In this document: piece after piece, positions 1 through 64,000 of the stretch
Numbering within the stretch: the first letter of the stretch is position 1
How the letters are laid out: each line of letters starts with the position of its first letter
Source: a bacterium
GTDB taxonomy: Bacteria; Actinomycetota; Acidimicrobiia; Acidimicrobiales; Bin134
Reading direction: 5' to 3'
Length of the DNA: 64,000 nucleotides
Assembly: GCA_026708015.1 (NCBI GenBank)
Contig: JAPOVT010000029.1
Location: 62,001-126,000, forward strand
Notes under the pieces: generated by a model
What the model was told of the DNA's origin: nothing
The model's database searches: none
Seen by the model: only the letters and a program-made list of their open reading frames with translations
Made by a program: the position numbers and the translations under genes

Positions 1-1131
1 CAACTCTGCCTAGCCCTGGGAATCGATCCCAGCCATTCACCAGACGTGTTGGCTTCGGCCCTGTCCCAGCGGGGCCTCGCCGTTGCGGGAGATCAAACTG
101 GCATACTCACCTTTGCCGGTGCTCTCTATCTAGTGGAAGAGGTGCAGGCGGCATTCGGCAAGTTCTGCATCGAGGTTTTCCGCTACGGCGAGGGCAGCCG
201 CGAATATGACCGGCGCGAAGTATTCACAGGCACACCCCGTCAGCAGGTGGGCGACGCGGTGGGGTGGATAATCGACGAGATCGGCTTCGACCTCATGGTG
301 GTTCGGACTATTCGCCACGAACTGCCTCGCCTTCCCGTTGATGCGCTGCGCGAGGTGCTGGCCAATGCCGTGGCCCATCGCGACTATCAGCTTTCCGGCG
401 CCGCCATCGAGGTGCATCTGATGCCGCGGGAGTTGGTAGTGGTCTCGCCGGGAGGATTTGCGGGCGGCGTGACCAGCGACAACATCGGCGAGGCGCATTT
501 CGCCCGCAACCCGGCGGTGATCAATGTTTTGAGAGCGTTCGAGCTTGCCGAGGACGCAGGACGGGGAATCGACCTCGTTCGATACGAAATGGCCGCAGCG
601 CTGCGCTTCGAGCCGAGGTTCGAGGAAGCACCCGAGGGTTGGGTGAGGGTGGTGCTGCCGACGGTCGGGCCGGTGACGCCTGAGGAACTGGCCTGGACTT
701 ATGAGGTTGGGGGCGAGCTCGAGATGCATCCCGGTGACCGCCGTGTGCTTGCTGAGGCGCTGAGGGGTGTCGAACTCACCAACACGGCAGTTCGGTCCAT
801 GCTCGATGTCGGGGTGTCCCCGGCCCGCAACACCCTTCAGCGCCTATGCGAGATGGGGTTGTTGGAGCATAGAGGCGAGGGTGCTGGCACCCGCTACCGC
901 TTGGCGTCGGCGGTTCCCGCGCCGCGCGGCCGCCCATTGAGCCGCGAAGAAATGCAGGCGGTTGTCTTGGGTTGGGGAATCGATGGGCCGGTCACCAACT
1001 CGCGAGTGCAAGAGGGATTCGGCGTGTCGCGTTCTGTGGCCTTGGGGCTTTTGCGCAACCTTGTCGAGCAGGGTCGGTTGGTGAAGTCGGGCACCGGGCG
1101 CGGCGCAAAATACACCCTCGCTGAGCCGTAA
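1..1131 (+). CDS. ATP-binding transcriptional regulator of the AlbA_2/RecG-like (COG2865) family, 5' end outside window
   Basis: The frame is open to the first base of the window, so the true start lies upstream; a GTG at 46 is only an internal candidate. The visible part reads like the second half of the AlbA_2-HATPase_c_4 regulators. It has a hydrophobic 'GILTFAGALYLV' segment, then a GHKL-like ATP-binding core with 'REVLANAVAHRDY' (N box, Asn and His) and 'EDAGRGIDLVRYEM' (G box). The C-terminal third (about residues 235-361) carries two predicted winged-helix units ('TNTAVRSMLDVGVSPARNTLQRL' region and 'TNSRVQEGF'). Known members are stress or mobile-element-linked regulators; the target here is unknown. 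The family call is firm, the role is inference. Confidence 0.75.
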   Translation, partial: QLCLALGIDPSHSPDVLASALSQRGLAVAGDQTGILTFAGALYLVEEVQAAFGKFCIEVFRYGEGSREYDRREVFTGTPRQQVGDAVGWIIDEIGFDLMVVRTIRHELPRLPVDALREVLANAVAHRDYQLSGAAIEVHLMPRELVVVSPGGFAGGVTSDNIGEAHFARNPAVINVLRAFELAEDAGRGIDLVRYEMAAALRFEPRFEEAPEGWVRVVLPTVGPVTPEELAWTYEVGGELEMHPGDRRVLAEALRGVELTNTAVRSMLDVGVSPARNTLQRLCEMGLLEHRGEGAGTRYRLASAVPAPRGRPLSREEMQAVVLGWGIDGPVTNSRVQEGFGVSRSVALGLLRNLVEQGRLVKSGTGRGAKYTLAEP

Positions 1132-1158
1132 ACGAGATCCCCGATCCGACCGGCGAGT
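1132..1158 (+). pseudogene. Decayed 3' fragment of a low-molecular-weight phosphatase gene
   Basis: These 27 bases match 2511-2537, inside the phosphatase gene downstream, at 25 of 27 positions. Read in the matching frame they give NEIPDPTGE followed by a stop, against DEIPDPIGES in the intact gene, which is the loop holding the catalytic Asp. The fragment begins right after the stop of the preceding ATPase gene. I read it as the remnant of an older phosphatase copy or as a recombination scar. Confidence 0.6.
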
Positions 1159-1193
1159 AAGTGTCACTGGGGTTCACTACGATTTGGTTCGCA

Positions 1194-1466
1194 ATGGAGC
1201 GACGTAATCCCCCCGGATGCCCCAAAGACACGCCTCAACACATTTGGCGGCGCCAGATGGGCTTGGTCCGTGCCCGCACAGTGCCCGAGCGGCTTGAGGA
1301 ATGGCGGCAGCTCAATGAAGCCGGTGCGGTCATGGAGGAACAGTCGGTGCGCAATCGCCACCCTGAATACAACGACCGCGAGGTCTTCTTGGCCCTCGTC
1401 GTTTCGCGCTATGGCGAGGAGCTTGCCCATGAAGTGTGGCCTGACTCTGTAGGAATAGAACCCTGA
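1194..1466 (+). CDS. Small conserved protein paired with a nucleotidyltransferase
   Basis: About 90 residues from the ATG at 1194; the open frame extends to a GTG at 1161. The protein is charged and helical, with a core 'RHPEYNDREVFLALVVSRYGEEL'. This resembles small proteins I know next to nucleotidyltransferase genes, with the pattern R-HPE-EV-AL-YG. Its TGA overlaps the apparent start region of the nucleotidyltransferase, so the two are probably translationally coupled. It may be the partner of a toxin-antitoxin-like pair; no catalytic motif is visible. Confidence 0.55.
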   Translation: MERRNPPGCPKDTPQHIWRRQMGLVRARTVPERLEEWRQLNEAGAVMEEQSVRNRHPEYNDREVFLALVVSRYGEELAHEVWPDSVGIEP

Positions 1467-2014
1467 TCGAGCTCACTGCCGCGCTGAGGCACACCATTGG
1501 AGCTCTTGATTCCGCAGGTGTGGACTACATCGTGGTCGGTTCGGCGGCGGCGGCGGCTTGGGGGGTAGCTCGAATGACTCGCGACGTGGACATCGTTGTC
1601 CTCTTGGCCTCCGAATCCGCAGAAGCAATGCTCGAAGCATTGCGAGCGAGCGAGGTCTACTTTCCGGAGTCAGATGCTCGTCAGGCATTCGAGTTCGGAG
1701 GGTCCTTCAACATTCTTCACCCGCAAAGCGGGGGAAAGGTCGACGTATTCGCCGTTCCCGCCTCCGATGCCTTCACCCAGTCGCGAATAGCTCGGAAAGT
1801 CCGCACCGAAGTACTCGGCGTAGAAGCATGGATTGCAACACCCGAAGACGTCGTGTTGGCCAAGCTGCGGTGGCGCCTTGAATCGCGCTCTGAAATCCAG
1901 TGGCGAGACTGCGTCGAGATCGCCGCCATCAACGACCTTGACCTCAGTTACATGCGGAGATGGGGATCCAAACTCGGTATAGAAGAAGACTTGGCCGATC
2001 TGCTGGACGGTTGA
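1463..2014 (+). CDS. Nucleotidyltransferase-fold protein (MNT/AbiEii-like)
   Basis: The core has the nucleotidyltransferase signature: 'YIVVGSAAAAAWG', then 'R-T-DVDIVV' with the paired Asp metal ligands, and a third acidic strand 'GKVDVFAV'. A later 'TPEDVVLAKLRW' helix is typical of these proteins. The GTG at 1520 starts inside the first beta-strand, so it is too short. The natural N-terminus (LIELTAALRHTIGALDSAGVDY) begins near a CTG at 1463 that overlaps the upstream stop; this start is inferred. The protein is about 183 residues, close to the family length. It is likely an antitoxin/toxin or defence-type nucleotidyltransferase acting with the preceding small protein. Confidence 0.65.
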   Translation: MIELTAALRHTIGALDSAGVDYIVVGSAAAAAWGVARMTRDVDIVVLLASESAEAMLEALRASEVYFPESDARQAFEFGGSFNILHPQSGGKVDVFAVPASDAFTQSRIARKVRTEVLGVEAWIATPEDVVLAKLRWRLESRSEIQWRDCVEIAAINDLDLSYMRRWGSKLGIEEDLADLLDG

Positions 2015-2050
2015 CCTACAGGTCTGTTGTGCGCTGAGCATAGAAAGCCA

Positions 2051-2614
2051 GTGGTGTGGCTCTTACACTCCAACGCCATCAAGGTTCTGTTTGTCTGCAC
2101 GGGAAACATCTGCCGTTCGCCGATGGCCGAGGTGCTGTTTGCCCATCTGGCCCCCGACGTGGAGGTGGGCTCGGCCGGGACTATGGACTGGAGCGGGCAG
2201 CCCGCCCACGAGTACGCCATAGCCGCCATGGCCGAGCGGGGACTGGACTTGTCGACCCACCGCAGCCGCCGCCTCTCGAAGTATCTGGTGGACGAGTCCG
2301 ATCTCATAGTCGCCATGACTCGCAACCACGGTTGGGCGGTGGAGGCCCGCAGCGAAACCAAGGCGGCCGCCACCTTTCTGCCCGCTGAGCTGAGTCGTCT
2401 CGCCGACCAGGTGGGCGATCGCAATGGCGCCGATGCCCAAGCCTGGATAGGTCGGCTGCACACCTTGCGCGATACCCAAGCCAACGCCCGTTTCATCGGC
2501 CGAGCTGCTGACGAGATCCCCGATCCCATCGGCGAGTCTTTAGCCTACTTTCGGGTTATTGCCGACCGTTTGGAACGGGAGCTTTCCCCCGCCGCCGCCC
2601 GATTGCAGACCTAG
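2051..2614 (+). CDS. Low-molecular-weight protein-tyrosine phosphatase
   Basis: The P-loop 'VCTGNICRSPMAE' (C-x4-C-R-S, catalytic Cys and Arg) lies near the N-terminus, followed by 'SAGT' and 'GLDLSTHRSRRLS', all typical of LMW-PTP/ArsC-fold enzymes. The C-terminal acid loop reads 'EIPDPIGES', where the family has DP(Y/F); the general-acid Asp is kept. I prefer the GTG at 2051, preceded by GAAAG; a TTG at 2027 is also in frame. Length is about 187 residues, slightly long for the family (about 150-160). It would dephosphorylate protein tyrosines, or arginines as in YwlE-like enzymes, in the cytoplasm. Confidence 0.85.
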   Translation: MVWLLHSNAIKVLFVCTGNICRSPMAEVLFAHLAPDVEVGSAGTMDWSGQPAHEYAIAAMAERGLDLSTHRSRRLSKYLVDESDLIVAMTRNHGWAVEARSETKAAATFLPAELSRLADQVGDRNGADAQAWIGRLHTLRDTQANARFIGRAADEIPDPIGESLAYFRVIADRLERELSPAAARLQT

Positions 2615-2627
2615 GCGGGGCGACACT

Positions 2628-2657
2628 TTGCGCTATCTCTCGATAAATCCCTAAAGT
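2628..2657 (+). promoter_or_regulatory. Candidate sigma-70-type promoter for the first ABC cassette
   Basis: TTGCGC (2628-2633) and TAAAGT (2652-2657) are separated by 18 bp, 56 bases before the lipoprotein ATG. The paralogous cassette at 19043 has a similar pair, TTGCCC and TAGAGT, with 17 bp spacing. This is pattern reading only. Confidence 0.35.
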
Positions 2658-2713
2658 CTGACAACTTGCAGTTGGTTGAGGCCCGGCTGCTCAAAGCCAA
2701 ACCCGAGGGGGTC

Positions 2714-4564
2714 ATGCTCATGAAATCGCGTTGGTTGAAGCTTCTTGCCGTCCTGATGGCGCTGACAGTATTCGCTGTCTCCTGCGGCAACGATGACGAC
2801 GACGGAGTCACCACTGGGGCTGCTACGCCCGCTCCGGCAGAGGAGCCTGGAGAAGAAGCTCCTGCCGAAGAGGCCCCCGCCGAAGAGGCTCCCGCTGAGG
2901 AGGCCCCGGCTGAGCAGGCCCCGGCCGATGAGCCAGAAGATGAGCCGGTGGTGACCATCGAGGAGTCCGAAGAGGTGGAAGAGGAAGAAACAGGTGGAGT
3001 GCCCACCGGCAACACCGGGTACATCCCTGGTGAAATCCTCACCACCGAATGCTCAGACGGGCGGCCGACTGGCGGCAACCTCACTATCGGCATGTTCGGT
3101 GAGATCGTCGGATGGGACCCCACCTTGATCCAGGGCGGGGCCTCGCTGGGTGGCACGCAGATGATCTCCATCTACGGAGCGCTGTTCTACGAGGACTTCG
3201 CCACTGGCCAGCTGATTCCCGGCCTGGCCGAGAGCATCTCCACTGAAGACAATGAGGTGTTCACGCTGAAGCTGCGCGAGGGCGTCAACTTCACCGACGG
3301 CACCCCGTTGGATGTAGACGCACTGATCTGGAACATCGAGCACCACCAGAATCCTGACATCGGGTCGCAGTCGCGGGCTCAGGCCGATCTGATCGCTTCG
3401 TGGGAGAAGATCGACGACTACACCATTGAGCTCACTGCCACCAGCAAGAACGCGGTGTTTGCGCAGATCTTCGCCTCCCGTATGGCGTGGATGATGTCGC
3501 CCACCACGTATCAGGCTGGTCAGGATCCAGAAACCGGCCTCAATTCCGACGTCAACATCAATCCGCAGGGCGTGGGCGCAGGTCCGTTCATGCTTGAGTC
3601 GTGGGTCCAAGACGACCAAGCCGTTGTGGTGCGCAACCCGGATTACTTCCGTGAGGGTTGCCCCTATCTGGACAGCGTGACCTTCAAGCCCATCATCGAG
3701 CCGCCGCAGCGCTACAACGCGTTCAACGCTGGCGATCTCGACATTGGCTACGACCGCCATCCCCAGAACCTCCAAGACGCCATCGCCAAGGGCGTCAACA
3801 CCACCTCCCGAGTCGACAACCACGGCGGATACTGGATGCTCAACAACGTGAAAGAGCCGTTCAACATCCGGGAGTGCCGGGTGGCTGTGGCCCACGCCAT
3901 CGACTACGAAACCATCAACGAGATTGTGTTCGACGGCCTCAACAACATGATCCGCAGTTTGATGAGGCCGGGCTCTCCGTGGACCGATCCCGAAGCAGTG
4001 CTGCCGGGCTTTGACCAGGACGCGTCGGTTGCCGCGCTCGAAGAGTGTGAAGCGCAACTGGGCGGTCCGCTGGAGTTCCAGACCTACTGCACCACCTCAC
4101 CGGAGAACGTGCTCCAAACGGAGACCTTGGTCTCCATGTGGAGCGCGGTTGGCATCTCCGCCACCGCCAACTGCGTGGAGGTCGGCGAGATGGTCGGTGC
4201 CGTGTTCGGCGGCGAATCAGTGGCCAACCCGTGGGCCATCCCCGTGGGCGACCCCGACTACATGTACGACGTGTACTTCGGCGATTCCACCGAGGACGGC
4301 GTGTGCGGTCCCAACGTCTCATCCCGCAACTGGGCCAAGGCGTGCTATCCGGAATTTGACGCCTCGCTCAAGCAGGGCCGTGAAGGCGTCACCTTCGAGG
4401 AGCGCTACGAGGGCTACAGCCGCTTCCAGCGCGAATTCGCCTATCAGGTCCCGGTCATCGTGACTAGCAAGGGCGAGGTCGGCTACTACTGGACCGACGA
4501 GGTTTCGGGCATATTCCAGACCGACGCCGGCATCATTCTCTTGGAATTCACCGCTAAGGGTTAG
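2714..4564 (+). CDS. Peptide/nickel-type ABC transporter substrate-binding lipoprotein (SBP family 5)
   Basis: I chose the ATG at 2714, preceded by GAGGGGG; the frame continues upstream to 2666 without signal-peptide character. A lipoprotein signal peptide ends at 'FAVSC' (Cys24). A long acidic, Ala/Pro-rich tether follows, with repeated EEAPA units (about residues 35-90). The SBP_bac_5 fold begins near 'GGNLTIGMFGEIVGWDPT' and continues through 'TLKLREGVNFTDGTPLDVDALIWNIE', 'NIRECRVAVAHAIDYETIN' and a C-terminal 'EERYEGYSRFQREFAYQVPVIVTSKG'. It would capture an oligopeptide-like or other small solute outside the membrane for the two permeases downstream. The tether and signal start (CGNDDDDGVTTG) are shared with the paralogue at 19043. 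Confidence 0.9.
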   Translation: MLMKSRWLKLLAVLMALTVFAVSCGNDDDDGVTTGAATPAPAEEPGEEAPAEEAPAEEAPAEEAPAEQAPADEPEDEPVVTIEESEEVEEEETGGVPTGNTGYIPGEILTTECSDGRPTGGNLTIGMFGEIVGWDPTLIQGGASLGGTQMISIYGALFYEDFATGQLIPGLAESISTEDNEVFTLKLREGVNFTDGTPLDVDALIWNIEHHQNPDIGSQSRAQADLIASWEKIDDYTIELTATSKNAVFAQIFASRMAWMMSPTTYQAGQDPETGLNSDVNINPQGVGAGPFMLESWVQDDQAVVVRNPDYFREGCPYLDSVTFKPIIEPPQRYNAFNAGDLDIGYDRHPQNLQDAIAKGVNTTSRVDNHGGYWMLNNVKEPFNIRECRVAVAHAIDYETINEIVFDGLNNMIRSLMRPGSPWTDPEAVLPGFDQDASVAALEECEAQLGGPLEFQTYCTTSPENVLQTETLVSMWSAVGISATANCVEVGEMVGAVFGGESVANPWAIPVGDPDYMYDVYFGDSTEDGVCGPNVSSRNWAKACYPEFDASLKQGREGVTFEERYEGYSRFQREFAYQVPVIVTSKGEVGYYWTDEVSGIFQTDAGIILLEFTAKG

Positions 4565-4582
4565 CCAAGAAACTCATCTGAG

Positions 4583-4621
4583 AACGAGGGGGTGGGCACG
4601 GTCCGTGCCCACCCCCTCGTT
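4583..4621 (+). terminator. Long perfect hairpin between lipoprotein and permease genes
   Basis: Two 19-nt perfectly complementary arms (AACGAGGGGGTGGGCACGG and its complement) are separated by a single T, so the tip must open to form a small loop. No U-run follows. The hairpin lies 19 bases after the lipoprotein stop and before the permease pair. It could be an intrinsic-type terminator or an mRNA 3'-stabiliser giving more binding protein than permease, as in many SBP operons. Confidence 0.75.
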
Positions 4622-4676
4622 CTATGGGGCATCATCTATGGGGCCCGCGCTGAGACGTAGGGGGAGGTGACAGCAG

Positions 4677-5630
4677 TTGAAGACCATTGGTCGCACCATC
4701 ATCCGAATCATTCCGGTGCTGATCCTGGTGAGCTTCTTCTCCTCCTTTTATGTGGAGCTGCTGCCCGGTGATCCCACCATTCGACTACTGGGCCAAGAGC
4801 GGGCCCAGGAGCCTGCCGCCCGGGAGTTGGTCAACCGGGAGCTTCGGCTCGATGAAAACGTCATCGTGCGCTACGGCAAGTGGCTGGGGGATGCGCTTAC
4901 CGGTGATTTGGGCGAGTCGGTAAGAACCCATGGCCTGAAAGTTTCCGATACCATTCGACAGCGGCTACCCATCACCCTGGAACTGACAGTGGTGGCCCAG
5001 GCTCTGGCGCTGATTCTGGCTATTCCGCTGGGGGTGTATGCCGCCTATCGGGCGGGACGCAGAGTGGATAGAGCGTTGAACGCGGCATCATTTGCCGCTA
5101 TCTCCTTGCCTCAATTCCTGGTGGGCATCCTTTTGATCTTCATCCTGTTCAATCAGCTCGACCTGTTGCCGCCCCAAGGGTGGACCCGGCTTACTGAATG
5201 GGACTGGTGGGACCATTCCCGCCGCTTGATCATGCCGGTGGTCGCGTTATCTCTGACTGAGATTGCCGTGTTCCAGCGGCTGTTGCGGGCCGACATGATG
5301 GCCACCCTGCAAAACGACTTCGTGCTGACGGCCCGGGCCAAGGGCATGTCGCCCACCCATGTGTTGTTCCGCCATGCCCTGCGACCGTCGTCGTTCTCAC
5401 TCATCACTTTGGCGGGAGTGAGCACGGGCCGGCTCATCGGTGGCACCGTCATCATCGAAGTGCTGTTCCAGCTCCCGGGGATGGGGCTCAAGATGGTCGA
5501 CTCCATTACCGGCAATGACTTGGTCGTGCTGCAAGGTCTGGTGCTGGTGGTGGCGGTGGCCTACATCATGTTGAACATGCTGGTGGAGATCACCTACGCC
5601 CTGCTTGATCCGAGGATTCGACGTGGCTGA
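4677..5630 (+). CDS. ABC transporter permease, DppB/OppB type
   Basis: The start is a TTG with a strong Shine-Dalgarno GGAGGTGA six bases upstream. The first membrane helix (about residues 5-25) leads to 'ELLPGDPTIRLLGQE', the standard DppB N-terminal motif. The binding-protein-dependent transport domain has several TM segments. The EAA loop 'DFVLTARAKGMSPTHVLFRHALRP' would dock an ATPase. The C-terminus 'LLDPRIRRG' is typical. Length (317) is normal. It would form the transmembrane channel with the next gene. No ATPase gene is present in the window. Confidence 0.92.
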   Translation: MKTIGRTIIRIIPVLILVSFFSSFYVELLPGDPTIRLLGQERAQEPAARELVNRELRLDENVIVRYGKWLGDALTGDLGESVRTHGLKVSDTIRQRLPITLELTVVAQALALILAIPLGVYAAYRAGRRVDRALNAASFAAISLPQFLVGILLIFILFNQLDLLPPQGWTRLTEWDWWDHSRRLIMPVVALSLTEIAVFQRLLRADMMATLQNDFVLTARAKGMSPTHVLFRHALRPSSFSLITLAGVSTGRLIGGTVIIEVLFQLPGMGLKMVDSITGNDLVVLQGLVLVVAVAYIMLNMLVEITYALLDPRIRRG

Positions 5631-6690
5631 CATCACTGGCGTCGTCACCGAGCCTGTGGTCCAGGAAGTGGTAGATCCCGAGCGAGGTCGCCGCGCCCGC
5701 CTCGCCAGGGAAGGAAGTGCCCGACTGGTCATCGGGGCGGCCATGCTGCTGGTACAGCTCTTGGTTACCTACGACGGCGCTACCTGGCTTCAGGTAATCC
5801 TCGCGCTGAGCGGGATTTACGGCATCCTCACCGGGGTAGGGCAGCTGATTCGAGCGATTTTTGGATCACGCGTCGACCCGACCGTATGGATATCGATGGC
5901 TTGGCTGTTCATCTTGGTGCTTTTTGTGCTCTTGCAACTGGGCGGACTGTTCAACAGCTTGGAGGCCGACTTCGGGGATCGGGAGCGGCCCCCGTCGTTC
6001 ACCACCGACGAGCCGCTGGGCACCGATCGGTTGGGCAAGAGCGTCATGAACCAGAGCATCCGGGGGGCGAGAATCTCCCTGATCGTGGGCCTGGGCGCAG
6101 TGGGCATCGGCTTGGCGGTGGGGTCGGTTATCGGGATGTCCGCGGGCTACTTCCGAGGGGCAACCGAGGGAACCTTCAACATAATTACCGACGCCGTTTT
6201 GGCCTTCCCCGCCCTGATCTTGCTGTTTTCGATTGTGGCGATCTTCGGGGGCAGCGTTCTGGTGATCACGCTCGCGCTATCGGTATTGAGCATCCCCACT
6301 ATGGGACGACTGTCGCGCGCCAACACATTGACGTTCGCGGCTCGGGAGTTTGTTACCGCGGCCAAGGCCATGGGAGCGTCCAACGGCCGCATTCTGTTCC
6401 GGGAGATCATGCCCAACGTGGCTCTGCCGTTGGCCTCCTACGCCTTCATCGTCGTGGCCGTGGTGATCGTGGCCGAGACTTCGTTGGCCTTCTTGGGGGT
6501 GGGCATCGATCCCATCAGCACGCCCACGTGGGGCAACATGATCCAAGAGGGCCGCGACCCGAATCTGCTGGAAAAGGCGCCCCACATCGTGTTCGTGCCC
6601 GGAGTGATGATGTTCCTCACCGTGCTGTCGCTGAACCGCATCGGAGAATCGCTCCGAGCCCTCTGGGACCCCCGCGAAGCCAAGCTGTAA
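5623..6690 (+). CDS. ABC transporter permease, DppC/OppC type
   Basis: I chose the GTG at 5623, which overlaps the upstream stop by 8 bp; the frame also holds a TTG at 5605. After a non-conserved N-terminus with two or three extra hydrophobic segments (about residues 30-115), the usual DppC core begins: 'EPLGTDRLGKSVMNQSIRGARISLIVG'. It continues with 'FVTAAKAMGASNGRILFREIMPNV' (EAA loop) and ends 'DPREAKL'. At about 355 residues it is longer than classic DppC (about 300) because of the extra N-terminal helices. The second-cassette permease at 22072 has the same design. It pairs with the preceding permease. Confidence 0.92.
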   Translation: MADITGVVTEPVVQEVVDPERGRRARLAREGSARLVIGAAMLLVQLLVTYDGATWLQVILALSGIYGILTGVGQLIRAIFGSRVDPTVWISMAWLFILVLFVLLQLGGLFNSLEADFGDRERPPSFTTDEPLGTDRLGKSVMNQSIRGARISLIVGLGAVGIGLAVGSVIGMSAGYFRGATEGTFNIITDAVLAFPALILLFSIVAIFGGSVLVITLALSVLSIPTMGRLSRANTLTFAAREFVTAAKAMGASNGRILFREIMPNVALPLASYAFIVVAVVIVAETSLAFLGVGIDPISTPTWGNMIQEGRDPNLLEKAPHIVFVPGVMMFLTVLSLNRIGESLRALWDPREAKL

Positions 6691-6775
6691 TTAAGATCAG
6701 CCATTCGCGTTAGTTTTTTCTGGTGCGAATCCACGCGGCCGACCAAATCCACGCGGTCTCCCGAATCCATCGACC

Positions 6776-8542
6776 ATGAGCGACGCCATTCGATACGAGG
6801 CCGATGAGCACTGCCCTCCGGGTATTGCGGCCATAGCCGGGCTTCAGGGGGTGGTGCTGGCGCTGGCGCCGATCGTGTCGATTGTGATCGTCACCGCCCG
6901 AGCGGGAGGCCAAGACGCCGGTTACTTCTCATGGGCGCTGTTCGCGGCGCTGATCATTGCTGGCGCGTTAACCGCCTTGCAGGCCACCCGGTTCCAGAGG
7001 TTTGGCGCTGGCCACATCCTGATCATGGGCCCGACCCCGAACTACATCGCCATCTCGGTGTTGGCGCTGGCCGAAGGCGGTCCGGAGTTGCTGGCCAGCC
7101 TCACCGTGGTGGCTTCGGTGTTCTATCTCGTGCTGGCCTTTTGGCTGCCGTTCTTGCGCCGCGTTGTCACCCCGGTGGTCACCGGCACGGTGCTGATGCT
7201 GATCGCCGCCACCATCTTGCCGGTGGCGCTGGATCGATTGGACGACATTCCCTCCGATGCGCCTGAAGCCGCCGGGCCGACGATCGCCTTGGTGACGCTG
7301 GTGGTTTCCACCCTGCTCTTCTTGCGGGCTTCAGGAGTGTGGCGGTTGTGGTCGCCCCTCATCGGGATCGTCATCGGCAGCGTGGTCGCCGCGCTGTTCG
7401 GTGCTTATGAGATCAGTTCGGTGGCCGATGCGGCCTGGGTGGGGATTCCCGAAGGAAGCGGATTCCCCGGGTTCGACCTCACCCCGGGAGCGAGCTTCTG
7501 GTCGCTTCTGCCCGCGTTTGTGGTGGTGGTGCTGGCCGGCGGGGTCAAGAATGTCAGCGACAGCGTCGCCATCCAGCAGGTCTCGTGGCGCCGGCCCCGG
7601 GTTCCCGACTTCCGGCTGGTTCAGGGCTCGCTCAACACCAACGGGCTCGGCATCCTGGCCGCCGGCATTTTCGGGACTCCCCCCAACTCTGTCTATTCGG
7701 GAACCAGCGTGTCGCTCATCGGCTTTACCGGCGTGGCCGCTCGCCGCATCGGCTATGTAATCGGCGGCACCCTGTTGACGCTGGCCTTTCTACCCAAGCT
7801 GACCGCGTTCTTGCTCACCCTTCCCAGTCCGGTCATGGTCGCCTACATCCTGACGGCCATCGCCCTGCTCTTCGTGAGCGGTGTCCGCACCGTCGTGCAG
7901 GACGGACTGGATGCCCAAAAGGCCCTGGTGGTGGGACTGTCGTTCTCGCTGGGCATAGGAATCGACAACCAGACCATCTTCGCCGACCTGCTGGGCCACA
8001 AGTGGGGCCTGCTGCTCGACAATGGCATGCTCGTCGGAGCGCTGGCGGCGGTGTTGATGACCGTGTTCTTGGACCTGACCAGCCCTCAGCGGCGCAGCCG
8101 CTTGGAGGTCGAGCTCAGCGTGTCGTCTCTGCCGGAGATTGATCGGTTCCTGCAAGGAATAGCTGTTCAGAACCAATGGGACGAGGCTTCCACCCAGAGG
8201 CTGTGCTCAGCCGGCGAAGAGGCATTGCTGAGCTTGGTGCTACCCGATGAGACCGGAGAGGAACTGATCGTGAGCCTTGTCGAGGTTGATCAGCCCTATG
8301 AAGATCAACCTCGTCTCATCATCCAAGCCCGCCCCGAAGCCGGCATGGTGGAGATGGAGTTCCTCGCGGTGATCGACGCAGAGAATCTCGAGGACCGCTT
8401 GGCGTCATTGAGCGAGGAGGCCGAGGGTGCGAAGGAAGGCGAGATATCGCTTCGCCTGCTTCGGCACTACGCCTCATCCGTCCACCATCAGAAATACCAC
8501 GGTTTAGATATCGTTACAGTGCAGGTCAGAGGCTCTGCCTAG
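6776..8542 (+). CDS. NCS2/NAT-family-like permease with a C-terminal HATPase-like domain
   Basis: Residues 1-440 are hydrophobic with about 12-14 predicted TM segments and resemble uracil/xanthine permeases ('GAGHILIMGPTPNYIAISVLALAEGG', 'GIFGTPPNSVYSGTSVSLIGFTGVAARR'). The NAT signature is altered: the usual E/Q-N-x-G position after 'YS' reads GTSVS, and the TM8 acidic motif reads 'NVSDSVAIQQ'. Residues about 445-588 are soluble and match the RsbW/HATPase_c_2 layout: an opening helix, 'AGEEALLSLV' (N-box-like) and a final 'ISLRLLRHYASSVHH' stretch. The key Asn and Gly residues look degraded. The stop lies 19 bp before the PKS start, so co-transcription is likely. Substrate unknown. Confidence 0.7.
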   Translation: MSDAIRYEADEHCPPGIAAIAGLQGVVLALAPIVSIVIVTARAGGQDAGYFSWALFAALIIAGALTALQATRFQRFGAGHILIMGPTPNYIAISVLALAEGGPELLASLTVVASVFYLVLAFWLPFLRRVVTPVVTGTVLMLIAATILPVALDRLDDIPSDAPEAAGPTIALVTLVVSTLLFLRASGVWRLWSPLIGIVIGSVVAALFGAYEISSVADAAWVGIPEGSGFPGFDLTPGASFWSLLPAFVVVVLAGGVKNVSDSVAIQQVSWRRPRVPDFRLVQGSLNTNGLGILAAGIFGTPPNSVYSGTSVSLIGFTGVAARRIGYVIGGTLLTLAFLPKLTAFLLTLPSPVMVAYILTAIALLFVSGVRTVVQDGLDAQKALVVGLSFSLGIGIDNQTIFADLLGHKWGLLLDNGMLVGALAAVLMTVFLDLTSPQRRSRLEVELSVSSLPEIDRFLQGIAVQNQWDEASTQRLCSAGEEALLSLVLPDETGEELIVSLVEVDQPYEDQPRLIIQARPEAGMVEMEFLAVIDAENLEDRLASLSEEAEGAKEGEISLRLLRHYASSVHHQKYHGLDIVTVQVRGSA

Positions 8543-8561
8543 TCTTGTCAAAGGAGAATGC

Positions 8562-11500
8562 ATGACTTCTCATTCAGGGGAATCGATCGCGGTTGTCGGA
8601 ATGGCGTGCCGCTTTCCTCAGGCCGACGACCTGTCGGCGTTTTGGCGTCTGCTGGAAACAGGCACGAATGCGGTCATCGAAGGCGTGCCCGGCTCCGGGG
8701 TCGGACGGGTGGGCGAGTTGTTCTCCGAAATGCCGGAGAAGGAAGCCTGCCGGTTCGGTGCCTACCTCGACCAGATCGACGAATTTGACGCCGAGTTCTT
8801 CCGCATCTCGCCCACAGAGGCTCAGATGCTCGACCCGCAGCAGCGGCTCATGCTGGAGACGAGCTGGCAGGCCCTCGAAGACGCCGGGATCGATCCCGAC
8901 GGGCTGAAGGGCAGCCGAACCGGTGTCTATGCCGGGATCAGCTCCAATGACTACCGCCATCTGATCCTGGTCACCAGCGGGACTTCTGAGCCGGCCCCCA
9001 GTCTCTATGCGGTGACTGGCACGTCCTATAGCACGGCCATCGGCCGGGTTGCCTTCGCGCTGGGCCTGGAAGGACCGGCGATGGCAGTGGACACCGCCTG
9101 TTCCTCCTCCCTGGTGGCCGTCCATCAAGCCGCAGCTGGCTTGCGACAGGGCGAAGCCGACTTGGCGTTGGTCGGCGGAGTACACGCCATGGCCTCGGGG
9201 CGGATGATCGAGCTTCGGGCCAACGCCGGGATGCTGGCGCCCGATGGGCAGTGCAAAGCATTCGATGCCTCGGCCAACGGTTATGTGAGGGGCGAAGGAT
9301 GCGGGATGGTGGTCCTCAAGCGGCTCAGCGATGCAGAGGCCGACGGCGACCGCATTTGGGGAGTGGTCCTCGGCTCCGCGGTCAACCAGGACGGGGCGAG
9401 CTCCGGCTTGACGGTGCCGATGGAGACAGCCCAGCAGCAGGCCATTGAAGAGGCATTGCACAATGCCGGGGTTGTCCCCGCCGATATCGACTATCTGGAG
9501 GCTCACGGGACGGGCACTCCAGTGGGCGACCCGATCGAGGTCAATGCCGCGGCCGCGGCTTATCGCCAAGGCCGCGATGAGGCGAATCCCCTGCTGATTG
9601 GCTCGGTGAAGACCAACATCGGCCACTTGGAAGCGGCTGCCGGTGTCGCTGGCCTGATCAAGACTGTGCTGGCCATGAACCGGGGCACCATTCCCCGGCA
9701 CCTGAATCTCCGGGAACTGAATCCGAAGATTGACTGGGAGCAGTTTCCTGTTCAGGTGGCCACTGAGATGACCGAGTGGCCTTCGAACCAGGGCCGACCG
9801 CCCCGAGCGGGGGTGAACTCGTTCGGCTTCTCCGGCACCAACGCCCACGTCGTGCTGGAGGGGTACCCCGATTCCGGCGGGCAGTCAGTACCGGTTGGCC
9901 CTTCACGTCCCATTGTGGTGTCGAGTCTTGGCGACTCCGATCGGCCCGCCGAGATGGAAGCTCGCCTGGCCCGGCTTCTGCCCCTGTCGGGAAAGTCGCC
10001 TGTGGCCCTTCAAGAACTGGCCGAGCGGCACATGTCGTGGCTCGACGAGCAGGCGGAAGAGCTTGCCGTGGACAACTCGGCGGCCGTACCGGTGCTTTCC
10101 GACATGGCTTGGACCGCGGGAGTGGGTCGTAGCCATCAGGCCTATCGGGCCGGAGTTGTGTTCCGGGACGCCGAGTCGCTTCGCGAGAAGCTCAGTGCGC
10201 TCTTGGAGGGAGAAACCGAGTTGCAAAGGTCCCAGACCGCCCCGAAAGTGGCCTTCGCGTACACCGGTCAGGGCAGCCAGTGGATTGGCATGGGCCAGGC
10301 GCTCTACGACCGCGAGCCGGTGGTGCGAGAAGTATTGGATCGCTGCGACCGGGCGATGCGCGAACTGCGGGGCACATCGCTGCTAGCGGTGATGTTCGGG
10401 GCGCCCGACGCCGAGGGTGACCTGGACGATCCGGCGTGGACGCAACCCGCCATCTACGCGCTGGAGTGCGCGCTCACCGAGTTGTGGGCGAGCTTGGGAG
10501 TTGGGCCCGATGTAGTGGTTGGACACAGCCTCGGGGAGATCGCCGCGTCCCGGACTGCCGGTGTGTTCAGCCTGGAAGACGGTTTGCGTTTCGCGGCCGG
10601 GCGAGGCGCGCTCATGGCCGAGCTGCCCGAACCCGGGGCCATGGCCGGAGTGTTCGCCCCACCATCTGAGGTCGCGGCCTCTATAGAGGAGCAGAGGGCG
10701 GCATCGGGTGACCCCCGACTGGCAATCGCGGCCGACAACGGTGCCCACCAGATGATCAGCGGGCCGACCACCGATGTGGAGGCGGTGTTGCAGCGGTTCG
10801 AGGCGGAGGAGGTTCGAATCCGCCGATTGGAAAAGAGCGCCGGATACCACAGCGCCATGGTCGACCCCATCTTGGACGGTGTGGAGGCCCTACTGGCCGA
10901 ATTGGAAGTCGGGTCGCCGTCGTTGGCCTTTGTCAGCAGCATGCTGGGCCGCGCCCTGGTGCCGGGCGAAGAGCTCGACAGCTCCTATTGGCGCCGTCAG
11001 GCCCGTCAGGCGGTGGAGTTCCGAAGCTGCGTCGAGACCTTGGCCACAGAAGGCGTGCAGGTTGTCATCGAGGTTGGTCCGGGCGCGGTGCTCGGGCCCA
11101 TGACCGCCTTGGCTTGGCCGGAGCAAGCGGGCAGCGCTCCCGCGCCGGTTGTGGTGTCGAGCATGAAGCGGCCTTCCACCCGGACCCCGGAGCCCGACGA
11201 CCGCTGTGGATTTATGGACGCCGTGGCGGGGGCGTATCAGGCGGGGCTCGATATCTCTTACGACGGGTTGTTCGCCGGCGAAGAGCGCCGTCGGGTTTCC
11301 CTGCCCAGCTACCCGTTCCAGCGCCAGCGCTACTGGGTTGAAGGAACAAGACGCCGTCGGCAGAGCAGTGGCCATCCGCTGCTGGGCGTTCGCCACGACT
11401 CTCCCCGGGGCGAGTCGCTGTTCGAGACCGAGATGTTCGCCTCTGATCCAGCCTGGCTGGCGGACCACCGGGTATTCGACCGGGTGGTGATGCCGGGGGC

Positions 11501-14500
11501 GCTTTATGGCGCTATGGCCGCATCGGCGCAGCTGAGCGATGGATCCCAATCGGTCACCGTGGAGGACTGGCAGCTTTACAGCCCGCTGATTTTCTCGGAA
11601 GAGGAGTCGGAGGATGGCGGAGGCCGCAGCGTGCAACTCGTGTTGGAAGATGCCAAGGGCGCGGTGTCGCGGGGCTTTGAGATCTTCAGCAAAGCGCCCA
11701 CCGAGGAGAAATGGACGCTCCATGCTCAAGGTCAGGTGTCGCCGGGCGTTCGCCTGCATGAGGCCCCAGAGCCGGTAGATCTCAACGCCCTGAAGGCAGG
11801 TTTGACCCGAGGGGATGTTTCCGCGTTCTACCAGGCCAAGGCTGAGTCGGCGATCGACTTCGGCCCGTCTTTCCGCACCCTTCAATCGATTTGGCTGGAG
11901 GCGGGCGAGGCGGTGGGCGAAGTGGTCTTGCCTCCAACCGTGGACCACGGCGGGTTAGACGTGCATCCGATCTTGCTCGACGGCTGCTTCCAAGTCATGT
12001 CGGCGGCCCGCAGTCTGTCCGGCGCCGAGGGCGGTGCCACCTACATGCCGTTCGGGTGCGAGCGCTTTTGGCTTTCTGGCCCGCTGCCCGAGCGACTGGT
12101 CTGCCATGTCCGCATGAGGGACGCAGTTCAGGACCGGGCATCGGAGCGCGAGCCCGATGAGTCGCCGGAAGTCCTCACCGGCGACATTCACCTCTATGAC
12201 CCCGACGGCATACCGCTGGGCGGGTTGAGCGGCTACACGGTGAAGCGGGCCACCCGGACGGCGCTGCTTTCCGCGGTGGAGGGCCTGGAAGATCTGCTGT
12301 ACGAGGTGGTTTGGCGGGATGCAGATCTGGCCGAAGATCCAGCCGATGTCACCGAGCCTCCTGGCGCCTGGCTAGTGGCCGCCGACCAGAGAGGCGTCGC
12401 CGAAGAACTGGCTGCGGAGTTGGCGGAGCGCAATCAGACCGTGGTGGTGGCCTCCCACGGCGAGGCAGGCGATGGCATCGCGCCGACGGAGGGTGGAGTT
12501 CATCGCTGGACCGCGGACGTGCGAGACCGGGAGTCATGGCGATCGCTCATTGCGGTCCTTCCCGAAGACGTGCCGCTGAGGGGCGTCGTTCACCTTGCCG
12601 CTCTCGACGGCCACGGGCACCAGGCATCTACCGAGGATCTCGCTGAAGATGTGCGGAGTGCGGGGGCCAGCGCGCTGGCATTGACTCAGGGTCTGATCGA
12701 CGCCGGAGTCGAGCCCACCCATGGGCTGTGGTTGGTCACCAAGGGAGCTCAGGTGCTGGGTTGCGAGTTGGTCGGTGAGTTGGCGGGTGCGACGTTGTGG
12801 GGCATGGGCAAATCCCTCGCCCGGGAAGCGGCGCACCTCAAGACAAGGATGGTCGATCTCGACCCCGAGGGCGAAGAGCCGGTGTCTGATTTGGTTGCGG
12901 AGCTGTTCTCCAACGACGGGGAAACCCACATAGCGCACCGTGCTGGCAGCCGCAGGGTCGCCCGTTTGATTCATAGCGGTGCTGAGACCGTCCGAATGGC
13001 CTTGCCCGAAGAGCCCGGTTGGCGACTGGCGCCAGATCCTGGGGGGTCGATAGAGAGGCTGGCAGCCGAGCCGCTGCCACCGCTTCCGCTGGCTTCGGGT
13101 GAAGTTCGGGTCGGCATCGAGGCCGCTGGCCTCAACTTCCGAGATGTGCTGGTCAGCATGGGAATGCTGGGCGACAACTCTCTTCTCGGCCGCGAGATGT
13201 GCGGCGTAGTCCTCGAGGTGGCCTCGGATGTGACCGCCGTCTCGGTGGGCGACCGGGTGGTGGGGTTGGGATTCGGGACCTTCGCGCCGGAAACTGTGAC
13301 CCGGGCGGAGCTGGTGGCACCGGCGCCCCCGGGCATTCCGGCACCCACCCTCGCCACGGTGCCTCTGGCCTTCACCACTGCGGCGATCGCCTTCGAGCTA
13401 GCCGGCTTGAAGGCCGGCGACCGGGTGCTGGTCCATGCCGGTACCGGCGGTGTGGGATTGGCGGCAATCCAGCTTGCTCAAGCCGCTGGCGCCGAGGTGT
13501 TCGCCACCGCCAGCACCCCGAAGCAGGCGTACCTCCGGTCGTTGGGCGTGGCCCATGTGTTCGACAGCCGCCAGACCGCCTTCGGCGACGAGATCACCGA
13601 GGCCACCGGGGGCGAGGGCGTTCATGTAGTGCTGAACAGCCTGACCGGGGAGGGCTTCATCGAGGCCAGCCTCTCCTGTTTGGCCGATGGCGGACGCTTT
13701 GTGGAACTCGGCCGGCGGGGCATTTGGAGCCAAGCCGAGATGTCCGAGGCCCGTCCCGATGTCGAGTACTCCATTTTGGAGTTGGACGTTTTGAAGGTTG
13801 AAGATCCGGATCGCGTCGGGGCGTCTCTCAGCAGCGTGATGGAGCAACTGGCAGCCGGAGAGCTGAAACCGCTGGTCCATCGCTTCTGGCCGCTGGCTGA
13901 GGTCAGCGCCGCAATGGAGTACATGCAGTCGGCCCGCCACATCGGCAAGAACGTCCTCGTCATGCCCCCGCTGGCCGTCGGCCGATTGCGGGATGATCGT
14001 ACCTATCTGGTTACCGGCGGTCTGGGCGGGATCGGCTGCGAGGTGGCCGAGTGGCTTGTAGACCAGGGAGCAACCGCAATCGTGCTAAATGGGCGACGGC
14101 CTCCCGACAATGCCGCCCAGGCAGTGATCAGCGGGCTGCGGGAGCGGGGAGCGGTAGTGCAGGTGGAGCTGGCCGACGTCACCGACCCCTCGGCCGTGGA
14201 TCAGATGCTGAGCCGAATTGACGATTCGATGCCTCCGCTGGGCGGTGTGATCCACAGCGTTGGCGTTCTGTCGGACGGCTCGCTGTCCAACTTGAGCTGG
14301 GCTCGGTTCGAGCAGGTTCTGGGGCCGAAAGTGCTGGGGGCCTGGCATCTGCATAGCGCCACCAAGGATCGCGACTTGGATCTGTTCCTCCTCTTCTCCA
14401 GCATTACCAGTGTCCTGGGCAAAGCCGGTCAGGCGAACCATTCGGCCGCCAACGCGTTCTTGGATCAGCTTGCCGCCCATCGGCGGGCCCAAGGGCTCTC

Positions 14501-16958
14501 CGGGCAGTCCATCGCTTGGGGCGCATGGTCGGAACTGGGCGAAGCCGAAGAGCAGCGGGACCGTATCTCAAGACAGCTAGCCGCTTCGGGGACGGGCTGG
14601 ATCACTCCCCAGCAGGGTATGAAGGCCTTGGACCGCTTGGTACGCCAGGATGCGGTGGCCACCATGGTGGGGCTGGTCGACTGGCCGGTGTTCACCGAGG
14701 GTCTCGACAGCCGACTGGCGTTCTTCGAAGAGCTGCTGTCGGCCGACACCGGGGAGGCGGCTGACGAGGCGGAAATGTCGGGTGATCTGCTCTCCCAACT
14801 GGGGGAGGCGGCCGCGGAAGAACGCGAGGCCCTGCTGACCGCGTTCTTGCAGCAGGAGTTGCAGGCGGTGATGAAGCTCTCAACACCACCCTCGCCCACC
14901 GCAGATTTTTCCGATCTCGGGATGGACTCCCTCATTGCGGTGGAGTTGCGGAACCGCCTTAACCGTGCCTTCGCCGGGGAGTACATGGCATCGAACACGG
15001 TGGTGTTCGACTATCCCGATGTCTCCAGCCTCGCTCGCCACCTCGCAGGCGACCTCGATCAGGTCATCGGGGCCGAGGCAAAGCCCGAGCCTGTCCCCCA
15101 GCCCCGCCCGCGAGCCCGCCAGCGGGGCCAAGACGGGATTGCCATTGTGGGCATGGCGTGTCGGTTCCCCGGTGCAGAAGATCTCTCGGCCTATTGGCGG
15201 CTGCTGGAAGCCGGTGAGAACGCGGTAACCGACGGTCGCCAAGACGAGGGTTCTTGGAGCGGGGTTGCCGGCGATCCCTCAGCGGTTGACGTCACGCATC
15301 GGCGGGGAGCGTTCGTCGAGGGGATTGATCGGTTTGACTCCAGCTTCTTCCGCATCTCCCCGATTCAGGCTCGAATGATGGACCCGGTACAGCGCATGCT
15401 GCTGGAGACCAGCTGGCATGCCTTGGAGGACGCGGGAATGGATCCAGCCCAGCTGAAGGGCTCCAGAACCGGGGTGTTTGCCGGAGTGGGCGACAGCGAA
15501 TACCGCCGGGTGATTGCAGCCAGCGGCCGGGAAGACACCACGTTCGGCACCGTGGGGAGCGTGGCGGTGGGACGGGTGGCATTTGTGTTGGGTCTGGAAG
15601 GCCCGGCTATGCCATTGAACCTGGCCTGCGCGTCGTCGTTGGCCGCGGTACACCAAGCGGTCGCCGCATTTCGAAACGATGAGATCGATCTAGCCCTCGT
15701 GGGGGCGGCCAACGCAGTCTTGTCCCCAGCGATGACACGATTCCTCGACGAACACGGACTGCTCTCGCCCGACGGTCAATGCAAGGCCTTCGACGCCTCG
15801 GCCGATGGCTATGTGCGGGGCGAGGGCTGCGGGATGGTGGTCCTGAAGCGGCTGGGTGATGCCGAGGCCGATGGCGACCGGATCTGGGGCGTGGTGCTGG
15901 GTTCGGCTGTCAACCAAAACGGAGCGAGCCTGGATCTCATCCTGCCCAATGGGCGAGCCCAGCAGCAGGTAATCCAAAAGGCGTTGGAGCGGGCTGGCGT
16001 GGAACCATCCGAGGTGGACTACATGGAAGCCCATGGACTGGGAACGATGGTGGGTGACCCTGCTGAAGTGGACGCCGCTGGCACCGTGTACGGGCAAGGG
16101 CGCGATGGGGATCGCCCTCTGTTGATTGGCTCAGTGAAGACCAACATCGGCCACCTGGAATTTGCGTCGGGGATTGCCAGCCTCATCAAGACCGTGCTGG
16201 CCATGAGGAGGCGGTTGATTCCCCGACAATTGCATTTCGAGAATCCCAATCCGCAGATCGACTGGGATCGGCTGCCGGTACAAGTGACCACTGCCCCCAC
16301 GGAGTGGCCTCTCGAACCAGACCGACCCCCGATTGCTGCGGTCCACTCGCTGGGGATTTCGGGCACGAACGCGCACGTTGTCTTGGAGGGTTACCCATCC
16401 CCTCACAGCGAGGACGGGCTCGAGGGGGTTCCCTGGCCAATGGGTGCCCCACGGGCAGTGGGAGATGACACAGAGGTTGAAGAGGGAGAGGAAGGGCGGC
16501 GAGCACGGTTGCTGCCGTTGTCGGGCAAATCTGACGGGGCAGTCCGAGATATGGCTAGAGGGTATCTGCGTTGGCTCGACGACCACGCCGACCTGCTCTC
16601 GTCGGAAGATTCCGCCGACTCGCTGCTATCGGACATGGCGTGGACGGCGAGCATTGGTCGCAGCCACTTCTCCTATCGCACCAGCGTTGTGTTTCGCGAC
16701 GAGGAGTCTTTGCGGGCCGGGCTTCGGGCGGTTGTGGACCACGACCACGAGTTCAGCCCATGCGAAGAAGGGGGAGTGCTGTCGACCGATGGCTTCGATC
16801 CTGGCGATGACGGCTCGGTGAAGGCGGTCGGCGCGGCCTATGAAGCCGGCCAAACTGTCGATTTCGAGTATCTCTTCAGCGGAGAGAGGCGCCGGCGGCT
16901 GTCGCTGCCCAGCTATCCGTTCCAGCGCCGGCGCCACTGGGTCCAGCCGCGCAAATAG
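8562..16958 (+). CDS. Type I highly reducing polyketide synthase, KS-AT-DH-ER-KR-ACP-KS
   Basis: ATG at 8562 follows AAAGGAGA. Domains in order (2798 residues): KS1 about 7-430 (active Cys180 in DTACSSS, 'EAHGTGT', 'KTNIGHLE'); AT about 555-870 (GHSLGE, Ser656; the usual HAFH specificity motif reads AGYH); DH about 925-1230 (His969 in a H-x3-D-x4-P variant, Asp1140); structural KR about 1245-1480; ER about 1490-1800 (HAGTGGVG near 1625); KR about 1808-2000 (TGGLGGIG near 1818; catalytic Tyr position is His in 'GQANHSAAN'); ACP about 2090-2160 (GMDSL); KS2 about 2190-2615 (Cys2356 in LACASSL, 'EAHGLGT'). The last 180 residues are KS-AT and post-AT linkers with no AT between them. There is no loading domain, methyltransferase or thioesterase. 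It would extend and reduce an acyl chain; the product is unknown. Confidence 0.93.
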   Translation: MTSHSGESIAVVGMACRFPQADDLSAFWRLLETGTNAVIEGVPGSGVGRVGELFSEMPEKEACRFGAYLDQIDEFDAEFFRISPTEAQMLDPQQRLMLETSWQALEDAGIDPDGLKGSRTGVYAGISSNDYRHLILVTSGTSEPAPSLYAVTGTSYSTAIGRVAFALGLEGPAMAVDTACSSSLVAVHQAAAGLRQGEADLALVGGVHAMASGRMIELRANAGMLAPDGQCKAFDASANGYVRGEGCGMVVLKRLSDAEADGDRIWGVVLGSAVNQDGASSGLTVPMETAQQQAIEEALHNAGVVPADIDYLEAHGTGTPVGDPIEVNAAAAAYRQGRDEANPLLIGSVKTNIGHLEAAAGVAGLIKTVLAMNRGTIPRHLNLRELNPKIDWEQFPVQVATEMTEWPSNQGRPPRAGVNSFGFSGTNAHVVLEGYPDSGGQSVPVGPSRPIVVSSLGDSDRPAEMEARLARLLPLSGKSPVALQELAERHMSWLDEQAEELAVDNSAAVPVLSDMAWTAGVGRSHQAYRAGVVFRDAESLREKLSALLEGETELQRSQTAPKVAFAYTGQGSQWIGMGQALYDREPVVREVLDRCDRAMRELRGTSLLAVMFGAPDAEGDLDDPAWTQPAIYALECALTELWASLGVGPDVVVGHSLGEIAASRTAGVFSLEDGLRFAAGRGALMAELPEPGAMAGVFAPPSEVAASIEEQRAASGDPRLAIAADNGAHQMISGPTTDVEAVLQRFEAEEVRIRRLEKSAGYHSAMVDPILDGVEALLAELEVGSPSLAFVSSMLGRALVPGEELDSSYWRRQARQAVEFRSCVETLATEGVQVVIEVGPGAVLGPMTALAWPEQAGSAPAPVVVSSMKRPSTRTPEPDDRCGFMDAVAGAYQAGLDISYDGLFAGEERRRVSLPSYPFQRQRYWVEGTRRRRQSSGHPLLGVRHDSPRGESLFETEMFASDPAWLADHRVFDRVVMPGALYGAMAASAQLSDGSQSVTVEDWQLYSPLIFSEEESEDGGGRSVQLVLEDAKGAVSRGFEIFSKAPTEEKWTLHAQGQVSPGVRLHEAPEPVDLNALKAGLTRGDVSAFYQAKAESAIDFGPSFRTLQSIWLEAGEAVGEVVLPPTVDHGGLDVHPILLDGCFQVMSAARSLSGAEGGATYMPFGCERFWLSGPLPERLVCHVRMRDAVQDRASEREPDESPEVLTGDIHLYDPDGIPLGGLSGYTVKRATRTALLSAVEGLEDLLYEVVWRDADLAEDPADVTEPPGAWLVAADQRGVAEELAAELAERNQTVVVASHGEAGDGIAPTEGGVHRWTADVRDRESWRSLIAVLPEDVPLRGVVHLAALDGHGHQASTEDLAEDVRSAGASALALTQGLIDAGVEPTHGLWLVTKGAQVLGCELVGELAGATLWGMGKSLAREAAHLKTRMVDLDPEGEEPVSDLVAELFSNDGETHIAHRAGSRRVARLIHSGAETVRMALPEEPGWRLAPDPGGSIERLAAEPLPPLPLASGEVRVGIEAAGLNFRDVLVSMGMLGDNSLLGREMCGVVLEVASDVTAVSVGDRVVGLGFGTFAPETVTRAELVAPAPPGIPAPTLATVPLAFTTAAIAFELAGLKAGDRVLVHAGTGGVGLAAIQLAQAAGAEVFATASTPKQAYLRSLGVAHVFDSRQTAFGDEITEATGGEGVHVVLNSLTGEGFIEASLSCLADGGRFVELGRRGIWSQAEMSEARPDVEYSILELDVLKVEDPDRVGASLSSVMEQLAAGELKPLVHRFWPLAEVSAAMEYMQSARHIGKNVLVMPPLAVGRLRDDRTYLVTGGLGGIGCEVAEWLVDQGATAIVLNGRRPPDNAAQAVISGLRERGAVVQVELADVTDPSAVDQMLSRIDDSMPPLGGVIHSVGVLSDGSLSNLSWARFEQVLGPKVLGAWHLHSATKDRDLDLFLLFSSITSVLGKAGQANHSAANAFLDQLAAHRRAQGLSGQSIAWGAWSELGEAEEQRDRISRQLAASGTGWITPQQGMKALDRLVRQDAVATMVGLVDWPVFTEGLDSRLAFFEELLSADTGEAADEAEMSGDLLSQLGEAAAEEREALLTAFLQQELQAVMKLSTPPSPTADFSDLGMDSLIAVELRNRLNRAFAGEYMASNTVVFDYPDVSSLARHLAGDLDQVIGAEAKPEPVPQPRPRARQRGQDGIAIVGMACRFPGAEDLSAYWRLLEAGENAVTDGRQDEGSWSGVAGDPSAVDVTHRRGAFVEGIDRFDSSFFRISPIQARMMDPVQRMLLETSWHALEDAGMDPAQLKGSRTGVFAGVGDSEYRRVIAASGREDTTFGTVGSVAVGRVAFVLGLEGPAMPLNLACASSLAAVHQAVAAFRNDEIDLALVGAANAVLSPAMTRFLDEHGLLSPDGQCKAFDASADGYVRGEGCGMVVLKRLGDAEADGDRIWGVVLGSAVNQNGASLDLILPNGRAQQQVIQKALERAGVEPSEVDYMEAHGLGTMVGDPAEVDAAGTVYGQGRDGDRPLLIGSVKTNIGHLEFASGIASLIKTVLAMRRRLIPRQLHFENPNPQIDWDRLPVQVTTAPTEWPLEPDRPPIAAVHSLGISGTNAHVVLEGYPSPHSEDGLEGVPWPMGAPRAVGDDTEVEEGEEGRRARLLPLSGKSDGAVRDMARGYLRWLDDHADLLSSEDSADSLLSDMAWTASIGRSHFSYRTSVVFRDEESLRAGLRAVVDHDHEFSPCEEGGVLSTDGFDPGDDGSVKAVGAAYEAGQTVDFEYLFSGERRRRLSLPSYPFQRRRHWVQPRK

Positions 16959-17053
16959 GGAGCTCCGCCACGCGTTCATGCCTGTTGCCAACCATCAACT
17001 GCTTGGGTAGGGTGGTAATTTGCCATTGCAACCACTTCATGGAGAGCGAGAGA

Positions 17054-17299
17054 ATGTCCTCTGTTCTTGACCGCATTACCCAGCTCATCGACGAGAATCT
17101 GGAAGTTGATGGGCAACCGCTCGGCCGTCCCCTGGACATAGACATCAACATCGCTGATGCCGGCGTTCCCTCTGGCGACATCGTGGCTTTTTGGAAGCTC
17201 GTCAATGAAGAGTTTGGCATCGAGATCTCTGGTGAAGACTTTGCTGAGCTTCTCACCGTGCGCAGCTTGATCGAATACCTCGAAACCCACGCTGGTTGA
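17054..17299 (+). CDS. Free-standing acyl carrier protein
   Basis: About 81 residues from the ATG at 17054, which is preceded by the purine-rich GGAGAGCGAGAGA; an ATG at 17039 is also in frame. The fold matches ACPs: a helix 'SSVLDRITQLIDENL', the loop with the phosphopantetheine Ser in 'DAGVPSGDIVAFWKLVNEEF', then 'GIEISGEDFAELLTVRSLIEYLE'. The usual D-S-L around the modified Ser reads P-S-G, which is unusual. It follows the PKS by 95 bp, and its stop overlaps the PPTase start. It probably carries the substrate or product of the ACP-less terminal KS. Confidence 0.82.
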   Translation: MSSVLDRITQLIDENLEVDGQPLGRPLDIDINIADAGVPSGDIVAFWKLVNEEFGIEISGEDFAELLTVRSLIEYLETHAG

Positions 17300-18027
17300 A
17301 AATTCTGTCCTCAAGGGCTTCTTCTGCCGCTGAAAATTGGTGGTGCCCATTCAGGGATGTCGGCGACATCGCCATTCTCCACGTTGACTTGAGACCCAAT
17401 GCCGACCACGAGGCCAAGGCTTTTGCGTGGCTTGACGGGGAAGAGCGCTCGCGTTGGCAGCGCTTTCAGTCCCCAGTTGCTCAACGGCGCTATGTGCTGT
17501 GCCGCGCCGCGCTCCGGGCCGTCTTGTGCCGCGAGGTCGGCTGCCCAAACGAGTCGTTGGCCTTCGAGGCCGCCAAGCACGGCAAGCCCTTTGCCCTGGT
17601 AGGCGGCCAGCCCGCCTCCATCAGCTTCAACGTGAGCCACAGCGGCAACCACGGTTTGATCGCCGTGGCGCTCAGGGGTCGCCTGGGAGTGGACGTTGAG
17701 GAGCGGGCCCCGCGCCGCAATCTCGACAACCTCATCGAAGGCGTGTTCAGCCCGCAAGAAAAGGCCGAGCTGGAGTCGCTCGAGGGTTGTCAGCAGCTTC
17801 ATGCCTTCTTCCGATTCTGGACCATCAAAGAGGCGCTGGTGAAAGCCCATGGCAAGGGCCTCTCCATGAAGGTCGCAGAATTGGAGATTCCCGAAGACAT
17901 GCGCCGCGGGGCCCCCAGGTGCGTTGGCCAGTTTGCTCAAATCCCCGGGTCGTCCTGGTGTTTGGAAGATATCGGAACCAAGGATTTTGCCGCTGCCGTC
18001 GCTCATGAACTAAGCCCGTCATCGTGA
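17296..18027 (+). CDS. 4'-Phosphopantetheinyl transferase, Sfp type
   Basis: The TTG start overlaps the ACP stop (TTGA). At 243 residues it is normal for Sfp-type enzymes. Motifs are complete: 'FNVSHSGNHGLIAVA' (111-125), 'GVDVEE' (131-136, Mg-binding Asp and Glu) and 'FFRFWTIKEALVKAHGKGL' (171-189, W-x-x-K-E-A). It transfers phosphopantetheine from CoA to a carrier-protein Ser, here presumably both the ACP in the synthase and the free ACP. Its position inside the operon supports a dedicated role. Confidence 0.92.
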   Translation: MKILSSRASSAAENWWCPFRDVGDIAILHVDLRPNADHEAKAFAWLDGEERSRWQRFQSPVAQRRYVLCRAALRAVLCREVGCPNESLAFEAAKHGKPFALVGGQPASISFNVSHSGNHGLIAVALRGRLGVDVEERAPRRNLDNLIEGVFSPQEKAELESLEGCQQLHAFFRFWTIKEALVKAHGKGLSMKVAELEIPEDMRRGAPRCVGQFAQIPGSSWCLEDIGTKDFAAAVAHELSPSS

Positions 18028-18929
18028 CGGAGCAAGAAGCCGCCTGGAGCGTTCCCGAACCGCGGTCGGTTCACGAAGTCCAAGTGGGCTCCGAGTCGTC
18101 GATTCTGCTTCGTCGCCATGGCAACCCCGATGGGACTCGGTTGATTCTCAGCCACGGCAATGGTCTGGCCATCGACTTCTACTATCCGTTTTGGTCGCTC
18201 CTGACCCAAGACTTCGATCTCATCGTCTACGACTTGAGAAACCATGGTTGGAATGCGGTGGGCGATCTGGAAAACCACAGTGTGCCCACCCTGGTCGCCG
18301 ACCATGACCGCATACTTGGGGAGATCGACGAGCATTTCGGCCCAAAACCACAGGTTGGCGTATTCCACTCGGTGTCGACGCTCACACCCCTCATATCTGA
18401 ATCCAAGGGCAGCCAGTATTCGGCGCTTGTCCTGTTTGACCCTCCCATATGCAAACCAGGGAGGAGTTACTTAGATTTCGAAGAGGCGGCTGTTCGCATG
18501 TCGAAATCAGCCAGCCGTCGCACATTTCAATTCAAGTCGAAGAGCTCGTTCACTGACCTGTATCGCGTCTTTCCGACCTTCAAGTCGGCAGTGCCTGGAG
18601 TGGTCGACCTACTGGCCGACACTACGCTCCGAGAATCCGCAGACGGCGAGGGGCTTGAGCTGCGGTGCCCCCGCGAATACGAGGCCCAGATAATTGCCTA
18701 CGCCAGCGTCTACGGAGTGTTCATCGACTTCTCCAAGATCCGCTGCCCGGTCAAAGTGCTCGGGGCTGATCCCACGGTGCCCTCGTCATATCTGCCGTCG
18801 TTGAACCTCAGCGACATCTCCAGCGTCGACTACGACTTCCTGCCTGAATCCACTCACTTCCTCCAGTTAGAGCACCCCGAAGAGTGCGTCGCAATCATGC
18901 GCGAGTTCATTGAAGAGGTTCTCGACTAG
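18024..18929 (+). CDS. Alpha/beta-hydrolase, putative release or editing enzyme of the PKS cluster
   Basis: The GTG start overlaps the PPTase stop by 4 bp (GTGA). The fold is recognisable: 'LILSHGNGLAIDFYYPFW' (oxyanion HG), 'DFDLIVYDLRNHGW', a nucleophile strand 'VGVFHSVSTLT', an acid strand 'VKVLGADPTVP' and a late His in 'LPESTHFLQLEHPEE'. The nucleophile elbow reads F-H-S-V-S rather than G-x-S-x-G, so catalysis may be altered. With no thioesterase in the synthase, this is the natural candidate for chain release. That role is inference from position. Confidence 0.7.
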   Translation: MTEQEAAWSVPEPRSVHEVQVGSESSILLRRHGNPDGTRLILSHGNGLAIDFYYPFWSLLTQDFDLIVYDLRNHGWNAVGDLENHSVPTLVADHDRILGEIDEHFGPKPQVGVFHSVSTLTPLISESKGSQYSALVLFDPPICKPGRSYLDFEEAAVRMSKSASRRTFQFKSKSSFTDLYRVFPTFKSAVPGVVDLLADTTLRESADGEGLELRCPREYEAQIIAYASVYGVFIDFSKIRCPVKVLGADPTVPSSYLPSLNLSDISSVDYDFLPESTHFLQLEHPEECVAIMREFIEEVLD

Positions 18930-18981
18930 GCGAGTAGATAGGGCTGTTCAAACACCTTGTTGCCCTGCCGGGTGTCTCCGG

Positions 18982-19010
18982 TTGCCCACTTTGGTCGGGT
19001 TTCGTAGAGT
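18982..19010 (+). promoter_or_regulatory. Candidate sigma-70-type promoter for the second ABC cassette
   Basis: TTGCCC (18982-18987) and TAGAGT (19005-19010) are separated by 17 bp, 32 bases before the lipoprotein ATG. The arrangement resembles the one before the first cassette. No terminator was seen between this and the PKS operon. Confidence 0.4.
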
Positions 19011-19042
19011 GTCGGCACCACAATCCACGAGGGGGAAGTGAA

Positions 19043-20899
19043 ATGCGTTCCTGGCTATTCAGGCTATTGGCGCTGCTGTTGGTGTTCGGCCTGGTGGCCG
19101 CGGCCTGCGGCAACGACGACGACGACGGAGTGACCACCGGGCCAGACGAGCCTGCGCCGGCTGAGCCGTCTGATGACGGTGATGACGAGCCTGCGCCCGC
19201 GCCCGCTGATGACGGTGACGATGAGCCGGCACCGGCCCCGGCTGACGACGGTGACGATGAGCCGGCACCGGCCCCGGCTGACGACGGTGAAGAGGCTCCT
19301 GTGGAAGAGGAGATGATGGGTGCCTGCGAGGCCACCGTGCCGGGCACCAAGATCGACTACGCGGTGTACTCGCCCAACGCCAACATGGACCCAACCGGAA
19401 GCAGCGGGGCCCTGGTGGGCGGAACCCAGATCGTGAACGTGTGGGACGTCTTGATGGCATTCGACCCCGCGTCTGGTGTGTCCAATGGCCAGGCCGCAGA
19501 GTCGTTGACCCCCAATGATGACTTCACCGAGTGGACGCTGAAGATCCGCTCGGGCATCACCTACGGCAACGGCGATGCGTTTGTTGCCCAGGACGTGGTC
19601 GACTCGATGCTCCGCTTCTTCGACTCCCGCGGCGATGGTATGAACAACCGGGCGGCCGGTTCGGTGGCTCTCATCGACTTCGACAACACCGAAGTCCCCG
19701 ATGACAGCACCGTCATATTCCGTCTCCATCGGGGGTGGAGCACCTTCCACACGCTGTTGGGCGACGAGCCCGGCATGATCGTCAACCCGAGGATCATCGC
19801 CCAGTTGCTGGACGAGGAGGCGGCCAACGCCACCGAGGAGACCAGCGCAGCCCGGCTGGTCCGCAACCGGATGGCGGTCACCCCCGAACTGGTCAACGCC
19901 GCCAGCTTCGGTCCCTACGAGGTGGCCGAGGTGGAGCCCAACGTGCGAACGGTGCTGCGAGCCCGAGACAACTACTGGGGCGGCCCAGTGTGCATCGAGG
20001 AGATCGAGTTCACCTTCCCGGGCAGCTCCACGGCCAACTGGGAGGCATTCCAGGCTGGCGACTTCAATGCCGCTTTCCTGCGTGATCCGCGGGTGTTCGC
20101 CGATGCCCGGGAGGCGGGTGCGGTGCTGAGCTCGGAGGATCAGAACGTTGGCGGGTTGTTCCTGTTCAACCAGGGAGTCCGGGGTGCCGATGTGATTGGC
20201 AAGGACATCAGAATTCGCCGGGCCATCCACCACGCCATCAACCGGGACATCATCAATGAGCGAGCCTTTGAGGGCAAGCTCAAGACCACCAATGCCATCG
20301 CTGCTGAAGGCACCCTGTTGTGGTCGCCCGAGTTGCAGGAATGCGCCGATCAGGAACCGGGCTACGACCCGGATGCCGCCGCGGCGCTAGTAGAAGAAGT
20401 GAAGGCTGATGGCTGGGATGGTTCCCTGTTGCTGGTGCATGCCGACACCGATCCCGGCCCCGAGATCGCCCAGGCGGTTGAGGGAATGCTGGAGGCCGCC
20501 GGCTTCGACGTGGAAGTCGACCTCGGCCCGGTTACCACCGTGCTGATTCCCCGAGTAATCATCCAGGCCGACTATGAGATGGCCGGATGGGGCTTCAACG
20601 CCGACGGCGCCACATGGGTTGCGTCGCTCAACGACAACCTCCTCTCAACCAGCCGGTCGAACCGGATGGCATTCGCCCACCCGGACATGGACGCCGCACT
20701 GGGAGAGCTGTACGGAGCGGCGGACGTGGACGCCCAGCGGGCCGCGTTGGCTGGAGTGCAGTGCGTGTGGGTCGAGCAACTGCCGGCCATGGTCTATTCG
20801 GTAACCGAAGAGGGCCTGGCGCTCGCGCCGAACATCAAGGGCGTCCAGCGGGCAGGCGCCACCATCTTCCTGTTCGGCAACGCATACATCGAGAACTAA
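19043..20899 (+). CDS. Peptide/nickel-type ABC transporter substrate-binding lipoprotein (SBP family 5), second copy
   Basis: The ATG is preceded by GAGGGGGAAGTG. The signal peptide ends at 'LVAAAC' (Cys22), followed by GNDDDDGVTTG, the same start as the lipoprotein at 2714. Next is an acidic Pro/Ala tether made of three 12-residue DDGDDEPAPAPA units. The SBP_bac_5 fold follows, with 'ESLTPNDDFTEWTLKIRSGITYGNGDAFVAQDVVDSM', 'DIRIRRAIHHAINRDIINERAFEG' and 'CVWVEQLPAMVYSVTEEG'. Outside the N-terminus it differs clearly from the first copy, so it may bind another solute. It heads an operon with the two permeases downstream. Confidence 0.9.
   Translation: MRSWLFRLLALLLVFGLVAAACGNDDDDGVTTGPDEPAPAEPSDDGDDEPAPAPADDGDDEPAPAPADDGDDEPAPAPADDGEEAPVEEEMMGACEATVPGTKIDYAVYSPNANMDPTGSSGALVGGTQIVNVWDVLMAFDPASGVSNGQAAESLTPNDDFTEWTLKIRSGITYGNGDAFVAQDVVDSMLRFFDSRGDGMNNRAAGSVALIDFDNTEVPDDSTVIFRLHRGWSTFHTLLGDEPGMIVNPRIIAQLLDEEAANATEETSAARLVRNRMAVTPELVNAASFGPYEVAEVEPNVRTVLRARDNYWGGPVCIEEIEFTFPGSSTANWEAFQAGDFNAAFLRDPRVFADAREAGAVLSSEDQNVGGLFLFNQGVRGADVIGKDIRIRRAIHHAINRDIINERAFEGKLKTTNAIAAEGTLLWSPELQECADQEPGYDPDAAAALVEEVKADGWDGSLLLVHADTDPGPEIAQAVEGMLEAAGFDVEVDLGPVTTVLIPRVIIQADYEMAGWGFNADGATWVASLNDNLLSTSRSNRMAFAHPDMDAALGELYGAADVDAQRAALAGVQCVWVEQLPAMVYSVTEEGLALAPNIKGVQRAGATIFLFGNAYIEN
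19172..19279 (+). repeat. Three 36-bp tandem repeats in the lipoprotein tether
   Basis: Three in-frame 36-bp units encode DDGDDEPAPAPA; the last two differ at one base. They lengthen the flexible linker between the lipid anchor and the binding domain, and copy number could change by slippage. Confidence 0.85.
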
Positions 20900-20951
20900 C
20901 TCGAACAACGACTACTTGGAGTCAATAGGGCTCTAGGGGAGGAAGAGCACC

Positions 20952-22079
20952 GTGCTACGGGTGATCGGCTTGAAGCTGGTCAGGCTCGTGCCGGTGCTTT
21001 TCCTCGTTTCCCTGGCCACGTTCTTCCTTATCGACCTGATTCCCGGCGACCCGGCCGCCAACATGCTGGGCACCGATGCCACGATTGAGGATTTGGAGGC
21101 GGTCAGAAAGTCGCTGGGCCTGGACAAGCCGATAACCGACCGCTACGTGGACTGGTTGGGCGGTGCGCTGAGCGGCGACTTGGGTCTGTCGTTGCGCGCC
21201 CCTAATGAGCCGGTTTCCGACCTACTCCAGCGCAGCGTCGGACCCACGCTGCGCTTGTCGGCCATGGCGTTGGGCATGTCGTTCACCATCGCCATCTTCT
21301 TGGGGGTTTGGTCGGCTCAGGCGGCCGGAACTCGGGTAGATCGAATGGTGAGCGGCACCATGTTCGGCTTCATCTCGGTGCCAACGTTTCTGGCCGGACT
21401 CCTGTTCATCTTCTTCTTCGTGTTCCGGGAGTCCATACCCCGTTGGCTGTGGGTGATCGGGGTAGGGCTCATCGTCTTGCGGTTGGCCTATCTGGCCATC
21501 AGCCGATTGGCCGAAGACCGAGCCGACGTGTCGGGGTGGTTGGGATATGCCATCGCCACGTTTGTGGTCGCCGGCCTCCTTTTCTGGGTATTCATCCAAT
21601 GGCCCGACTTCCCCCGGACGGCCTCCCATCGCTACGACGACAACTGGCGCGAGCAGATTCGCTCCCTGTTCTTGCCTGCGCTGGCCCTGGCCTTGAGTGA
21701 GATCGCCGTGTTCACCCGACTCTTGCGAGCCGACATGCTGTCGACCCTGCAAGAGCAGTTTGTGCTGTCATCGCGGGCCAAGGGCATGCCCACTTGGCGG
21801 ATCCTGTTCCGCGACGCTTTGCGGCCGTCGTCGTTCTCTCTCATCACCGTGGCCGGTATCACGCTGGGCCGGCTCATCGGCGGCACCGTCATCATTGAGA
21901 CCATCTTCGGCTTGGAGGGGCTGGGCAAGCTGATCGTGGGCACCGGCGTGATTCCCAAGAACTACACCATCGTGCAAGGCGGCGTACTGGTGTTGGCGGT
22001 GGGCTATGTGCTGTTGAACGCCATCATCGACATCTCCTATCAGTACCTCGACCCGAGAATCAGGCGGGGCCGTGTCTGA
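20952..22079 (+). CDS. ABC transporter permease, DppB/OppB type, second cassette
   Basis: The GTG start follows GGGGAGGAAGAG. The first TM leads to 'LIPGDPAANMLGTDATIEDLEAVRKSLGL', then 'YVDWLGGALSGDLGLSLR', a standard DppB opening. An extra region of about 60 residues with two or three helices (roughly 155-225, around 'RWLWVIGVGLIVLRLAYLAISRL') is inserted before the EAA loop 'QFVLSSRAKGMPTWRILFRDALRP'. This makes it 375 residues rather than about 315. It ends 'LDPRIRRGRV'. Its partner is the next gene; no ATPase is adjacent. Confidence 0.92.
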   Translation: MLRVIGLKLVRLVPVLFLVSLATFFLIDLIPGDPAANMLGTDATIEDLEAVRKSLGLDKPITDRYVDWLGGALSGDLGLSLRAPNEPVSDLLQRSVGPTLRLSAMALGMSFTIAIFLGVWSAQAAGTRVDRMVSGTMFGFISVPTFLAGLLFIFFFVFRESIPRWLWVIGVGLIVLRLAYLAISRLAEDRADVSGWLGYAIATFVVAGLLFWVFIQWPDFPRTASHRYDDNWREQIRSLFLPALALALSEIAVFTRLLRADMLSTLQEQFVLSSRAKGMPTWRILFRDALRPSSFSLITVAGITLGRLIGGTVIIETIFGLEGLGKLIVGTGVIPKNYTIVQGGVLVLAVGYVLLNAIIDISYQYLDPRIRRGRV

Positions 22080-23133
22080 CCCGGCGCGGGGCACGATCGC
22101 CCCCGGCGAGCCAGAAGTCCGAGCCCGCCGCGCCGAACCTCGGTCAATTTGGTACTGGCCGCTGCTGCCCGTCGGGATTGCGGCGATTTTTGTGGGCACC
22201 ATGGTGCTCAACGATGTGACCGCCGAGATCAGGGTCACGTTGGTGCTGGTTGGCATCGTGGGCGGGTATTTCGGGCTGGATGCTCTGTGTCAGAGGCGCT
22301 GGGGATCGGGCTTCGACACCTCGGCATGGCTGTCGGGATTCTGGTTGGCACTGGTCGGGCTGTCGGCCATCACCGTGGCCTGGCTGCCGCTTCCCGAGTC
22401 GAAGCTGGTGAAGAATGCGCTAGCCGAGACCCCGAGGCTTCGCCCCGACCTGTTCTCAGATCATCCTCTCGGCACGAACATCCAGGCCCTTGACATGCTC
22501 GGAGGAGTCATGTGGGGGGCCCGCACCTCCCTGATCATCAGCTTGGGGGCGGTGGCCATCGGCCTGTTGATCGGCGGGGTTATCGGGATCACCGCGGGCT
22601 ACTTCCGGGGGCCGCTGGACAGCGGGGTGGGGATTCTGGCCGACTCCATGCTGGCGTTTCCCCCGCTGATCCTGCTGGTGGCCATGGCCACGGTGTTTAC
22701 CCAGAATCAATGGACGATGGCGCTGGAGCTGTCGCTTCTGGGCATTCCCACCTATATCCGATTGGCCCGGGCCAACACGCTGACCTTCGCGCAGCGTGAG
22801 TTCGTCTTGGCCGCCAAGGCCATGGGATCGGGGGACCGGCGCGTCATTTTCCGGGAGCTGATGCCCAATGTGGCCCTGCCCATGGTTTCGTATGCCTTCC
22901 TGGTGACCGCGGTGCTGATCGTGGCCGAGGCCTCGCTCAGCTTCTTGGGGGTGGGCATCCAGCCTCCCGAGCCCACCTGGGGCAACATGATCGAAGCCGG
23001 CCAGGAGAGCTACCAAGATCATCCCCATCTGGTGTTCGTGCCCGGGATCGTCATGTTCATGACTGTGTTCGCCCTCAACCGGGTGGGCGACAAGGCCCGC
23101 GAGCGCTGGGACCCCCGCGAAGCCCAGCTCTAA
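22072..23133 (+). CDS. ABC transporter permease, DppC/OppC type, second cassette
   Basis: The GTG start overlaps the upstream stop by 8 bp, exactly as in the first cassette. The N-terminus has two or three extra hydrophobic segments before the usual 'DHPLGTNIQALDMLGGVMWGARTSLIIS' core. The EAA loop is 'EFVLAAKAMGSGDRRVIFRELMPNV' and the C-terminus 'RWDPREAQL'. It is a clear paralogue of the permease at 5623. The gene ends 16 bp from the convergent PIN toxin gene. Confidence 0.92.
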   Translation: MSDPARGTIAPGEPEVRARRAEPRSIWYWPLLPVGIAAIFVGTMVLNDVTAEIRVTLVLVGIVGGYFGLDALCQRRWGSGFDTSAWLSGFWLALVGLSAITVAWLPLPESKLVKNALAETPRLRPDLFSDHPLGTNIQALDMLGGVMWGARTSLIISLGAVAIGLLIGGVIGITAGYFRGPLDSGVGILADSMLAFPPLILLVAMATVFTQNQWTMALELSLLGIPTYIRLARANTLTFAQREFVLAAKAMGSGDRRVIFRELMPNVALPMVSYAFLVTAVLIVAEASLSFLGVGIQPPEPTWGNMIEAGQESYQDHPHLVFVPGIVMFMTVFALNRVGDKARERWDPREAQL

Positions 23134-23149
23134 GGGCTCAGAGCCGCCC

Positions 23150-23578
23150 TCACCAAAGCAGGAGAAGTCCTTCTATGGCGGCAGCCGTTGAGAGCTGCCG
23201 ATCGAAGCATCCGAAGGAGCAGTTGTCGACGGTGTATAGAACTTCTAGAGCAGAGGCTAGTTGTACTGCGTCATAGGCGCGCAGCGGATGGCGTGCGACA
23301 AGGTCGGCTGCTGCATTCAATATGTCTGTGCTTACCCTGATGACGTGTGCAGGCCGGCTCGACAATGGGCCAATGTCGATTATGAACCGCTGGCACAGAG
23401 CTTGAGCATGACGAGATGAGAACTCGCCGATTCGATGCTTCCGCCACAGCGCAGATGGCAGCTCGACCTTCACCAATTCGCTGACGACGACAGTGGTATC
23501 CAGATCCCTAACTAGACCACTGTCCGGCTCATTTGCATAGCGCTTTAGAAGGGCGGAAGTGTCAAGGAAAACCGTCAC
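23150..23578 (-). CDS. vapC: PIN-domain ribonuclease toxin, VapC type
   Basis: The 142-residue PIN fold starts 'MTVFLDTSALLKRY' (first Asp), has 'ELVKVELPSALWRK' with the conserved Glu, and 'RAYDAVQLASAL' with the second Asp. The final acidic strand reads 'CSFGCFDRQL', a shifted version of the usual 'vtfD..L'. VapC toxins cut RNA, often initiator tRNA. The start overlaps the stop of the antitoxin gene by 4 bases, the standard antitoxin-first operon. Confidence 0.85.
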   Translation of the reverse strand: MTVFLDTSALLKRYANEPDSGLVRDLDTTVVVSELVKVELPSALWRKHRIGEFSSRHAQALCQRFIIDIGPLSSRPAHVIRVSTDILNAAADLVARHPLRAYDAVQLASALEVLYTVDNCSFGCFDRQLSTAAAIEGLLLLW

Positions 23579-23871
23579 CTGTTGGCGCGGACCAACTCGG
23601 AAAGCGGGGTTCCCTGGCCGGCGCGCTCCATAGCCTCTGCAACGAGTGCCTCGTCTGGGGGAGGGAAGTTGGGGTAATCAAGCTCCACCAGGAGTCCTGC
23701 CAGCCTCAGCCGTGCCCTAACCTCCTCCATTGTGCTCGACGACCGGGAAGGATCGGTTGCCGTCTCGAGTATCTGAGTGAGGTACTCATTCATCGACATG
23801 TCCAGATGTTGGGCACCCAGCTTGACCCGGGCCACGAGTTCTTCGTCTGCTCTCCAAGTAACTTGCCGCAT
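23575..23871 (-). CDS. Antitoxin partner of the PIN toxin
   Basis: I chose the ATG at 23871 (MRQVTWRADEELVARVK); the open frame continues to 23901 without a conserved sequence. The N-terminus resembles a ribbon-helix-helix: a short strand, then 'DEELVARVKLGAQHLDMSMNEYLTQILE'. A longer tail, with 'MEEVRARLRLAGLL', probably wraps the toxin. At about 98 residues it is normal for a VapB/FitA-like antitoxin. It would neutralise the toxin and repress the shared promoter upstream (23872-23927). Confidence 0.75.
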   Translation of the reverse strand: MRQVTWRADEELVARVKLGAQHLDMSMNEYLTQILETATDPSRSSSTMEEVRARLRLAGLLVELDYPNFPPPDEALVAEAMERAGQGTPLSELVRANR

Positions 23872-23927
23872 GACTGCATGATAGCAAGCATGCCTGCTCA
23901 AACCGCAGGGTTTTCAGCCAAAGTGAG

Positions 23928-26900
23928 TCAAGGGGTTTTGGCCAGGTCGGCCAGGCGGAACCGGAACTTGGCGATATTGGCGAGCTTGATGTCTTCGTAG
24001 CCGCGGACGAGGTCGGCGGCTACGGCGATGGCCTGGGCCGATTGCATGTCTTCAGGAGCGGTGGCGCCGTCGACGGCTTGGCGCAACGCCACCAGATATT
24101 CGGCGGGCAGGCGGCGCTCCTCGCGGCGGACCTTGGCCCGGCCGAAGGGGTCGAAGGGGGTTCCCCGCAGGCGCTTGCCCTTGGCCAACAGGGCGATGAG
24201 CGGACGCCAGCGTGCTGTTGACAGGGCGATCTTGTGCTTGCGGCCCATGGCCCGCAGGGTGGGCGGATGCAGCAGCCAGGCCAGGCGGTCGCCGGGTTGC
24301 GCGGCGGCTATCGCAGGCGCGTGGCCGTCGGAATCCAGCATGAGGCGGGCTACCTCGTATTCGTCTTTGTAGGCGGTGAGCTTGAACAGACCGGCGGCCA
24401 CTGCCGCGGTCAGCGCGGCGGAGCCGGGGTTCACCTGTCGTTCCAGGGCGGCAAACTCGGCCACCGCGTCCAGATAGCGGGTAGCCAAGGCCCGATTCTG
24501 GAACCTCACCAACTCGGCGGTGAACAGCTCCAGGGCGGCGGCCAAAACGGTGTCGCCTTCGGCGAGGTCTTCGATGCGGCCGCTCAGCTTTCGGCCCAAC
24601 ACCCCGGAGTGGTCGTGCTCCAGTGTCTGGGCGTCGTCGGGCACCGGCGCGGCGCGCCCTGCGGCGGCGCTTTCCACCATCGCTTGGTCGGCCACCCACC
24701 AGCGTCCCCAGCGAAATGCAGCGGTGTTCAGCTCCACGGCCACTCCGTTGAGCTCGATGGCGGTTTCCAGCGCCTTGGGCGTCACCGGCAGCAGCCCGGT
24801 CTGCACGGCCATGCCCACCACGAACACGTTGGCCCCCACCGCATCGCCCACCAGCATCTGGGCCAAGTCGGATGCGCTGGCCCAGAACTGGGCGTCGGCT
24901 CGAGTCTCGGCCCGCACCCGCTCCAACAGCTCATCAGCGGTGGGCATGTCGATTTCGGGGTGAGCGGTCTTGGCGCCGGGGGGCACAACGTCGAGCGAGC
25001 CCACCACCGCGGTGCGGGCAGAGTCGGACGCGTCCAGCCCGGTGGCCGACGACGCCACCAGCAGGTCGAAGGCCAGCAGCAGGTCGGCTTGGCGGTCGCC
25101 CAGCCGGTTGCTGCCCGAGCGGCCGTGGCGGGTGATGCGCAGATCGCTGACCACCGGGCCGGCCTTTTGCGACAGGCCGATCTGGTCTAGCCCCTGCACG
25201 TTAGACCCATCCAGCATGGCGGCGGTGCCGATGAGTTGGGCGGTGGTCACCACCCCGGTCCCGCCGATGCCGGTGATGTGGATGTTCACGTCGGCGCCGG
25301 CCGACTCCGGCGGGGCAGGGATAGGCGTGGCCGGCACCGGGAGATCGGCCGGGGCGGAGGCCCGCTTTCTGCGAGCGCGCTTCGGCCGGGTGATGGTTAC
25401 AAATGCCGGGCAGTCGCCCTCCAAGCACGAGAGGTCGATGTTGCAGCTGTCCTGGTCGATGGTGGTCTTGCGGCCGAACGGGGTGTCGAAGGGCTGCACC
25501 GACAGGCAGTTGGAGACCTCGGCGCAGTGGCCGCAGCCCTCGCACACCCGGTGGTTTATGGCCACCCGGGTCTGGGGCGGGCTGATCTTGCCCCGCTTGC
25601 GGTCTCGGCGCAGCTCAGCGGCGCACCGCTGGTCGTGGATGAGCACGGTCACCCCGGCCACCGCGGCCAGCTCCCGCTGCACCTCGGCCAGCTCGGTGCG
25701 GTCTCTTACGTCCACCTCCGAGGGAAGCCCGAGTCGGCGGGTGCGGGCTGGGTCGTCGGATGTGATGATGATGCGGACCACGCCCTGGGCCAGAAGCGAC
25801 CGGCACACCCGGTCGAGGGGGATGCCGCCGGTGGGATTCTGCCCACCGGTCATGGCCACCGCGCCGTTCCACAACAGCTTGTAGGTGATGTTGACTCCTG
25901 CGGCGATGGCCGCGGTCATGGCCAGCTGCCCGGAGTGGAAGAAGGTGCCGTCGCCCATGTTCTGGATCAGATGGGGGGTGTCCACGAATGGGGCCATGCC
26001 AATCCACTGGGTGCCCTCGCTGCCCATGCAGGTGAGTCCGGCGATGTCGCCGTAGCGCGGCTCGCCCCCCAGAAGGATCATGGTGTGGCAGCCGATGCCC
26101 GCGCCCACCGCGGTGCCGGGGTCGGTGACCGTGCTGCGATTGTGGGGGCAGCCTGAGCAGAAGTACGGGGTGCGGTTCACCGCCAGGGGGATGCGCTCTC
26201 GCACCGGGCGCTCCGGGGTCAGCCGGTCGCCCAGACGGGCCAATCGGCTGCGCAGCGGGCCCACCAGGTCGTCGGCGTGCAGGGCGCCATGGCTCTTGAT
26301 GAGGCGGCAGTCGTGCTCGTCGTACTCGCCCACGATCCGGGGCCGGTGCGAAGTGTTGTACAGGGCGTCTTTGGCCCTCGACTCCACGTTGGGCGTCTTC
26401 TCCTCGATGACGAAGACTTCTTCCAGCCCGGCAGCGAAGTCTCTGATGGTGGAAGCGTTGAAGGGAATGGGGAGACCCATGCGCAGCATGCGGATGCCGG
26501 CGCTGGAGATCGCCTCGTCGTTGTCCAAGCCCATCACCGCCAGCGCCTCCCGCACCTCCCAGTAGGTGATGCCCGAGGCGATTATCCCGATCCAGGCATT
26601 GGGAGATTCCACCACCACGCGATTGAGGTGGTTCAGTTCGGCGTATTGAAGGGCCAGATTGGTGCGGACCTCCACGATCTCGCGCTCAAAGTCCAGCGTG
26701 TAGGGGGTGAGCAGCCGGGTGTCGGGGCGGTGCTGGTAGGGCTTGCCCTCGTGCAGGGGTATGACCGGATTGACCCGGTTGGGGTCGAGGCTGACATCGG
26801 CCGACCCGTCGGCCACGTTGGCCACGATCTTCATCCCCACCCACAGCCCGGTGGCCCGGCTCATGGCGATGGCGTGGCGGCCCAACTCCAACACATCGGC

Positions 26901-27440
26901 GGGGTCGCCGGGGTAGAGCACCGGGATGTGCAGGTCGGCCAGTACCCCGGCTGAGGTGGACGGCAAAGTGGACGACTTGGCGTTGGGGTCGTCGCCGGCC
27001 AGCATCACCACACCGCCCTTGGGGTCGGCGCCGGCGAACATGGCGTGGCGGATGGCGTCGGAGGCCCGGTCGACGCCGGGGGCTTTGCCGTACCAGATCC
27101 CGATGACGCCGTCGTAGCGGGCATCGGGTCGGGAGGCGGCCAGTTGGCTGCCCATCACCGCAGTGGCCGCATACTCCTCGTTCACCGACGGCCGCAGCAC
27201 TACGTCGGTTTCCCCCGATTCCCTCACGGCCCGCTCCAGCGCGGAGTCGAGTCCGCCCAGCGGGGAACCGGGGTAGCCGGCGGCGAACGCCGCAGTGTTG
27301 AGCCCCGCGGCCCGGTCGGCTCGGAGCTGCTCCAGCGGGAGCCGGGCCATGGCTTGAATGCCGGTGAGGAAGACCGTTCCGGAATCGTTGGTGAAGCGAT
27401 CGGAGAGCCGGTAACTGCGGTTCGACTCGGTGGCCGTCAT
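23928..27440 (-). CDS. Indolepyruvate ferredoxin oxidoreductase, fused alpha-beta type
   Basis: At 1170 residues this is the single-chain form that fuses the IorA- and IorB-like parts. The N-terminal part has the pyrimidine-binding domain ('AAFAAGYPGSPLGGLD'). The TPP domain carries 'FCSGCPHNRST' and 'GAGIGCHTM' (about 425-455). A ferredoxin-like segment with 'CEGCGHC' and later Cys residues (about 630-690) can bind Fe-S. The C-terminal gamma-type domain includes 'GIGGTGVVTTAQLIG'. It decarboxylates aryl pyruvates from aromatic amino acids to aryl-acetyl-CoA. It stands alone, divergent from folE. Confidence 0.88.
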   Translation of the reverse strand: MTATESNRSYRLSDRFTNDSGTVFLTGIQAMARLPLEQLRADRAAGLNTAAFAAGYPGSPLGGLDSALERAVRESGETDVVLRPSVNEEYAATAVMGSQLAASRPDARYDGVIGIWYGKAPGVDRASDAIRHAMFAGADPKGGVVMLAGDDPNAKSSTLPSTSAGVLADLHIPVLYPGDPADVLELGRHAIAMSRATGLWVGMKIVANVADGSADVSLDPNRVNPVIPLHEGKPYQHRPDTRLLTPYTLDFEREIVEVRTNLALQYAELNHLNRVVVESPNAWIGIIASGITYWEVREALAVMGLDNDEAISSAGIRMLRMGLPIPFNASTIRDFAAGLEEVFVIEEKTPNVESRAKDALYNTSHRPRIVGEYDEHDCRLIKSHGALHADDLVGPLRSRLARLGDRLTPERPVRERIPLAVNRTPYFCSGCPHNRSTVTDPGTAVGAGIGCHTMILLGGEPRYGDIAGLTCMGSEGTQWIGMAPFVDTPHLIQNMGDGTFFHSGQLAMTAAIAAGVNITYKLLWNGAVAMTGGQNPTGGIPLDRVCRSLLAQGVVRIIITSDDPARTRRLGLPSEVDVRDRTELAEVQRELAAVAGVTVLIHDQRCAAELRRDRKRGKISPPQTRVAINHRVCEGCGHCAEVSNCLSVQPFDTPFGRKTTIDQDSCNIDLSCLEGDCPAFVTITRPKRARRKRASAPADLPVPATPIPAPPESAGADVNIHITGIGGTGVVTTAQLIGTAAMLDGSNVQGLDQIGLSQKAGPVVSDLRITRHGRSGSNRLGDRQADLLLAFDLLVASSATGLDASDSARTAVVGSLDVVPPGAKTAHPEIDMPTADELLERVRAETRADAQFWASASDLAQMLVGDAVGANVFVVGMAVQTGLLPVTPKALETAIELNGVAVELNTAAFRWGRWWVADQAMVESAAAGRAAPVPDDAQTLEHDHSGVLGRKLSGRIEDLAEGDTVLAAALELFTAELVRFQNRALATRYLDAVAEFAALERQVNPGSAALTAAVAAGLFKLTAYKDEYEVARLMLDSDGHAPAIAAAQPGDRLAWLLHPPTLRAMGRKHKIALSTARWRPLIALLAKGKRLRGTPFDPFGRAKVRREERRLPAEYLVALRQAVDGATAPEDMQSAQAIAVAADLVRGYEDIKLANIAKFRFRLADLAKTP

Positions 27441-27733
27441 GTCGAAGTCAGTCTAGGAGCAAGTTCTCGCAATGGGGCTGTGCAATCTGACCAATTGGGA
27501 GGGGTCGGCGAACGAGAGCGCCACTAGACGGCCGGACTGGCTGGAGCAAACGCCGGGCGGGTGCCGATGATCTGAGCGGCCTCCAGTCGGGCCAGCTCGT
27601 CGTCGTCCAATCCCAGCGGGCCGCTCAACCATGAGTTTGTGACACTACCCCTTTGGTGCGGCGTGTTGCCTGGCCCCAAGCTCCGGTGGCCCGACGGTGA
27701 GAATGCCCCATTACCGGACTACCGTCGTGGCCG
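27441..27733. other. Divergent intergenic region between the oxidoreductase and folE
   Basis: This 293-bp stretch must hold the promoters for both genes. I found no convincing promoter pair, hairpin or RNA gene. A 34-codon minus-strand frame (27524-27628, TTG start, ending ...RPAFAPASPAV) has protein-like composition but no recognised family, and I do not call it a gene. Confidence 0.4.
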
Positions 27734-28318
27734 ATGGGCGACGACAAGAAGGGCGCGGTGGACCAGCCTCGGATCGAGGCCGCAGTGCGGGAGATCCTGG
27801 CTGCCATCGGCGAAGACCCCAACCGAGACGGCCTGTTGGACACCCCGGAGCGGGTGGCCCGCATGTACGCCAAGATCTGCGGGGGGCTTCACGAAGACCC
27901 GGCCGCCCACCTGACCCGTCAGTTCGAGGCCGACCACGATGAGATGATCCTGGTGCGAGACATCCCCCTGTACTCGCTGTGCGAGCACCATCTGATCCCG
28001 TTTCTGGGCAAGGCCCATGTGGGCTACATCCCCAACAAGGATGGATGCATCACCGGGCTGTCCAAGCTGGCCCGGGTGGTGGAGGGCTACTCCCGGATGC
28101 CCCAAGTGCAAGAGCGGCTCACCACTCAAATTGCCGATGCCATCGAAAACGCTCTCGACCCCCGGGGCGTACTGGTGGTGGTGGAGGCCGAGCACCTGTG
28201 CATGTCGATGCGGGGCATCCGCAAACCGGGGGCCAACACGGTGACCTCCGCGGTGCGAGGGCTATTTCGGACCGATATCGCCACCCGAGCCGAGGCCATG
28301 CGGTTCATCGACCGCTGA
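27734..28318 (+). CDS. folE: GTP cyclohydrolase I
   Basis: The 194-residue protein has the complete family signature: '[16 protein letters not shown]', '[21 protein letters not shown]' (zinc ligands Cys and His), '[27 protein letters not shown]' and '[17 protein letters not shown]' (third zinc ligand Cys). It opens the GTP ring to give dihydroneopterin triphosphate, the first step of folate synthesis. It heads the folE-folP-x-folB-folK-panC-nadC run. Confidence 0.96.
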
Positions 28319-28390
28319 AAACCGCTCCGACATCTCCCCAGAGCGCTATTCGCATAGGGCCGCCCCAAAAAGCAGCGGTACTCTGAGACC

Positions 28391-29188
28391 GTGGAGACAT
28401 TGGAAACGGGGCCGATGGTCATGGGCATAGTCAATGTCACTCCTGACTCGTTTTCCGACGGGGCCCGGTTCTCCTCGCCCGAGGTGGCGGTGGCCCGAGG
28501 CCGCAAGCTGTTCGATGAGGGCGCCTCTGTGGTGGACGTCGGCGGCGAGTCCACTCGCCCCGGGGCCGAGCCAGTGCCGGTACACGAAGAGCTGGCTCGG
28601 GTGGTGGATGTGGTGGCTGGATTGGCCCCGCACGGCCGGGTCTCCATTGACACCACCAAGCCCGAGGTGGCCCGGGCCGCGGCAGCCGCGGGGGCCGACA
28701 TCCTCAACGATGTCTCGGCGTCGATGCACGAGGTGGCCGCTGAGCTGAACGTGGCCTGGATTGCGGTCCACCGCCAGGGCACCCCGGCCACCATGCAAAT
28801 CGCCCCTCAGTACGACGACGTGGTTGCCGAAGTACGCGACTTCTTGGACAAGGCGGTTGAACGGGGGCGGGCTGTCGGAGTTCCCGAGGTATGGGTCGAT
28901 CCGGGGATCGGCTTCGGCAAGACCACCAGCCACAATTTGGAGCTGCTGGCCAACCTGCGGCAGTTCGCCACGCTGGGCGCACCGGTGGTGCTCGGTGCCA
29001 GCCGCAAGCGCTTCATCGGGGAGCTGCACGCGGTGAGCGATGGCACAGGTCTGGAGGAGGTCCCGACCGACGACCGGCTCGAGGGGTCGCTGGCCGCCGC
29101 GGCCTGGGCGTTTGCCCAGGGAGTGTCGGTTGTGCGAGTCCACGACGTGGCCGCCACCGTGGGGGCCATGAAGGTGGCGGCGGCGTGA
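28391..29188 (+). CDS. folP: Dihydropteroate synthase
   Basis: The GTG start at 28391 gives a protein opening just before 'MVMGIVNVTPDSFSDGARF', the family's pterin-binding loop 1. Later motifs are 'GGESTRPGAEPV', 'DTTKPEVARAAAAAGADILNDVS', 'VWVDPGIGFGKTTSHNLELL' and 'LGASRKRFIGEL'. At 265 residues it is normal. It joins dihydropterin pyrophosphate to p-aminobenzoate. It lies 72 bp after folE and is probably in the same transcript. Confidence 0.95.
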   Translation: METLETGPMVMGIVNVTPDSFSDGARFSSPEVAVARGRKLFDEGASVVDVGGESTRPGAEPVPVHEELARVVDVVAGLAPHGRVSIDTTKPEVARAAAAAGADILNDVSASMHEVAAELNVAWIAVHRQGTPATMQIAPQYDDVVAEVRDFLDKAVERGRAVGVPEVWVDPGIGFGKTTSHNLELLANLRQFATLGAPVVLGASRKRFIGELHAVSDGTGLEEVPTDDRLEGSLAAAAWAFAQGVSVVRVHDVAATVGAMKVAAA

Positions 29189-29225
29189 AGTGTGAAGGCA
29201 GTAGCGGCATGAAGGTAGTGGCGGC

Positions 29226-29789
29226 GTGAAGGGTAAGTGGGCCGCGGGAATCCAACCGCGCAACTTCTATTGGATCATGAAGGACCGACTGGCAATCTGC
29301 GAGCGTCCGGGGGGCAGAGGAGAGAGCCATCGGCGAGTTCGGCGCACCGAGGAGATCAATTGGATACGCCAGCAGGGCTTTACCCGGGTTGTATCGCTCA
29401 TTCCGTCTACTCACAACCTCCACAACTACAGCGAACAGAACATCGCCTGGAGTCACTGGCCCATTGCGGACAACGAGGATTACACCACCCGACTCGGTCC
29501 GCTGTTCGCTGAGCTGCGGTCACTGCTGGCCAAGAAGGAGAAGTTGCTGGTACACCGCCGTGGCCTGAGCGACGAGGTGTGCGGCTTCTTGGCGGGCTAT
29601 CTGGTGTGGACAGGAATGGTCTCCAGCGAGTCGCAAGCGGTGGTCGTGATGGAGAAGATGACCGAGCGCCCGATCGGCTCGGTGGGCCGCCGCATTGTGA
29701 ACGCGGCCGCCGCGCTCCCCAAACCGGAGGTAAACCTCTCTATGGTTGAAGAGCCCGGCGATGAAGAAGAGCCGTCAGACGATGACTGA
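29226..29789 (+). CDS. Dual-specificity-phosphatase-like protein with a degenerate P-loop
   Basis: This 187-residue protein sits between folP and folB and overlaps folB. The fold reads as cyclin/DSP-like: 'QPRNFYWIMKDRLAICERPGG', 'EEINWIRQQGFTRVVSLIPS', 'ITYWPIAD'-like 'WSHWPIADNEDY', then the P-loop region. The expected V-H-C-x2-G-x2-R reads 'VHRRGLSDEV': the catalytic Cys and Arg are both lost and one residue is missing before the Gly. The following helix 'CGFLAGYLVWTGMVSS' is kept. It is probably a pseudophosphatase with a binding or regulatory role. The tail is very acidic. Confidence 0.6.
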   Translation: MKGKWAAGIQPRNFYWIMKDRLAICERPGGRGESHRRVRRTEEINWIRQQGFTRVVSLIPSTHNLHNYSEQNIAWSHWPIADNEDYTTRLGPLFAELRSLLAKKEKLLVHRRGLSDEVCGFLAGYLVWTGMVSSESQAVVVMEKMTERPIGSVGRRIVNAAAALPKPEVNLSMVEEPGDEEEPSDDD

Positions 29790-30150
29790 AGACCGACTGG
29801 TGCTGCGGGATTTGCGGGTGATGGCCCTGTGCGGGGCGCTGCCCGAAGAGAGGACCCGGGCCCAGCCGTTCGAGTTGGACATCGAAATCGGCGCCGACCT
29901 GGCTCCGGCGGGCCATTCCGACGACTTGGGCGACACCGTCGACTACGGGGCGGTGTGCGCCGCGGTTGCCGCGGCAGCCGAGGGCGAGCAGTTCACCCTC
30001 ATGGAGGCCATGGCCCACCGGCTGGCCGAGGTGTGTTTGAAAGCCGACCCCCGGGTGGAGCAGGTGACCGTGGAGGTCCACAAGCTGCGCCCGCCAGTGC
30101 CCCAGCATCTGTCCACCAGCGGTGTTCGCATCACTCGCCACCGTCAATGA
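29782..30150 (+). CDS. folB: Dihydroneopterin aldolase
   Basis: I chose the ATG at 29782, which overlaps the upstream stop by 8 bp; the open frame continues upstream to 29746. The 122-residue product shows the FolB pattern: 'DRLVLRDLRVMALCGALPEER' (usual 'v.GvhGv...E'), 'DTVDYGAVCAAVAAAAEG', 'TLMEAMAHRLAEVCL' (active Glu) and 'VEVHKLRPPVP' (active Lys). It makes 6-hydroxymethyl-dihydropterin for FolK, encoded 47 bp downstream. Confidence 0.92.
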   Translation: MTEDRLVLRDLRVMALCGALPEERTRAQPFELDIEIGADLAPAGHSDDLGDTVDYGAVCAAVAAAAEGEQFTLMEAMAHRLAEVCLKADPRVEQVTVEVHKLRPPVPQHLSTSGVRITRHRQ

Positions 30151-30197
30151 CCAGAGCTCGGGAGTCAACCGGCTGATGGAATCAGGGGATTAGCCCA

Positions 30198-30680
30198 ATG
30201 ACCAGGGTGTACTTGGGGTTGGGGTCCAACATGGGTGACCGCATGGGATATCTCCAGGACGCGGTGGCCACCATGAGCGACTGTGTGGCCGTCTCCGGGG
30301 TGTATGAGACCGATCCGGTAGGAGGACCTGACCAGGCCCGTTTCCTCAATGTGGTGGCCGAGCTGGACACAGACCAGTCGGCCCGGGGCCTCCTGGAGCT
30401 TTGCCAGCGGTTGGAGGCGGCGGCTGAACGAGTGCGAGAGGTCCGCTGGGGTCCTCGTACGCTGGATGTGGATGTGCTGTGGGTGGACGGTGAGACGGTG
30501 GACGAGGCCGATCTGGTGGTGCCGCATCCCCGCATGTTCGAGCGGGCTTTCGTGATGGTGCCGTTGGGGGAGTTGGCCCCCGACCTGGCCGAGGGGTGGA
30601 CCGATCCCGGCACCGGCGGCTGTCGTCGCCTGGGCGACTGGGATGAGCTTGTCCCGCGAACGAGCGAGGACATTTCGTGA
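30198..30680 (+). CDS. folK: 6-Hydroxymethyl-7,8-dihydropterin pyrophosphokinase
   Basis: The 160-residue protein starts 'MTRVYLGLGSNMGDRMGYL' and has 'SGVYETDPVGGPDQARFLNVV' and 'VRWGPRTLDVDVLWVDGE', the R-x-G-P-R-x-L-D-x-D motif that binds Mg-ATP. It ends with 'VPHPRMFERAFVMVPLGELAPDL'. It pyrophosphorylates the pterin before FolP acts. Its stop overlaps the panC start (GTGA). Confidence 0.96.
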   Translation: MTRVYLGLGSNMGDRMGYLQDAVATMSDCVAVSGVYETDPVGGPDQARFLNVVAELDTDQSARGLLELCQRLEAAAERVREVRWGPRTLDVDVLWVDGETVDEADLVVPHPRMFERAFVMVPLGELAPDLAEGWTDPGTGGCRRLGDWDELVPRTSEDIS

Positions 30681-31549
30681 GCGCCGTGAGCCAGATCCCC
30701 GCTGTTGAGCGGGCATCTGAGCTACGAGCCGCATTGGATGCCGCCCGCCGCGAGGGCGGTTCAGTCGGCCTGGTGCCCACCATGGGCTATCTCCACGAGG
30801 GCCATCAATCACTTGTGGCCCGCTCGGCCGCTGAGAACACCCTGACCGTGGTGAGCATCTTTGTGAACCCGCTTCAATTTGCCGAAAGCGAGGACTACGG
30901 GACCTATCCCCGGGACATGGAGCGAGACCGGGAGATGTGCGCGACCGCCGGGGCCGGTTTGATCTTCGCTCCCCCTGTCGAGGAGATGTACCCCCAGACC
31001 CCCATCACCTCGGTGGCGGTCAAGGGGCTCAACGCGGTGCTCGAGGGGCAGTTCCGCCCCACCCATTTCGACGGGGTCGCCACCGTGGTGGCCAAGCTGT
31101 TTGCCATGCTGGGGCCGGGCCGGGCCTATTTCGGGGAGAAGGACTACCAGCAGTTGGCCATCATCCGCCGGATGGCTGCCGACCTGTCGCTGCCGGTGGA
31201 GGTGGTGGGCTGCCCCACATTCCGGGAACCCGATGGCCTGGCCATGTCGAGTCGGAACGTGTACCTGACCGCCGAGGAGCGACCGGCGGCCACCGTTCTG
31301 TGGCGGTCGCTGCAAGCCGGGCGGGACGCGGTGCTCGACGGCAGCCGCGATCCCGGTGAAGTTGAGGCGGTGATGGCCGCGGTGCTGGCTGCCGAGCCCA
31401 AGGCATTGCCCGACTACGCCGCGGTGGTAGACGCCGCAACGCTGGAGCGTCCTGAAGTGCTGGGGGGCGAACTGCGCCTGCTGGTGGCCGCCCGCCTCGG
31501 TCGAGCTCGGCTCATCGACAACTTGGGAGTAGACGTTGACCAGGGCTGA
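30677..31549 (+). CDS. panC: Pantothenate synthetase
   Basis: The GTG overlaps the folK stop by 4 bp. The nucleotidyl-transferase fold shows 'VPTMGYLHEGHQSLVARSA' (HxGH type), 'VSIFVNPLQFAESEDYGTYPRDMERD', 'GLNAVLEGQFRPTHFDGVATVVAKL', 'GEKDYQQLAIIRRM' and 'REPDGLAMSSRNVYL'. It condenses pantoate and beta-alanine with ATP. At 290 residues it is normal. Its stop lies six bases before the nadC start. Confidence 0.96.
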   Translation: MSAVSQIPAVERASELRAALDAARREGGSVGLVPTMGYLHEGHQSLVARSAAENTLTVVSIFVNPLQFAESEDYGTYPRDMERDREMCATAGAGLIFAPPVEEMYPQTPITSVAVKGLNAVLEGQFRPTHFDGVATVVAKLFAMLGPGRAYFGEKDYQQLAIIRRMAADLSLPVEVVGCPTFREPDGLAMSSRNVYLTAEERPAATVLWRSLQAGRDAVLDGSRDPGEVEAVMAAVLAAEPKALPDYAAVVDAATLERPEVLGGELRLLVAARLGRARLIDNLGVDVDQG

Positions 31550-31554
31550 TTTTC

Positions 31555-32439
31555 TTGATCGGGTCGATCTTGGACGTTCGGGCATCGGAGTTGGCTGTGA
31601 CCGGCTTTGACCCCCCGGCCCACGACGTGCGGGTCGCAGTGGAGCGGGCGCTGGCCGAGGACTTGGGACCAGACGGCGACCTCACCTCGTCGCTTCTGCC
31701 CCTCGCCGAGGTGACCGCGGCGATCGTGGCCCGGGCCGCTGGCCGCTTGGCCGGACGGGCCTGTGCGATGGAGGTGTTCCGCCAGGTTGATCCCGCGGTG
31801 GCGGTGCGGTGGGAGGCCGCCGACGGCGACCCGGTGAGTTCCGGCCAGAAGTTGGCCGTGGTTGCCGGTCCCCAGGCCTCAGTGCTCACCGCGGAGCGCA
31901 CCGCGTTGAACTTCTTGAGCCATCTGTCGGGTATCGCCACCGAAGTGGCCCGCTACGCGGCGGCCGCCGCGGCCACCGGCCCTGCCCGTGTCCGCGACAC
32001 CCGCAAGACCACCCCTGGGTTGCGGGTATTGGAGAAGGCGGCGGTGCGGGCCGGCGGGGGCGACAACCACCGGGCAGGGCTGTCGGAGTGGGTCATGCTC
32101 AAGGACAACCACCTGGCCTCTATCACCATTGCCGAGGGGGTGGCGGGTGCCCACCGGCGCTGGCCCGGACGGGCCGTCTACGTGGAGTGCGACCGGATCG
32201 ATCAGGTGGATGAGGCTTTGGCCGCAGGCGCCGACGCCCTGCTGCTGGACAACATGTCCCCAAGCGAGGTGCGGGCCTGCGTGGACCGGGCCACCGGACA
32301 CGGCTGCCTGCTGGAGGTGAGCGGCGGAATCACCCTGGAGACGGTGGCCGAGTATGCCGCCACCGGAGTGGACTTCGTCTCGGTGGGCCGTTTCACCAAC
32401 TCGGCGCCGGCACTGGACATCGCCTTGGACATGGCCTGA
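31555..32439 (+). CDS. nadC: Nicotinate-nucleotide pyrophosphorylase (quinolinate phosphoribosyltransferase)
   Basis: The start is taken as the TTG at 31555. The core is clear: 'ALAEDLGPDGDLTSSLL', 'TALNFLSHLSGIAT', 'DTRKTTPGLRVLEKAAVRAGGGDNHR', 'VMLKDNHL' and 'LLDNMSPSEVR', 'EVSGGITLETV'. It converts quinolinate and PRPP to nicotinate mononucleotide. No nadA or nadB is nearby, nor panD. In many actinobacteria coaX would follow; here a 10-kb island intervenes. Confidence 0.95.
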   Translation: MIGSILDVRASELAVTGFDPPAHDVRVAVERALAEDLGPDGDLTSSLLPLAEVTAAIVARAAGRLAGRACAMEVFRQVDPAVAVRWEAADGDPVSSGQKLAVVAGPQASVLTAERTALNFLSHLSGIATEVARYAAAAAATGPARVRDTRKTTPGLRVLEKAAVRAGGGDNHRAGLSEWVMLKDNHLASITIAEGVAGAHRRWPGRAVYVECDRIDQVDEALAAGADALLLDNMSPSEVRACVDRATGHGCLLEVSGGITLETVAEYAATGVDFVSVGRFTNSAPALDIALDMA

Positions 32440-32477
32440 ACTCCCCTCCGCTATGGAGCGGGAGAGGCTTGAAAACC

Positions 32478-32489
32478 GGGGGGGGGGGG
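32478..32489 (+). repeat. 12-G homopolymer upstream of a collagen-like gene
   Basis: A run of twelve G lies 15-21 bases before the candidate ATGs of the collagen-like gene, in its leader or promoter. Tracts like this slip readily during replication. It could tune expression, or its length could be a sequencing artefact. Confidence 0.8.
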
Positions 32490-32504
32490 CATACTTGAGA
32501 TTTG

Positions 32505-33929
32505 ATGAGAATGGCTGTTCGAATCTTTGGCGCCGCGGTGTGTTTGGTGGTTGCTGCGGCTGGGATTGCGTCTTCGCAGGTGTTGCCGGGTGCTGAGGAG
32601 CGCGCCGAGTTGATTTCGGCGCAGGAGGCTTTGCTCAACGAGTATCGGTGCCGTTTCGGGATCGATGTGGACGCGGTGCCGGGCGGGTGTGCTGAGGGGC
32701 GTCCCGGCTCGGAGGGCGGTGGCGAGCCCGTCACGGTGGGGGATTTGGCGGCGGCCGATGAGTTGATTGGGGCGCTGGAGGCTCTCTTGAATGTGTATCG
32801 GTGCCGTTTCGGCATTGATGTGGGGTCGGTGCCGGGTGGGTGTGCTGGGGGCGAGCCCGTTGGAGGCACCGGAGGCGGGGGTGGTGAGTCAGCGCCTGAG
32901 CAGGCCGCGGTGGCAGGCCCGCCGGGCCCGCCGGGTCCCAAGGGCGATGCGGGTCCGCCGGGGCCTCGTGGTCCTCGTGGTTATTCGGGCGGGGGTGGTT
33001 CGGGCCCGCCGGGTGCCAAGGGTGCTCCGGGTCCGCCGGGGCCTCCTGGTCCGAGGGGTAGTTCGGGCGGGGGCGGTTCGGGTCCGCCGGGGCCCCCAGG
33101 CCAGCAGGGCCAGCAGGGCCCGCCGGGCCAGCAGGGTTCGCCGGGCGCGGCTGGTGCGCCGGGCTCGAAGGGCGATGCGGGTGCTCAGGGTCCGCCGGGT
33201 CCTGCCGGCCCGTCTGGTTCGGGTCCGACGGGCCCCGCGGGACCGCAAGGCCCCCAAGGCCCACCGGGGCAGACAGGTCCGTCGGGGCAGACAGGCCCCA
33301 AGGGCAATCCTGGCGCGCCGGGCTCGAAGGGCGATGCGGGTGCTCAGGGTCCGCCGGGTCCTGCCGGCCCGTCTGGTTCGGGTCCGACGGGCCCCGCGGG
33401 ACCGCAAGGCCCCCAAGGCCCACCGGGGCAGACAGGTCCGTCGGGGCAGACAGGCCCCAAGGGCAATCCTGGCGCGCCGGGCTCGAAGGGCGATGCGGGT
33501 GCTCAGGGTCCGCCGGGTCCTGCCGGCCCGTCTGGTTCGGGTCCGACGGGCCCCGCGGGACCGCAAGGCCCCCAAGGCCCACCGGGGCAGACAGGTCCGT
33601 CGGGGCAGACAGGCCCCAAGGGCGCGCCTGGCGCGTCGGGCTCGAAGGGCAACGAGGGCCCGCCGGGTTTACCGGGCGACGCCGGTCCGCCGGGGTCTGC
33701 CGGTCCGCCGGGTTTACTTGGTCCTCCGGGCGGCGCGGGGCCCCCGGGTGCTGTGGGCAGCAACGTCGTTGAGATCTACTACGGCACCCCAGATCCCACA
33801 GCCACATCTCCAGTCAATTCCCCCCCACAAGGAGCGCTGTACCTGCGCAAGGCCAGCAGTACTAGCTGTGAATACTGGTATTACACCTCTAGTTCGTGGT
33901 CGAAGGTAGCCACCTTCGCATGTAATTGA
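32505..33929 (+). CDS. Secreted collagen-like protein with a duplicated Cys motif
   Basis: Starts at the ATG at 32505 or 32511; a TTG at 32502 is also in frame. An N-terminal signal peptide ends near 'GIASSQ'. Residues about 30-115 hold two copies of EALLN[11 protein letters not shown]2-VPGGC, each with two Cys. A collagen-like G-x-y region (about 135-425) follows, rich in GPP and GPA and interrupted by two Gly/Ser linkers. It includes three identical 53-residue units. A C-terminal cap of about 55 residues has two Cys ('[20 protein letters not shown]'). The protein should form a triple-helical stalk on or outside the cell. No LPXTG or membrane anchor is visible. Its neighbour at 33931 is a related protein. 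Confidence 0.8.
33162..33638 (+). repeat. Three 159-bp tandem repeats encoding collagen-like sequence
   Basis: Units begin at 33162, 33321 and 33480, each 159 bp (53 residues), with a partial fourth from 33639. They look identical in sequence except near the end of the third unit. Such perfect DNA repeats indicate recent expansion and allow stalk-length variation by recombination. Confidence 0.9.
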
Positions 33930-33930
33930 T

Positions 33931-34896
33931 ATGGCTGGATCTGGCTCGTTCCGCTTGTTCCGTTCGTTCCGCTCCGCGGTGGCAGTGGCGGCGGCGGCCG
34001 TCGCGTGTGTTTTGATCGCACATGCGGCGACCCTGACGTCGCAGCCCCAGGCTCGGGCCCAAGACGCCGGCCCGCCGGGCGCGGTCGGTGATCCCGGTCC
34101 GCCGGGCCCGCCGGGCGCGGTCGGTGATCCCGGTCCGCCGGGCCCGCGGGGCGCTCCCGGCAGCGGCGGCGGCGCTCAGGGTCAGCCTGGTCCTGCCGGC
34201 GCTCAGGGTCCGCCGGGCGCGCGCGGTGGTGCTGGTTCTGATGGGGATGCGGGTCCGAAGGGTCCTGATGGGGATGCGGGTGCGCCTGGTCCGCCGGGCC
34301 CGCCTGGTTCTGGGGGGTCGAATCCCGGGCCTGCCGGCGCTCAGGGTCCGCCTGGTCCTGCCGGCGTTCAGGGTCCGCCTGGTCCTGCTGGCGTTCAGGG
34401 TTCTGATGGGGATGCGGGTCCGAAGGGTCCTGATGGGGATGCGGGTGCGCCTGGTCCGCCGGGCCCGCCTGGTTCTGGGGGGTCGAATCCCGGGCCTGCC
34501 GGCGCTCAGGGTCCGCCTGGTCCTGCCGGCGTTCAGGGTCCGCCTGGTCCTGCTGGCGTTCAGGGTTCTGATGGGGATGCGGGTCCGAAGGGTCCTGATG
34601 GGGATGCGGGTCCGAAGGGTATTGCCGGTGATCCGGGTCCGCAGGGCCCGCCGGGCGAAACGGGCACGGCCGGTCCGAGAGGTCCTAAGGGACCCGATTA
34701 TGGAGATGTCATTGTCGAGTTCCGTACGTCTATCTTCGGGACCGCGGTCCAAGTTCCGACCGGAAGGCACGCCGGTGCCTACGGCCACTACCTGCGAATC
34801 TTGCGGAACATAAGTGATGTACCGCAGACATGCATCATCTCGACACCCGGCACCAACAACGCCTGGACACTGCGCGCCACCTTCACCTGTAGCTAA
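33931..34896 (+). CDS. Second secreted collagen-like protein
   Basis: The ATG at 33931 follows the stop of the first collagen-like gene by one base, so the two are co-transcribed. The N-terminus has an Arg/Ser-rich start and a long hydrophobic stretch with cleavage likely after 'QARA'. A G-x-y region (about 47-250) includes two full 55-residue repeats rich in [13 protein letters not shown]. The C-terminal domain of about 70 residues ('[12 protein letters not shown]', '[13 protein letters not shown]', '[11 protein letters not shown]') has two Cys and a beta-rich look, suggesting a trimerisation or binding head. It differs from the cap of the first protein. Function unknown; likely surface adhesion or matrix. 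Confidence 0.78.
34234..34563 (+). repeat. Two 165-bp tandem repeats in the second collagen-like gene
   Basis: Units begin at 34234 and 34399, with the start of a third at 34564. Each 165-bp unit encodes 55 residues. They are independent in sequence from the 159-bp repeats of the neighbouring gene. Confidence 0.88.
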
Positions 34897-34991
34897 CCAG
34901 CCCCCACCCCCACCCCGACACCAACGCCAGGGAAAACCCGGCCAGACGGCTGCAAGTCACACAGAAGCGTAAAGCCTATATACTCTCATGC

Positions 34992-35249
34992 GTGACATCG
35001 GAGGTTGTGGCCCTTGACTCGCCAGGTGTTCTGTGCCGCTGCGTCATCTACCTGCGCGGTCGCCGAGGCTGGACTCAGGCTCAACTGGCAGAGGCAGTGG
35101 GACGATCTCAGCAGTGGGTCTCCAGGTTCGAGAGCGGGCGGTGCGAAGGATCGGTGGGCGACGCGATAGCGGTGTTGTCGGCATTGGGCGCGGACATCGC
35201 AGTCCGGGCGGTCGAGGCGCCGCAGGATGGCATCAGAGCGCATGGCTAG
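34992..35249 (+). CDS. XRE-family HTH protein, HipB-like antitoxin
   Basis: The 85-residue protein has one helix-turn-helix: 'CVIYLRGRRGWTQAQLAEAVGRSQQWVSRFESGRCEGSVGDAIAVLSALGADIAVR'. This is typical of HipB/HigA-type DNA-binding antitoxins. Its stop overlaps the start of a 17-codon HipA remnant, so it is an orphan antitoxin or a repressor left after toxin loss. The GTG at 34992 is the assumed start. Confidence 0.78.
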   Translation: MTSEVVALDSPGVLCRCVIYLRGRRGWTQAQLAEAVGRSQQWVSRFESGRCEGSVGDAIAVLSALGADIAVRAVEAPQDGIRAHG

Positions 35250-35295
35250 GTCGATTGGGAACCTCTATGTGTTCTTGCACGGTGAGATGAAATGA
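35242..35295 (+). pseudogene. HipA toxin remnant
   Basis: An ATG overlapping the HTH gene stop opens a 17-codon frame, MARSIGNLYVFLHGEMK, then TGA. This matches the usual HipA N-terminus (MARSL-V-L-G-L-V) in sequence, position and overlap with hipB. No later part of HipA is found before the ATPase gene that starts from the other strand. I read it as a deletion remnant; the short match keeps confidence moderate. Confidence 0.5.
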
Positions 35296-35367
35296 ACTTG
35301 CGTGATTTCAAGATACCGAGGCCCGGGCGCTGCCAAATTGTGGCTGCTTCGGCCAGTCTGTAAGGGC

Positions 35368-36498
35368 CTATCCCTTGTCGCCGTCCGGGTCGGCGAGGGA
35401 GAGGATCCAGTTGCAGGTGGCGGGGTGGGCAAATGCTATTCGGCCTTTGCCGGTTGCGGTGATCATCCCCGACCGGAGCAGTCGCCGGCGGTAGACACCT
35501 GCGTAGCTGACGGTGACGCCCAGGCGGCTTGCCACATCGGATATTTTCGACTCGGAGCGGTCAGAGGCCATTGCGATCAGAAACTTGCGGTCGACGTCGG
35601 ACAGATCTTTCCAGGTGGGCCATAGGACTAGGCGGCTGATCCGGCGCTCAGCCTCGTTGATTCCCTCAGAGACTTCTGCGGGAGTGATTCCCGCTTCTGG
35701 GTTCCCGGCCGCCCTCCAGCTGTAGAACCCGACCAACTGGACCATGAAAGGATAGCCAGATGTTGCGGCCACGGCGGCTTCGAGGGCCTCGGCCGTTATG
35801 CGTGCTCCTTGGTTTTGGATTGGTTTGGCGATAGCGGCTCGGGTGGCAGCTTGAGCGAGACGGCCGATTTCGTGTATTGAGCAGCGTTGGAGAAACGTTG
35901 CCGAGTCACCGGCGAGGAGGCTGTCCTCGATGCTGGGCAAGGCTGCACCCAAGAAGGCTGCCGGTTGCCCCTCGCGGCGAGTTACATGCTGGAGAATGCT
36001 CCCGATTTCTCGAACCTCCCCGATGTCCCCTGCTTGGAGCTCGTCAATGGTGATGAGCAGCCCTGTCCCGCGGGCTTTGAGCAACTCGCCGAGGGCGGTC
36101 AGGGCAGAGCGCAGAGTGAGAGGGCTGGTGTCGGCGTCATGGTGCTCGACGGTTACCCCCATGCTTGCAGCATGAACACCGGTAACTCGCCATCTAGCCT
36201 TCTCATCGCCCATCGCATGGAGTAGATCCACGGCATGTTTGGCGATGCGCTCCGGCAGCTCGGGTGGGAAGGCTGTTTCGGAAATCGTCAGCCAGCCTCG
36301 GGACCGGGCTCGTTCCTCAGCCGCTTCAAGCGCGACGGTCTTTCCCGTGCCCCTTGCGCCGATGAGCAGGGCCGAGTAGTCGGGATGGGTCGGGCCGGTT
36401 TCAAGGGCTTCTTCGATGGCCTCGAGCACCTCGTCTCGACCGGCCAATTCTGGGGGCGCAGCGCCGAAAGTAGGAGAGAAGGGATTCCTGTTGGCCAC
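35368..36498 (-). CDS. AAA+ ATPase with C-terminal winged helix (ORC/Cdc6-like)
   Basis: GTG start, 376 residues. The N-terminus 'NPFSPTFGAAPPELAGRDEVLEAIEEAL' is typical of stand-alone AAA_16 ATPases. Walker A is 'GARGTGKT', Walker B 'GLLITIDELQ', with sensor-like 'AAFLGAALPS'. The final 70 residues form a winged helix ('SDVASRLGVTVSYAGVYRRRLLRSGMI'). Proteins of this type often sit in mobile or toxin-antitoxin-rich regions and may act as switch ATPases; their targets are unknown. It is surrounded by HipBA remnants and a PIN/Phd pair. Confidence 0.78.
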   Translation of the reverse strand: MANRNPFSPTFGAAPPELAGRDEVLEAIEEALETGPTHPDYSALLIGARGTGKTVALEAAEERARSRGWLTISETAFPPELPERIAKHAVDLLHAMGDEKARWRVTGVHAASMGVTVEHHDADTSPLTLRSALTALGELLKARGTGLLITIDELQAGDIGEVREIGSILQHVTRREGQPAAFLGAALPSIEDSLLAGDSATFLQRCSIHEIGRLAQAATRAAIAKPIQNQGARITAEALEAAVAATSGYPFMVQLVGFYSWRAAGNPEAGITPAEVSEGINEAERRISRLVLWPTWKDLSDVDRKFLIAMASDRSESKISDVASRLGVTVSYAGVYRRRLLRSGMITATGKGRIAFAHPATCNWILSLADPDGDKG

Positions 36499-36665
36499 GG
36501 ACCCACATTACATGGCTGCGCTGCTTTTGTGTCTTTTAGTGTTTTTGCAACCTTTAGCCTTGCGCGTTGAGGGGCTAGCGGTTACCGGTCTGGTTCGGCG
36601 GCGTGCTGGGAGCTGAGGTTCCCCCCTTTTCGTGGAGAGGTTGGTTTTGGGGATCGGGGGTGGGG

Positions 36666-37067
36666 TTACCGGTCTGCTCCTGGCGAGATGATGGGGATGT
36701 GGTTTTGCCGGGCTGCCTCGGCCAGCTTGTTGTCGTAGGTGACGATGCCTTCGAGGTCGCGGCCGAGGCCGAGGGCCGATGCGAGGTGGATGGCGTCCAG
36801 GGAGCGCAAGGAGGGCGGATCCAGGTGTCCCGCCTGCTCAAAGATGTGCTCTCCAATCCTGACCAGCCGCACTGAGGCGAGCACTTCGGTGGCGGTCAGA
36901 ACGTGGGCCGACGTCAGTCGGCGAGCGGCGCGCAACAGCTCTGTGCGCACGAAGTCGCCGGCCACCAGATCTCGGTGCTGCTGGGCCCGCCAGGATTGGA
37001 ACCCCGGTGTCTCGGGCTCGGCGACAACCAGCTTCGCCAACGCCGAGGTATCGACATAGAACGCCAT
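36666..37067 (-). CDS. vapC: PIN-domain ribonuclease toxin, VapC type (second pair)
   Basis: The 133-residue PIN domain has 'MAFYVDTSALAKLVVAE' (first Asp), 'DFVRTELLRAARR' (Glu), 'RSLDAIHLASALGLG' (second Asp) and 'IVTYDNKLAEAA' (third Asp), so the full acidic site is present. It begins one base after the Phd-like antitoxin stop. Predicted RNA cleavage; target unknown. Confidence 0.88.
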   Translation of the reverse strand: MAFYVDTSALAKLVVAEPETPGFQSWRAQQHRDLVAGDFVRTELLRAARRLTSAHVLTATEVLASVRLVRIGEHIFEQAGHLDPPSLRSLDAIHLASALGLGRDLEGIVTYDNKLAEAARQNHIPIISPGADR

Positions 37068-37068
37068 C

Positions 37069-37341
37069 TCAGTAGCGTTCGCCCTCTCTCATTTCAGCGA
37101 GCACCTCCGACAGGCTCGGCCCTTCGATGGGATCGGGCAGATCAGCGATGTCTCGTGTGGCCTCTGTTACCAGACCGGCATCGGCCAGCTCTTGAAGACG
37201 CGACTTGGGAATCGGCGTCAACAGCGCCATAGGTCGTCCCCGGCTGGTGATCGTCAAAATCTCTCCGGCGGCCGCTTTGGCCACCACCGCGGAAGCGTTC
37301 TGCTTGAGAGCTCGGATGCCAACCTCGGTCATGTGCTTCAT
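37069..37341 (-). CDS. Phd/YefM-type antitoxin
   Basis: 90 residues from the ATG at 37341; a second ATG at 37332 gives 'MTEVGIRALKQNASAVVAKAAAGEILTITSRGRPMALLTPI', the standard Phd/YefM fold with 'GE.l.iT.rGrPvA.l.P'. The C-terminal tail 'LPDPIEGPSLSEVLAEMREGERY' is the toxin-binding arm. It represses its operon and neutralises the PIN toxin encoded next. Confidence 0.88.
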   Translation of the reverse strand: MKHMTEVGIRALKQNASAVVAKAAAGEILTITSRGRPMALLTPIPKSRLQELADAGLVTEATRDIADLPDPIEGPSLSEVLAEMREGERY

Positions 37342-37475
37342 TGTAGCACATAGAACGGCGGGTCATCGATCCCAAGGCGTCGCCTGTGGTCTGGGTGAAT
37401 CGCCCCAGGTTCGGTGGAGGCTCTGGTGGTCCTTGGGAGGATGATGGGAGCTATGGCGAATAATGGGAAGCTCAG

Positions 37476-39146
37476 CTACAGCACACACCCGGCCTGCCGG
37501 TTGGCGGGCAGCTTCTCGCAGAATGCCCAGCGCTCTTCGGGGGTCACGAGCACGTAGCCCGCTTGTTGCTGTATCGACCAGTAGCAGGAGTCGCGGCTCT
37601 GGGGATATGCGGTGGGGTCGGCGTCGAGCATCGCGCAGAACTCCACGGCCCGGTCAGCGCCCACGGGCTCCCAGAACCCGTTTTGGGCCGCTTCTCTGAT
37701 GCAGTCGGCGTTGTCGGCGGAGGCCGCGGCGTGGCGGCAATGGCCGATGGTCTCAGCGGGGTCGTCAGCGGCGAGGTTGGCGGCGTCGCGCCCGTACGAC
37801 CGGAAGCAAAGCGAGCGGGCGTTGGCAGGCGCCGCATCGCATAGAGCGGCGACCGCGGCCATGTTCCAGTTCAGAACATCGGCCATGCGGGTGGTCTGGT
37901 AGAAGTAGCAATACGGTTGATAGCGCGCCTCGACGATGTTGCAGGGGTAGATGGGATCGCCTTCGCGGAGGTATTCGGTGATATGGCCCATCGCCCCCGA
38001 CAGACCGCCGACCACGTTCTCCATGTACACCCCCGAATAGCACGAAAAGCGGTCGAGGCGCGGCGCGTGGTCGCACAGCCCGAGCGCCCCCGGCAGGTCG
38101 TAGTTGGTCCAGGCCATGAGGCCGTGCCCCACGCCGTGGACGCACTGATGGCGGAAGAACGTGTTATGGGTGCTGTCGCAGAGAGCGGCGATATCGGCGG
38201 CCAGATTGGCGGTGCCTCGCTCGGCGAACAGTGCCTCGGTGGCGCCGTGCTGCCCGCCCGACTGGCAGTCGTGGGAGGCCAGCGCGAACGCGGCCGGGCC
38301 GAACTTCTCGTAGGCGATGCGCCCCGCCTCATGGGCCCGGTTGTGGCAGTCGCTTCCCGATTCCAACTCGATCTGCTTGAGCACCTGGAGCGCCGCTCCG
38401 GGGCCGAACCTCTCGATGAACGCCTCGAGCTCGCGGTCGTCGGTGTAGATGCCCACATGCGAGGCGGCCGCGTCCTGCGGCACGGGGGCGAACTCACGGT
38501 CGGGCATCTCGAACACGAGGGGGGCCTGACGCCCGCTCGCCGAAGCCAGTGCCTGATCGCGGCCGCTCTCGGTGCCGGGCGAGGGGGAAACCGACACCAG
38601 GCCCCCCTCATCGGGGGAGAGGTGGTTGTGGTAGTACCACTGGCCGGGCTTGTCGAAGCGGTGGGTCCAGCTCGACCCCGGTTCCAGCGGGCGCTCAGGG
38701 TCGAATTCGGGGAGGATCTCATGGGTGGGGTGGATGTTGGACGCCGGCCAGAAGTACTCCTCGGAGGAGTTCACAAACAGCACGGCGTCGCCCGCGGCGA
38801 TCTCTATCCGGTTTGGCTCGAAACCGCTTTCGCCATAGACCACCCGATGCGACGCGCTCTCCCCGGAAGCAGGCCCCGAGGCGGTGTCCGGGGGGTCGGA
38901 GACGAGGATAGGCCCCGGTGGCCGAGAAACCGCCAGGCGGTCCGCCGATTCAGTCTTTTCGGAGGTGGCCACCACGGCCAGGGTGACCGCCAGCGCGGCC
39001 ACCGCGACCGCGGCCAATGCCAGCGCCGCCAAGAGGAGCCGGGACACGCGGTTTGAGCGCTCGTCCGAAGATTCCGAAGACGGGGTTCCTCCTGCGGCTC
39101 CCCCCCCTCCTCTCTGGGGAACCTCAGAAGGGCCTTGTCGGGTCAC
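37476..39146 (-). CDS. Membrane-anchored cupredoxin-like protein with a C-terminal Cys/His-rich domain
   Basis: The true start is a GTG at 39146 overlapping the cyclophilin stop (GTGA); the longer frame to 39716 is antisense-like filler. 556 residues: Pro/Ser-rich cytoplasmic start, TM about 36-60, cupredoxin-like domain about 100-187 ('FEPNRIEIAAGDAVLFVNSS' to 'GQWYYHNHLSPDEGGLVSV', with no type-1 Cys; the His-rich YHNHL replaces it). The C-terminal domain (266-556) has about 16 Cys, with CHNRAHEAG (267), CQSGGQHG (294), CVHGVGHG (335), CYSGVYMEN (369) and YPCN (400). The same order of motifs occurs in the CopC-CopD protein of this operon. I do not recognise this domain. Metal binding outside the membrane is the likely role. 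Confidence 0.72.
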   Translation of the reverse strand: MTRQGPSEVPQRGGGGAAGGTPSSESSDERSNRVSRLLLAALALAAVAVAALAVTLAVVATSEKTESADRLAVSRPPGPILVSDPPDTASGPASGESASHRVVYGESGFEPNRIEIAAGDAVLFVNSSEEYFWPASNIHPTHEILPEFDPERPLEPGSSWTHRFDKPGQWYYHNHLSPDEGGLVSVSPSPGTESGRDQALASASGRQAPLVFEMPDREFAPVPQDAAASHVGIYTDDRELEAFIERFGPGAALQVLKQIELESGSDCHNRAHEAGRIAYEKFGPAAFALASHDCQSGGQHGATEALFAERGTANLAADIAALCDSTHNTFFRHQCVHGVGHGLMAWTNYDLPGALGLCDHAPRLDRFSCYSGVYMENVVGGLSGAMGHITEYLREGDPIYPCNIVEARYQPYCYFYQTTRMADVLNWNMAAVAALCDAAPANARSLCFRSYGRDAANLAADDPAETIGHCRHAAASADNADCIREAAQNGFWEPVGADRAVEFCAMLDADPTAYPQSRDSCYWSIQQQAGYVLVTPEERWAFCEKLPANRQAGCVL

Positions 39147-40240
39147 TGCGTTCGGATGGTGATGGTGTTGATGGTGACGGGGGGATTGGGTGTGCCGCCG
39201 AAGTTGTTGCCGGGCTGGGTTTGGTGGGTGTTGAGGATGGCGGTGAGCACGTCGAGGCCAGCGGTGACTTGGCCGAAGACCACGGAGTCGCCCTGGGCGT
39301 CGAGCAGCGACGCGGCGTCGGTGACGGTGAAGAAGAACTGGGCGTCGGCGCTGTTGGGGTTGTCGGTGCGGGCCATGGCCAGGAGTCCGGGGCGATAGGT
39401 GAAGCCCGATCCCTCGTCCCAGATGGTGTAGCCGGGGCCGGGGTCGGAGGGGTCGTTTGTGCGGGGGGAGCCTCCCTGCAAGATGCCGATGCTGGGGTCG
39501 GAGCGGTGGATGAGGGTGTTGTCGTAGTAGCCGTAGCGGGCCAGGTTCACGAAATTGTTCACCGTTCCGGGCGTGCTGGCCGCGTCGAGGGCTACTTCGA
39601 CGAGGCCCTGCGTGGTGTCGAACACCGCGGTGTAGGCCCCGGAGGTGTCGATGCACAGGGCTGGGGCGTCGTCGAAGTCCAGCACCGCCTCGGCCGCTCC
39701 TTCGCTCGGCGCGCACAGCCCCGACCCGTAGTCAACCCCGGTGAACGGGTTGTAGAAAGTGCCGGTGGGCTGCGGCGCGGCCGAGTCGCCCGCCCCTGAC
39801 TGCGTTTGGATGGCGGGCTCTTCAGCCGCTGCGGTTTCTGCGGCGCCCTGACTGGGCTCTTCAGCGGCCGCGGCTTCTGCGGCGCTCTGACTGGGTTGTG
39901 AGTCGTCGTTCCCGTCGCCAGAAAGGAGGGTCCCGGCGAGCAAGCCGGCGGCAAACAAAGCCAGTACTCCGACAGCCACCAAAAGCACCTTCATGGGGTT
40001 CCTGGTGCGGCCGGGCGGGTCGGGGTGGTGTGGGGGCTCTGCGGGGTCTTCGCCTGCTCCGGGTGGTCGCTCCGCTCCGCCGGGGTCGCCGTCGGGGTGG
40101 TGTGGGGGCTCTGCGGGGTCTTCGCTCTGTGGTTTTCGGTTTGTAGGAGACGGGAACGTCACGACTACTTGGACATAGGGCTCCGCGGGGTCTTCGCCTT
40201 GCAGTTTCCGTACGTTGATCTCCGGTTCTATGGGCTCCAA
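39143..40240 (-). CDS. Membrane-anchored cyclophilin-type peptidyl-prolyl isomerase
   Basis: The TTG at 40240 follows AGGAG. The N-terminal 80 residues are cytoplasmic, with three EDPAEP units (two extended to EDPAEPPHHPD). A TM segment ('MKVLLVAVGVLALFAAGLLAGTLL') and an Ala/Glu-rich linker with repeated AAEEPSQGAAE follow. The cyclophilin domain (about 200-365) has 'VNNFVNLARYGYYDNTLIHR', 'GILQGGSPRTND', 'LAMARTDNPNSADAQFFFTV' and 'VFGQVTAGLDVL'. It would isomerise prolines of exported proteins. It sits between the two Cys/His-domain proteins, perhaps to fold them. Confidence 0.88.
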   Translation of the reverse strand: MEPIEPEINVRKLQGEDPAEPYVQVVVTFPSPTNRKPQSEDPAEPPHHPDGDPGGAERPPGAGEDPAEPPHHPDPPGRTRNPMKVLLVAVGVLALFAAGLLAGTLLSGDGNDDSQPSQSAAEAAAAEEPSQGAAETAAAEEPAIQTQSGAGDSAAPQPTGTFYNPFTGVDYGSGLCAPSEGAAEAVLDFDDAPALCIDTSGAYTAVFDTTQGLVEVALDAASTPGTVNNFVNLARYGYYDNTLIHRSDPSIGILQGGSPRTNDPSDPGPGYTIWDEGSGFTYRPGLLAMARTDNPNSADAQFFFTVTDAASLLDAQGDSVVFGQVTAGLDVLTAILNTHQTQPGNNFGGTPNPPVTINTITIRTQ

Positions 40241-40322
40241 GGCAGGCTCCTCTTACTGGTGCGTGGTTGGAAAAATAACACGCTGCTGTTGGTGCTTCGG
40301 GCCAGGGCGCCGCGCCGCGGGC

Positions 40323-42755
40323 TCATAGAGTGGCGGCCACTCTGTCTCTGGCTTCAAAGCAGGCCGGTTGCATGCTCGTTCGGATCGACTGGCATATCAC
40401 GGTTGCCTGAATCGTGTTGTGGTTGTTGTAGATGGTGTTAGTGGCGGCACCCACGTAGCAGTCGGCCTGGTAGGCGGGGTCGCCCAGAGAGCAGAGCCGC
40501 ACGATGGTGCTCGGATCCTGGTCGTGGACGCTGCTGATGTCCCGCCCCAGCGCCAGATAGCAGTTGTCCACCATGTCGGATCTGACCCTGTTGCAAATGG
40601 AGAAGACCTCGGCGAAGCCCGAGGTGTCGTAGCCCACATTGTGGAGTATCCACGATGTCTGGGTGGCGAAGCAGTCGGCCACATACAGTTCGGGAATGGC
40701 GTTGCAGGGATAGACGAGGTCGTCGACGCGCAGATAGGTGGGGGTTCCCTGCTGGCCGAGGATCATGTTCTCCATCAGCGCTCCGTTCATGCAGGTGCTG
40801 TCTTCCCAGGGATCGCTGAACACCTCGCAGTAGGGGATGGTCTCGAAGAGGTCGCCGTCGACGATTTTCATGATTCCGTGGCCGAGGCCGTGAACGCAGT
40901 TGAAGTGATCGAAAGAGTACTGCCGGGCTGCGACCACAGAGCAGAACCCCGGAAGCTCCTCTGCCAACTCGGCGTCGTCGAACTCCCCGAGGGCGTATTC
41001 GACGACGCCGTGGTAGTAGCCCGACCAGCACGCAGAGCCCTCGTAGGTCAACGCGGTGCCCACGTCGCCGTACCAGACAACCGCGTCGTTGCCCAGATCG
41101 TGGGTGATCTGATGGCAGTTGCGGGCAACGAAGTTGTCGGTCTTGGACAGCTCCTCCACCATGTCCACAGCCTTGTCGGCGCCCTGGCTCTGCATGACCG
41201 ATGAGAAGTAGTCGCGATAGCAGTTGGCCATCCCGAGGGTGCGCAGGGCGCACTCCTCTGTGCTGGCGGGAGGCTCGTTGCTCAAAAGCGCCAGGTCGTA
41301 CCCGCCGGTTTGGGTGCCCTCGGCATCGTCTGCGGTGGCACCCAGAAGATCTTGGGCGTCGCGGGCGTCGAGACTCGCCGGATTCAACCCCGTGAGAATC
41401 GCCGCGACTGCGATGATCCCGCTCAGTGCCCAGGATTCCAGCCGCAGCGTGCGCGGCGGAATCGTCGCCGACCGCTGGCCGGCGGGGCGGCGAAACCGGG
41501 CCAGCCAGCCCACGCGCCGGTCGTGGTACACGGCGAGGGGCACCGCCACCATTACCACCAGGCCCAGTTTCACCAGCAGGACGGTGGCGTAGCCGGAGCC
41601 TTTGAGCAGTTCGCCGCCGGCCAACAGCCAGGTGGACCGCAGGCCGGTGAGCGCCAGAACTGCGAACGCGGCCACGGCCGCGGGGGCGAATCGCCGGAAC
41701 AGCTCCCTGGTTGCAGCCGAGCGCTCGCTGTTGGGCCGCTGTCTCCAAGCCGTTGTGGCCATGGCCGCCGCGAGGATCAGCAGCGGCCCCAGCCAGACGC
41801 TTGCCGCGGCCAAGTGCAGGGTGGAGACCCATATTCCAAACGGGTCTTCCGACAGCGTCACCGTGTGGCCGGGAGTGGCGCCGAAGGCGATGAGCACGAC
41901 AATCCCAATGCCAGCCTGAAGCAGTGTCAGCTCCGATCGCGACCGGCCCAGGCGAGCGGCCAGCACCGCCAGTGCTCCCGTGCCCACCACGGCCATGAGC
42001 AGTGTTCGCCCGGTGCCCTCCGCCAGGGCCAGACGGAGGTTCTCGCGCAGCGGGCCGTCGCCGTACCCGCGGGTGATGAGCGCGATGGTTGCCACCGTTC
42101 TCGTCAAGATGGCGGCGAACAGAATGAGCGCCCCGGCTACCAGGGAGCGTCGGGCCGCATTGGCCAAGATGGCCGAGGCCGCCGCCGGCGGTTGCGGCCC
42201 CCTCAGATTCCAGCCCAGAACCAGCAGCGATCCCACCACCGCGGCCAAGGCGATGTACCACCCGAATCGCCCGATGCCGCTGACCACTTCCAGGGCGCGG
42301 TCCAGCGTAGGAGTGCGGGTGAATGAGGCGGCCGCCACGGCCGCTTCGTCCACTATGCCCACGCCCACGACCACCTCGCCGGCGACGCGGTGGCCGTCGG
42401 GGCCCACAGTCGCCCACGAGAGTCCGAATATGCCCCTGCCCAGGTCGGGCAGGGCGAACTGTATTACCTCGGCGTTCTTGCCGGTGGGCGTAAGAAGGGT
42501 GCTGCCTTCGATGGTCTCGCCGTCGGAGGCGATGATCTCAAGCCGCACCGATCGGGGGTCCACGGCCTCGGCGAATACCAGTGTGAGCTGCTCGGGCTGC
42601 TCGGCCGACACGGTGCGGTCGGCGGGGAAGGTCTCCACGAGCCGCGTGTGGGCTGATGCGGTTGAAGTGCCGAATCCGAGCGTGGCCACAAATACCAGGA
42701 AGAATGCCGCGGCCAACGCCCAGCCACTGCCAGCACACCGCTTTCGTGCGTCCAC
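40323..42755 (-). CDS. CopC-CopD fusion with a C-terminal Cys/His-rich domain
   Basis: I chose the GTG at 42755 because it gives a short signal peptide (MDARKRC..., cleavage after STASA, residue 35). An ATG at 42812 is possible; the frame to 43253 runs antisense into coaX. The mature protein starts with His36, the position of the copper-ligand N-terminal His of CopC. CopC (36 to about 125) includes 'HTRLVETFPADRTV' and 'VGPDGHRVAGE'. CopD (about 140-500) has about eight TM segments, with 'STLHLAAASVWLGPLL'. The C-terminal domain (545-810) has CHQITHDLG (547), CWSGYYHG, CVHGLGHG (620), CMNGALMEN and YPCN, in the same order as the cupredoxin protein at 37476. Likely copper import or sensing at the cell surface. 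Confidence 0.82.
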   Translation of the reverse strand: MDARKRCAGSGWALAAAFFLVFVATLGFGTSTASAHTRLVETFPADRTVSAEQPEQLTLVFAEAVDPRSVRLEIIASDGETIEGSTLLTPTGKNAEVIQFALPDLGRGIFGLSWATVGPDGHRVAGEVVVGVGIVDEAAVAAASFTRTPTLDRALEVVSGIGRFGWYIALAAVVGSLLVLGWNLRGPQPPAAASAILANAARRSLVAGALILFAAILTRTVATIALITRGYGDGPLRENLRLALAEGTGRTLLMAVVGTGALAVLAARLGRSRSELTLLQAGIGIVVLIAFGATPGHTVTLSEDPFGIWVSTLHLAAASVWLGPLLILAAAMATTAWRQRPNSERSAATRELFRRFAPAAVAAFAVLALTGLRSTWLLAGGELLKGSGYATVLLVKLGLVVMVAVPLAVYHDRRVGWLARFRRPAGQRSATIPPRTLRLESWALSGIIAVAAILTGLNPASLDARDAQDLLGATADDAEGTQTGGYDLALLSNEPPASTEECALRTLGMANCYRDYFSSVMQSQGADKAVDMVEELSKTDNFVARNCHQITHDLGNDAVVWYGDVGTALTYEGSACWSGYYHGVVEYALGEFDDAELAEELPGFCSVVAARQYSFDHFNCVHGLGHGIMKIVDGDLFETIPYCEVFSDPWEDSTCMNGALMENMILGQQGTPTYLRVDDLVYPCNAIPELYVADCFATQTSWILHNVGYDTSGFAEVFSICNRVRSDMVDNCYLALGRDISSVHDQDPSTIVRLCSLGDPAYQADCYVGAATNTIYNNHNTIQATVICQSIRTSMQPACFEARDRVAATL

Positions 42756-43050
42756 AACGGCTGCTAATTCTACCCCTTCATGCCACCGACCCCCAAAGAC
42801 CCGCTTCCCCATTGATGAGTGCGCGGAACTGCCCTCTCGGCTGGTATCTCCCGCCTTTGACCGGACGGTGCGATCAGCGGGTGTCTCGCGAACAGCCATC
42901 GGACGAGGCAGGGTTGGCAAGCGGCAGATGAGGGAGGCAACGGCTGTGTGCCGCACGATGTTTGGGCCTTTGCTGGGAGGGAGTAGAAAATAGGATGCGC
43001 GCATCCAAGAGTCGGGCGGGTGCAAGGACAACGATGATGCAGGAGCCCCC
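42756..43050. other. Divergent intergenic region between the CopC-CopD gene and coaX
   Basis: This 295-bp stretch should contain the promoters of both the copper-related operon and coaX. No clear operator, inverted repeat or RNA gene was seen. The alternative ATG of the CopC-CopD gene (42812) would use its left end. Confidence 0.4.
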
Positions 43051-43845
43051 ATGCTGCTGGCCCTCGACATAGGCAACACCCAGACCGTGGTCGGCCTGTA
43101 TGAGGCTGAACGGGCCGAGGACTGTCGGGCCGACGACGGGCTGATCGAGCACTGGCGACTGTCCACTGTGCATGAGCGCACCCCCGATGAGGTGGCCGTG
43201 CTGCTGCGCAGCCTGCTCGACAGCATCGACGTCGCCATGGAGGACGACCTCACCGGGGTGGCGGTGTGCTCGGGGGTGCCCCAAATCCGCGAGAGCGTGC
43301 GGATGATGGTGCAGCGCTATCTAGATTTCGACCCGGTGGTGATCGAGCCCGGCACCCGCAGCGGCATCCCGATCCTGTACGACAATCCCCGCGAGGTGGG
43401 CGCCGACCGCATTGCCAACGCGGTGGCCGCTCATCACCTCTACGGGGGTCCTGCGGTGATCGTGGACTTCGGTACCACCAACAACTTCGACGTGGTCTCC
43501 GAGGTCGGCGAGTTTCTGGGTGGAGCCATCGGGCCGGGCATCGAGGTCAGCCTGGAGGCCATGGTGGGCCGGGCCGCCGCGCTGGGGCCGGTGGCGCTCA
43601 CCGAGCCCCGCAACGTGATCGGTAAAACCACGATGGAGTCGATCCAGTCGGGGGTCATCTACGGGTTCGTCTCCCAGATCGACGGCATGGTGGCCCGTTT
43701 CGCCAATGAGCTGGCCGGTGAGGCGGTCGTGATCGCCACTGGTGGCCTGGCCCACCTGATTGCCCCGCTGTCGGACACCATCCAACATGTCGAGCCCTAT
43801 CTGACTCTCCACGGCCTGTGGTTGGTCCACGGGCGCAACCAGTAG
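43051..43845 (+). CDS. coaX: Type III pantothenate kinase
   Basis: 264 residues. The ASKHA-type phosphate motif 'LLALDIGNTQTVVGLYE' starts the protein. Later come 'VGADRIANAVAAHHLYGGPAVIVDFGTTNNFDVVS' (the family usually has DFGTATTFD), 'GGAIGPGIEVSLEAM' and 'NVIGKTTMESIQSGVIYGF'. It phosphorylates pantothenate in CoA synthesis and so connects functionally to panC upstream of the island. lysS starts eight bases after its stop. Confidence 0.93.
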   Translation: MLLALDIGNTQTVVGLYEAERAEDCRADDGLIEHWRLSTVHERTPDEVAVLLRSLLDSIDVAMEDDLTGVAVCSGVPQIRESVRMMVQRYLDFDPVVIEPGTRSGIPILYDNPREVGADRIANAVAAHHLYGGPAVIVDFGTTNNFDVVSEVGEFLGGAIGPGIEVSLEAMVGRAAALGPVALTEPRNVIGKTTMESIQSGVIYGFVSQIDGMVARFANELAGEAVVIATGGLAHLIAPLSDTIQHVEPYLTLHGLWLVHGRNQ

Positions 43846-43853
43846 GCCGGCCG

Positions 43854-45281
43854 GTGAGTCCCCCCTATCGGTTCGAGACCACCGCCACCGCCGGGGAGTG
43901 CCACCAGCGCCATGGCGATATCGAGGCCGGTACCGAGACCGGGCAGACAGTATCGGTGGCGGGCCGGATCATGCTCCGGCGGGTGCAGGGGCGGCTGGCA
44001 TTTGCCACTCTTCAAGACGCCACCGGGCGCATCCAGCTGTTCGCCCCCGCCAAAGTCGCCCCCGACTACGACGAATTCTGCGCTTTGTCGCTGGGCGACT
44101 GGGTGGGGGTCAGCGGCGAGGTGATGAAGACCCGCACCGGGGAGCTGTCGGTGAAGGTGGAGCAGTGGGAACTGCTGGCTGAAGCCCGGCGGAGCTTTCC
44201 CGACAAATGGCACGGGCTGTCAGACCCCGACATCCGGTTCCGTCAGCGCTATGTCGACCTGTGGGTAACCGAGGAGGCCCGACAGACCTTTCTGCTGCGT
44301 TCGGAGATGATGTCGTTCACCCGCCGCTGGCTGGAGGATCGGGGGTTCATTGAGGTGGAGACGCCGGTGTTCCACCCGGTGCCCGGCGGCGCGCTGGCCC
44401 GGCCGTTCAGCACCCATCACAACGCGCTCGATATGGACTTGTTCTTGAGGATCGCCCCCGAGCTGTATCTGAAGCGGCTGGTGGTGGGCGGTTTGGAGCG
44501 GGTGTATGAGATTGCCCGGGTTTTCCGCAACGAGGGCATCTCTACCCGCCACAATCCCGAATTCACCATGTTGGAGCTGTACTGGGCCTACGCCGACTAC
44601 GGCGACATCATGGATCTGGTCGAACAGCTCGTGGCCCATCTGGCGCTGAAGCTCAAGGGCGCCACCGTCATCAGCTACGGCGGAAAGGAGCTGGACCTGA
44701 CCCCGCCGTGGCCCCGCGCCCGGTTCACCGACCTGCTGTCTGCCCACAGCAGCCTGGACGTGGACCTCGACACCCCGTTGGAGGAGCTGCGGTCGCACTG
44801 CGCCGACCGGGAGATCCCGGTGGAAGACCGCTGGGGGCCGGGCAAGCTGTTGTTGGAGCTGTACGAGAAGACCACCGAGGCCGAGCTGTGGGGTCCGGTG
44901 TTCGTGTGCGACTACCCCAAGGAGGTATCGCCGCTAGCCCGGGAGCACCGCGACCACCCCGGCTGGGTGGAGCGGTTTGAGGCCATCGTGGCCGGCCGGG
45001 AGCTGGCCAACGCCTTTAGCGAGCTGACCGACCCCGACGAGCAGCGGGCCCGCTTCGAAGGCCAGGCCGCCGACCGGGAAGCGGGCGACGCCGAGGCCAT
45101 GGCCGTGGACTGGGACTACCTGCGGGCCCTGGAGTTCGGCTTGCCTCCCACCGGTGGCCTGGGCGTGGGCATGGACCGCCTGGCCATGCTGTTGGCCGAC
45201 GTGCCCAGCATCCGCGACGTGATCCTGTTCCCCACCCTGCGCCCCGAACCCCCGGAGCGCCCCGCGCCGCCAGCGAGCTAA
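43854..45281 (+). CDS. lysS: Lysyl-tRNA synthetase, class II
   Basis: I chose the GTG at 43854, just after the coaX stop; the frame starts earlier inside coaX. About 475 residues: an OB-fold anticodon-binding domain ('TVSVAGRIMLRRVQGRLAFATLQDATGRIQLF'), class II motif 1 around 'FLEDRGFIEVETPVFHPVPGGALARPF', motif 2 'VYEIARVFRNEGISTRHNPEFTMLELYWAY' and motif 3 'GLPPTGGLGVGMDRLAMLLAD'. All expected residues for lysine activation are present. The N-terminal extension seen in many actinobacterial LysS is short. Confidence 0.95.
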   Translation: MSPPYRFETTATAGECHQRHGDIEAGTETGQTVSVAGRIMLRRVQGRLAFATLQDATGRIQLFAPAKVAPDYDEFCALSLGDWVGVSGEVMKTRTGELSVKVEQWELLAEARRSFPDKWHGLSDPDIRFRQRYVDLWVTEEARQTFLLRSEMMSFTRRWLEDRGFIEVETPVFHPVPGGALARPFSTHHNALDMDLFLRIAPELYLKRLVVGGLERVYEIARVFRNEGISTRHNPEFTMLELYWAYADYGDIMDLVEQLVAHLALKLKGATVISYGGKELDLTPPWPRARFTDLLSAHSSLDVDLDTPLEELRSHCADREIPVEDRWGPGKLLLELYEKTTEAELWGPVFVCDYPKEVSPLAREHRDHPGWVERFEAIVAGRELANAFSELTDPDEQRARFEGQAADREAGDAEAMAVDWDYLRALEFGLPPTGGLGVGMDRLAMLLADVPSIRDVILFPTLRPEPPERPAPPAS

Positions 45282-45294
45282 ACGGCTCCTCGGC

Positions 45295-46329
45295 CTAGCC
45301 GTCGCCGAGGGGGATGCGGGCTCGGTTGATCAGATGGTCGGTGGCCACCTGGAGGGCGGCGGTGGCTGTGGTGGGGGGCAGCGACTCCAGGCTGGCTGAG
45401 GCTTGCTTCACATAGTGGCGGGCCACGTCTAGGGCTTCTTCCACGCCACCGCTGGCCCGAACCAGTTGCAGGGCCGATCGGACGGTGGAATCTGAGACCG
45501 TTCCACCCAAAAGTTCCAGCAACTGGGGACCGCAGTCGGTGTGCAGAGCCCGGATTACCGGCAGGGTGTAGATGCCCTCGTGCAGGTCGTTGCCTGACGG
45601 CTTCCCGAGATGCTCGTCGGTGGCCACGATGTCCAAGATGTCGTCCACCACCTGAAAGGCCAGCCCGTAGTAGCGCCCGAACTCGGTGAGGGTGTCAACC
45701 GTCGGACGGTCCAGCCCGGCCACCAGGGCACCGATACGACAGGAAGTGGTCAGCAGAGAAGCGGTTTTGCCGTCGATGGAATCGGTGTAGGAGGACTCGG
45801 TTCGGTCGGGATTGCCAGTGTCCTGCAACTCCCGCACTTGGCCTTCGCACAGCCGTCCGATGGTGGCGGCCAGCAGTCCCGCCACTTCAGTTCCGAGGGA
45901 AGCGGCCAGTTCCGATGCCCGGGCCAACAAGAAGTCGCCGGCCAGGATGGCCCGGAGGTTGCCCCACTTGGCGTTCACGCTGGCCACGTTGCGCCGTACC
46001 TGGGCCTCGTCCATAACGTCGTCGTGGTACAGCGATCCCAGATGGACCAGTTCCACCGCCACACCCCCGGTGAGCACGTCGTTTGCGGCCGGAACCGGCT
46101 GATTCTGGGAGATGGCTGCCGAGGCGATCACGAATCCCGGCCGCACCCGCTTGCCCCCGGCCCGGATGAGGTGGCTGGCCACCTCGGTGAGGAACGGGTC
46201 TTGGGTTTTCACCGAGTCCTCCAGCCGCAACTCCAGCCGGTCGAGGTCGCGCGCCATGGTGGGAATCAAATCTAGGGGGCTGCGAGCCACGCCCGTCAGC
46301 GTAGTGGCACCTTCCCCAATTGCCCCCAA
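45295..46329 (-). CDS. Trans-isoprenyl diphosphate (polyprenyl) synthase
   Basis: 344 residues from a TTG at 46329; a GTG at 46287 and an ATG at 46257 are internal options. The first Asp-rich motif is '[19 protein letters not shown]', the second '[19 protein letters not shown]'. '[16 protein letters not shown]' precedes them. The size suits long-chain synthases such as heptaprenyl/octaprenyl (menaquinone side chain) or decaprenyl enzymes; chain length cannot be read. It is convergent with lysS and divergent from clpC. Confidence 0.9.
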
Positions 46330-46447
46330 TCAACACGGGTTGAGGCCTCATCGGCGGCCCCGATGCCAAGGTCGGCTGAGGCTTCGGGAACGAAATGGGG
46401 GGGTGGGGTGGTTACACTCAGAGTTGAACCCCTATCGGGAGATTGCC

Positions 46448-48961
<2,514 letters not shown>

Positions 48962-48966
48962 CAGAC

Positions 48967-50451
48967 ATGCCCGTGTGGGTTCGGAGGGGGATGGCAAGGC
49001 GGCGGGCTAGCCTGCCCTCAATGGTTGGCAGGTTCAAGCGGCTTCGCACAGCGGTGCCTCTGTTGGTGCTGATCTTGGTGCTGACCGCCTGCCAGGTTGA
49101 TATCGAGGTAGGCATCGGCTTCAACGAGGACGGCTCCGGGGTGGTCACCGTGGATGTGGCCCTCGACGAGCGGGCCATGGACCTGGCTCCCGACATGCGG
49201 CTGTTGACCGAGGACATCGAAGACCCCGCGTCGGGCTGGTCGTACAACGAGCCCCGCATCGACGACCAGGGTCGCACCAGCTTCTCGGCCTCCAAGCCAT
49301 TCAGTTCGACTGAGCAACTTGAGTCGGTGCTGTCCGAGATCTTCATCTCCGACGACGTGTTCCGCGACTTCACCTTCGAGCGCGACACCTCTTTCGCCCA
49401 GACCGACTATCAGGTGACCGGAGTGGTCGACCTGTCCGGCGGCTTGGACCTGGTGACTGACCCCGAGCTCACCGCTCGCCTCGGCGGAGAGCCCTTCGGG
49501 GAGTGGACCGCCAATCTGGCCGACGCTCTTGAGGCGGTGACCGTGCGCCTCGTTTTGGACTTGCCGGTGGGCCCCGAGAAGGAGGAAGTGCTGCAACTGG
49601 GCCAGGAGGCGCAGCGCATCACCTTGACGGGCCAAGACGAGAGCGGGGCGGCGGTGACCTTGCGATGGGTGGCCTGGGCCGCGTTCGCCCTGGTTGGCCT
49701 GTCGATTCTGATCGCGGTGGCCGGCTATCTGCTGGAACGACGGGCCCGGGACCGCAGCATCGACCCCACCTTTACCCAGGATTCTCTGGCGCGCACCACA
49801 GGATCTGCCCCGGTGCAGCCCCCTCAGCGGCGGCTGCGGTTGGTGGTGTTGAATCCGCTCGGGGTGCTATACGAACCGGCCGACGATCCCGCCGAGCTTC
49901 TGGCTTCCTTTGCTGCCGAGCGCGGCCTGGAGCCAGACGACGAAGAGGTGCAGCAGCTCCACAACCAGGCGATTCTGGGCCGCATCACCCCTGCGGAGCT
50001 TTGGTCGGGGATCGGTTTGGACGACGACCCCGCGGAGCTCGCCGAGGAGTTCTTGTCCCAGTACACCGTGCGGTCGGGCGCCCGGGACTTTGTGGCCGAG
50101 ATGGTCCGACGGGAGCTCCCGGTGGCCTGTCTCACCAACGACGTGTCCTCGTGGTCGACTGCCCTCCGGGAGCGCCTTGAGATCGACGGCGTGGACACCT
50201 GGATTGTGAGCAGCGACGTGGGGGTGTGCATGCCTGCCCCAGGAATCTACGAGGCACTGCGCCGCACAACGTCGGTTCCCTACGAGAACTCGCTGCTGGT
50301 GGATGTGAGGACAGAGAATCTCGACGCGGCCCAAGCACTGGGGATGGCCACCGCTCTTTTGGCCGATGCTCGCCCCAAAGATGGCGAGGCCCCCGGCCAC
50401 GCGGTGGTGACGAGCTTCTCCGACTTCTTCCGCCGCCGGCCCCGCTCCTGA
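48967..50451 (+). CDS. LppM-like membrane lipoprotein fused to a HAD-like domain
   Basis: Start uncertain: ATG at 48967 or, better for a signal peptide, ATG at 49021 (MVGRFKRLRTAVPLLVLILVLTAC). The lipobox 'LTAC' leads to an LppM-type domain ('DIEVGIGFNEDGSGVVTVDVALDERAMD'), then a TM helix ('WVAWAAFALVGLSILIAVAGYLL') and a cytoplasmic HAD-like domain. HAD motif I reads 'LVVLNPLGVLYEP', with Asn in place of the nucleophile Asp. Motif II is 'VACLTNDVSSW' and motif IV 'LLVDVRTENLDAAQALGM'. The dead nucleophile suggests a binding or signalling role across the membrane. It is six bases from clpC. Confidence 0.68.
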   Translation: MPVWVRRGMARRRASLPSMVGRFKRLRTAVPLLVLILVLTACQVDIEVGIGFNEDGSGVVTVDVALDERAMDLAPDMRLLTEDIEDPASGWSYNEPRIDDQGRTSFSASKPFSSTEQLESVLSEIFISDDVFRDFTFERDTSFAQTDYQVTGVVDLSGGLDLVTDPELTARLGGEPFGEWTANLADALEAVTVRLVLDLPVGPEKEEVLQLGQEAQRITLTGQDESGAAVTLRWVAWAAFALVGLSILIAVAGYLLERRARDRSIDPTFTQDSLARTTGSAPVQPPQRRLRLVVLNPLGVLYEPADDPAELLASFAAERGLEPDDEEVQQLHNQAILGRITPAELWSGIGLDDDPAELAEEFLSQYTVRSGARDFVAEMVRRELPVACLTNDVSSWSTALRERLEIDGVDTWIVSSDVGVCMPAPGIYEALRRTTSVPYENSLLVDVRTENLDAAQALGMATALLADARPKDGEAPGHAVVTSFSDFFRRRPRS

Positions 50452-50467
50452 GCTAGGGCCCGTAGGG

Positions 50468-51454
50468 CTAGCTGAGAATCTGGGCAGCCTGTACCGCGAA
50501 GTACGTCAAGATGACGTCGGCCCCTGCTCGGCGGATGCCGGTCAGGGTCTCGGTGATGATGGCCTGCTCGTCCAACCACCCCGATGCCGCGGCCGCCTTC
50601 ACCATGAGGTACTCCCCGCTCACCTGATAGGCCGCCACTGGCACCACCGAGGTCTCGGCAAACCTCCGCACCACATCCAGGTAAGGACCGGCGGGCTTGA
50701 CCATCACCATGTCGGCGCCCTCGGCGATGTCCAGCTCCATTTCCCGCAGGGCTTCGCGGCTGTTGGCCGGGTCCATCTGGTAGGTCTTCTTGTCGCCGGA
50801 GCGGGGGGCCGAGTCCAGCGCTCCCCGGAATGGCCCGAAGAAAGCCGAGGCGTACTTGGCCGTGTAGGCGCAGATTCCCACCTCGGTATGGCCGTGGTGG
50901 TCGAGTGTCTCGCGGATGGCCCCCACCCGGCCGTCCATCATGTCGCTGGGGGCCACGATGTCGGCCCCGGCATCGGCATGGGTCAGGGCCTGGCGGCACA
51001 GGACGTCCACGGTCTCGTCGTTCACGATGGTCCCGTCGGGAGCCACGATGCCGTCGTGGCCGTCGCTGTTGTAAGGATCGAGGGCCACGTCGGTCATCAC
51101 CACTGTGTCGGGATGGGTGGCCTTGATGGCCGCGATGGTCTGGGGAATGAGACCGTCAGGGTTCCAGGCCTCATCACCAGTCGGGGTCTTCAGTTCGTCG
51201 GGAGCGGCCTCGAACAGCACCACGGCCCGAACGCCGAGATCGGCGGCCCGGCCCACCTCGCCCACCAGCCCGTCCACGCTCCAGCGGTTCACGCCGGGCA
51301 TGGAGTCGATGGGTTCGTCTGAACCCCGGTGTACGAAAAGGGGCAGCGCAAGATGAGCGGGGCTGAGCTCGGTCTCGCGCACCATGTCCCGGATCGCCGG
51401 GGTTCGCCGGTTGCGCCGGGGCCGGGCGGTTAGCTCCAAATGCGGATGAGCCAT
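50468..51454 (-). CDS. hemB: Porphobilinogen synthase (5-aminolevulinate dehydratase)
   Basis: I chose the ATG at 51454, preceded by GGAG; the frame continues to 51601 without conservation. About 328 residues with 'VYPLF'-type 'LALPLFVHRG', 'DVALDPYNSDGHDGIV', 'VAPSDMMDGRVGAIRETLD', the first active Lys in 'YAKYASAFFGPFR'-like 'TAKYASAFFGPFRGALDSAP', and the Schiff-base Lys in 'GADMVMVKPAGPYLDVV'. The metal loop has Asp where zinc enzymes have Cys, indicating the magnesium type. It condenses two aminolevulinates for heme. Divergent from the dienelactone hydrolase gene. Confidence 0.96.
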   Translation of the reverse strand: MAHPHLELTARPRRNRRTPAIRDMVRETELSPAHLALPLFVHRGSDEPIDSMPGVNRWSVDGLVGEVGRAADLGVRAVVLFEAAPDELKTPTGDEAWNPDGLIPQTIAAIKATHPDTVVMTDVALDPYNSDGHDGIVAPDGTIVNDETVDVLCRQALTHADAGADIVAPSDMMDGRVGAIRETLDHHGHTEVGICAYTAKYASAFFGPFRGALDSAPRSGDKKTYQMDPANSREALREMELDIAEGADMVMVKPAGPYLDVVRRFAETSVVPVAAYQVSGEYLMVKAAAASGWLDEQAIITETLTGIRRAGADVILTYFAVQAAQILS

Positions 51455-51512
51455 GCCTCCATGCTCCCATCTCTGTTCCCGCCGCGCATTGCCGATGGGG
51501 TAAACAAGAGCC

Positions 51513-52163
51513 ATGCGGATCGAGTTGGCGACGGGAACCTCGGCTGAGTTGGTTCGGGTGGAGGGCGCCAGCCGAGGTCTGGTGTTGATTCCCGATCTCA
51601 TGGGTCTGCGGCCCCTGTTCGACGATCACGTGGCCCGGATTGCCGCCGATCAGGGATGGACGGTGTGCGCTCCCCAAGTATTCCCCGGTCGAGAGCACTT
51701 GGCGGCCGACGAGCGAATGGCCGCAGTATGCGAGCTTGTCGACGAAGAGGTGCTGGCCGACGTGATGGCGGCGGCCGACGCCACCGAGTGCGAGACGGTG
51801 GTGCTCACTGGTTTCTGCATGGGCGGCATGTACACCATCAAGGCCGCGGCCGCCGGGCGATTCCACCGGGCGGCCGCCTTCTACGGGATGATCCGTCTCC
51901 CCGAGCATTGGAGGGGTCCGGGCCAAGGCGAGCCGCTGGAGCTGTTGGCCGCCGGTGATCCCTGTCCGCTGCTGGCCATCATCGGCACTGAAGATCCATT
52001 CACTCCGCCTGGCGACGTGGTCGCCCTGGAGGCCGCTGGTGCGATGACCGTGGTCTATGAGGGCGCCGATCACGGATTCGTCCACGACCCCGTCCGTCCT
52101 GCCCACCGTCCCGACGATGCCGTCGACGCTTGGGCTCGAGTCATCGAGTTTCTGAGTCAATAG
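51513..52163 (+). CDS. Dienelactone hydrolase family protein
   Basis: 216 residues with 'RGLVLIPDLMGLRPLFDDHVARIAADQGW', the nucleophile Cys in 'VLTGFCMGGMYTIKAAA', the acid in 'IIGTEDPFTP' and the His in 'GADHGFVHDPVRPAH'. The Cys-Asp-His triad and size fit dienelactone hydrolases. The substrate is unknown, as with most stand-alone members. It is divergent from hemB and stops five bases before ispD. Confidence 0.88.
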   Translation: MRIELATGTSAELVRVEGASRGLVLIPDLMGLRPLFDDHVARIAADQGWTVCAPQVFPGREHLAADERMAAVCELVDEEVLADVMAAADATECETVVLTGFCMGGMYTIKAAAAGRFHRAAAFYGMIRLPEHWRGPGQGEPLELLAAGDPCPLLAIIGTEDPFTPPGDVVALEAAGAMTVVYEGADHGFVHDPVRPAHRPDDAVDAWARVIEFLSQ

Positions 52164-52168
52164 CGGCG

Positions 52169-52807
52169 ATGGCGACTGATCCCTCGGTTTGGACGGTGGT
52201 CGTGGCCGCTGGCTCGGGCACCCGTTTCGGCGGCGCCAAGCAGTACCTGGAACTGGCCGGCTCCCGGATTGTGGACCGCAGCGTGGCGGTAGCCGCCCAA
52301 GTAAGCGACGGGGTAGTGGTGGTGGTTCCTGCCGGGGATGTCGAAGCGGAATCGGCCCGGTTGGCAGCAGACATGGTGGTAGCTGGGGGATCGAGTCGGG
52401 CCGCTTCAGTGCGCAACGGTTTGGCCGCGGTGCCCCACGATGCCACCATCATCTGCGTCCACGACGCCGCTCGACCGCTGGCCAGTCCGGGCATCTACGA
52501 GAGGGTGGTCCAAGAAGTGCATTCGGGGGCGGCTGGTGCGGTGCCGGTGGTGCCGGTAACCGATACCATCCGCAGCGTGGACGGGGGAGTTGTGGATCGC
52601 AGTGCCCTGCAAGCGGTGCAAACCCCGCAGGCGTTTCGGGCCGAGCTGCTGAGGATGGCCCACGCTGACGCCGCCGACGCCACCGACGATGCCAGCCTGG
52701 TGGAGGCGGCTGGCTATGAGGTGGTCGCGGTGGACGGTCATCCCCGCAACATCAAGATCACCCACCCCGACGATCTGGCCGCTGCCGAGGTCTGGTTGGC
52801 GACATGA
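52169..52807 (+). CDS. ispD: 2-C-methyl-D-erythritol 4-phosphate cytidylyltransferase
   Basis: The ATG at 52169 fits the family start. 'WTVVVAAGSGTRFGGAKQYLELAG' is the nucleotide-binding signature; 'VHDAARPLASPGIYERVV', 'PVTDTIRSVDGG' and 'LQAVQTPQAFRAELLRMAH' follow, and 'VDGHPRNIKITHPDDLAAAE' ends it. It makes CDP-methylerythritol in the MEP isoprenoid pathway. Its stop overlaps the ispF start by 4 bp. Confidence 0.95.
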   Translation: MATDPSVWTVVVAAGSGTRFGGAKQYLELAGSRIVDRSVAVAAQVSDGVVVVVPAGDVEAESARLAADMVVAGGSSRAASVRNGLAAVPHDATIICVHDAARPLASPGIYERVVQEVHSGAAGAVPVVPVTDTIRSVDGGVVDRSALQAVQTPQAFRAELLRMAHADAADATDDASLVEAAGYEVVAVDGHPRNIKITHPDDLAAAEVWLAT

Positions 52808-53286
52808 CCGGCGCCATGCGGGTGGGCCACGGATTCGACACCCACCGGTTCAGCGACGCCGCCGACCGGCCGCTGATCCTGGGCGGGGTCAGATTCGAGG
52901 ACGCACCGGGTTTGGTGGGCCACAGCGACGGCGATGCCGTGGCCCACGCGGTGACCGACGCCTTGTTGAGCGCTGCCGGGTTAGGCGACATCGGAGTGCT
53001 GTTCCCCGACACTGATGAGGCTTGGGCCGGGGCCGACAGCATCGGGCTGCTGGCCGACGCCGTGGCCCGGCTGGACGACGCCGGCTGGGGGGTGGTGAAC
53101 GCCGACTGCACGGTGGTTACCGAGGCCCCCCGCATCGCGCTCCGCCGCGCCGAGATGGAATCACGCCTTAGTGCGGCGGTTGGCGCCCCGGTGTCGGTCA
53201 AGGGCAAGCGGGCCGAGGCCCTGGGCGCGCTGGGCCGGGGCGAGGGCCTGGCCTGCTGGGCGGTGGCCCTCATCGAGCGCCGGTGA
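52804..53286 (+). CDS. ispF: 2-C-methyl-D-erythritol 2,4-cyclodiphosphate synthase
   Basis: 160 residues. 'MRVGHGFDTHRFSD' and 'LVGHSDGDAVAHAVTDALLSAAGLGDIGVLFPDTD' carry the metal-binding Asp and His residues; 'NADCTVVTEAPRI' and 'SVKGKRAEALGALGRGEGLACWAVALI' complete the signature (usual 'KaTT.E.LG' reads KGKRAEALG). It is translationally coupled to ispD and to the methyltransferase downstream by 4-bp overlaps. Confidence 0.95.
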   Translation: MTGAMRVGHGFDTHRFSDAADRPLILGGVRFEDAPGLVGHSDGDAVAHAVTDALLSAAGLGDIGVLFPDTDEAWAGADSIGLLADAVARLDDAGWGVVNADCTVVTEAPRIALRRAEMESRLSAAVGAPVSVKGKRAEALGALGRGEGLACWAVALIERR

Positions 53287-54161
53287 GCGCACAGGGTCCG
53301 AAGGGCGGCAACCGGCGGGGTCGGGGCGGCGGCAACAGGGGCTCCAACAAGGGTCACAGCAAGGGCCGACCGCCGGGCGACCAACCGCGCCGCCGCCGCC
53401 AAAAGGCCGGTTTGGGCGGCGATCGGGTGGAGGGCCGCCAAGCGGTGCGGGAGCTGCTGTTAGCCGGCACTCGCCCGGTCCGAGAGGTGGTTATCGCCAC
53501 GGGGCAGAACCAAACCGGGGTGCTGGCCCAAGTGGTGGAGCTGGCCGCCGAACTGCGGGTGCCCGTCAAAGAGGTGGCCCGCTCAAAGTTCGAGTCCATG
53601 GCCGCCACCGAGGCCCCCCAAGGGGTGATCGCTCGGGCCGCACCCTTGGCCGAGCACGATCTGGAGGATCTAGTCCGTCTCCCCGATGGCCGCCCCCCGT
53701 TCTTGCTGGTGCTCGACGGGGTTACCGATCCCGGCAACGTGGGGGCCGCCCTGCGCACCGCCGAGTGCGCCGGGGTCACCGGCGCGGTGCTGGGACGGCA
53801 CCGGTCGGCCCACATCACCCCCGCCGCGGCCAAAGCGGCGGCGGGGGCCATCGAACACGTGCCCATGGCGGTAGTGCCGGGCATCCCCAACGCGCTGGCC
53901 CGCCTCGGAGAGCTCGGGGTGTGGACGGTGGGCCTAGACGTGGCCGCGCCCACCTCGGTGTACGAGATAAGCGTGGCCTCCGAAGCCGTGGTCCTAGTGG
54001 TGGGCAGCGAGGGCCGGGGCCTGTCCCGCCTGGCCCGCCAGCGCTGCGACGTGGTAGCCGCCATCCCCCTGTCCGGCCACCTGAGCTCCCTCAACGCGGC
54101 CGCCGCCGTTGCCATCGGCTGCTTCGAAATCGCCCGCCACCGCCAGGGGGCCAGTTCCTAA
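53283..54161 (+). CDS. rlmB: SpoU-family 23S rRNA 2'-O-ribose methyltransferase (RlmB/TrmH type)
   Basis: The GTG overlaps the ispF stop. The first 45 residues are a basic, Gly/Arg/Lys-rich tail that probably binds RNA. The SpoU substrate-binding domain ('RVEGRQAVRELLLAG') and the knotted methyltransferase follow, with 'LVLDGVTDPGNVGAALRTAECAG' (motif 1), 'VLVVGSEGRGLSRL' (motif 2) and 'IPLSGHLSSLNAAAAVAI' (motif 3). Many actinobacteria have cysS just before this gene; here it is absent. Confidence 0.92.
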   Translation: MSAQGPKGGNRRGRGGGNRGSNKGHSKGRPPGDQPRRRRQKAGLGGDRVEGRQAVRELLLAGTRPVREVVIATGQNQTGVLAQVVELAAELRVPVKEVARSKFESMAATEAPQGVIARAAPLAEHDLEDLVRLPDGRPPFLLVLDGVTDPGNVGAALRTAECAGVTGAVLGRHRSAHITPAAAKAAAGAIEHVPMAVVPGIPNALARLGELGVWTVGLDVAAPTSVYEISVASEAVVLVVGSEGRGLSRLARQRCDVVAAIPLSGHLSSLNAAAAVAIGCFEIARHRQGASS

Positions 54162-54339
54162 AGGCCAGAAACAGCAATCGATCCAGCGACCGGCTGCTAT
54201 TGGCGCAAGGCTGGAAACTGTCACTCTCACCCTTACCGTAGGTAGGTGTCCAGATTGATTTTCCGGAGGCCATTGCCGTACCGATCTAAGCTTGCTGCGA
54301 TGTTTGCTGGCTGCTGCAAGAAAGTGTAGGCAGCCTGCA
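54162..54339. other. Left junction of the restriction-modification island
   Basis: This 178-bp stretch separates the core rRNA methyltransferase gene from the first DNA methyltransferase. Base composition drops from here on. No tRNA end, integrase site or direct repeat matching the right side of the island was found. Confidence 0.4.
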
Positions 54340-56100
54340 ATGAGTAGTACTGCTTGTCGGCAGCCATCGCGCAGCGAGGATAAGGCGCGCGAGCCGATGC
54401 TGGAGAACATCATGGGTGGTAAGGGCAGCGTCTTCTACCGGGCGCACTCGTACCACACGAAAGTGCCCGTCGAAGGCCTAATCCAGCTGATTGAGCATTA
54501 CACCGATCCTGGAGACGTTGTGCTCGACCCGTTCTGTGGGTCCGGGCAGACCGGTATCGCTGCCTTGCTGACCGGGCGGCACGCCATCATTTCGGATGTC
54601 TCTCCGGCTGCAGTTCATATTGCGCGTGGGTATACCGGGCGGGTGAATCCCAACCACTTCGGACAGGTCGCATCCGAACTACTCGCGCAGCTTGAACCAC
54701 TCGAGATGGTCCTTTACAGGGCACCCGAAGGGCTGATCGAGTACACGGTCTGGTCCGACGTGTATCAGTGTTCGACCTGCGAGCGCGAGATCCTGTTTTG
54801 GGAGGCAGCTGTCGATCACGAGGCAGGGGCTGTGAATAGGACACTGTCGTGCCCGGTCGGCCATGGACCGTTTAAGAAGACTGAACTCGACTGGGTGCGC
54901 TCTGAGCCGGTGCAAAGGAACATTCGCGTAGAAGGGCAACGCACACGACTCGTGCAGCCGGTCGATGGGGCGGCCAAGGACGACCAAGGAGACCGAGTCC
55001 ATATCCCTCACTGGTACCCGACGGCCCCTTGGGATCGCTGGCGTGAGATGTGGCGGGCACAGCACGAGGTGCAAGGGATCGCGACCTCAGCTGATTTCTT
55101 TACTGCTTGCAACCTCCATGCATTATCGGCACTCTGGGATGCCATCGGGCAGGTGGATGACGAGTCGATTCGCGCTGGTCTACGGTTCGTCTTCACCGCG
55201 AGTGTTAATCGAGCCTCGCGTCGCTACCAATGGCATCCAAGTCGGCCGACCAATGTCTTATCGTCCACTATGTATCTGGCTTCGTTGAACTACGAGTTCA
55301 ACGTGTTCAGCCTTTTTCGCCGCAAGCTCGCCACGATCTCTGAGATGTACCGGAGGACTTGGGAAGCACCAGGTACTTGTGAGGTGCATCTTGGCACCGC
55401 CGAAAAACTCACATGGGTAGCGGATGACAGTGTTGACTACGTGTTCACGGATCCACCATTCGGCTCGAACATCTACTACGGCGATTCGTCGTTCCTGTGG
55501 GAAGCGTGGCTTGGCGAACAGACCGATGTCGCTGCTGAGACCGTCGTCAACAGGCGGCTAACCCCCGAGCTGGGTGGGACGACTCTCGACGACTATGAGA
55601 AGGAGATGAGCCGCGCGATAGGGGAAATCAGTCGAGTTATGCGGCCGGGGACTTGGGCTTCTTTGCAGTTTCACAACTCGGATGATGCCGTATGGTCAAG
55701 CATCCAGAACGCTATCGATTCGGCTGGACTTCACGTGGAGGCCGCTGTTGTGATGGACAAAGGGCAGGCTTCGTTTAAGGGTCTCCGTCATGCGGACAAG
55801 GGTGAGAGGGTCGCGAATTTTGACCTTGTGATGCACCTTGCCACCGGGGTTCGGCCAAGTCTCAATGCCAAGCGCCGAGAGGCAGGTCGAGCCGAAATTG
55901 AGATAGAGCTAAAAGAGTATGTCGCGCGCCAACCTCCTTCGCGTTGCACCACCCCATGGCTGCATTCGCAGGTTATGCGTCATCTACTTGCTGAGGGTGC
56001 ATCGCCGACGGGCTGGAGCTTCGCCGCAGTCGAAGGCCTTTGCTCCGAGATTCTTGAGAAGAGAGGCAAATCATGGCGTCTGCCCAAGTCGAGCAAGTAA
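54340..56100 (+). CDS. Zinc-ribbon DNA methyltransferase (first of two)
   Basis: Start taken as the ATG at 54340 (54397 is also possible; the frame opens with a TTG at 54292). About 586 residues. The SAM-binding motif 'VVLDPFCGSGQTGIAAL' lies near residue 63 and the catalytic 'YVFTDPPFGSNIYYGDSSF' (DPPF) near 370. A Cys pair 'CSTC' (about 143) and 'CPVGH' (about 171) suggest a zinc-binding insert. This order fits N6-adenine or N4-cytosine methyltransferases of the COG1743-like type. It overlaps the second methyltransferase by 28 bp. Together they would protect both strands of an asymmetric site. Confidence 0.85.
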   Translation: MSSTACRQPSRSEDKAREPMLENIMGGKGSVFYRAHSYHTKVPVEGLIQLIEHYTDPGDVVLDPFCGSGQTGIAALLTGRHAIISDVSPAAVHIARGYTGRVNPNHFGQVASELLAQLEPLEMVLYRAPEGLIEYTVWSDVYQCSTCEREILFWEAAVDHEAGAVNRTLSCPVGHGPFKKTELDWVRSEPVQRNIRVEGQRTRLVQPVDGAAKDDQGDRVHIPHWYPTAPWDRWREMWRAQHEVQGIATSADFFTACNLHALSALWDAIGQVDDESIRAGLRFVFTASVNRASRRYQWHPSRPTNVLSSTMYLASLNYEFNVFSLFRRKLATISEMYRRTWEAPGTCEVHLGTAEKLTWVADDSVDYVFTDPPFGSNIYYGDSSFLWEAWLGEQTDVAAETVVNRRLTPELGGTTLDDYEKEMSRAIGEISRVMRPGTWASLQFHNSDDAVWSSIQNAIDSAGLHVEAAVVMDKGQASFKGLRHADKGERVANFDLVMHLATGVRPSLNAKRREAGRAEIEIELKEYVARQPPSRCTTPWLHSQVMRHLLAEGASPTGWSFAAVEGLCSEILEKRGKSWRLPKSSK

Positions 56101-57839
56101 ACCGACCTTCGTTAGCCCGTCGGCAACCACTCCCTGAATACGTGGCCGGAACGAAGGGTGGACCGTGGTACACCTCGCACACATATCCGACCAAAGTTCC
56201 TCCCGAAACGATCATTCCGTTCATCGAAGCGTCAACAATGCCAGGAGGTTCAGTGGCCGACCCCTTCTGCGGGTCCGGCATGACAGGAGTGGCCGCAGTG
56301 CTTGCAGGCCGCCGAGCAGTGCTTTCTGATCTATCGCCAGGCGCGGTGCACCTTGCCCGAAACCACACTCGACGCGTGTCCCCTGAGCTGCTAGCCGAGA
56401 CGATCCTGGCGTTTGATCGCTCGTGGATGCGCCGCGCAGAGCGAGCCCTCTATTGGTCGTCGGTCCAATCCGCTAATGGCGATGTATATGGACTAGCGCG
56501 CCATACGGTCTGGTCGGAGGTATATGAGTGTCCTAAGTGCGCGTCAGAAGTCGTTCTTTGGGACGCGATCGAGCCGGATCGGCCATTGCCACGCGACCTT
56601 CGTTGCGATAGCTGTAGAAGGTGGTTTGATCGTCGACGCGTCCTTCCGATTGCATCCGTACCCCGGTGGCTTACGCTTGCTCCTGAGTCGGGCGGAAAGC
56701 TCGTCCACGGCGACCTGACTCCAGAAGCGCATCACCAGATCGACAAAATCGTACGTCGCCGGGTCACACGCTGGATGCCGGACGCACCAATTCATTCGTC
56801 TCGCGAGATGTATATCCGGTCCGCGCTACACCTTAGGGGAGTGCGGACTGTTGCCGACATGTTCGCTCGCCGGCCTGCCATAGCGCTGTCCCGGCTTTGG
56901 TATGAGATTGGCTTGATCAAGGAAGTTACTGTTCGCCAGGCGCTTCAGTTCGCATTTACAAATACGGCGTGGCACGCAAGCCGTATGCGCCGCTATAACG
57001 CGAAGGGCGGTCAACGCCCACTTACGGGCACCCTCTTCATCCCACAACTCGTCTCAGAGCCCAACGTGTTCGAAGTGTTCCGCCATCAGGTACGCCAAGT
57101 ACGTCGGCTGTACGACGTACTTCCAGACGGTGATGTGGACGTGAGTCAGTCGTCGGCAACGAATCTCTGTTGGATCGCCGACGACTCTGTCGACTACGTG
57201 TTTACCGATCCGCCGTTTGGCAACAACATCCACTACGCAGACTGCAACATTGTCTGGGAGTCCTGGCTAGGAGATCCGACCGACAATGATCGAGAGATCG
57301 TTGTGAACAAGTCACGTCGCGTCGAACACGGAGGCAAGACGGTTGGCGATTACCAGCGGTTACTCACAGAATCTTTCCTAGAGGCGAAGCGAGTAGTAGT
57401 CAAAGACGGCCGCGTTTCTATTGTTTTTCACAATTCGGACGACGCCGTGTGGACGGCCCTCCTTGATGCAGTCGAAGACTCAGGTCTACGTCAGGTAGAG
57501 GTCTCTATCCTTGACAAGGGGCAGCGCAGCCAGAAGGGCTACAAGGTTAGGCGAGGTGAGCTCGTGCCGTTTTACGACCTTGTCATGACCTTCGATGTCG
57601 CGGGCCATAGAGTCCCTCGGCTCAACGGTGCGGGAGACTTGGCTGTAGATGCCGTAGCTGCGCATCTTGAGGGCATTGTTGGCGACAACTCACCAAAGCG
57701 TCATCTTGACTACCTCTATTCTGTCGCAGTAGGGGCAGTGATCGGAGGAGGTGGAAAGCCTGCTGGACTGTCGCTCAGAGCATTCGAGCAGCTCTGCAAT
57801 GATCACTTCGAGCGGGTAGATGGAGCGTACTTCTTGTAG
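56073..57839 (+). CDS. Zinc-ribbon DNA methyltransferase (second of two)
   Basis: 588 residues, paralogous to its neighbour. 'SVADPFCGSGMTGVAAVLAGRRAVLSDLSPGAVH' (about residue 62) is motif I; 'YVFTDPPFGNNIHYADCNI' (about 378) is the catalytic DPPF motif. A cleaner zinc ribbon is present: CPKC near 152 and CDSC near 178. Both methyltransferases share 'HNSDDAVW' and 'DKGQ-S-KG' blocks downstream. Two enzymes with one endonuclease imply one per strand or one per half-site. Codon use is less GC-rich than in the core genes. Confidence 0.86.
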   Translation: MASAQVEQVNRPSLARRQPLPEYVAGTKGGPWYTSHTYPTKVPPETIIPFIEASTMPGGSVADPFCGSGMTGVAAVLAGRRAVLSDLSPGAVHLARNHTRRVSPELLAETILAFDRSWMRRAERALYWSSVQSANGDVYGLARHTVWSEVYECPKCASEVVLWDAIEPDRPLPRDLRCDSCRRWFDRRRVLPIASVPRWLTLAPESGGKLVHGDLTPEAHHQIDKIVRRRVTRWMPDAPIHSSREMYIRSALHLRGVRTVADMFARRPAIALSRLWYEIGLIKEVTVRQALQFAFTNTAWHASRMRRYNAKGGQRPLTGTLFIPQLVSEPNVFEVFRHQVRQVRRLYDVLPDGDVDVSQSSATNLCWIADDSVDYVFTDPPFGNNIHYADCNIVWESWLGDPTDNDREIVVNKSRRVEHGGKTVGDYQRLLTESFLEAKRVVVKDGRVSIVFHNSDDAVWTALLDAVEDSGLRQVEVSILDKGQRSQKGYKVRRGELVPFYDLVMTFDVAGHRVPRLNGAGDLAVDAVAAHLEGIVGDNSPKRHLDYLYSVAVGAVIGGGGKPAGLSLRAFEQLCNDHFERVDGAYFL

Positions 57840-57851
57840 GTCAAGGGTGGG

Positions 57852-58856
57852 TTGAGGAGGATGACATTGTCTGACCGGCTCTCGAAAGCAGAGCTACACG
57901 ACCGATTCGTTGCTGCAATCGGCCCTGCCGCATTAGTTGCCGCAGGGACGGATGCCTCTGGCGAACTCGTGGTGGAACTCCGCTCTCCCCTCCCCAACCG
58001 AGTTCGGGTCTACATCTACAACGCGACGAATCCACCCGGCGGTCGATCCACGCGGGAATACAAGATTCAACTCACTGGTCAGCGACGTGGGGAAAGAGGG
58101 GACTTCGATTGGTCGGAAGTCGATTTCGTGTTGCTTTGCGGTTATGCCGTTGAGCACGACGTTTTCGTGTTTTGGGACGCTGCTCTGCGCATCGACTTCG
58201 CCTACTCGACAAACCTCCAGGTGAAGACGCCCAAAGTTGAGGCGGCGGCTGCGTCGGGCGAACGTGTGCGTCAACACCGTCGCTTGAAGACCGGGATGGA
58301 GGTCGTGATCTGTGCACCGAGTCAGCTAGCGATTCAGGCCATTGAGGAGCGTGCGTCAAGCGGGGAAGTCAAGTCACGTAGTGCAGGCCCCTCCGTAACT
58401 CCGGGACAGCCGTACATGCGTCCTCCACCCGGTGGTTCCGCCACACCCAGATCGCGAGTGTTCAGATTTGACCCTGATGCGATCGACCGGGGAACGAACG
58501 CACACAAGAAGGTGCAGAACCAGCTTGCCGACGCTATCAATGCCCGTGGCTGGGAGCCGCTCTCGCCAAGTGATTCCGATCCTCTCTTCGATGTCGGCTG
58601 GATTGCGGCCGATGCGGCATGGATCGCGGAAGTGAAGAGCCTCACCTCCGCCAACGAAGAGCGGCAGCTGCGGCTGGGTCTTGGGCAAGTGCTCAGCTAC
58701 GCGCATCTTGTCGATTGGGGTGTCGACATCAATCGGCCAGTGCTGGCCGTAGAGCGGGAACCATCGTCGGCTTATTGGCCTGACCTCTGCGAGTCCCATG
58801 GTGTGGCCTTGTCGTGGCCAGAAGCGTTCGACCAGCTACTGGATTCCTGCGCCTAG
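57852..58856 (+). CDS. Putative restriction endonuclease, PD-(D/E)xK type
   Basis: 334 residues, 12 bp after the methyltransferase stop; ATG at 57861 is an alternative start. The N-terminal half ('YIYNATNPPGGRSTREYKIQL', 'DFVLLCGYAVEHDVFVFWDA') resembles DNA-binding or sensor domains of restriction enzymes. The C-terminal half has 'DVGWIAADAAWIAEVKS' (about 246-262), matching D-x(n)-E-x-K of the PD-(D/E)xK fold, then 'RQLRLGLGQVLSYAHLV' with a conserved Gln, as in many such nucleases. Position behind two methyltransferases makes it the cleaving partner. The recognition sequence is not readable. Confidence 0.72.
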   Translation: MRRMTLSDRLSKAELHDRFVAAIGPAALVAAGTDASGELVVELRSPLPNRVRVYIYNATNPPGGRSTREYKIQLTGQRRGERGDFDWSEVDFVLLCGYAVEHDVFVFWDAALRIDFAYSTNLQVKTPKVEAAAASGERVRQHRRLKTGMEVVICAPSQLAIQAIEERASSGEVKSRSAGPSVTPGQPYMRPPPGGSATPRSRVFRFDPDAIDRGTNAHKKVQNQLADAINARGWEPLSPSDSDPLFDVGWIAADAAWIAEVKSLTSANEERQLRLGLGQVLSYAHLVDWGVDINRPVLAVEREPSSAYWPDLCESHGVALSWPEAFDQLLDSCA

Positions 58857-58872
58857 CTCCGAGGTCGGCCAT

Positions 58873-59793
58873 TTAGGTGCATCTGCTTACGGCGCAGTCC
58901 CGCTGACCGGACCCCGTTTTTTGGTCCGCTTGCTGTGAGAGTTTTTTCGGGTTGTTCTTTGCCCGTTGGTCCGAGTATTCGGCTGGTGTGAGCATGCCGA
59001 GAGCGGAGTGCGGGCGGTAGGTGTTGTAGTCGCTTCTCCAGTCGGCGACAAGTGCTTGGGCTTCTAGCAGGCTGTCGAGCTGCTCGATGGCCAGCAGCTC
59101 GTCGCGCATGCGGGAGCCGTAGGACTCGACCCAGGGGTTCTGCCAGGGCGACCCGGGGTCGATGCAGCTGGTCTTGGTGTTAGTGAGCTGGCACCAGTCG
59201 CGCAGCGCGTTCGCGGTGGGCTCGGGGCCGTTGTCGCATCGCGCGAGCTCGGGGCGGCGGCCCCTGGCCGAGGCGGCCTTGTCCAAGCAGGCCACCGTCG
59301 CGTCGGCGTCGATGCTGTGGTCGACGAGGTCCGCCGAGGACTCGCGGGTGAACTCGTCGATCACGTGCAGGATCTTGAACTTGCGGCCCGACGCGGTTGC
59401 GTCGAACTGGAAGTCCAGCGCCCACACGTGATCGGGGCGCTCGGCGGCCAGCAGGCCCGCGTCGGCGTCCGAGCCGCCTGTGCGCCGGCGTTTGCGCTTT
59501 GCGGGCGGCACCCGCAGACCCTCCTCGCGCCACAGGCGCTGGACTTTCTTGCGGTTCACCCTCCAGCCCTCGCGCCGCAGCACCGCATGGGCACGCCGAT
59601 ACCCCCACCGGGGGCAGTCGCCGGCGAACTCCCGCAACTCGGCCCGCAGATCCCAGTCCGGGTCCGGCTCAGCCGGCTCATAGCGCTGGGTGGAGCGGTG
59701 CCGGCCCACGATCCGACAAGCCCGCCGCTGCGACACCCCGAGCCGCTCCTGGAGCATCTCGACGGCTCTGCGCCGCTGCGGCGGGCCTACCAT
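58873..59793 (-). CDS. IS3-family transposase OrfB (DDE integrase core)
   Basis: 306 residues. An HTH_21-like segment ('RRACRIVGRHRSTQRYEP', 'WGYRRAHAVLRREGWRVNRKKVQRLWREEGL') precedes the rve core with all three acids: 'VWALDFQFDAT' (first Asp), 'LARCDNGPEPTANAL' (second Asp) and 'NPWVESYGSRMRDELL' (Glu). It overlaps orfA by 7 bp in another frame, so a frameshifted OrfAB could be made. The gene appears intact and its stop lies outside the marked left end by about 30 bases, an oddity to note. Confidence 0.92.
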   Translation of the reverse strand: MVGPPQRRRAVEMLQERLGVSQRRACRIVGRHRSTQRYEPAEPDPDWDLRAELREFAGDCPRWGYRRAHAVLRREGWRVNRKKVQRLWREEGLRVPPAKRKRRRTGGSDADAGLLAAERPDHVWALDFQFDATASGRKFKILHVIDEFTRESSADLVDHSIDADATVACLDKAASARGRRPELARCDNGPEPTANALRDWCQLTNTKTSCIDPGSPWQNPWVESYGSRMRDELLAIEQLDSLLEAQALVADWRSDYNTYRPHSALGMLTPAEYSDQRAKNNPKKLSQQADQKTGSGQRDCAVSRCT

Positions 59794-60142
59794 TTTGCCC
59801 GGCCGATCTCCCTCCAGGCGTCGATCTCCAGCTCCTTGTCGGCCACGACCCGCTTCAGGCGGGCGTTCTCGGCCTCCAGCTCTTTGAGCCGCTTCACGTC
59901 ATCGGCCCTCATCCCGCCGCACTGGCTGCGCCACCGATGAAACGTCTGCTCCGACACCTCCAGACGCCGGGCCACATCCGCCACCGAAGCGCCCCCGCCC
60001 AACAACAGGTCCGCCCCACCCAGCTTGCGCACAACCTGCTCGGGCGTGCGCCGCCCCCGATCCGCCACAGCCGTGACCCTCCTCCATCCAGCAATACCGG
60101 ACAACGAACTCCCACAACAGGCGAACCAACCTCAAGGGGTCA
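58904..60142 (-). mobile_element. IS3-family insertion sequence with recognisable ends
   Basis: Both ends begin TGACC when read inward (58904 rightward, 60142 leftward). Inside, GGTCCGCTTGCTGTGAGAGTT on the left aligns with GGTTCGCCTGTTGTGGGAGTT on the right, after a 4-base offset. CGC flanks the element on both sides (58901-58903 and 60143-60145), a possible 3-bp target duplication. Length 1239 bp is normal for IS3. OrfB reads about 30 bases past the left end, so the last codons come from flanking DNA or the true left end lies further out. Confidence 0.7.
59787..60104 (-). CDS. IS3-family transposase OrfA
   Basis: 105 residues. The Tnp_1/IS3 HTH reads 'RTPEQVVRKLGGADLLLGGGASVADVARRLEVSEQTFHRWRSQCGGM', followed by a leucine-zipper-like helix 'DVKRLKELEAENARLKRVVADKELEIDAWREI' typical of OrfA. 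It overlaps orfB by 7 bp. OrfA helps bind the ends and, with OrfB, forms the active transposase. Confidence 0.92.
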   Translation of the reverse strand: MSGIAGWRRVTAVADRGRRTPEQVVRKLGGADLLLGGGASVADVARRLEVSEQTFHRWRSQCGGMRADDVKRLKELEAENARLKRVVADKELEIDAWREIGRAKW

Positions 60143-60203
60143 CGCCATAGTGGCTACTGCGAAATCGTCCGCCACCGCTAACTTGGGTACGTATCATCAG
60201 CGT

Positions 60204-60428
60204 ATGGGAACAGACAGTGATGGGTCAGCGTCGACCGTGTCTGACATTCAGCAGGCGATTCTTGGACTTCCAGAAGACGAGTATGCGCAGCTAAGGGAGT
60301 GGTTCAGCGATTTGGATTGGGAAAGGTGGGACAAGCAGATCGAAGCCGATGCAGATGAAGGGGCGTTGGATTTCCTCATCGCAGGCGTTCTTGAGGCCAA
60401 GGAGGACGGCACGCTTCAGGAGCTCTAA
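60204..60428 (+). CDS. Antitoxin-like small protein, partner of a RelE/ParE-type toxin
   Basis: 74 residues from the ATG at 60204 (MGTDSDG...). The core 'VSDIQQAILGLPEDEYAQLREWFSDLDWERWDKQIEADADEGALDFLI' matches the antitoxin family usually coupled to RelE-type toxins starting MHRTTPRFW. Its stop is immediately followed by such a start, but the toxin is truncated. The IS3 element ends 61 bases upstream and may have replaced or altered its promoter. Confidence 0.72.
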   Translation: MGTDSDGSASTVSDIQQAILGLPEDEYAQLREWFSDLDWERWDKQIEADADEGALDFLIAGVLEAKEDGTLQEL

Positions 60429-60515
60429 GTGCACCGAACAACACCTCGGATCTGGACGCGTTTAGGACGGCTTCCCGCTGCTGCTCAGCGAGTTGCCACG
60501 GAGCCAAATTCTTGA
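60429..60515 (+). pseudogene. Truncated RelE/ParE-type toxin remnant
   Basis: The GTG next to the antitoxin stop opens a 28-codon frame starting MHRTTPRIWTRLGRLP and ending AAAQRVATEPNS, then stop. This matches the N-terminal 25 or so residues of RelE/HigB-like toxins (MHRTTPRFW...LP.E.Q..A). The remaining 70 residues are absent, and the DUF5131 gene follows. The toxin is certainly non-functional as read. Confidence 0.62.
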
Positions 60516-60544
60516 CTGTCATACCCCGGGCCTACATTGGAGGC

Positions 60545-61288
60545 GTGTCTGACAATTCGGCGATCGAGTGGACCGAAGCCACGTGGAATCCGACCACGGG
60601 TTGCGACCGCGTGTCGACGGGGTGTGATCGCTGCTATGCACTCACGCTGTCGAAGCGGCTTAAGGCAATGGGCTCGCCGAAGTACCAGCATGATGGTGAC
60701 CCGAGAACGAGTGGGCCGGGCTTCAGGCTTACGCTCCATCCCTCTTCGCTCGATGTGCCTCACCGCTGGAGTACTCCGCGGCTCGTTTTTGTGAATTCGA
60801 TGAGCGACCTCTTTCATGACGACGTTCCACTTGAGTTCATCAAGCAGGTCTTCGAGGTAATTCGAGAAACGCCACAGCACACCTATCAGGTGCTCACCAA
60901 GAGAGCGCAGCGACTGAGTCGCGTCGCAGGTGAGCTCGACTGGCCACCGAACCTATGGATGGGCGTCAGCGTGGAGTCTCGCCGATACGCCTTCCGCATC
61001 GATCATCTACGTAAGGTTCCGGCAGCAGTGCGGTTCGTAAGCGCCGAACCTCTTCTCGGTCCACTCGGCGCACTCAATCTTGAGGGCATCCAGTGGCTAA
61101 TTGCTGGCGGCGAATCTGGTGCAAACGCGCGGCCCATGGAGGCTGACTGGGCCACCGAGCTTCGCGATACCTGCACCTCAGCAGGCGTAGCATTCTTCTT
61201 CAAACAATGGGGAGGCAGAACCCCCAAGGCCGGTGGTCGAGAACTAGAGGGCGAAGTTTGGGACGAGCTTCCGGAGGCGGCGGCCTGA
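60545..61288 (+). CDS. DUF5131 (phage Gp37/Gp68) three-Cys-motif protein
   Basis: I chose the GTG at 60545 (MSDNSAIEWTEATWNPTTGC), the usual family start; a TTG at 60512 is in frame. The 'TTGCDRVSTGCDRCYA' segment holds the three Cys of this family, a radical-SAM-like cluster site. Later blocks are 'RLVFVNSMSDLFHDDVP', 'TYQVLTKRAQRL', 'NLWMGVSVES', 'RFVSAEPLLGP' and 'WLIAGGESGANARPM', 'FFFKQWGG'. It is encoded 4 bp before the matching TcmP gene. The reaction is not known to me; defence or DNA/RNA modification is plausible. Confidence 0.88.
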   Translation: MSDNSAIEWTEATWNPTTGCDRVSTGCDRCYALTLSKRLKAMGSPKYQHDGDPRTSGPGFRLTLHPSSLDVPHRWSTPRLVFVNSMSDLFHDDVPLEFIKQVFEVIRETPQHTYQVLTKRAQRLSRVAGELDWPPNLWMGVSVESRRYAFRIDHLRKVPAAVRFVSAEPLLGPLGALNLEGIQWLIAGGESGANARPMEADWATELRDTCTSAGVAFFFKQWGGRTPKAGGRELEGEVWDELPEAAA

Positions 61289-61292
61289 CCTA

Positions 61293-62372
61293 ATGGCCGT
61301 TCCAACCGGGATCCTCTGGGAGCGCGACCCCCACACAGCTGCAAAACACACGCTGTTGCGCCGGTACATGTCAGCGTGGTTTCCGATCATGGCAAGGCAG
61401 TTTCGCGACATCGGGATCACGTTTTTTGACGGCTTCGCAGGTCCAGGAGAGTACAAGAACGCTCAGGACAGTTCGCCTGTGATCGCAATGGAACAAGCGT
61501 TGCGGGGCGAGGTGACGCGCTGGGGTACTCAGACACGGCTCGTCTTCGTCGAGGATCATCTCGGACGCGCTGCGCACCTCGAGGAGCTTCTGGACGCTCG
61601 GTTCCCGCTCACCGCTCGGCCGCCCGGCCTAGTAGTGAGGGTCCGCCGCGGCGAGTGCAGTGACCTCTTTGAGCAGGCGATCGCTGAAGTGGACGGATGG
61701 GATGGGCCAGTGTTCGCCAATCTCGACGGCTGGGGTGTTGATACCGACTATGAGATTGTGCAGCGGATTGCTCAACAGCAATCATCCGAGGTGCTCGTCA
61801 CTTTTGAGGATCAGTTCTTCATCCGCTTCGCCAACGGTGAACAGCAAGCGGGCGAGCGTGTCTTTGGGCATAGCGATTGGCGGCGCGTTGATCGGCTACC
61901 GACTGCTGAGAAGAAGCCGTTCCTCTTGAATTTGTACCGCAAGGGACTTCACTCGGCTGGCTTTCCGTACGTGCTGACTTTCGAGATGATCGACGAAGGT
62001 GGGCACTCTTTACATCTCTTCTTCGGGACTACGAGCAAAGTCGCCGTGCAGAAGTTCAAGGACGGATTGTGGGAGGTCGACGGCGTCTCCGGTCAGCGAT
62101 TCCGAGACCCGCGTGATCCCAACCAGATGTCGTTCGACATTCTGCACCCAGACTTCACCCCACTAGAGAGTCGTATCTTGGAACTGCTCAGTGGGCGTGA
62201 CTACAGCATGGCGGAGTTTTGCGAGGACGCACTCCTCGAAACCATTTATAAGGAGACCCACGTCAAGCCAGTTGTGGACCAGCTCCTATCGCAGTGCAAA
62301 GTGGAACAGGTGCGAACCGGCCGGTCCTATGCGGATCGAGTGTTTCGCTTGGCGGCAGAGCAACTTTTCTGA
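61293..62372 (+). CDS. tcmP: Three-Cys-motif partner protein TcmP
   Basis: 359 residues with the family opening 'SAWFPIMARQFRDIGITFFDGFAGPGEYKN', where FDGFAGPG is a methyltransferase-like SAM loop. Then come 'RLVFVEDHLGRAAHLEELL', 'PVFANLDGWGVDT' (usual 'FAFIDPFG') and 'YVLTFEMIDEGGHSLHLFFGTTS'. A predicted winged helix lies near the C-terminus ('YSMAEFCEDALLETIYKETHVKPVVDQLL'). TcmP genes are defined by adjacency to the three-Cys gene, as here. The usual acidic pair DP in the middle motif reads DG, a deviation. Confidence 0.85.
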   Translation: MAVPTGILWERDPHTAAKHTLLRRYMSAWFPIMARQFRDIGITFFDGFAGPGEYKNAQDSSPVIAMEQALRGEVTRWGTQTRLVFVEDHLGRAAHLEELLDARFPLTARPPGLVVRVRRGECSDLFEQAIAEVDGWDGPVFANLDGWGVDTDYEIVQRIAQQQSSEVLVTFEDQFFIRFANGEQQAGERVFGHSDWRRVDRLPTAEKKPFLLNLYRKGLHSAGFPYVLTFEMIDEGGHSLHLFFGTTSKVAVQKFKDGLWEVDGVSGQRFRDPRDPNQMSFDILHPDFTPLESRILELLSGRDYSMAEFCEDALLETIYKETHVKPVVDQLLSQCKVEQVRTGRSYADRVFRLAAEQLF

Positions 62373-62381
62373 GCCATTGGA

Positions 62382-63521
62382 CTAGGTCTGGGGTGGGGCG
62401 AGGGTGTCGGCGATCAGGGCTTGGACGACGGCATTCAGAGCCTCTTCGTCAGTGGCGCCGTCCTCGTGCGCTCCGTAGTACACGGCCAGTTGGCGGTCGG
62501 CCGAGGTGCCGCGCTGACAGATGGTGCGGGCGTGCTCGACCTGCGACACGCAGTCGAGGGCTTCGGCGTCGGGTCGGACCAACTCGATCATTTCCTCCAC
62601 CAAGTCGGGCATCGGCACCATCTCGCCCTTGCCGAAGTCGATGAGGCGATCGCTGATTCCGTAGCGCTCAGCCCGCCACATGTTCTCCGACACCAGGAAG
62701 TTGGCGTAGCTGCGCCACCGGCGGTTCTCCACTTTGAGCCGCCACAGCATCCGCAGCAAGCAGACGTACAGAGCCGCGACGCAAACCGTGTCTTCCATCC
62801 TCGTGGGCAGGTCGGTGACCCGCATTTCCAGGGTGGGGTAGCGCTCCGACGGCCGGATGTCCCACCACACCTTGGTGGAGTCCTCGATGACTCCGGCCTG
62901 CACCAGCACGTCTACATGGCGCCGGTACTCGGCCCACGAGTCTAACTTCTCCGGCAATCCCGTGCGGGGAAGCGAGCGGAACATCGCCATGCGGTAGCTC
63001 TTCAGACCGGTGTCGCGGCCCTCCCAGAACGGCGACGAGGTGGACAGGGCCAGCAGGTGGGGCAGGAAGTAGGAGACCTGGTTCATTAGGTCCACCCGGA
63101 GGTCGGGGTCTTCGATGCCGACGTGTACATGCAGTCCGGAGATGACCAGCCCGCGGGACACGCCTTGCAGGTCGTCAGCCAGAGCCTGATAACGGGCACC
63201 CTCGGTCACCTTCTGATCTTGCGGGCTGGCGAACGGGTGGGAAGAGGCCGCGATGGGAGCCAGCCCGTATTCGTCGGCGGCCTCAGTGACGGCGAGGCGC
63301 AGGAGTCCTATGTCAGCCCGCAGATGCTTGAAGTCGGTGCAGATGCCGGTGCCGATCTCGAGCTGCGAGCTGAACAGCTCCCGGGCGACGATGCCGTGGT
63401 GCAGGTCGGCCACCTTCTCCAGGATCCCGGGCGGCTGCTCGGTGATCAGGGCCCCGCTCTCACGCTCGACGATGAGGTATTCCTCCTCGATCCCTATCGA
63501 CCAGGCAGGTTCGTCTGCCAC
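62382..63521 (-). CDS. Carboxylate-amine ligase, YbdK/glutamate-cysteine ligase 2 family
   Basis: 379 residues from a GTG. 'SIGIEEEYLIVERESGAL', 'FSSQLEIGTGICTDF', 'ASSHPFA', 'ISGLHVHVGIEDPDLRVDLMNQ' and 'DIRPSERYPTLEMRVTDLPTR' are the GCS2 signatures. The family makes gamma-glutamylcysteine weakly or acts on unknown carboxylates. The gene closes the right side of the defence island and ends ten bases from the convergent tcmP. Confidence 0.9.
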   Translation of the reverse strand: MADEPAWSIGIEEEYLIVERESGALITEQPPGILEKVADLHHGIVARELFSSQLEIGTGICTDFKHLRADIGLLRLAVTEAADEYGLAPIAASSHPFASPQDQKVTEGARYQALADDLQGVSRGLVISGLHVHVGIEDPDLRVDLMNQVSYFLPHLLALSTSSPFWEGRDTGLKSYRMAMFRSLPRTGLPEKLDSWAEYRRHVDVLVQAGVIEDSTKVWWDIRPSERYPTLEMRVTDLPTRMEDTVCVAALYVCLLRMLWRLKVENRRWRSYANFLVSENMWRAERYGISDRLIDFGKGEMVPMPDLVEEMIELVRPDAEALDCVSQVEHARTICQRGTSADRQLAVYYGAHEDGATDEEALNAVVQALIADTLAPPQT

Positions 63522-63604
63522 TGGCGCTCCTCTCCGATTGCCACCGCGAGGCTAGGCGGCTAGGAGGAGTCAAGTCGGCTTTCTGGCGACGAGTACTCGA
63601 CTTG

Positions 63605-63677
<73 letters not shown>

Positions 63678-63784
63678 GTCGAATTTGGTTATTGAGAGGT
63701 TTCTTGCCCCTCCACAAAGAGCATAAGGGGCGCGGTTTGGGGAGGGTGCTTGAATAGCGCCTAGTGGTGGGTAACGCTTGTGGA

Positions 63785-64000
63785 ATGGCTCTCACGAAAC
63801 GAGATCGGGCGATCTTGGATTTTGAGCGCACTTGGTGGCAGGAGACCGGGTCGAAGGAGGCGGCGATCCGCGAGCGTTTCGAGCTCTCCACAACCCGGTA
63901 CTACCAGCTGCTGAACGAATTATTGGAACAGGCGGATGCCATGGAGTACGACCCGATGGTCGTGCGGCGTTTGCGGCGACTGCGCGATCGCCGCAGGCGT
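63785..64000 (+). CDS. DUF3263 protein, 3' end outside window
   Basis: From the ATG at 63785, 72 codons run to the window edge with no stop. The sequence 'MALTKRDRAILDFERTWW' with 'KEAAIRERFELSTTRYYQLLNELL' and 'DPMVVRRLRRLRDRRR' is the actinobacterial DUF3263 pattern, a small HTH-like protein. It is a taxonomic marker. Function unknown. Confidence 0.88.
   Translation, partial: MALTKRDRAILDFERTWWQETGSKEAAIRERFELSTTRYYQLLNELLEQADAMEYDPMVVRRLRRLRDRRRR

Follow-up and report, generated by a model that had tools for sequence, protein, structure and literature searches.

The gene at positions 6776-8542 (+ strand; ATG start, 588 aa) of the window, which is the whole stretch of 64,000 nucleotides analysed here, appears to encode an NCS2 carrier of the UraA fold, with a changed substrate site, that bears a cytoplasmic tail of the RsbW/SpoIIAB fold devoid of nucleotide motifs. 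The reading we favour, tentatively and as something a little short of probable, is that of an NCS2-type carrier with a protein-docking or regulatory tail, a mirror of the SLC26-STAS carriers, whose work would be tied to a polyketide synthase (PKS) in the branch of the family with a lysine at position 258 (Lys258). The tail would be a docking and regulatory module, playing for an NCS2 carrier the role that STAS plays for SLC26/SulP, and the Lys258 branch, the window gene included, would move a probably anionic precursor, or report its supply, beside the synthase. This reading is supported by the RsbW fold predicted for the tail, its conserved residues, the nearness of the PKS, the fab-type neighbours of other copies, and the analogy with SLC26-STAS. 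From these we infer the docking, its partner (a STAS protein, an ACP or the PKS), the anionic substrate and the direction of transport. The placement of the fusion beside a fatty-acid-like PKS suggests an unrecognised tie between transport and lipid synthesis.

The fusion gene and its family

The NCS2 membrane core (Xan_ur_permease/UraA fold) spans approximately residues 17-433 (6824-8074, + strand), as defined by Pfam and by profile matches to UapA and UraA. It is followed C-terminally by a soluble tail of about 145 residues (~440-588; the domain at 440-588 corresponds to 8093-8539, + strand), in agreement with the roughly 140 soluble residues described in the initial annotation. The RsbW/SpoIIAB fold and the lost nucleotide motifs of this tail are documented by a structural model, Foldseek, VIA-align, and the Pfam matches of its relatives.

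The fusion is not a chance ORF, since 22 of 99 genomes, its own included, hold a relative of it, in 21 cases over nearly the whole length. Among these relatives are, by record title, Acidimicrobiia MAGs, Candidatus Poriferisocius and Sva0996, and most of the genomes holding them presumably derive from sponges. A one-off frame fusion or an assembly error was also considered, and is ruled out by the whole-length relatives across many genomes, among them the chromosome records OX638350 and OX638344.

The search for other NCS2-HATPase-type fusions that the initial annotation had proposed was productive. Across samples of two phyla, a tail profile detected fusions in 30 of 395 genomes of the class and in 21 of 201 from Chloroflexota, with up to 6 tail-profile matches per genome; a search of 296 genomes of the window's own phylum with the single tail sequence found 2, one of them in the window genome itself. 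The tail is nearly always found in a long frame: 74 of the 80 matches in the class sample lie in frames of at least 531 aa, the exceptions being one frame of 384 aa (G016) and fragments in G526, G537 (twice), G591 and G631, and 88 of the 92 matches in the Chloroflexota sample lie in frames of at least 522 aa, the others measuring 77, 166, 195 and 510 aa. Seen from the side of the carrier, 46 of 50 Xan_ur_permease matches in 14 hand-chosen fusion-bearing genomes fall in frames of at least 573 aa, and 4 in frames of at most 467 aa, the fused type being judged here by frame length. The window genome has two Xan_ur_permease genes, both of them fused. Judging from these sequences, the fusion is a stable family under constraint, and no description of an NCS2-HATPase fusion was found in the open-licence literature.

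Tandem pairs of fusion copies are present in 10 of the 21 relatives' loci, where the second copy is 63-66% identical to the window protein. Broken copies also occur. The fusion of locus L036 is broken, but the coverage of its contig is only 4.4. Another broken fusion gene, at 8002-9084 of locus L040, belongs to a genome without the PKS, and its tail resembles by eye that of the relatives' second tandem copy. Loss of the PKS is not consistently accompanied by decay of the fusion, as both L040 and L030 lack the PKS and the gene is broken in the former and intact in the latter.

The membrane core, the tail and their altered sites

The permease-like nature of the membrane part is confirmed by Pfam, with residues 19-396 matching PF00860 (Xan_ur_permease) at E 8.7e-35 (120.6 bits, with the cut-off at 27). 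The xanthine-permease and NCS2 models of NCBIfam match the protein strongly, yet under their curated cut-offs (TIGR00801, ncs2, gives 150.4 bits, below 291.8), and the UapA and UraA structures are matched by the core profile. From what is known of the family, we take the carrier to have 14 helices.

Two places of the putative substrate site differ from those of characterised carriers. In TM8, Lys258 (codon 7547-7549, + strand) aligns in the profile alignment to the Glu of the UapA stretch ACECIGD, which we take to be Glu356. Across 117 distinct fusions, residue 258 is Lys in 80, Glu in 26, Gln in 6, Arg in 4, and Asn in 1. In TM10, the region aligned onto the NAT motif (residues 306-319; 7691-7732, + strand) reads SVYSGTSVSLIGFTG and has no Glu/Gln-Asn pair, so the NAT signature is indeed broken, as had been proposed from the letters of the window. 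None of the 117 fusions, the window protein included, has Glu or Gln at the aligned place 309; Glu appears one position earlier in 2 of them, and Gln one position later in 1. The non-fused NCS2 protein L232, the only one of four fetched control loci to exceed the profile threshold and be compared, retains the TM8 Glu and YSENTGVLAVTK. According to the sequence alignments, the substrate site of the NCS2 core is altered, with the TM8 Glu changed to Lys and the NAT motif gone, and the charge switch at position 258 would point to an anionic substrate. A quick tree with a midpoint root, read without regard to support values, separates the Gln-type and Glu-type fusions from the Lys majority. The single Asn258 type is that of locus L010, whose gene is also that of L026, and the PKS of this locus cannot be judged because the contig ends after the second fusion copy.

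The tail had been described as having the layout of the HATPase_c_2/RsbW-type proteins. This description holds for the family and for the predicted fold, but not for the window tail scanned alone, which has no Pfam or NCBIfam match up to E 5. Of 44 tails scanned singly, the window's among them, 18 weakly match HATPase_c_2 (PF13581), with a best value of 4e-4, which makes it the commonest weak match; the next family has 6 members and a best value of 0.058. In a more diverse set, 7 of 32 tails match it. The three PF13581 scores printed range from 14.1 to 14.4 bits, under the Pfam gathering score of 27.4. Compared HMM to HMM with 22 soluble RsbW-type proteins, the tail alignments reached probabilities of 10.3% (alignment A1), 3.0% (the more diverse alignment A4), and 9.0% (117 tails), with P values of 0.003-0.015 (0.003 for A1). 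The score of the 117-tail alignment exceeds those of all 100 column shuffles, and the HMM-HMM alignment, weak as it is, extends over most of the tail and keeps the expected register. Against PDB sequences, the tail-alignment profile retrieved nothing but a chance GAL4 match at 0.47.

An AlphaFold2 model of the tail, built on an alignment of 27 sequences, reached a pLDDT of 73 and a pTM of 0.71, with residues 57-76 and 114-119 under pLDDT 50 and the lid region of low confidence; the whole-protein model was poor (pLDDT 45) and was left out of the fold search. Foldseek of the tail model against the PDB gave 19 matches with E of at most 0.001 (3.9e-7 to 5.8e-4), all of them anti-sigma entries, namely UsfX, SpoIIAB, RsbW, and the complex of sigF with an anti-sigma factor 8jzt, the best one being the usfx-RsfB entry 8ih8 (E 3.9e-7). 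VIA-align superposed the model on RsbW 6m37_C with a Z of 15.0 (2.7 A over 112), on UsfX 8ih8_C with 14.9 (2.4 A over 113), and on SpoIIAB with 13.2-13.5, followed by LvrC (10.3), SiaB (10.0), and the best histidine kinases (6.7). Since RsbW, UsfX and SpoIIAB score Z 13-15 and histidine kinases no more than 6.7, the modelled tail is of the anti-sigma subfamily, a more specific assignment than GHKL. A tail unrelated to HATPase, the result that the initial annotation had named as its refutation, is rejected on the strength of the HATPase_c_2 matches of the relatives together with the fold search.

Even though the earlier term kinase-like fits the fold, it is unlikely to fit the function, since the family as a whole has lost the nucleotide-binding motifs. 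As located by sequence alignment, the N-box has degenerated to EEALLS (residues 481-486; 8216-8233, + strand), with Ser486 at the Asn place; the G1 box is replaced by a conserved ENLEDR motif (residues 536-541; 8381-8398, + strand), and the G2 box by the conserved stretch ISLRLLRHYASSVHHQKYH (residues 557-575; 8444-8500, + strand). In the family consensus, the G1 glycines give way to E-N-[LI]-E-D-R and the G2 box to S-[LF]-R-L-L-R-H-Y-A. We counted residues over the 117 full-length fusions, all distinct and the window protein among them, and over the 55 clusters that they form at 80% identity. The N-box Asn place is occupied by Ser in 74, Thr in 26, Ile in 10, Val in 4, and Asn, Ala and Gly in 1 each, with no Asn in any of the 55 cluster representatives. 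With 116 of 117 fusions lacking the N-box Asn and other conserved motifs standing in for both glycine boxes, the tail is probably no working kinase, as far as its motifs tell. Meanwhile, Glu481, Glu482, Asn537, Leu562 and His571 are invariant in all 55 representatives, and Asp540 (52), Ser558 (53) and Arg560 (52) nearly so. A site that has lost its function and still keeps other polar residues fixed suggests that a new function has arisen there.

Polyketide and fatty-acid genes next to the fusion

The fusion gene is followed by a type I PKS (8562-16958, + strand) of the layout KS-AT-DH-ER-KR-ACP-KS without a methyltransferase, as read from Pfam and synteny. The 19 bp that the initial annotation had counted between the two genes (8543-8561, + strand) are correct, as the PKS starts with an ATG at 8562, and they contain a Shine-Dalgarno-like AAAGGAG. 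Further downstream, on the same strand, are a 4'-phosphopantetheinyl transferase (PPTase; 17296-18027; Pfam ACPS, 7.4e-19) and an alpha/beta hydrolase identified by Pfam (18024-18929).

The link with the PKS, also claimed earlier, recurs well beyond the window. Among the 21 relatives' loci, the last fusion copy is immediately followed by a PKS in 14, and a homologue of the hydrolase stands between both genes in two more (L033 and L034). The other five comprise two contig edges, two loci without PKS (L030 and L040), and L036, where the broken fusion is accompanied by a reversed PKS-like fragment, 51% identical. The KS-AT part was then searched, at a threshold of 1e-50, in 40 fusion-bearing genomes (all 21 of the Chloroflexota sample and 19 hand-chosen ones), and 35 of them contain a match. 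Of these, 28 have a fusion copy no more than 4.2 kb from a match, with the fusion upstream on the same strand in 11 and on the opposite strand in 17. Six have no near copy, with distances of 20.9 kb in G526 and 53 kb in G765 and the genes on different contigs in the other 4, where nearness is not decidable. The remaining genome (G516) has a chimeric ORF in place of a near fusion copy. In this ORF of 991 aa (7789-10764 of locus L180, contig C92), the KS-AT part of the PKS runs on into the final helices and the pseudo-RsbW tail of the fusion, which looks like a deletion or a misassembly.

The chance of such nearness is about 0.03 per genome by a rough estimate assuming 4 copies, 3.3 Mb and a 10-kb locus, and the cases are not independent because the genomes are related. 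Genomes with the link come from Chloroflexota as well as from the genus of the window and a further family within its order. Lys258 is present in all 30 near-PKS fusion proteins read from the 28 genomes, including two cut short by a locus edge; the Glu-type and Gln-type copies are not those near the PKS.

Other features of the locus are less regular. Among the 21 relatives' loci, the dipeptide-type ABC genes located 5' of the fusion do not form a constant feature. In the window, peptide-type ABC sets (SBP_bac_5 plus two permeases) flank the PKS region on both sides (2666-6690 and 19043-23133), and in L030 and L040, which have no PKS, the ABC sets lie close to each other on either side of the fusion gene and the PPTase. 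The PKS of L022 and L148 has a methyltransferase domain between DH and ER that the window PKS, with a frame about 400 aa shorter, does not; lacking that domain, the window PKS may make an unbranched product.

The window genome carries a second fusion, on contig C18, which is of the Glu type and is followed by a carboxylesterase. It lies about 0.25 kb from divergent fabD-, fabG-, acp- and fabF-type genes (8216-14613 of locus L165), of which fabD, acp and fabF were typed by Pfam and fabG is our own label. The same arrangement is found in G007 (L057 and L237), and fabD lies at an equal distance in G006 (L058), at 4.8 kb in G014 (L238), and at 7.3 kb in G013 (L240); in G019 and G012 (L239 and L241) the locus starts too close to the contig edge to judge. 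No fabD match is present at the Glu-type loci L157, L167, L171, L177 and L236. The recurrent neighbours other than the PKS, which are a DUF1330 protein, esterases, and SulP-STAS carriers, are patchy. A gene of 95-96 aa adjoins the fusion in five fetched stretches without PKS (L153, L155, L164, L176 and L179), and the one scanned contains DUF1330.

Alternative readings and comparison with known systems

Several observations count against a docking carrier: 6 of the 35 PKS-bearing genomes are without a near copy and one is chimeric, L030 keeps an intact gene without the PKS, there is no constant STAS neighbour, the Glu- and Gln-type copies are not near the PKS, the sequence similarity to RsbW is weak (3-10% in the HMM-HMM comparison), and the whole-protein AF2 model is poor.

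The alternative that survives best, unlikely as we hold it, is a membrane-tethered partner switch, in which the nucleotide-free anti-sigma tail would bind either a STAS anti-anti-sigma protein or a sigma factor, to be released by the NCS2 core acting as the sensor. The tail fold, far closer to anti-sigma factors than to histidine kinases, favours this reading. The window genome also has the corresponding gene pairs, with a STAS gene directly adjoining an RsbW-type gene on contig C3 and a similar pair about 1.3 kb apart on C61, together with a lone STAS match at C3:191776 that has no adjacent PF13581 match. However, a STAS gene is not a constant neighbour of the fusions in any consistent way across 21 genomes, and the ATP motifs are gone from the tail, even though SpoIIAB-type action normally requires ATP. 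STAS matches within 3 kb of a fusion occur in 3 of the 21 genomes, in frames of 540-594 aa, one verified as SulP-STAS. Two genomes have such a combination: a carrier gene with Sulfate_transp and STAS by Pfam (12101-13762 of L172) and a carrier-type gene with a STAS match only (5193-6926 of L166), each close to an NCS2-pseudo-RsbW gene, so that both halves of a partner-switch pair sit there on carriers of one fold. A published neighbourhood adds to the case, since the swf cluster has the anti-anti-sigma genes ORF18 and ORF15 near the SupE-like ORF17 (PMC3908369).

Returning to the docking carrier, a STAS protein is an attractive partner because of the RsbW-RsbV analogy and the swf neighbourhood just mentioned, and an ACP or the PKS because ACP-bearing synthases adjoin the fusion and because of the analogy with YchM. 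A bolder special case of this general reading, rather unlikely in its full form, is that the tail descends from an anti-sigma kinase and serves as a docking domain for an ACP or the PKS, and that the Glu-to-Lys carrier moves an anionic precursor. The precursor would be bicarbonate or a short carboxylate, whose supply would be tied to the adjacent fatty-acid or polyketide synthase, and contact would be made through the conserved basic stretch SLRLLRHYASSVHHQKYH.

A purely structural tail, which would aid the assembly or stability of the carrier dimer and have no partner of its own, seems to us quite unlikely. RsbW-type domains form dimers. SLC23 carriers are dimeric as well (PMC6497670), which speaks for such a role; however, the strong conservation of Asn537, Asp540, Arg560 and His571 at the lost nucleotide site suggests a working surface. 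Export of the PKS product, or self-protection against it, would account for the genomic link of the fusion with the PKS, but it is improbable: to our knowledge, no NCS2 member moves lipids, the copies found near the PKS are not its Glu- and Gln-type homologues, and L030 keeps the gene without it. Still less probable is an ordinary nucleobase permease placed beside the PKS by coincidence, as the Pfam family match would allow, considering that both substrate-contact places are changed, the tail is a fixed part of the protein, and the PKS link recurs in actinobacterial and Chloroflexota genomes. Finally, an active HATPase kinase fused to a permease is rejected as hardly conceivable, its RsbW-like predicted fold notwithstanding, with the N-box Asn in 1 of 117 fusions and the glycine boxes absent.

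The closest published parallel comes from a sponge metagenome. Table 1 of PMC3908369, from 2013, lists ORF17 of fosmid pPS11G3, from Plakortis simplex, as a 557-aa 'Permease' whose closest homologue is SupE (ABE03914; 44% identity); as described there, it sits 5' of swfA, a small type I PKS. The gene that follows ORF17 (ORF18) is an 'anti-anti-sigma regulatory factor', as is ORF15, two genes before it. The main text of that paper contains neither 'ATPase' nor 'xanthine', and names ORF17 just 'permease'. A length of 557 aa is enough for an NCS2 core plus tail. Because this SupE-like permease adjoins a sponge-symbiont PKS, the window gene is probably of the SupE type, the two being likened by the table description, length and PKS setting, not by sequence. 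The window PKS shares with the sup cluster the trait of a permease-adjacent type I PKS, and by this genomic setting it looks Sup-like; a methyltransferase domain, presumably also a sup trait, is absent from it and present in the PKS of L022 and L148. Sup enzymes dominate sponge PKS amplicons and have been proposed as makers of branched fatty acids (PMC4245539). The Lys branch offers a concrete protein for asking how a Sup-like PKS is supplied or controlled.

With the NCS2/SLC23 carriers UraA, UapA and PbuX, the window protein shares the core, according to Pfam and the profile alignment; it differs from them in the TM8 Lys in place of Glu, the lost NAT motif, and the extra C-terminal domain. 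With the anti-sigma kinases RsbW, SpoIIAB and UsfX, its tail shares a predicted fold (Z 13-15 over 100-115 residues), whereas it lacks the nucleotide motifs, is fused to a carrier, and has no constant STAS neighbour. The family could serve as a test case for dead anti-sigma domains as docking modules on carriers.

The most instructive comparison is with SLC26/SulP. In the account given in PMC6497670, SLC4 and SLC23 carriers are without a C-terminal domain, whereas SLC26 carriers of all kingdoms have a STAS tail that mediates protein-protein contacts, and PMC3340395 describes a complex of the STAS domain of E. coli YchM with ACP. These carriers combine, according to PMC6497670, a 7+7 inverted-repeat membrane fold with a cytoplasmic C-terminal domain from the partner-switch world, and the window protein would do likewise. 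Its C-terminus has no Pfam match to STAS; instead, the tail has the predicted fold of RsbW, the partner of STAS, and the core is NCS2. What the fusion would represent is an NCS2 carrier that bears the natural partner fold of STAS, both active sites having been rebuilt.

Follow-up and report, generated by a model that had tools for sequence, protein, structure and literature searches.

Comparison with known copper-uptake systems

In Bacillus subtilis, YcnJ combines CopC, CopD and YtkA, and its extracellular C-terminal domain contributes to CuA assembly (PMC13344008). YcnI is a membrane-anchored Cu(II) protein of cupredoxin fold that acts as a chaperone (PMC12362106). Another arrangement is found in CtiP of Corynebacterium glutamicum, in which CopD is fused to Caa3_CtaG (PMC9145763). 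How does the present locus compare with these systems? The window, a stretch of 64,000 nucleotides from a member of the Acidimicrobiales, encodes two proteins of interest, P0001 and P0002, with the following features.

37476..39146, minus strand: P0001, membrane-anchored cupredoxin plus new-domain protein, 556 aa (translation; CUP and DOM profile matches)
37479..38450, minus strand: new five-His, probably disulfide-paired helical domain in P0001, about residues 233-556, core 266-556 (homology, model)
38580..38861, minus strand: cupredoxin-like domain of P0001, about residues 96-189 (alignment, AlphaFold, Foldseek, PDB profile matches)
38331..38345, minus strand: codons of H268 and H272, domain H3 and H7 (invariant in 31/31 diverse members)
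38247..38249, minus strand: codon of H300, domain H35 (invariant in 31/31 diverse members)
38124..38138, minus strand: codons of H337 and H341, domain H72 and H76, CVHGxGHG motif (invariant in 31/31)
39143..40240, minus strand: cyclophilin-type peptidyl-prolyl isomerase (Pfam PF00160, E 1.5e-28)
40323..42755, minus strand: P0002, CopC-CopD plus new-domain protein, start codon provisional (Pfam CopC, CopD)
42366..42650, minus strand: CopC domain of P0002, Cu(II) histidine brace by sequence (AHTRL after signal peptide; DGH)
41370..42275, minus strand: CopD membrane part of P0002, eight predicted transmembrane segments (HxxAAxxWxGPL motif)
40326..41255, minus strand: new domain in P0002, about residues 519-828, core 564-828 (homology; predicted topology)

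As in the YcnJ/YcnI pair, a brace-bearing CopC, CopD and a C-terminal extracytoplasmic domain are joined in one chain, and a neighbouring gene encodes a membrane-anchored protein of cupredoxin fold. The C-terminus of P0002, however, is an all-helical, probably disulfide-paired, His-bearing domain without a YtkA match. P0001 resembles YcnI at most as a membrane-anchored cupredoxin fold: it is an all-His cupredoxin rather than a DUF1775 protein, and it bears the same new domain. With CtiP the locus shares a CopD lengthened by a copper-assembly module, but the added part of CtiP is the membrane protein CtaG, while the new domain is connected with CtaG through nothing more than gene adjacency in Kitasatospora, where a copy of the domain adjoins a Caa3_CtaG gene (E 7e-74). 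The gene order also differs from that of ycnJI. A first-pass annotation had put the two genes in one operon; the cyclophilin gene (39143-40240) sits between them. The GTG start of P0001 overlaps the stop codon of the cyclophilin gene by 4 bases, and in the sister genomes checked a cyclophilin homologue comes after CopCD.

The copper-linked parts of the two proteins

P0002 matches Pfam CopC (E 2.8e-12) and CopD (E 1.7e-9). Its CopC carries an N-terminal His brace (His1, Asp, His), as judged by the AHTRL following the signal peptide and by DGH, and this Cu(II) brace is intact in nearly all complete CopC-CopD-domain copies. The conserved His in HLAAASVWLGPL of its CopD is only a candidate counterpart of YcnJ H295. 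In six of six CopCD-bearing genomes of the genus, the frames (836-997 codons) are long enough to include the domain.

P0001 has one predicted N-terminal transmembrane segment (residues 32-64). Its description as a membrane-anchored cupredoxin-like protein is weak from the window sequence, where the sole cupredoxin match in Pfam is Cupredoxin_1 at E 0.027, under the cut-off, with no DUF1775 match in the same search. The description becomes firm with relatives and a fold model. Relatives give cupredoxin matches with E down to 1.8e-9, the AlphaFold model of residues 96-189 (pLDDT 90) matches the purple cupredoxin 5fc9 in Foldseek (E 3.5e-8, TM 0.82), and PDB profile matches include amicyanin and nitrite reductase. 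The closest folds are the Nitrosopumilus purple cupredoxin 5fc9 and amicyanin, from which P0001 differs in lacking the Cys ligand and in having HPxH and HxH motifs instead, with invariant His. The type 1 (blue) copper Cys ligand in the C-terminal loop is absent in 32/32 cupredoxin sequences, so the attached cupredoxin may not carry electrons. Long His-rich linkers are found ahead of the cupredoxin in two relatives (L014 and L015).

A new domain shared by the two proteins

Are the two C-terminal regions related? In a single BLASTP comparison, P0001 266-504 and P0002 564-806 align with 28% identity and E 4e-25. The Smith-Waterman score is 253, while the maximum in 1000 shuffles of one sequence is 62 (Z about 41). 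The C-terminal regions of P0001 and P0002 are homologous. Both regions lie at the coordinates given in the first-pass annotation, and the Cys/His motifs that it lists occur in the same order in both proteins, yet its domain border was set too late: the true start lies about 45 residues earlier and takes in one further N-terminal helical hairpin, which in the CopCD form bears an additional pair of Cys. Recent duplication within the operon was considered and is rejected, because the two domains fall in different well-supported clades of the tree; the cupredoxin-linked domain of P0001 groups with Chloroflexota copies.

The domain had been called unrecognised, and this holds, since neither profile search nor structure prediction gave a confident match to a described domain. 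Zero matches were obtained in Pfam, NCBIfam and PHROGs; in Pfam none of 31 domain members matched, and residues 519-828 of P0002 gave nothing at E below 1. A PDB profile search found nothing even at E 10, and Foldseek of the domain model against PDB and viral models found nothing below E 0.001. The domain was found neither in phages nor in viral contigs, the latter in a scan for close relatives only. No description of it was found in the literature on CopC/CopD fusions, Patescibacteria cupredoxins and copper solenoids, as covered by mostly open-access sources. Our best reading is that the shared region represents a new extracytoplasmic domain family, which here forms part of a variant of the known copper-uptake module.

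Fold, cysteine pairs and histidines

AlphaFold gives the P0001 domain as an all-helical solenoid (pLDDT 91, pTM 0.86), and the model suggests an alpha-solenoid built from hairpins of one long and one short helix, about seven to eight in number. The predicted topology places the domain outside the membrane in both proteins, as had been proposed. For the comparison with HEAT, TPR, Sel1 and PC repeats, Pfam gives no match, Foldseek reaches E 0.028 at best, and VIA structural alignment to Rpn2 gives Z 7.8 at rmsd 9.3, a Z that is common for helical repeats. The likeness to HEAT and proteasome-cyclosome repeats such as Rpn2 lies in the alpha-solenoid of short helix hairpins; in contrast to them, the new domain has no sequence match, and each of its repeats probably holds a disulfide, with a candidate cluster of His in addition.

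Up to 16 Cys are conserved, in adjacent pairs, and 14 core Cys are invariant in 31 relatives. In the wider alignment, C2 and C29 are both present in 41 rows, both missing in 19 and single in 0, and the corresponding numbers for C171 and C182 are 59, 5 and 1. Cys are thus lost pairwise save in one cell, in about two loss events on the tree, with all five His retained. Because the pairs are adjacent, lie at helix ends and are retained or lost together, the conserved Cys are probably structural disulfides rather than metal ligands, and in the model each hairpin is probably stapled by a disulfide from the end of its short helix to the start of the next long helix. In the alternative reading the Cys bind the metal, and the domain is a Csp-like, Cys-rich store or chaperone for copper. 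Many invariant Cys in a copper context would speak for it, but we consider it very improbable, given the pairing just described, the extramembrane location, where such pairs are usually oxidised, and the lack of any Pfam match to the copper-storage family in 31 members.

The His show a different picture. H268, H272, H300, H337 and H341 of P0001 are invariant in 31/31 diverse members, and one Met is nearly invariant. In domain numbering, H35, H76 and M110 lie at Cys+6 of successive long helices, H72 at Cys+2, and H3 and H7 at Cys+1 and Cys+5. The five His and the Met, stacked on consecutive long helices in the model, are likely a candidate metal site, the clustering being deduced from the repeat register and not from distances in the model. 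We infer that the five His converge and bind metal, and that the metal is copper. A loss of Cys/His conservation in homologues, the counter-evidence named in the first-pass annotation, was not seen. Of the proposed metal-linked Cys/His domain, the His part is supported by invariant positions and copper partners, but the Cys part is not supported.

Distribution and fusion partners

Sampled members of the Actinomycetota, Chloroflexota and Patescibacteria carry the domain, and it is also present on Gemmatimonadota and Kitasatospora plasmids. In Patescibacteria there are stand-alone anchored copies as well as paralogue arrays. Its attachment to two copper-linked modules recurs in other genomes and phyla in the survey of fusion partners: CopC-CopD falls in one clade of the domain tree, fusions to the all-His cupredoxin are dispersed over the tree, with the cupredoxin elsewhere encoded by an adjacent gene, and cytochrome c is fused to the domain in some members. 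Beyond the fusions and the cyclophilin, the search for copper genes that recur next to the domain gave no conserved neighbourhood. A role restricted to copper import by CopCD would not cover all cases, because the domain is also attached to cytochrome c and stands alone in Patescibacteria. Could oxidase assembly be the universal role? This is rejected as a general role, because a heme-copper oxidase subunit I (COX1) went undetected in 15/19 domain-bearing Patescibacteria. COX1 is somewhat commoner in domain-bearing Patescibacteria (4/19 versus 3/76, Fisher p 0.028, ignoring kinship).

Possible function of the domain

Then what does the domain do? Because of its five never-changing His and its repeated attachment to copper or electron-carrying modules, it probably binds or passes copper. 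We put the probability that it is an extracytoplasmic copper-binding or copper-transfer domain at roughly 0.55. In this scenario, the cluster of five His and Met on neighbouring long helices would bind copper, and the domain would serve as a relay or buffer outside the membrane. Copper would move between the copy in P0002 and the import path formed by CopC/CopD, and likewise between the copy in P0001 and the membrane-anchored all-His cupredoxin, so that it may pass from domain to domain. The operon would work like YcnJ-YcnI, with the new domain where YcnJ has YtkA.

The cupredoxin and cytochrome c partners suit electron transfer equally well. The domain might be a metalloenzyme, such as a cupric reductase or another kind of oxidoreductase. 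The five His would build its metal centre, and electrons would move between this centre and the cupredoxin or cytochrome c fused to the domain. Redox enzymes are typically fused to such carriers, the HxxxH pairs on helices come with conserved E and M, and no reductase is reported to be known for the Cu(II) that YcnJ imports (PMC13344008). We nevertheless regard this as unlikely: the attached cupredoxin lacks the type 1 Cys ligand in all members seen, no CopCD-domain protein seen has a redox carrier, and neither profile nor structure searches reveal similarity to any enzyme. Rather unlikely, too, is a secreted protein-interaction scaffold that docks on membrane copper machinery, with structural or partner-binding His. 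Protein binding is common among helical solenoids, the VIA resemblance is solely to general HEAT/PC-type repeats, and the Patescibacteria paralogue arrays would suit diversifying binders. Yet it would be unusual for a scaffold to keep five His strictly invariant while the residues around them vary, and these His persist even in paralogues that lost M110 and two Cys pairs. A bolder and doubtful reading is that the five His and Met, on adjacent helices of the disulfide-stapled solenoid, make up a mono- or dinuclear copper centre of a kind not seen in known copper folds. The domain would then be an extracytoplasmic Cu(II) reductase or receptor, which would feed CopD here and in other bacteria take electrons from the attached cytochrome c or cupredoxin.

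Bacterial copper uptake and the handing-on of copper outside the membrane are poorly understood. The many copies in small-genome Patescibacteria, mostly without a heme-copper oxidase match, hint at an unfamiliar copper or surface function. A widespread unnamed domain, repeatedly joined to modules for copper import, to cupredoxins and to cytochrome c, would add a new part to this field, and one that is testable at five named His.

A shared C-terminal domain

The operon is a contiguous trio of genes on the minus strand of the window:
40323-42755 (-): CopC-CopD protein extended by a long C-terminal tail (Pfam CopC 2.8e-12, CopD 1.7e-9)
39143-40240 (-): cyclophilin-type prolyl isomerase (Pfam 1.5e-28)
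37476-39146 (-): cupredoxin-like protein with a membrane anchor and a similar tail (Pfam cupredoxin match 0.027, below cut-off)

The GTG start of the cupredoxin-like gene overlaps the cyclophilin stop. The cyclophilin gene follows the CopCD gene in the sister genomes checked, and in one locus (L112) a CopCD-domain gene lies between two cyclophilin genes (5136-5684, 8542-9075). A Phd/YefM antitoxin and PIN-domain protein pair (36666-37341, -) is immediately downstream of the operon, and a collagen-like (Gly-X-Y) repeat protein (33931-34896, +; Pfam Collagen E 7e-28) is a few kb off. The window also encodes a polyketide synthase of 2798 residues (8562-16958, +) with two ketosynthase domains plus AT, DH, ER-like, KR and ACP domains.

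Are the two tails truly related? They align over about 240 residues with 28% identity (E 4e-25), and the Smith-Waterman Z against shuffled sequences is about 41. The homology noted in the first-pass annotation is real, and its motifs occur in the same order in both tails; the domain start it gave is too late, as an extra hairpin of about 45 residues N-terminal to the CH-x3-H motif belongs to the homologous region. In the CopCD form, as in several of the stand-alone copies, this hairpin carries an additional Cys pair. A Pfam search with both tails gave no convincing match, and the domain is undescribed within the libraries searched. Its AlphaFold2 model (31-row alignment; pLDDT 91, pTM 0.86) is all helix, built from alternating long (about 18 residues) and short (about 9) helices. 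Foldseek found no significant match to the model (best E 0.028, TM 0.25). The VIA-align 2 matches were to helical repeats in general, with Rpn2 the best of them (Z 7.8, rmsd 9.3); by its own notes such matches are common for helical-repeat folds.

Cysteine pairs and histidines

Over 70 domain rows, C2 and C29 are both present in 41, both absent in 19 and single in none; C171 and C182 are both present in 59, both absent in 5 and single in 1. The remaining pairs are complete in every row where both sides are aligned. This covariation is suggestive rather than massive, with the losses amounting to about two events on the tree. In each pair except C2-C29, one Cys closes a short helix and the other opens the long helix that follows, which is where disulfides would be expected in a protein outside the cytoplasm. 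It had been proposed that the Cys take part in metal binding; this is unlikely, with the Cys kept or lost in disulfide-like pairs at helix ends.

Five His (H3, H7, H35, H72 and H76 in domain numbering; residues 268, 272, 300, 337 and 341 of the cupredoxin-like protein) are shared without exception by all 31 diverse members compared, those of Gemmatirosa and Kitasatospora included, and are retained where Cys pairs or M110 are gone. Relative to the long-helix Cys, H35, H76 and M110 are at +6, H72 at +2, and H3 and H7 at +1 and +5. Given these shared offsets, the His and Met should share one face of consecutive long helices, and we infer that the five His converge on a metal.

Distribution

In profile searches of genome samples, which are not full counts, the domain was found in 10/198 genomes of the window's order, 3/296 of its class and 16/346 of its phylum, and, with the two seed genomes counted in, in 18/333 Patescibacteria and 1/301 Chloroflexota. 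Further carriers came from a contig scan (Acidimicrobiia, SAR202 and other Chloroflexota, Peribacteria, Spechtbacteria, Taylorbacteria) and from searches of plasmids (Gemmatirosa, Kitasatospora). Because metagenome bins make up most of the carriers, their species labels should be read loosely.

Patescibacteria have anchored or lipoprotein-like stand-alone copies, with up to nine matches per genome. Some form arrays of up to five adjacent genes (L093, L094, L097, L091-L092) in small genomes (about 0.8-1.1 Mb); the paralogues vary in Cys pairs and M110, while all keep the five His. Two stand-alone copies (L097:8074-9540, -; L098:4395-5870, -) have an additional C-terminal transmembrane segment, and one of them, by an NCBIfam match below cut-off (E 0.006), weakly resembles sortase-dependent surface proteins.

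Fusion partners and neighbours

The CopC-CopD fusions form one clade of Actinomycetota proteins, in which a single contig fragment is the only exception. Among copies complete at their ends, nearly all preserve both the His brace of CopC (AHTxL...DGH) and the HxxAAxxWxGPL motif of CopD. A hydropathy scan counts eight transmembrane segments after a cleaved signal, and the domain is therefore predicted to lie outside the membrane. CopCD is present in 6 of the 22 genomes of the window's genus, each time in a frame with enough length for the domain.

Cupredoxin fusions are scattered over the tree (Acidimicrobiia, Chloroflexota, other Actinomycetota, Patescibacteria). HPxH and HxH are invariant in the cupredoxin, whose ligand loop lacks Cys (AlphaFold pLDDT 90; Foldseek match 5fc9, E 3.5e-8); sometimes it is encoded in an adjacent gene (L092, L108), and some proteins carry the domain twice (L091, L093). 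One genome of the window's order encodes, about 3 kb apart, two cupredoxin-domain proteins with His-rich linkers of HTHSHEHTHSH type (L116:6151-8109, -; L116:11149-13092, +). In two Actinomycetota proteins (L161:8149-9747, -; L163:1247-3265, +) a class I cytochrome c is N-terminal to the domain (Cytochrome_CBB3 E 2e-12 and 8e-9). On a Kitasatospora plasmid (L132:5881-7855), a stand-alone domain gene immediately precedes Caa3_CtaG, and an M56 peptidase/BlaI pair then follows.

Proposed role

The closest known system to the operon is YcnJ-YcnI of B. subtilis, with the same logic and different parts. YcnJ has the architecture CopC-CopD-YtkA; copper-starved cells require its CopC brace and CopD, and the role of its extracellular YtkA domain in CuA assembly overlaps in part with that of CtaK (PMC13344008). 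Copper is exchanged between YcnJ and YcnI, a Cu(II) protein of cupredoxin fold that is anchored in the membrane (PMC12362106). Whereas YcnJ has YtkA at its C-terminus, the window protein has the new domain there, and the position of YcnI is taken by the all-His cupredoxin. Membership tests excluded the domain as YtkA and the cupredoxin protein as DUF1775 (YcnI); they work like these at most.

What then does the domain do? The main rival to a copper relay or buffer is an enzyme whose site does redox chemistry with the cytochrome c or cupredoxin partners; next comes a protein-binding scaffold. Oxidase assembly as a general role in Patescibacteria is ruled out by COX1 counts; near full-length COX1-type subunits were matched in a minority of those searched (G510, G621, G686, G702, G449, G471, G489). 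Most likely, the five His form a site that binds copper on the extracytoplasmic side and relays or buffers it between cupredoxin, CopC and CopD. The cyclophilin may assist folding of the disulfide-rich operon proteins. Metal binding is putative; because independent partners recur across genomes, the copper link of the domain, proposed from its two fusions, is stronger than it was from the window alone.
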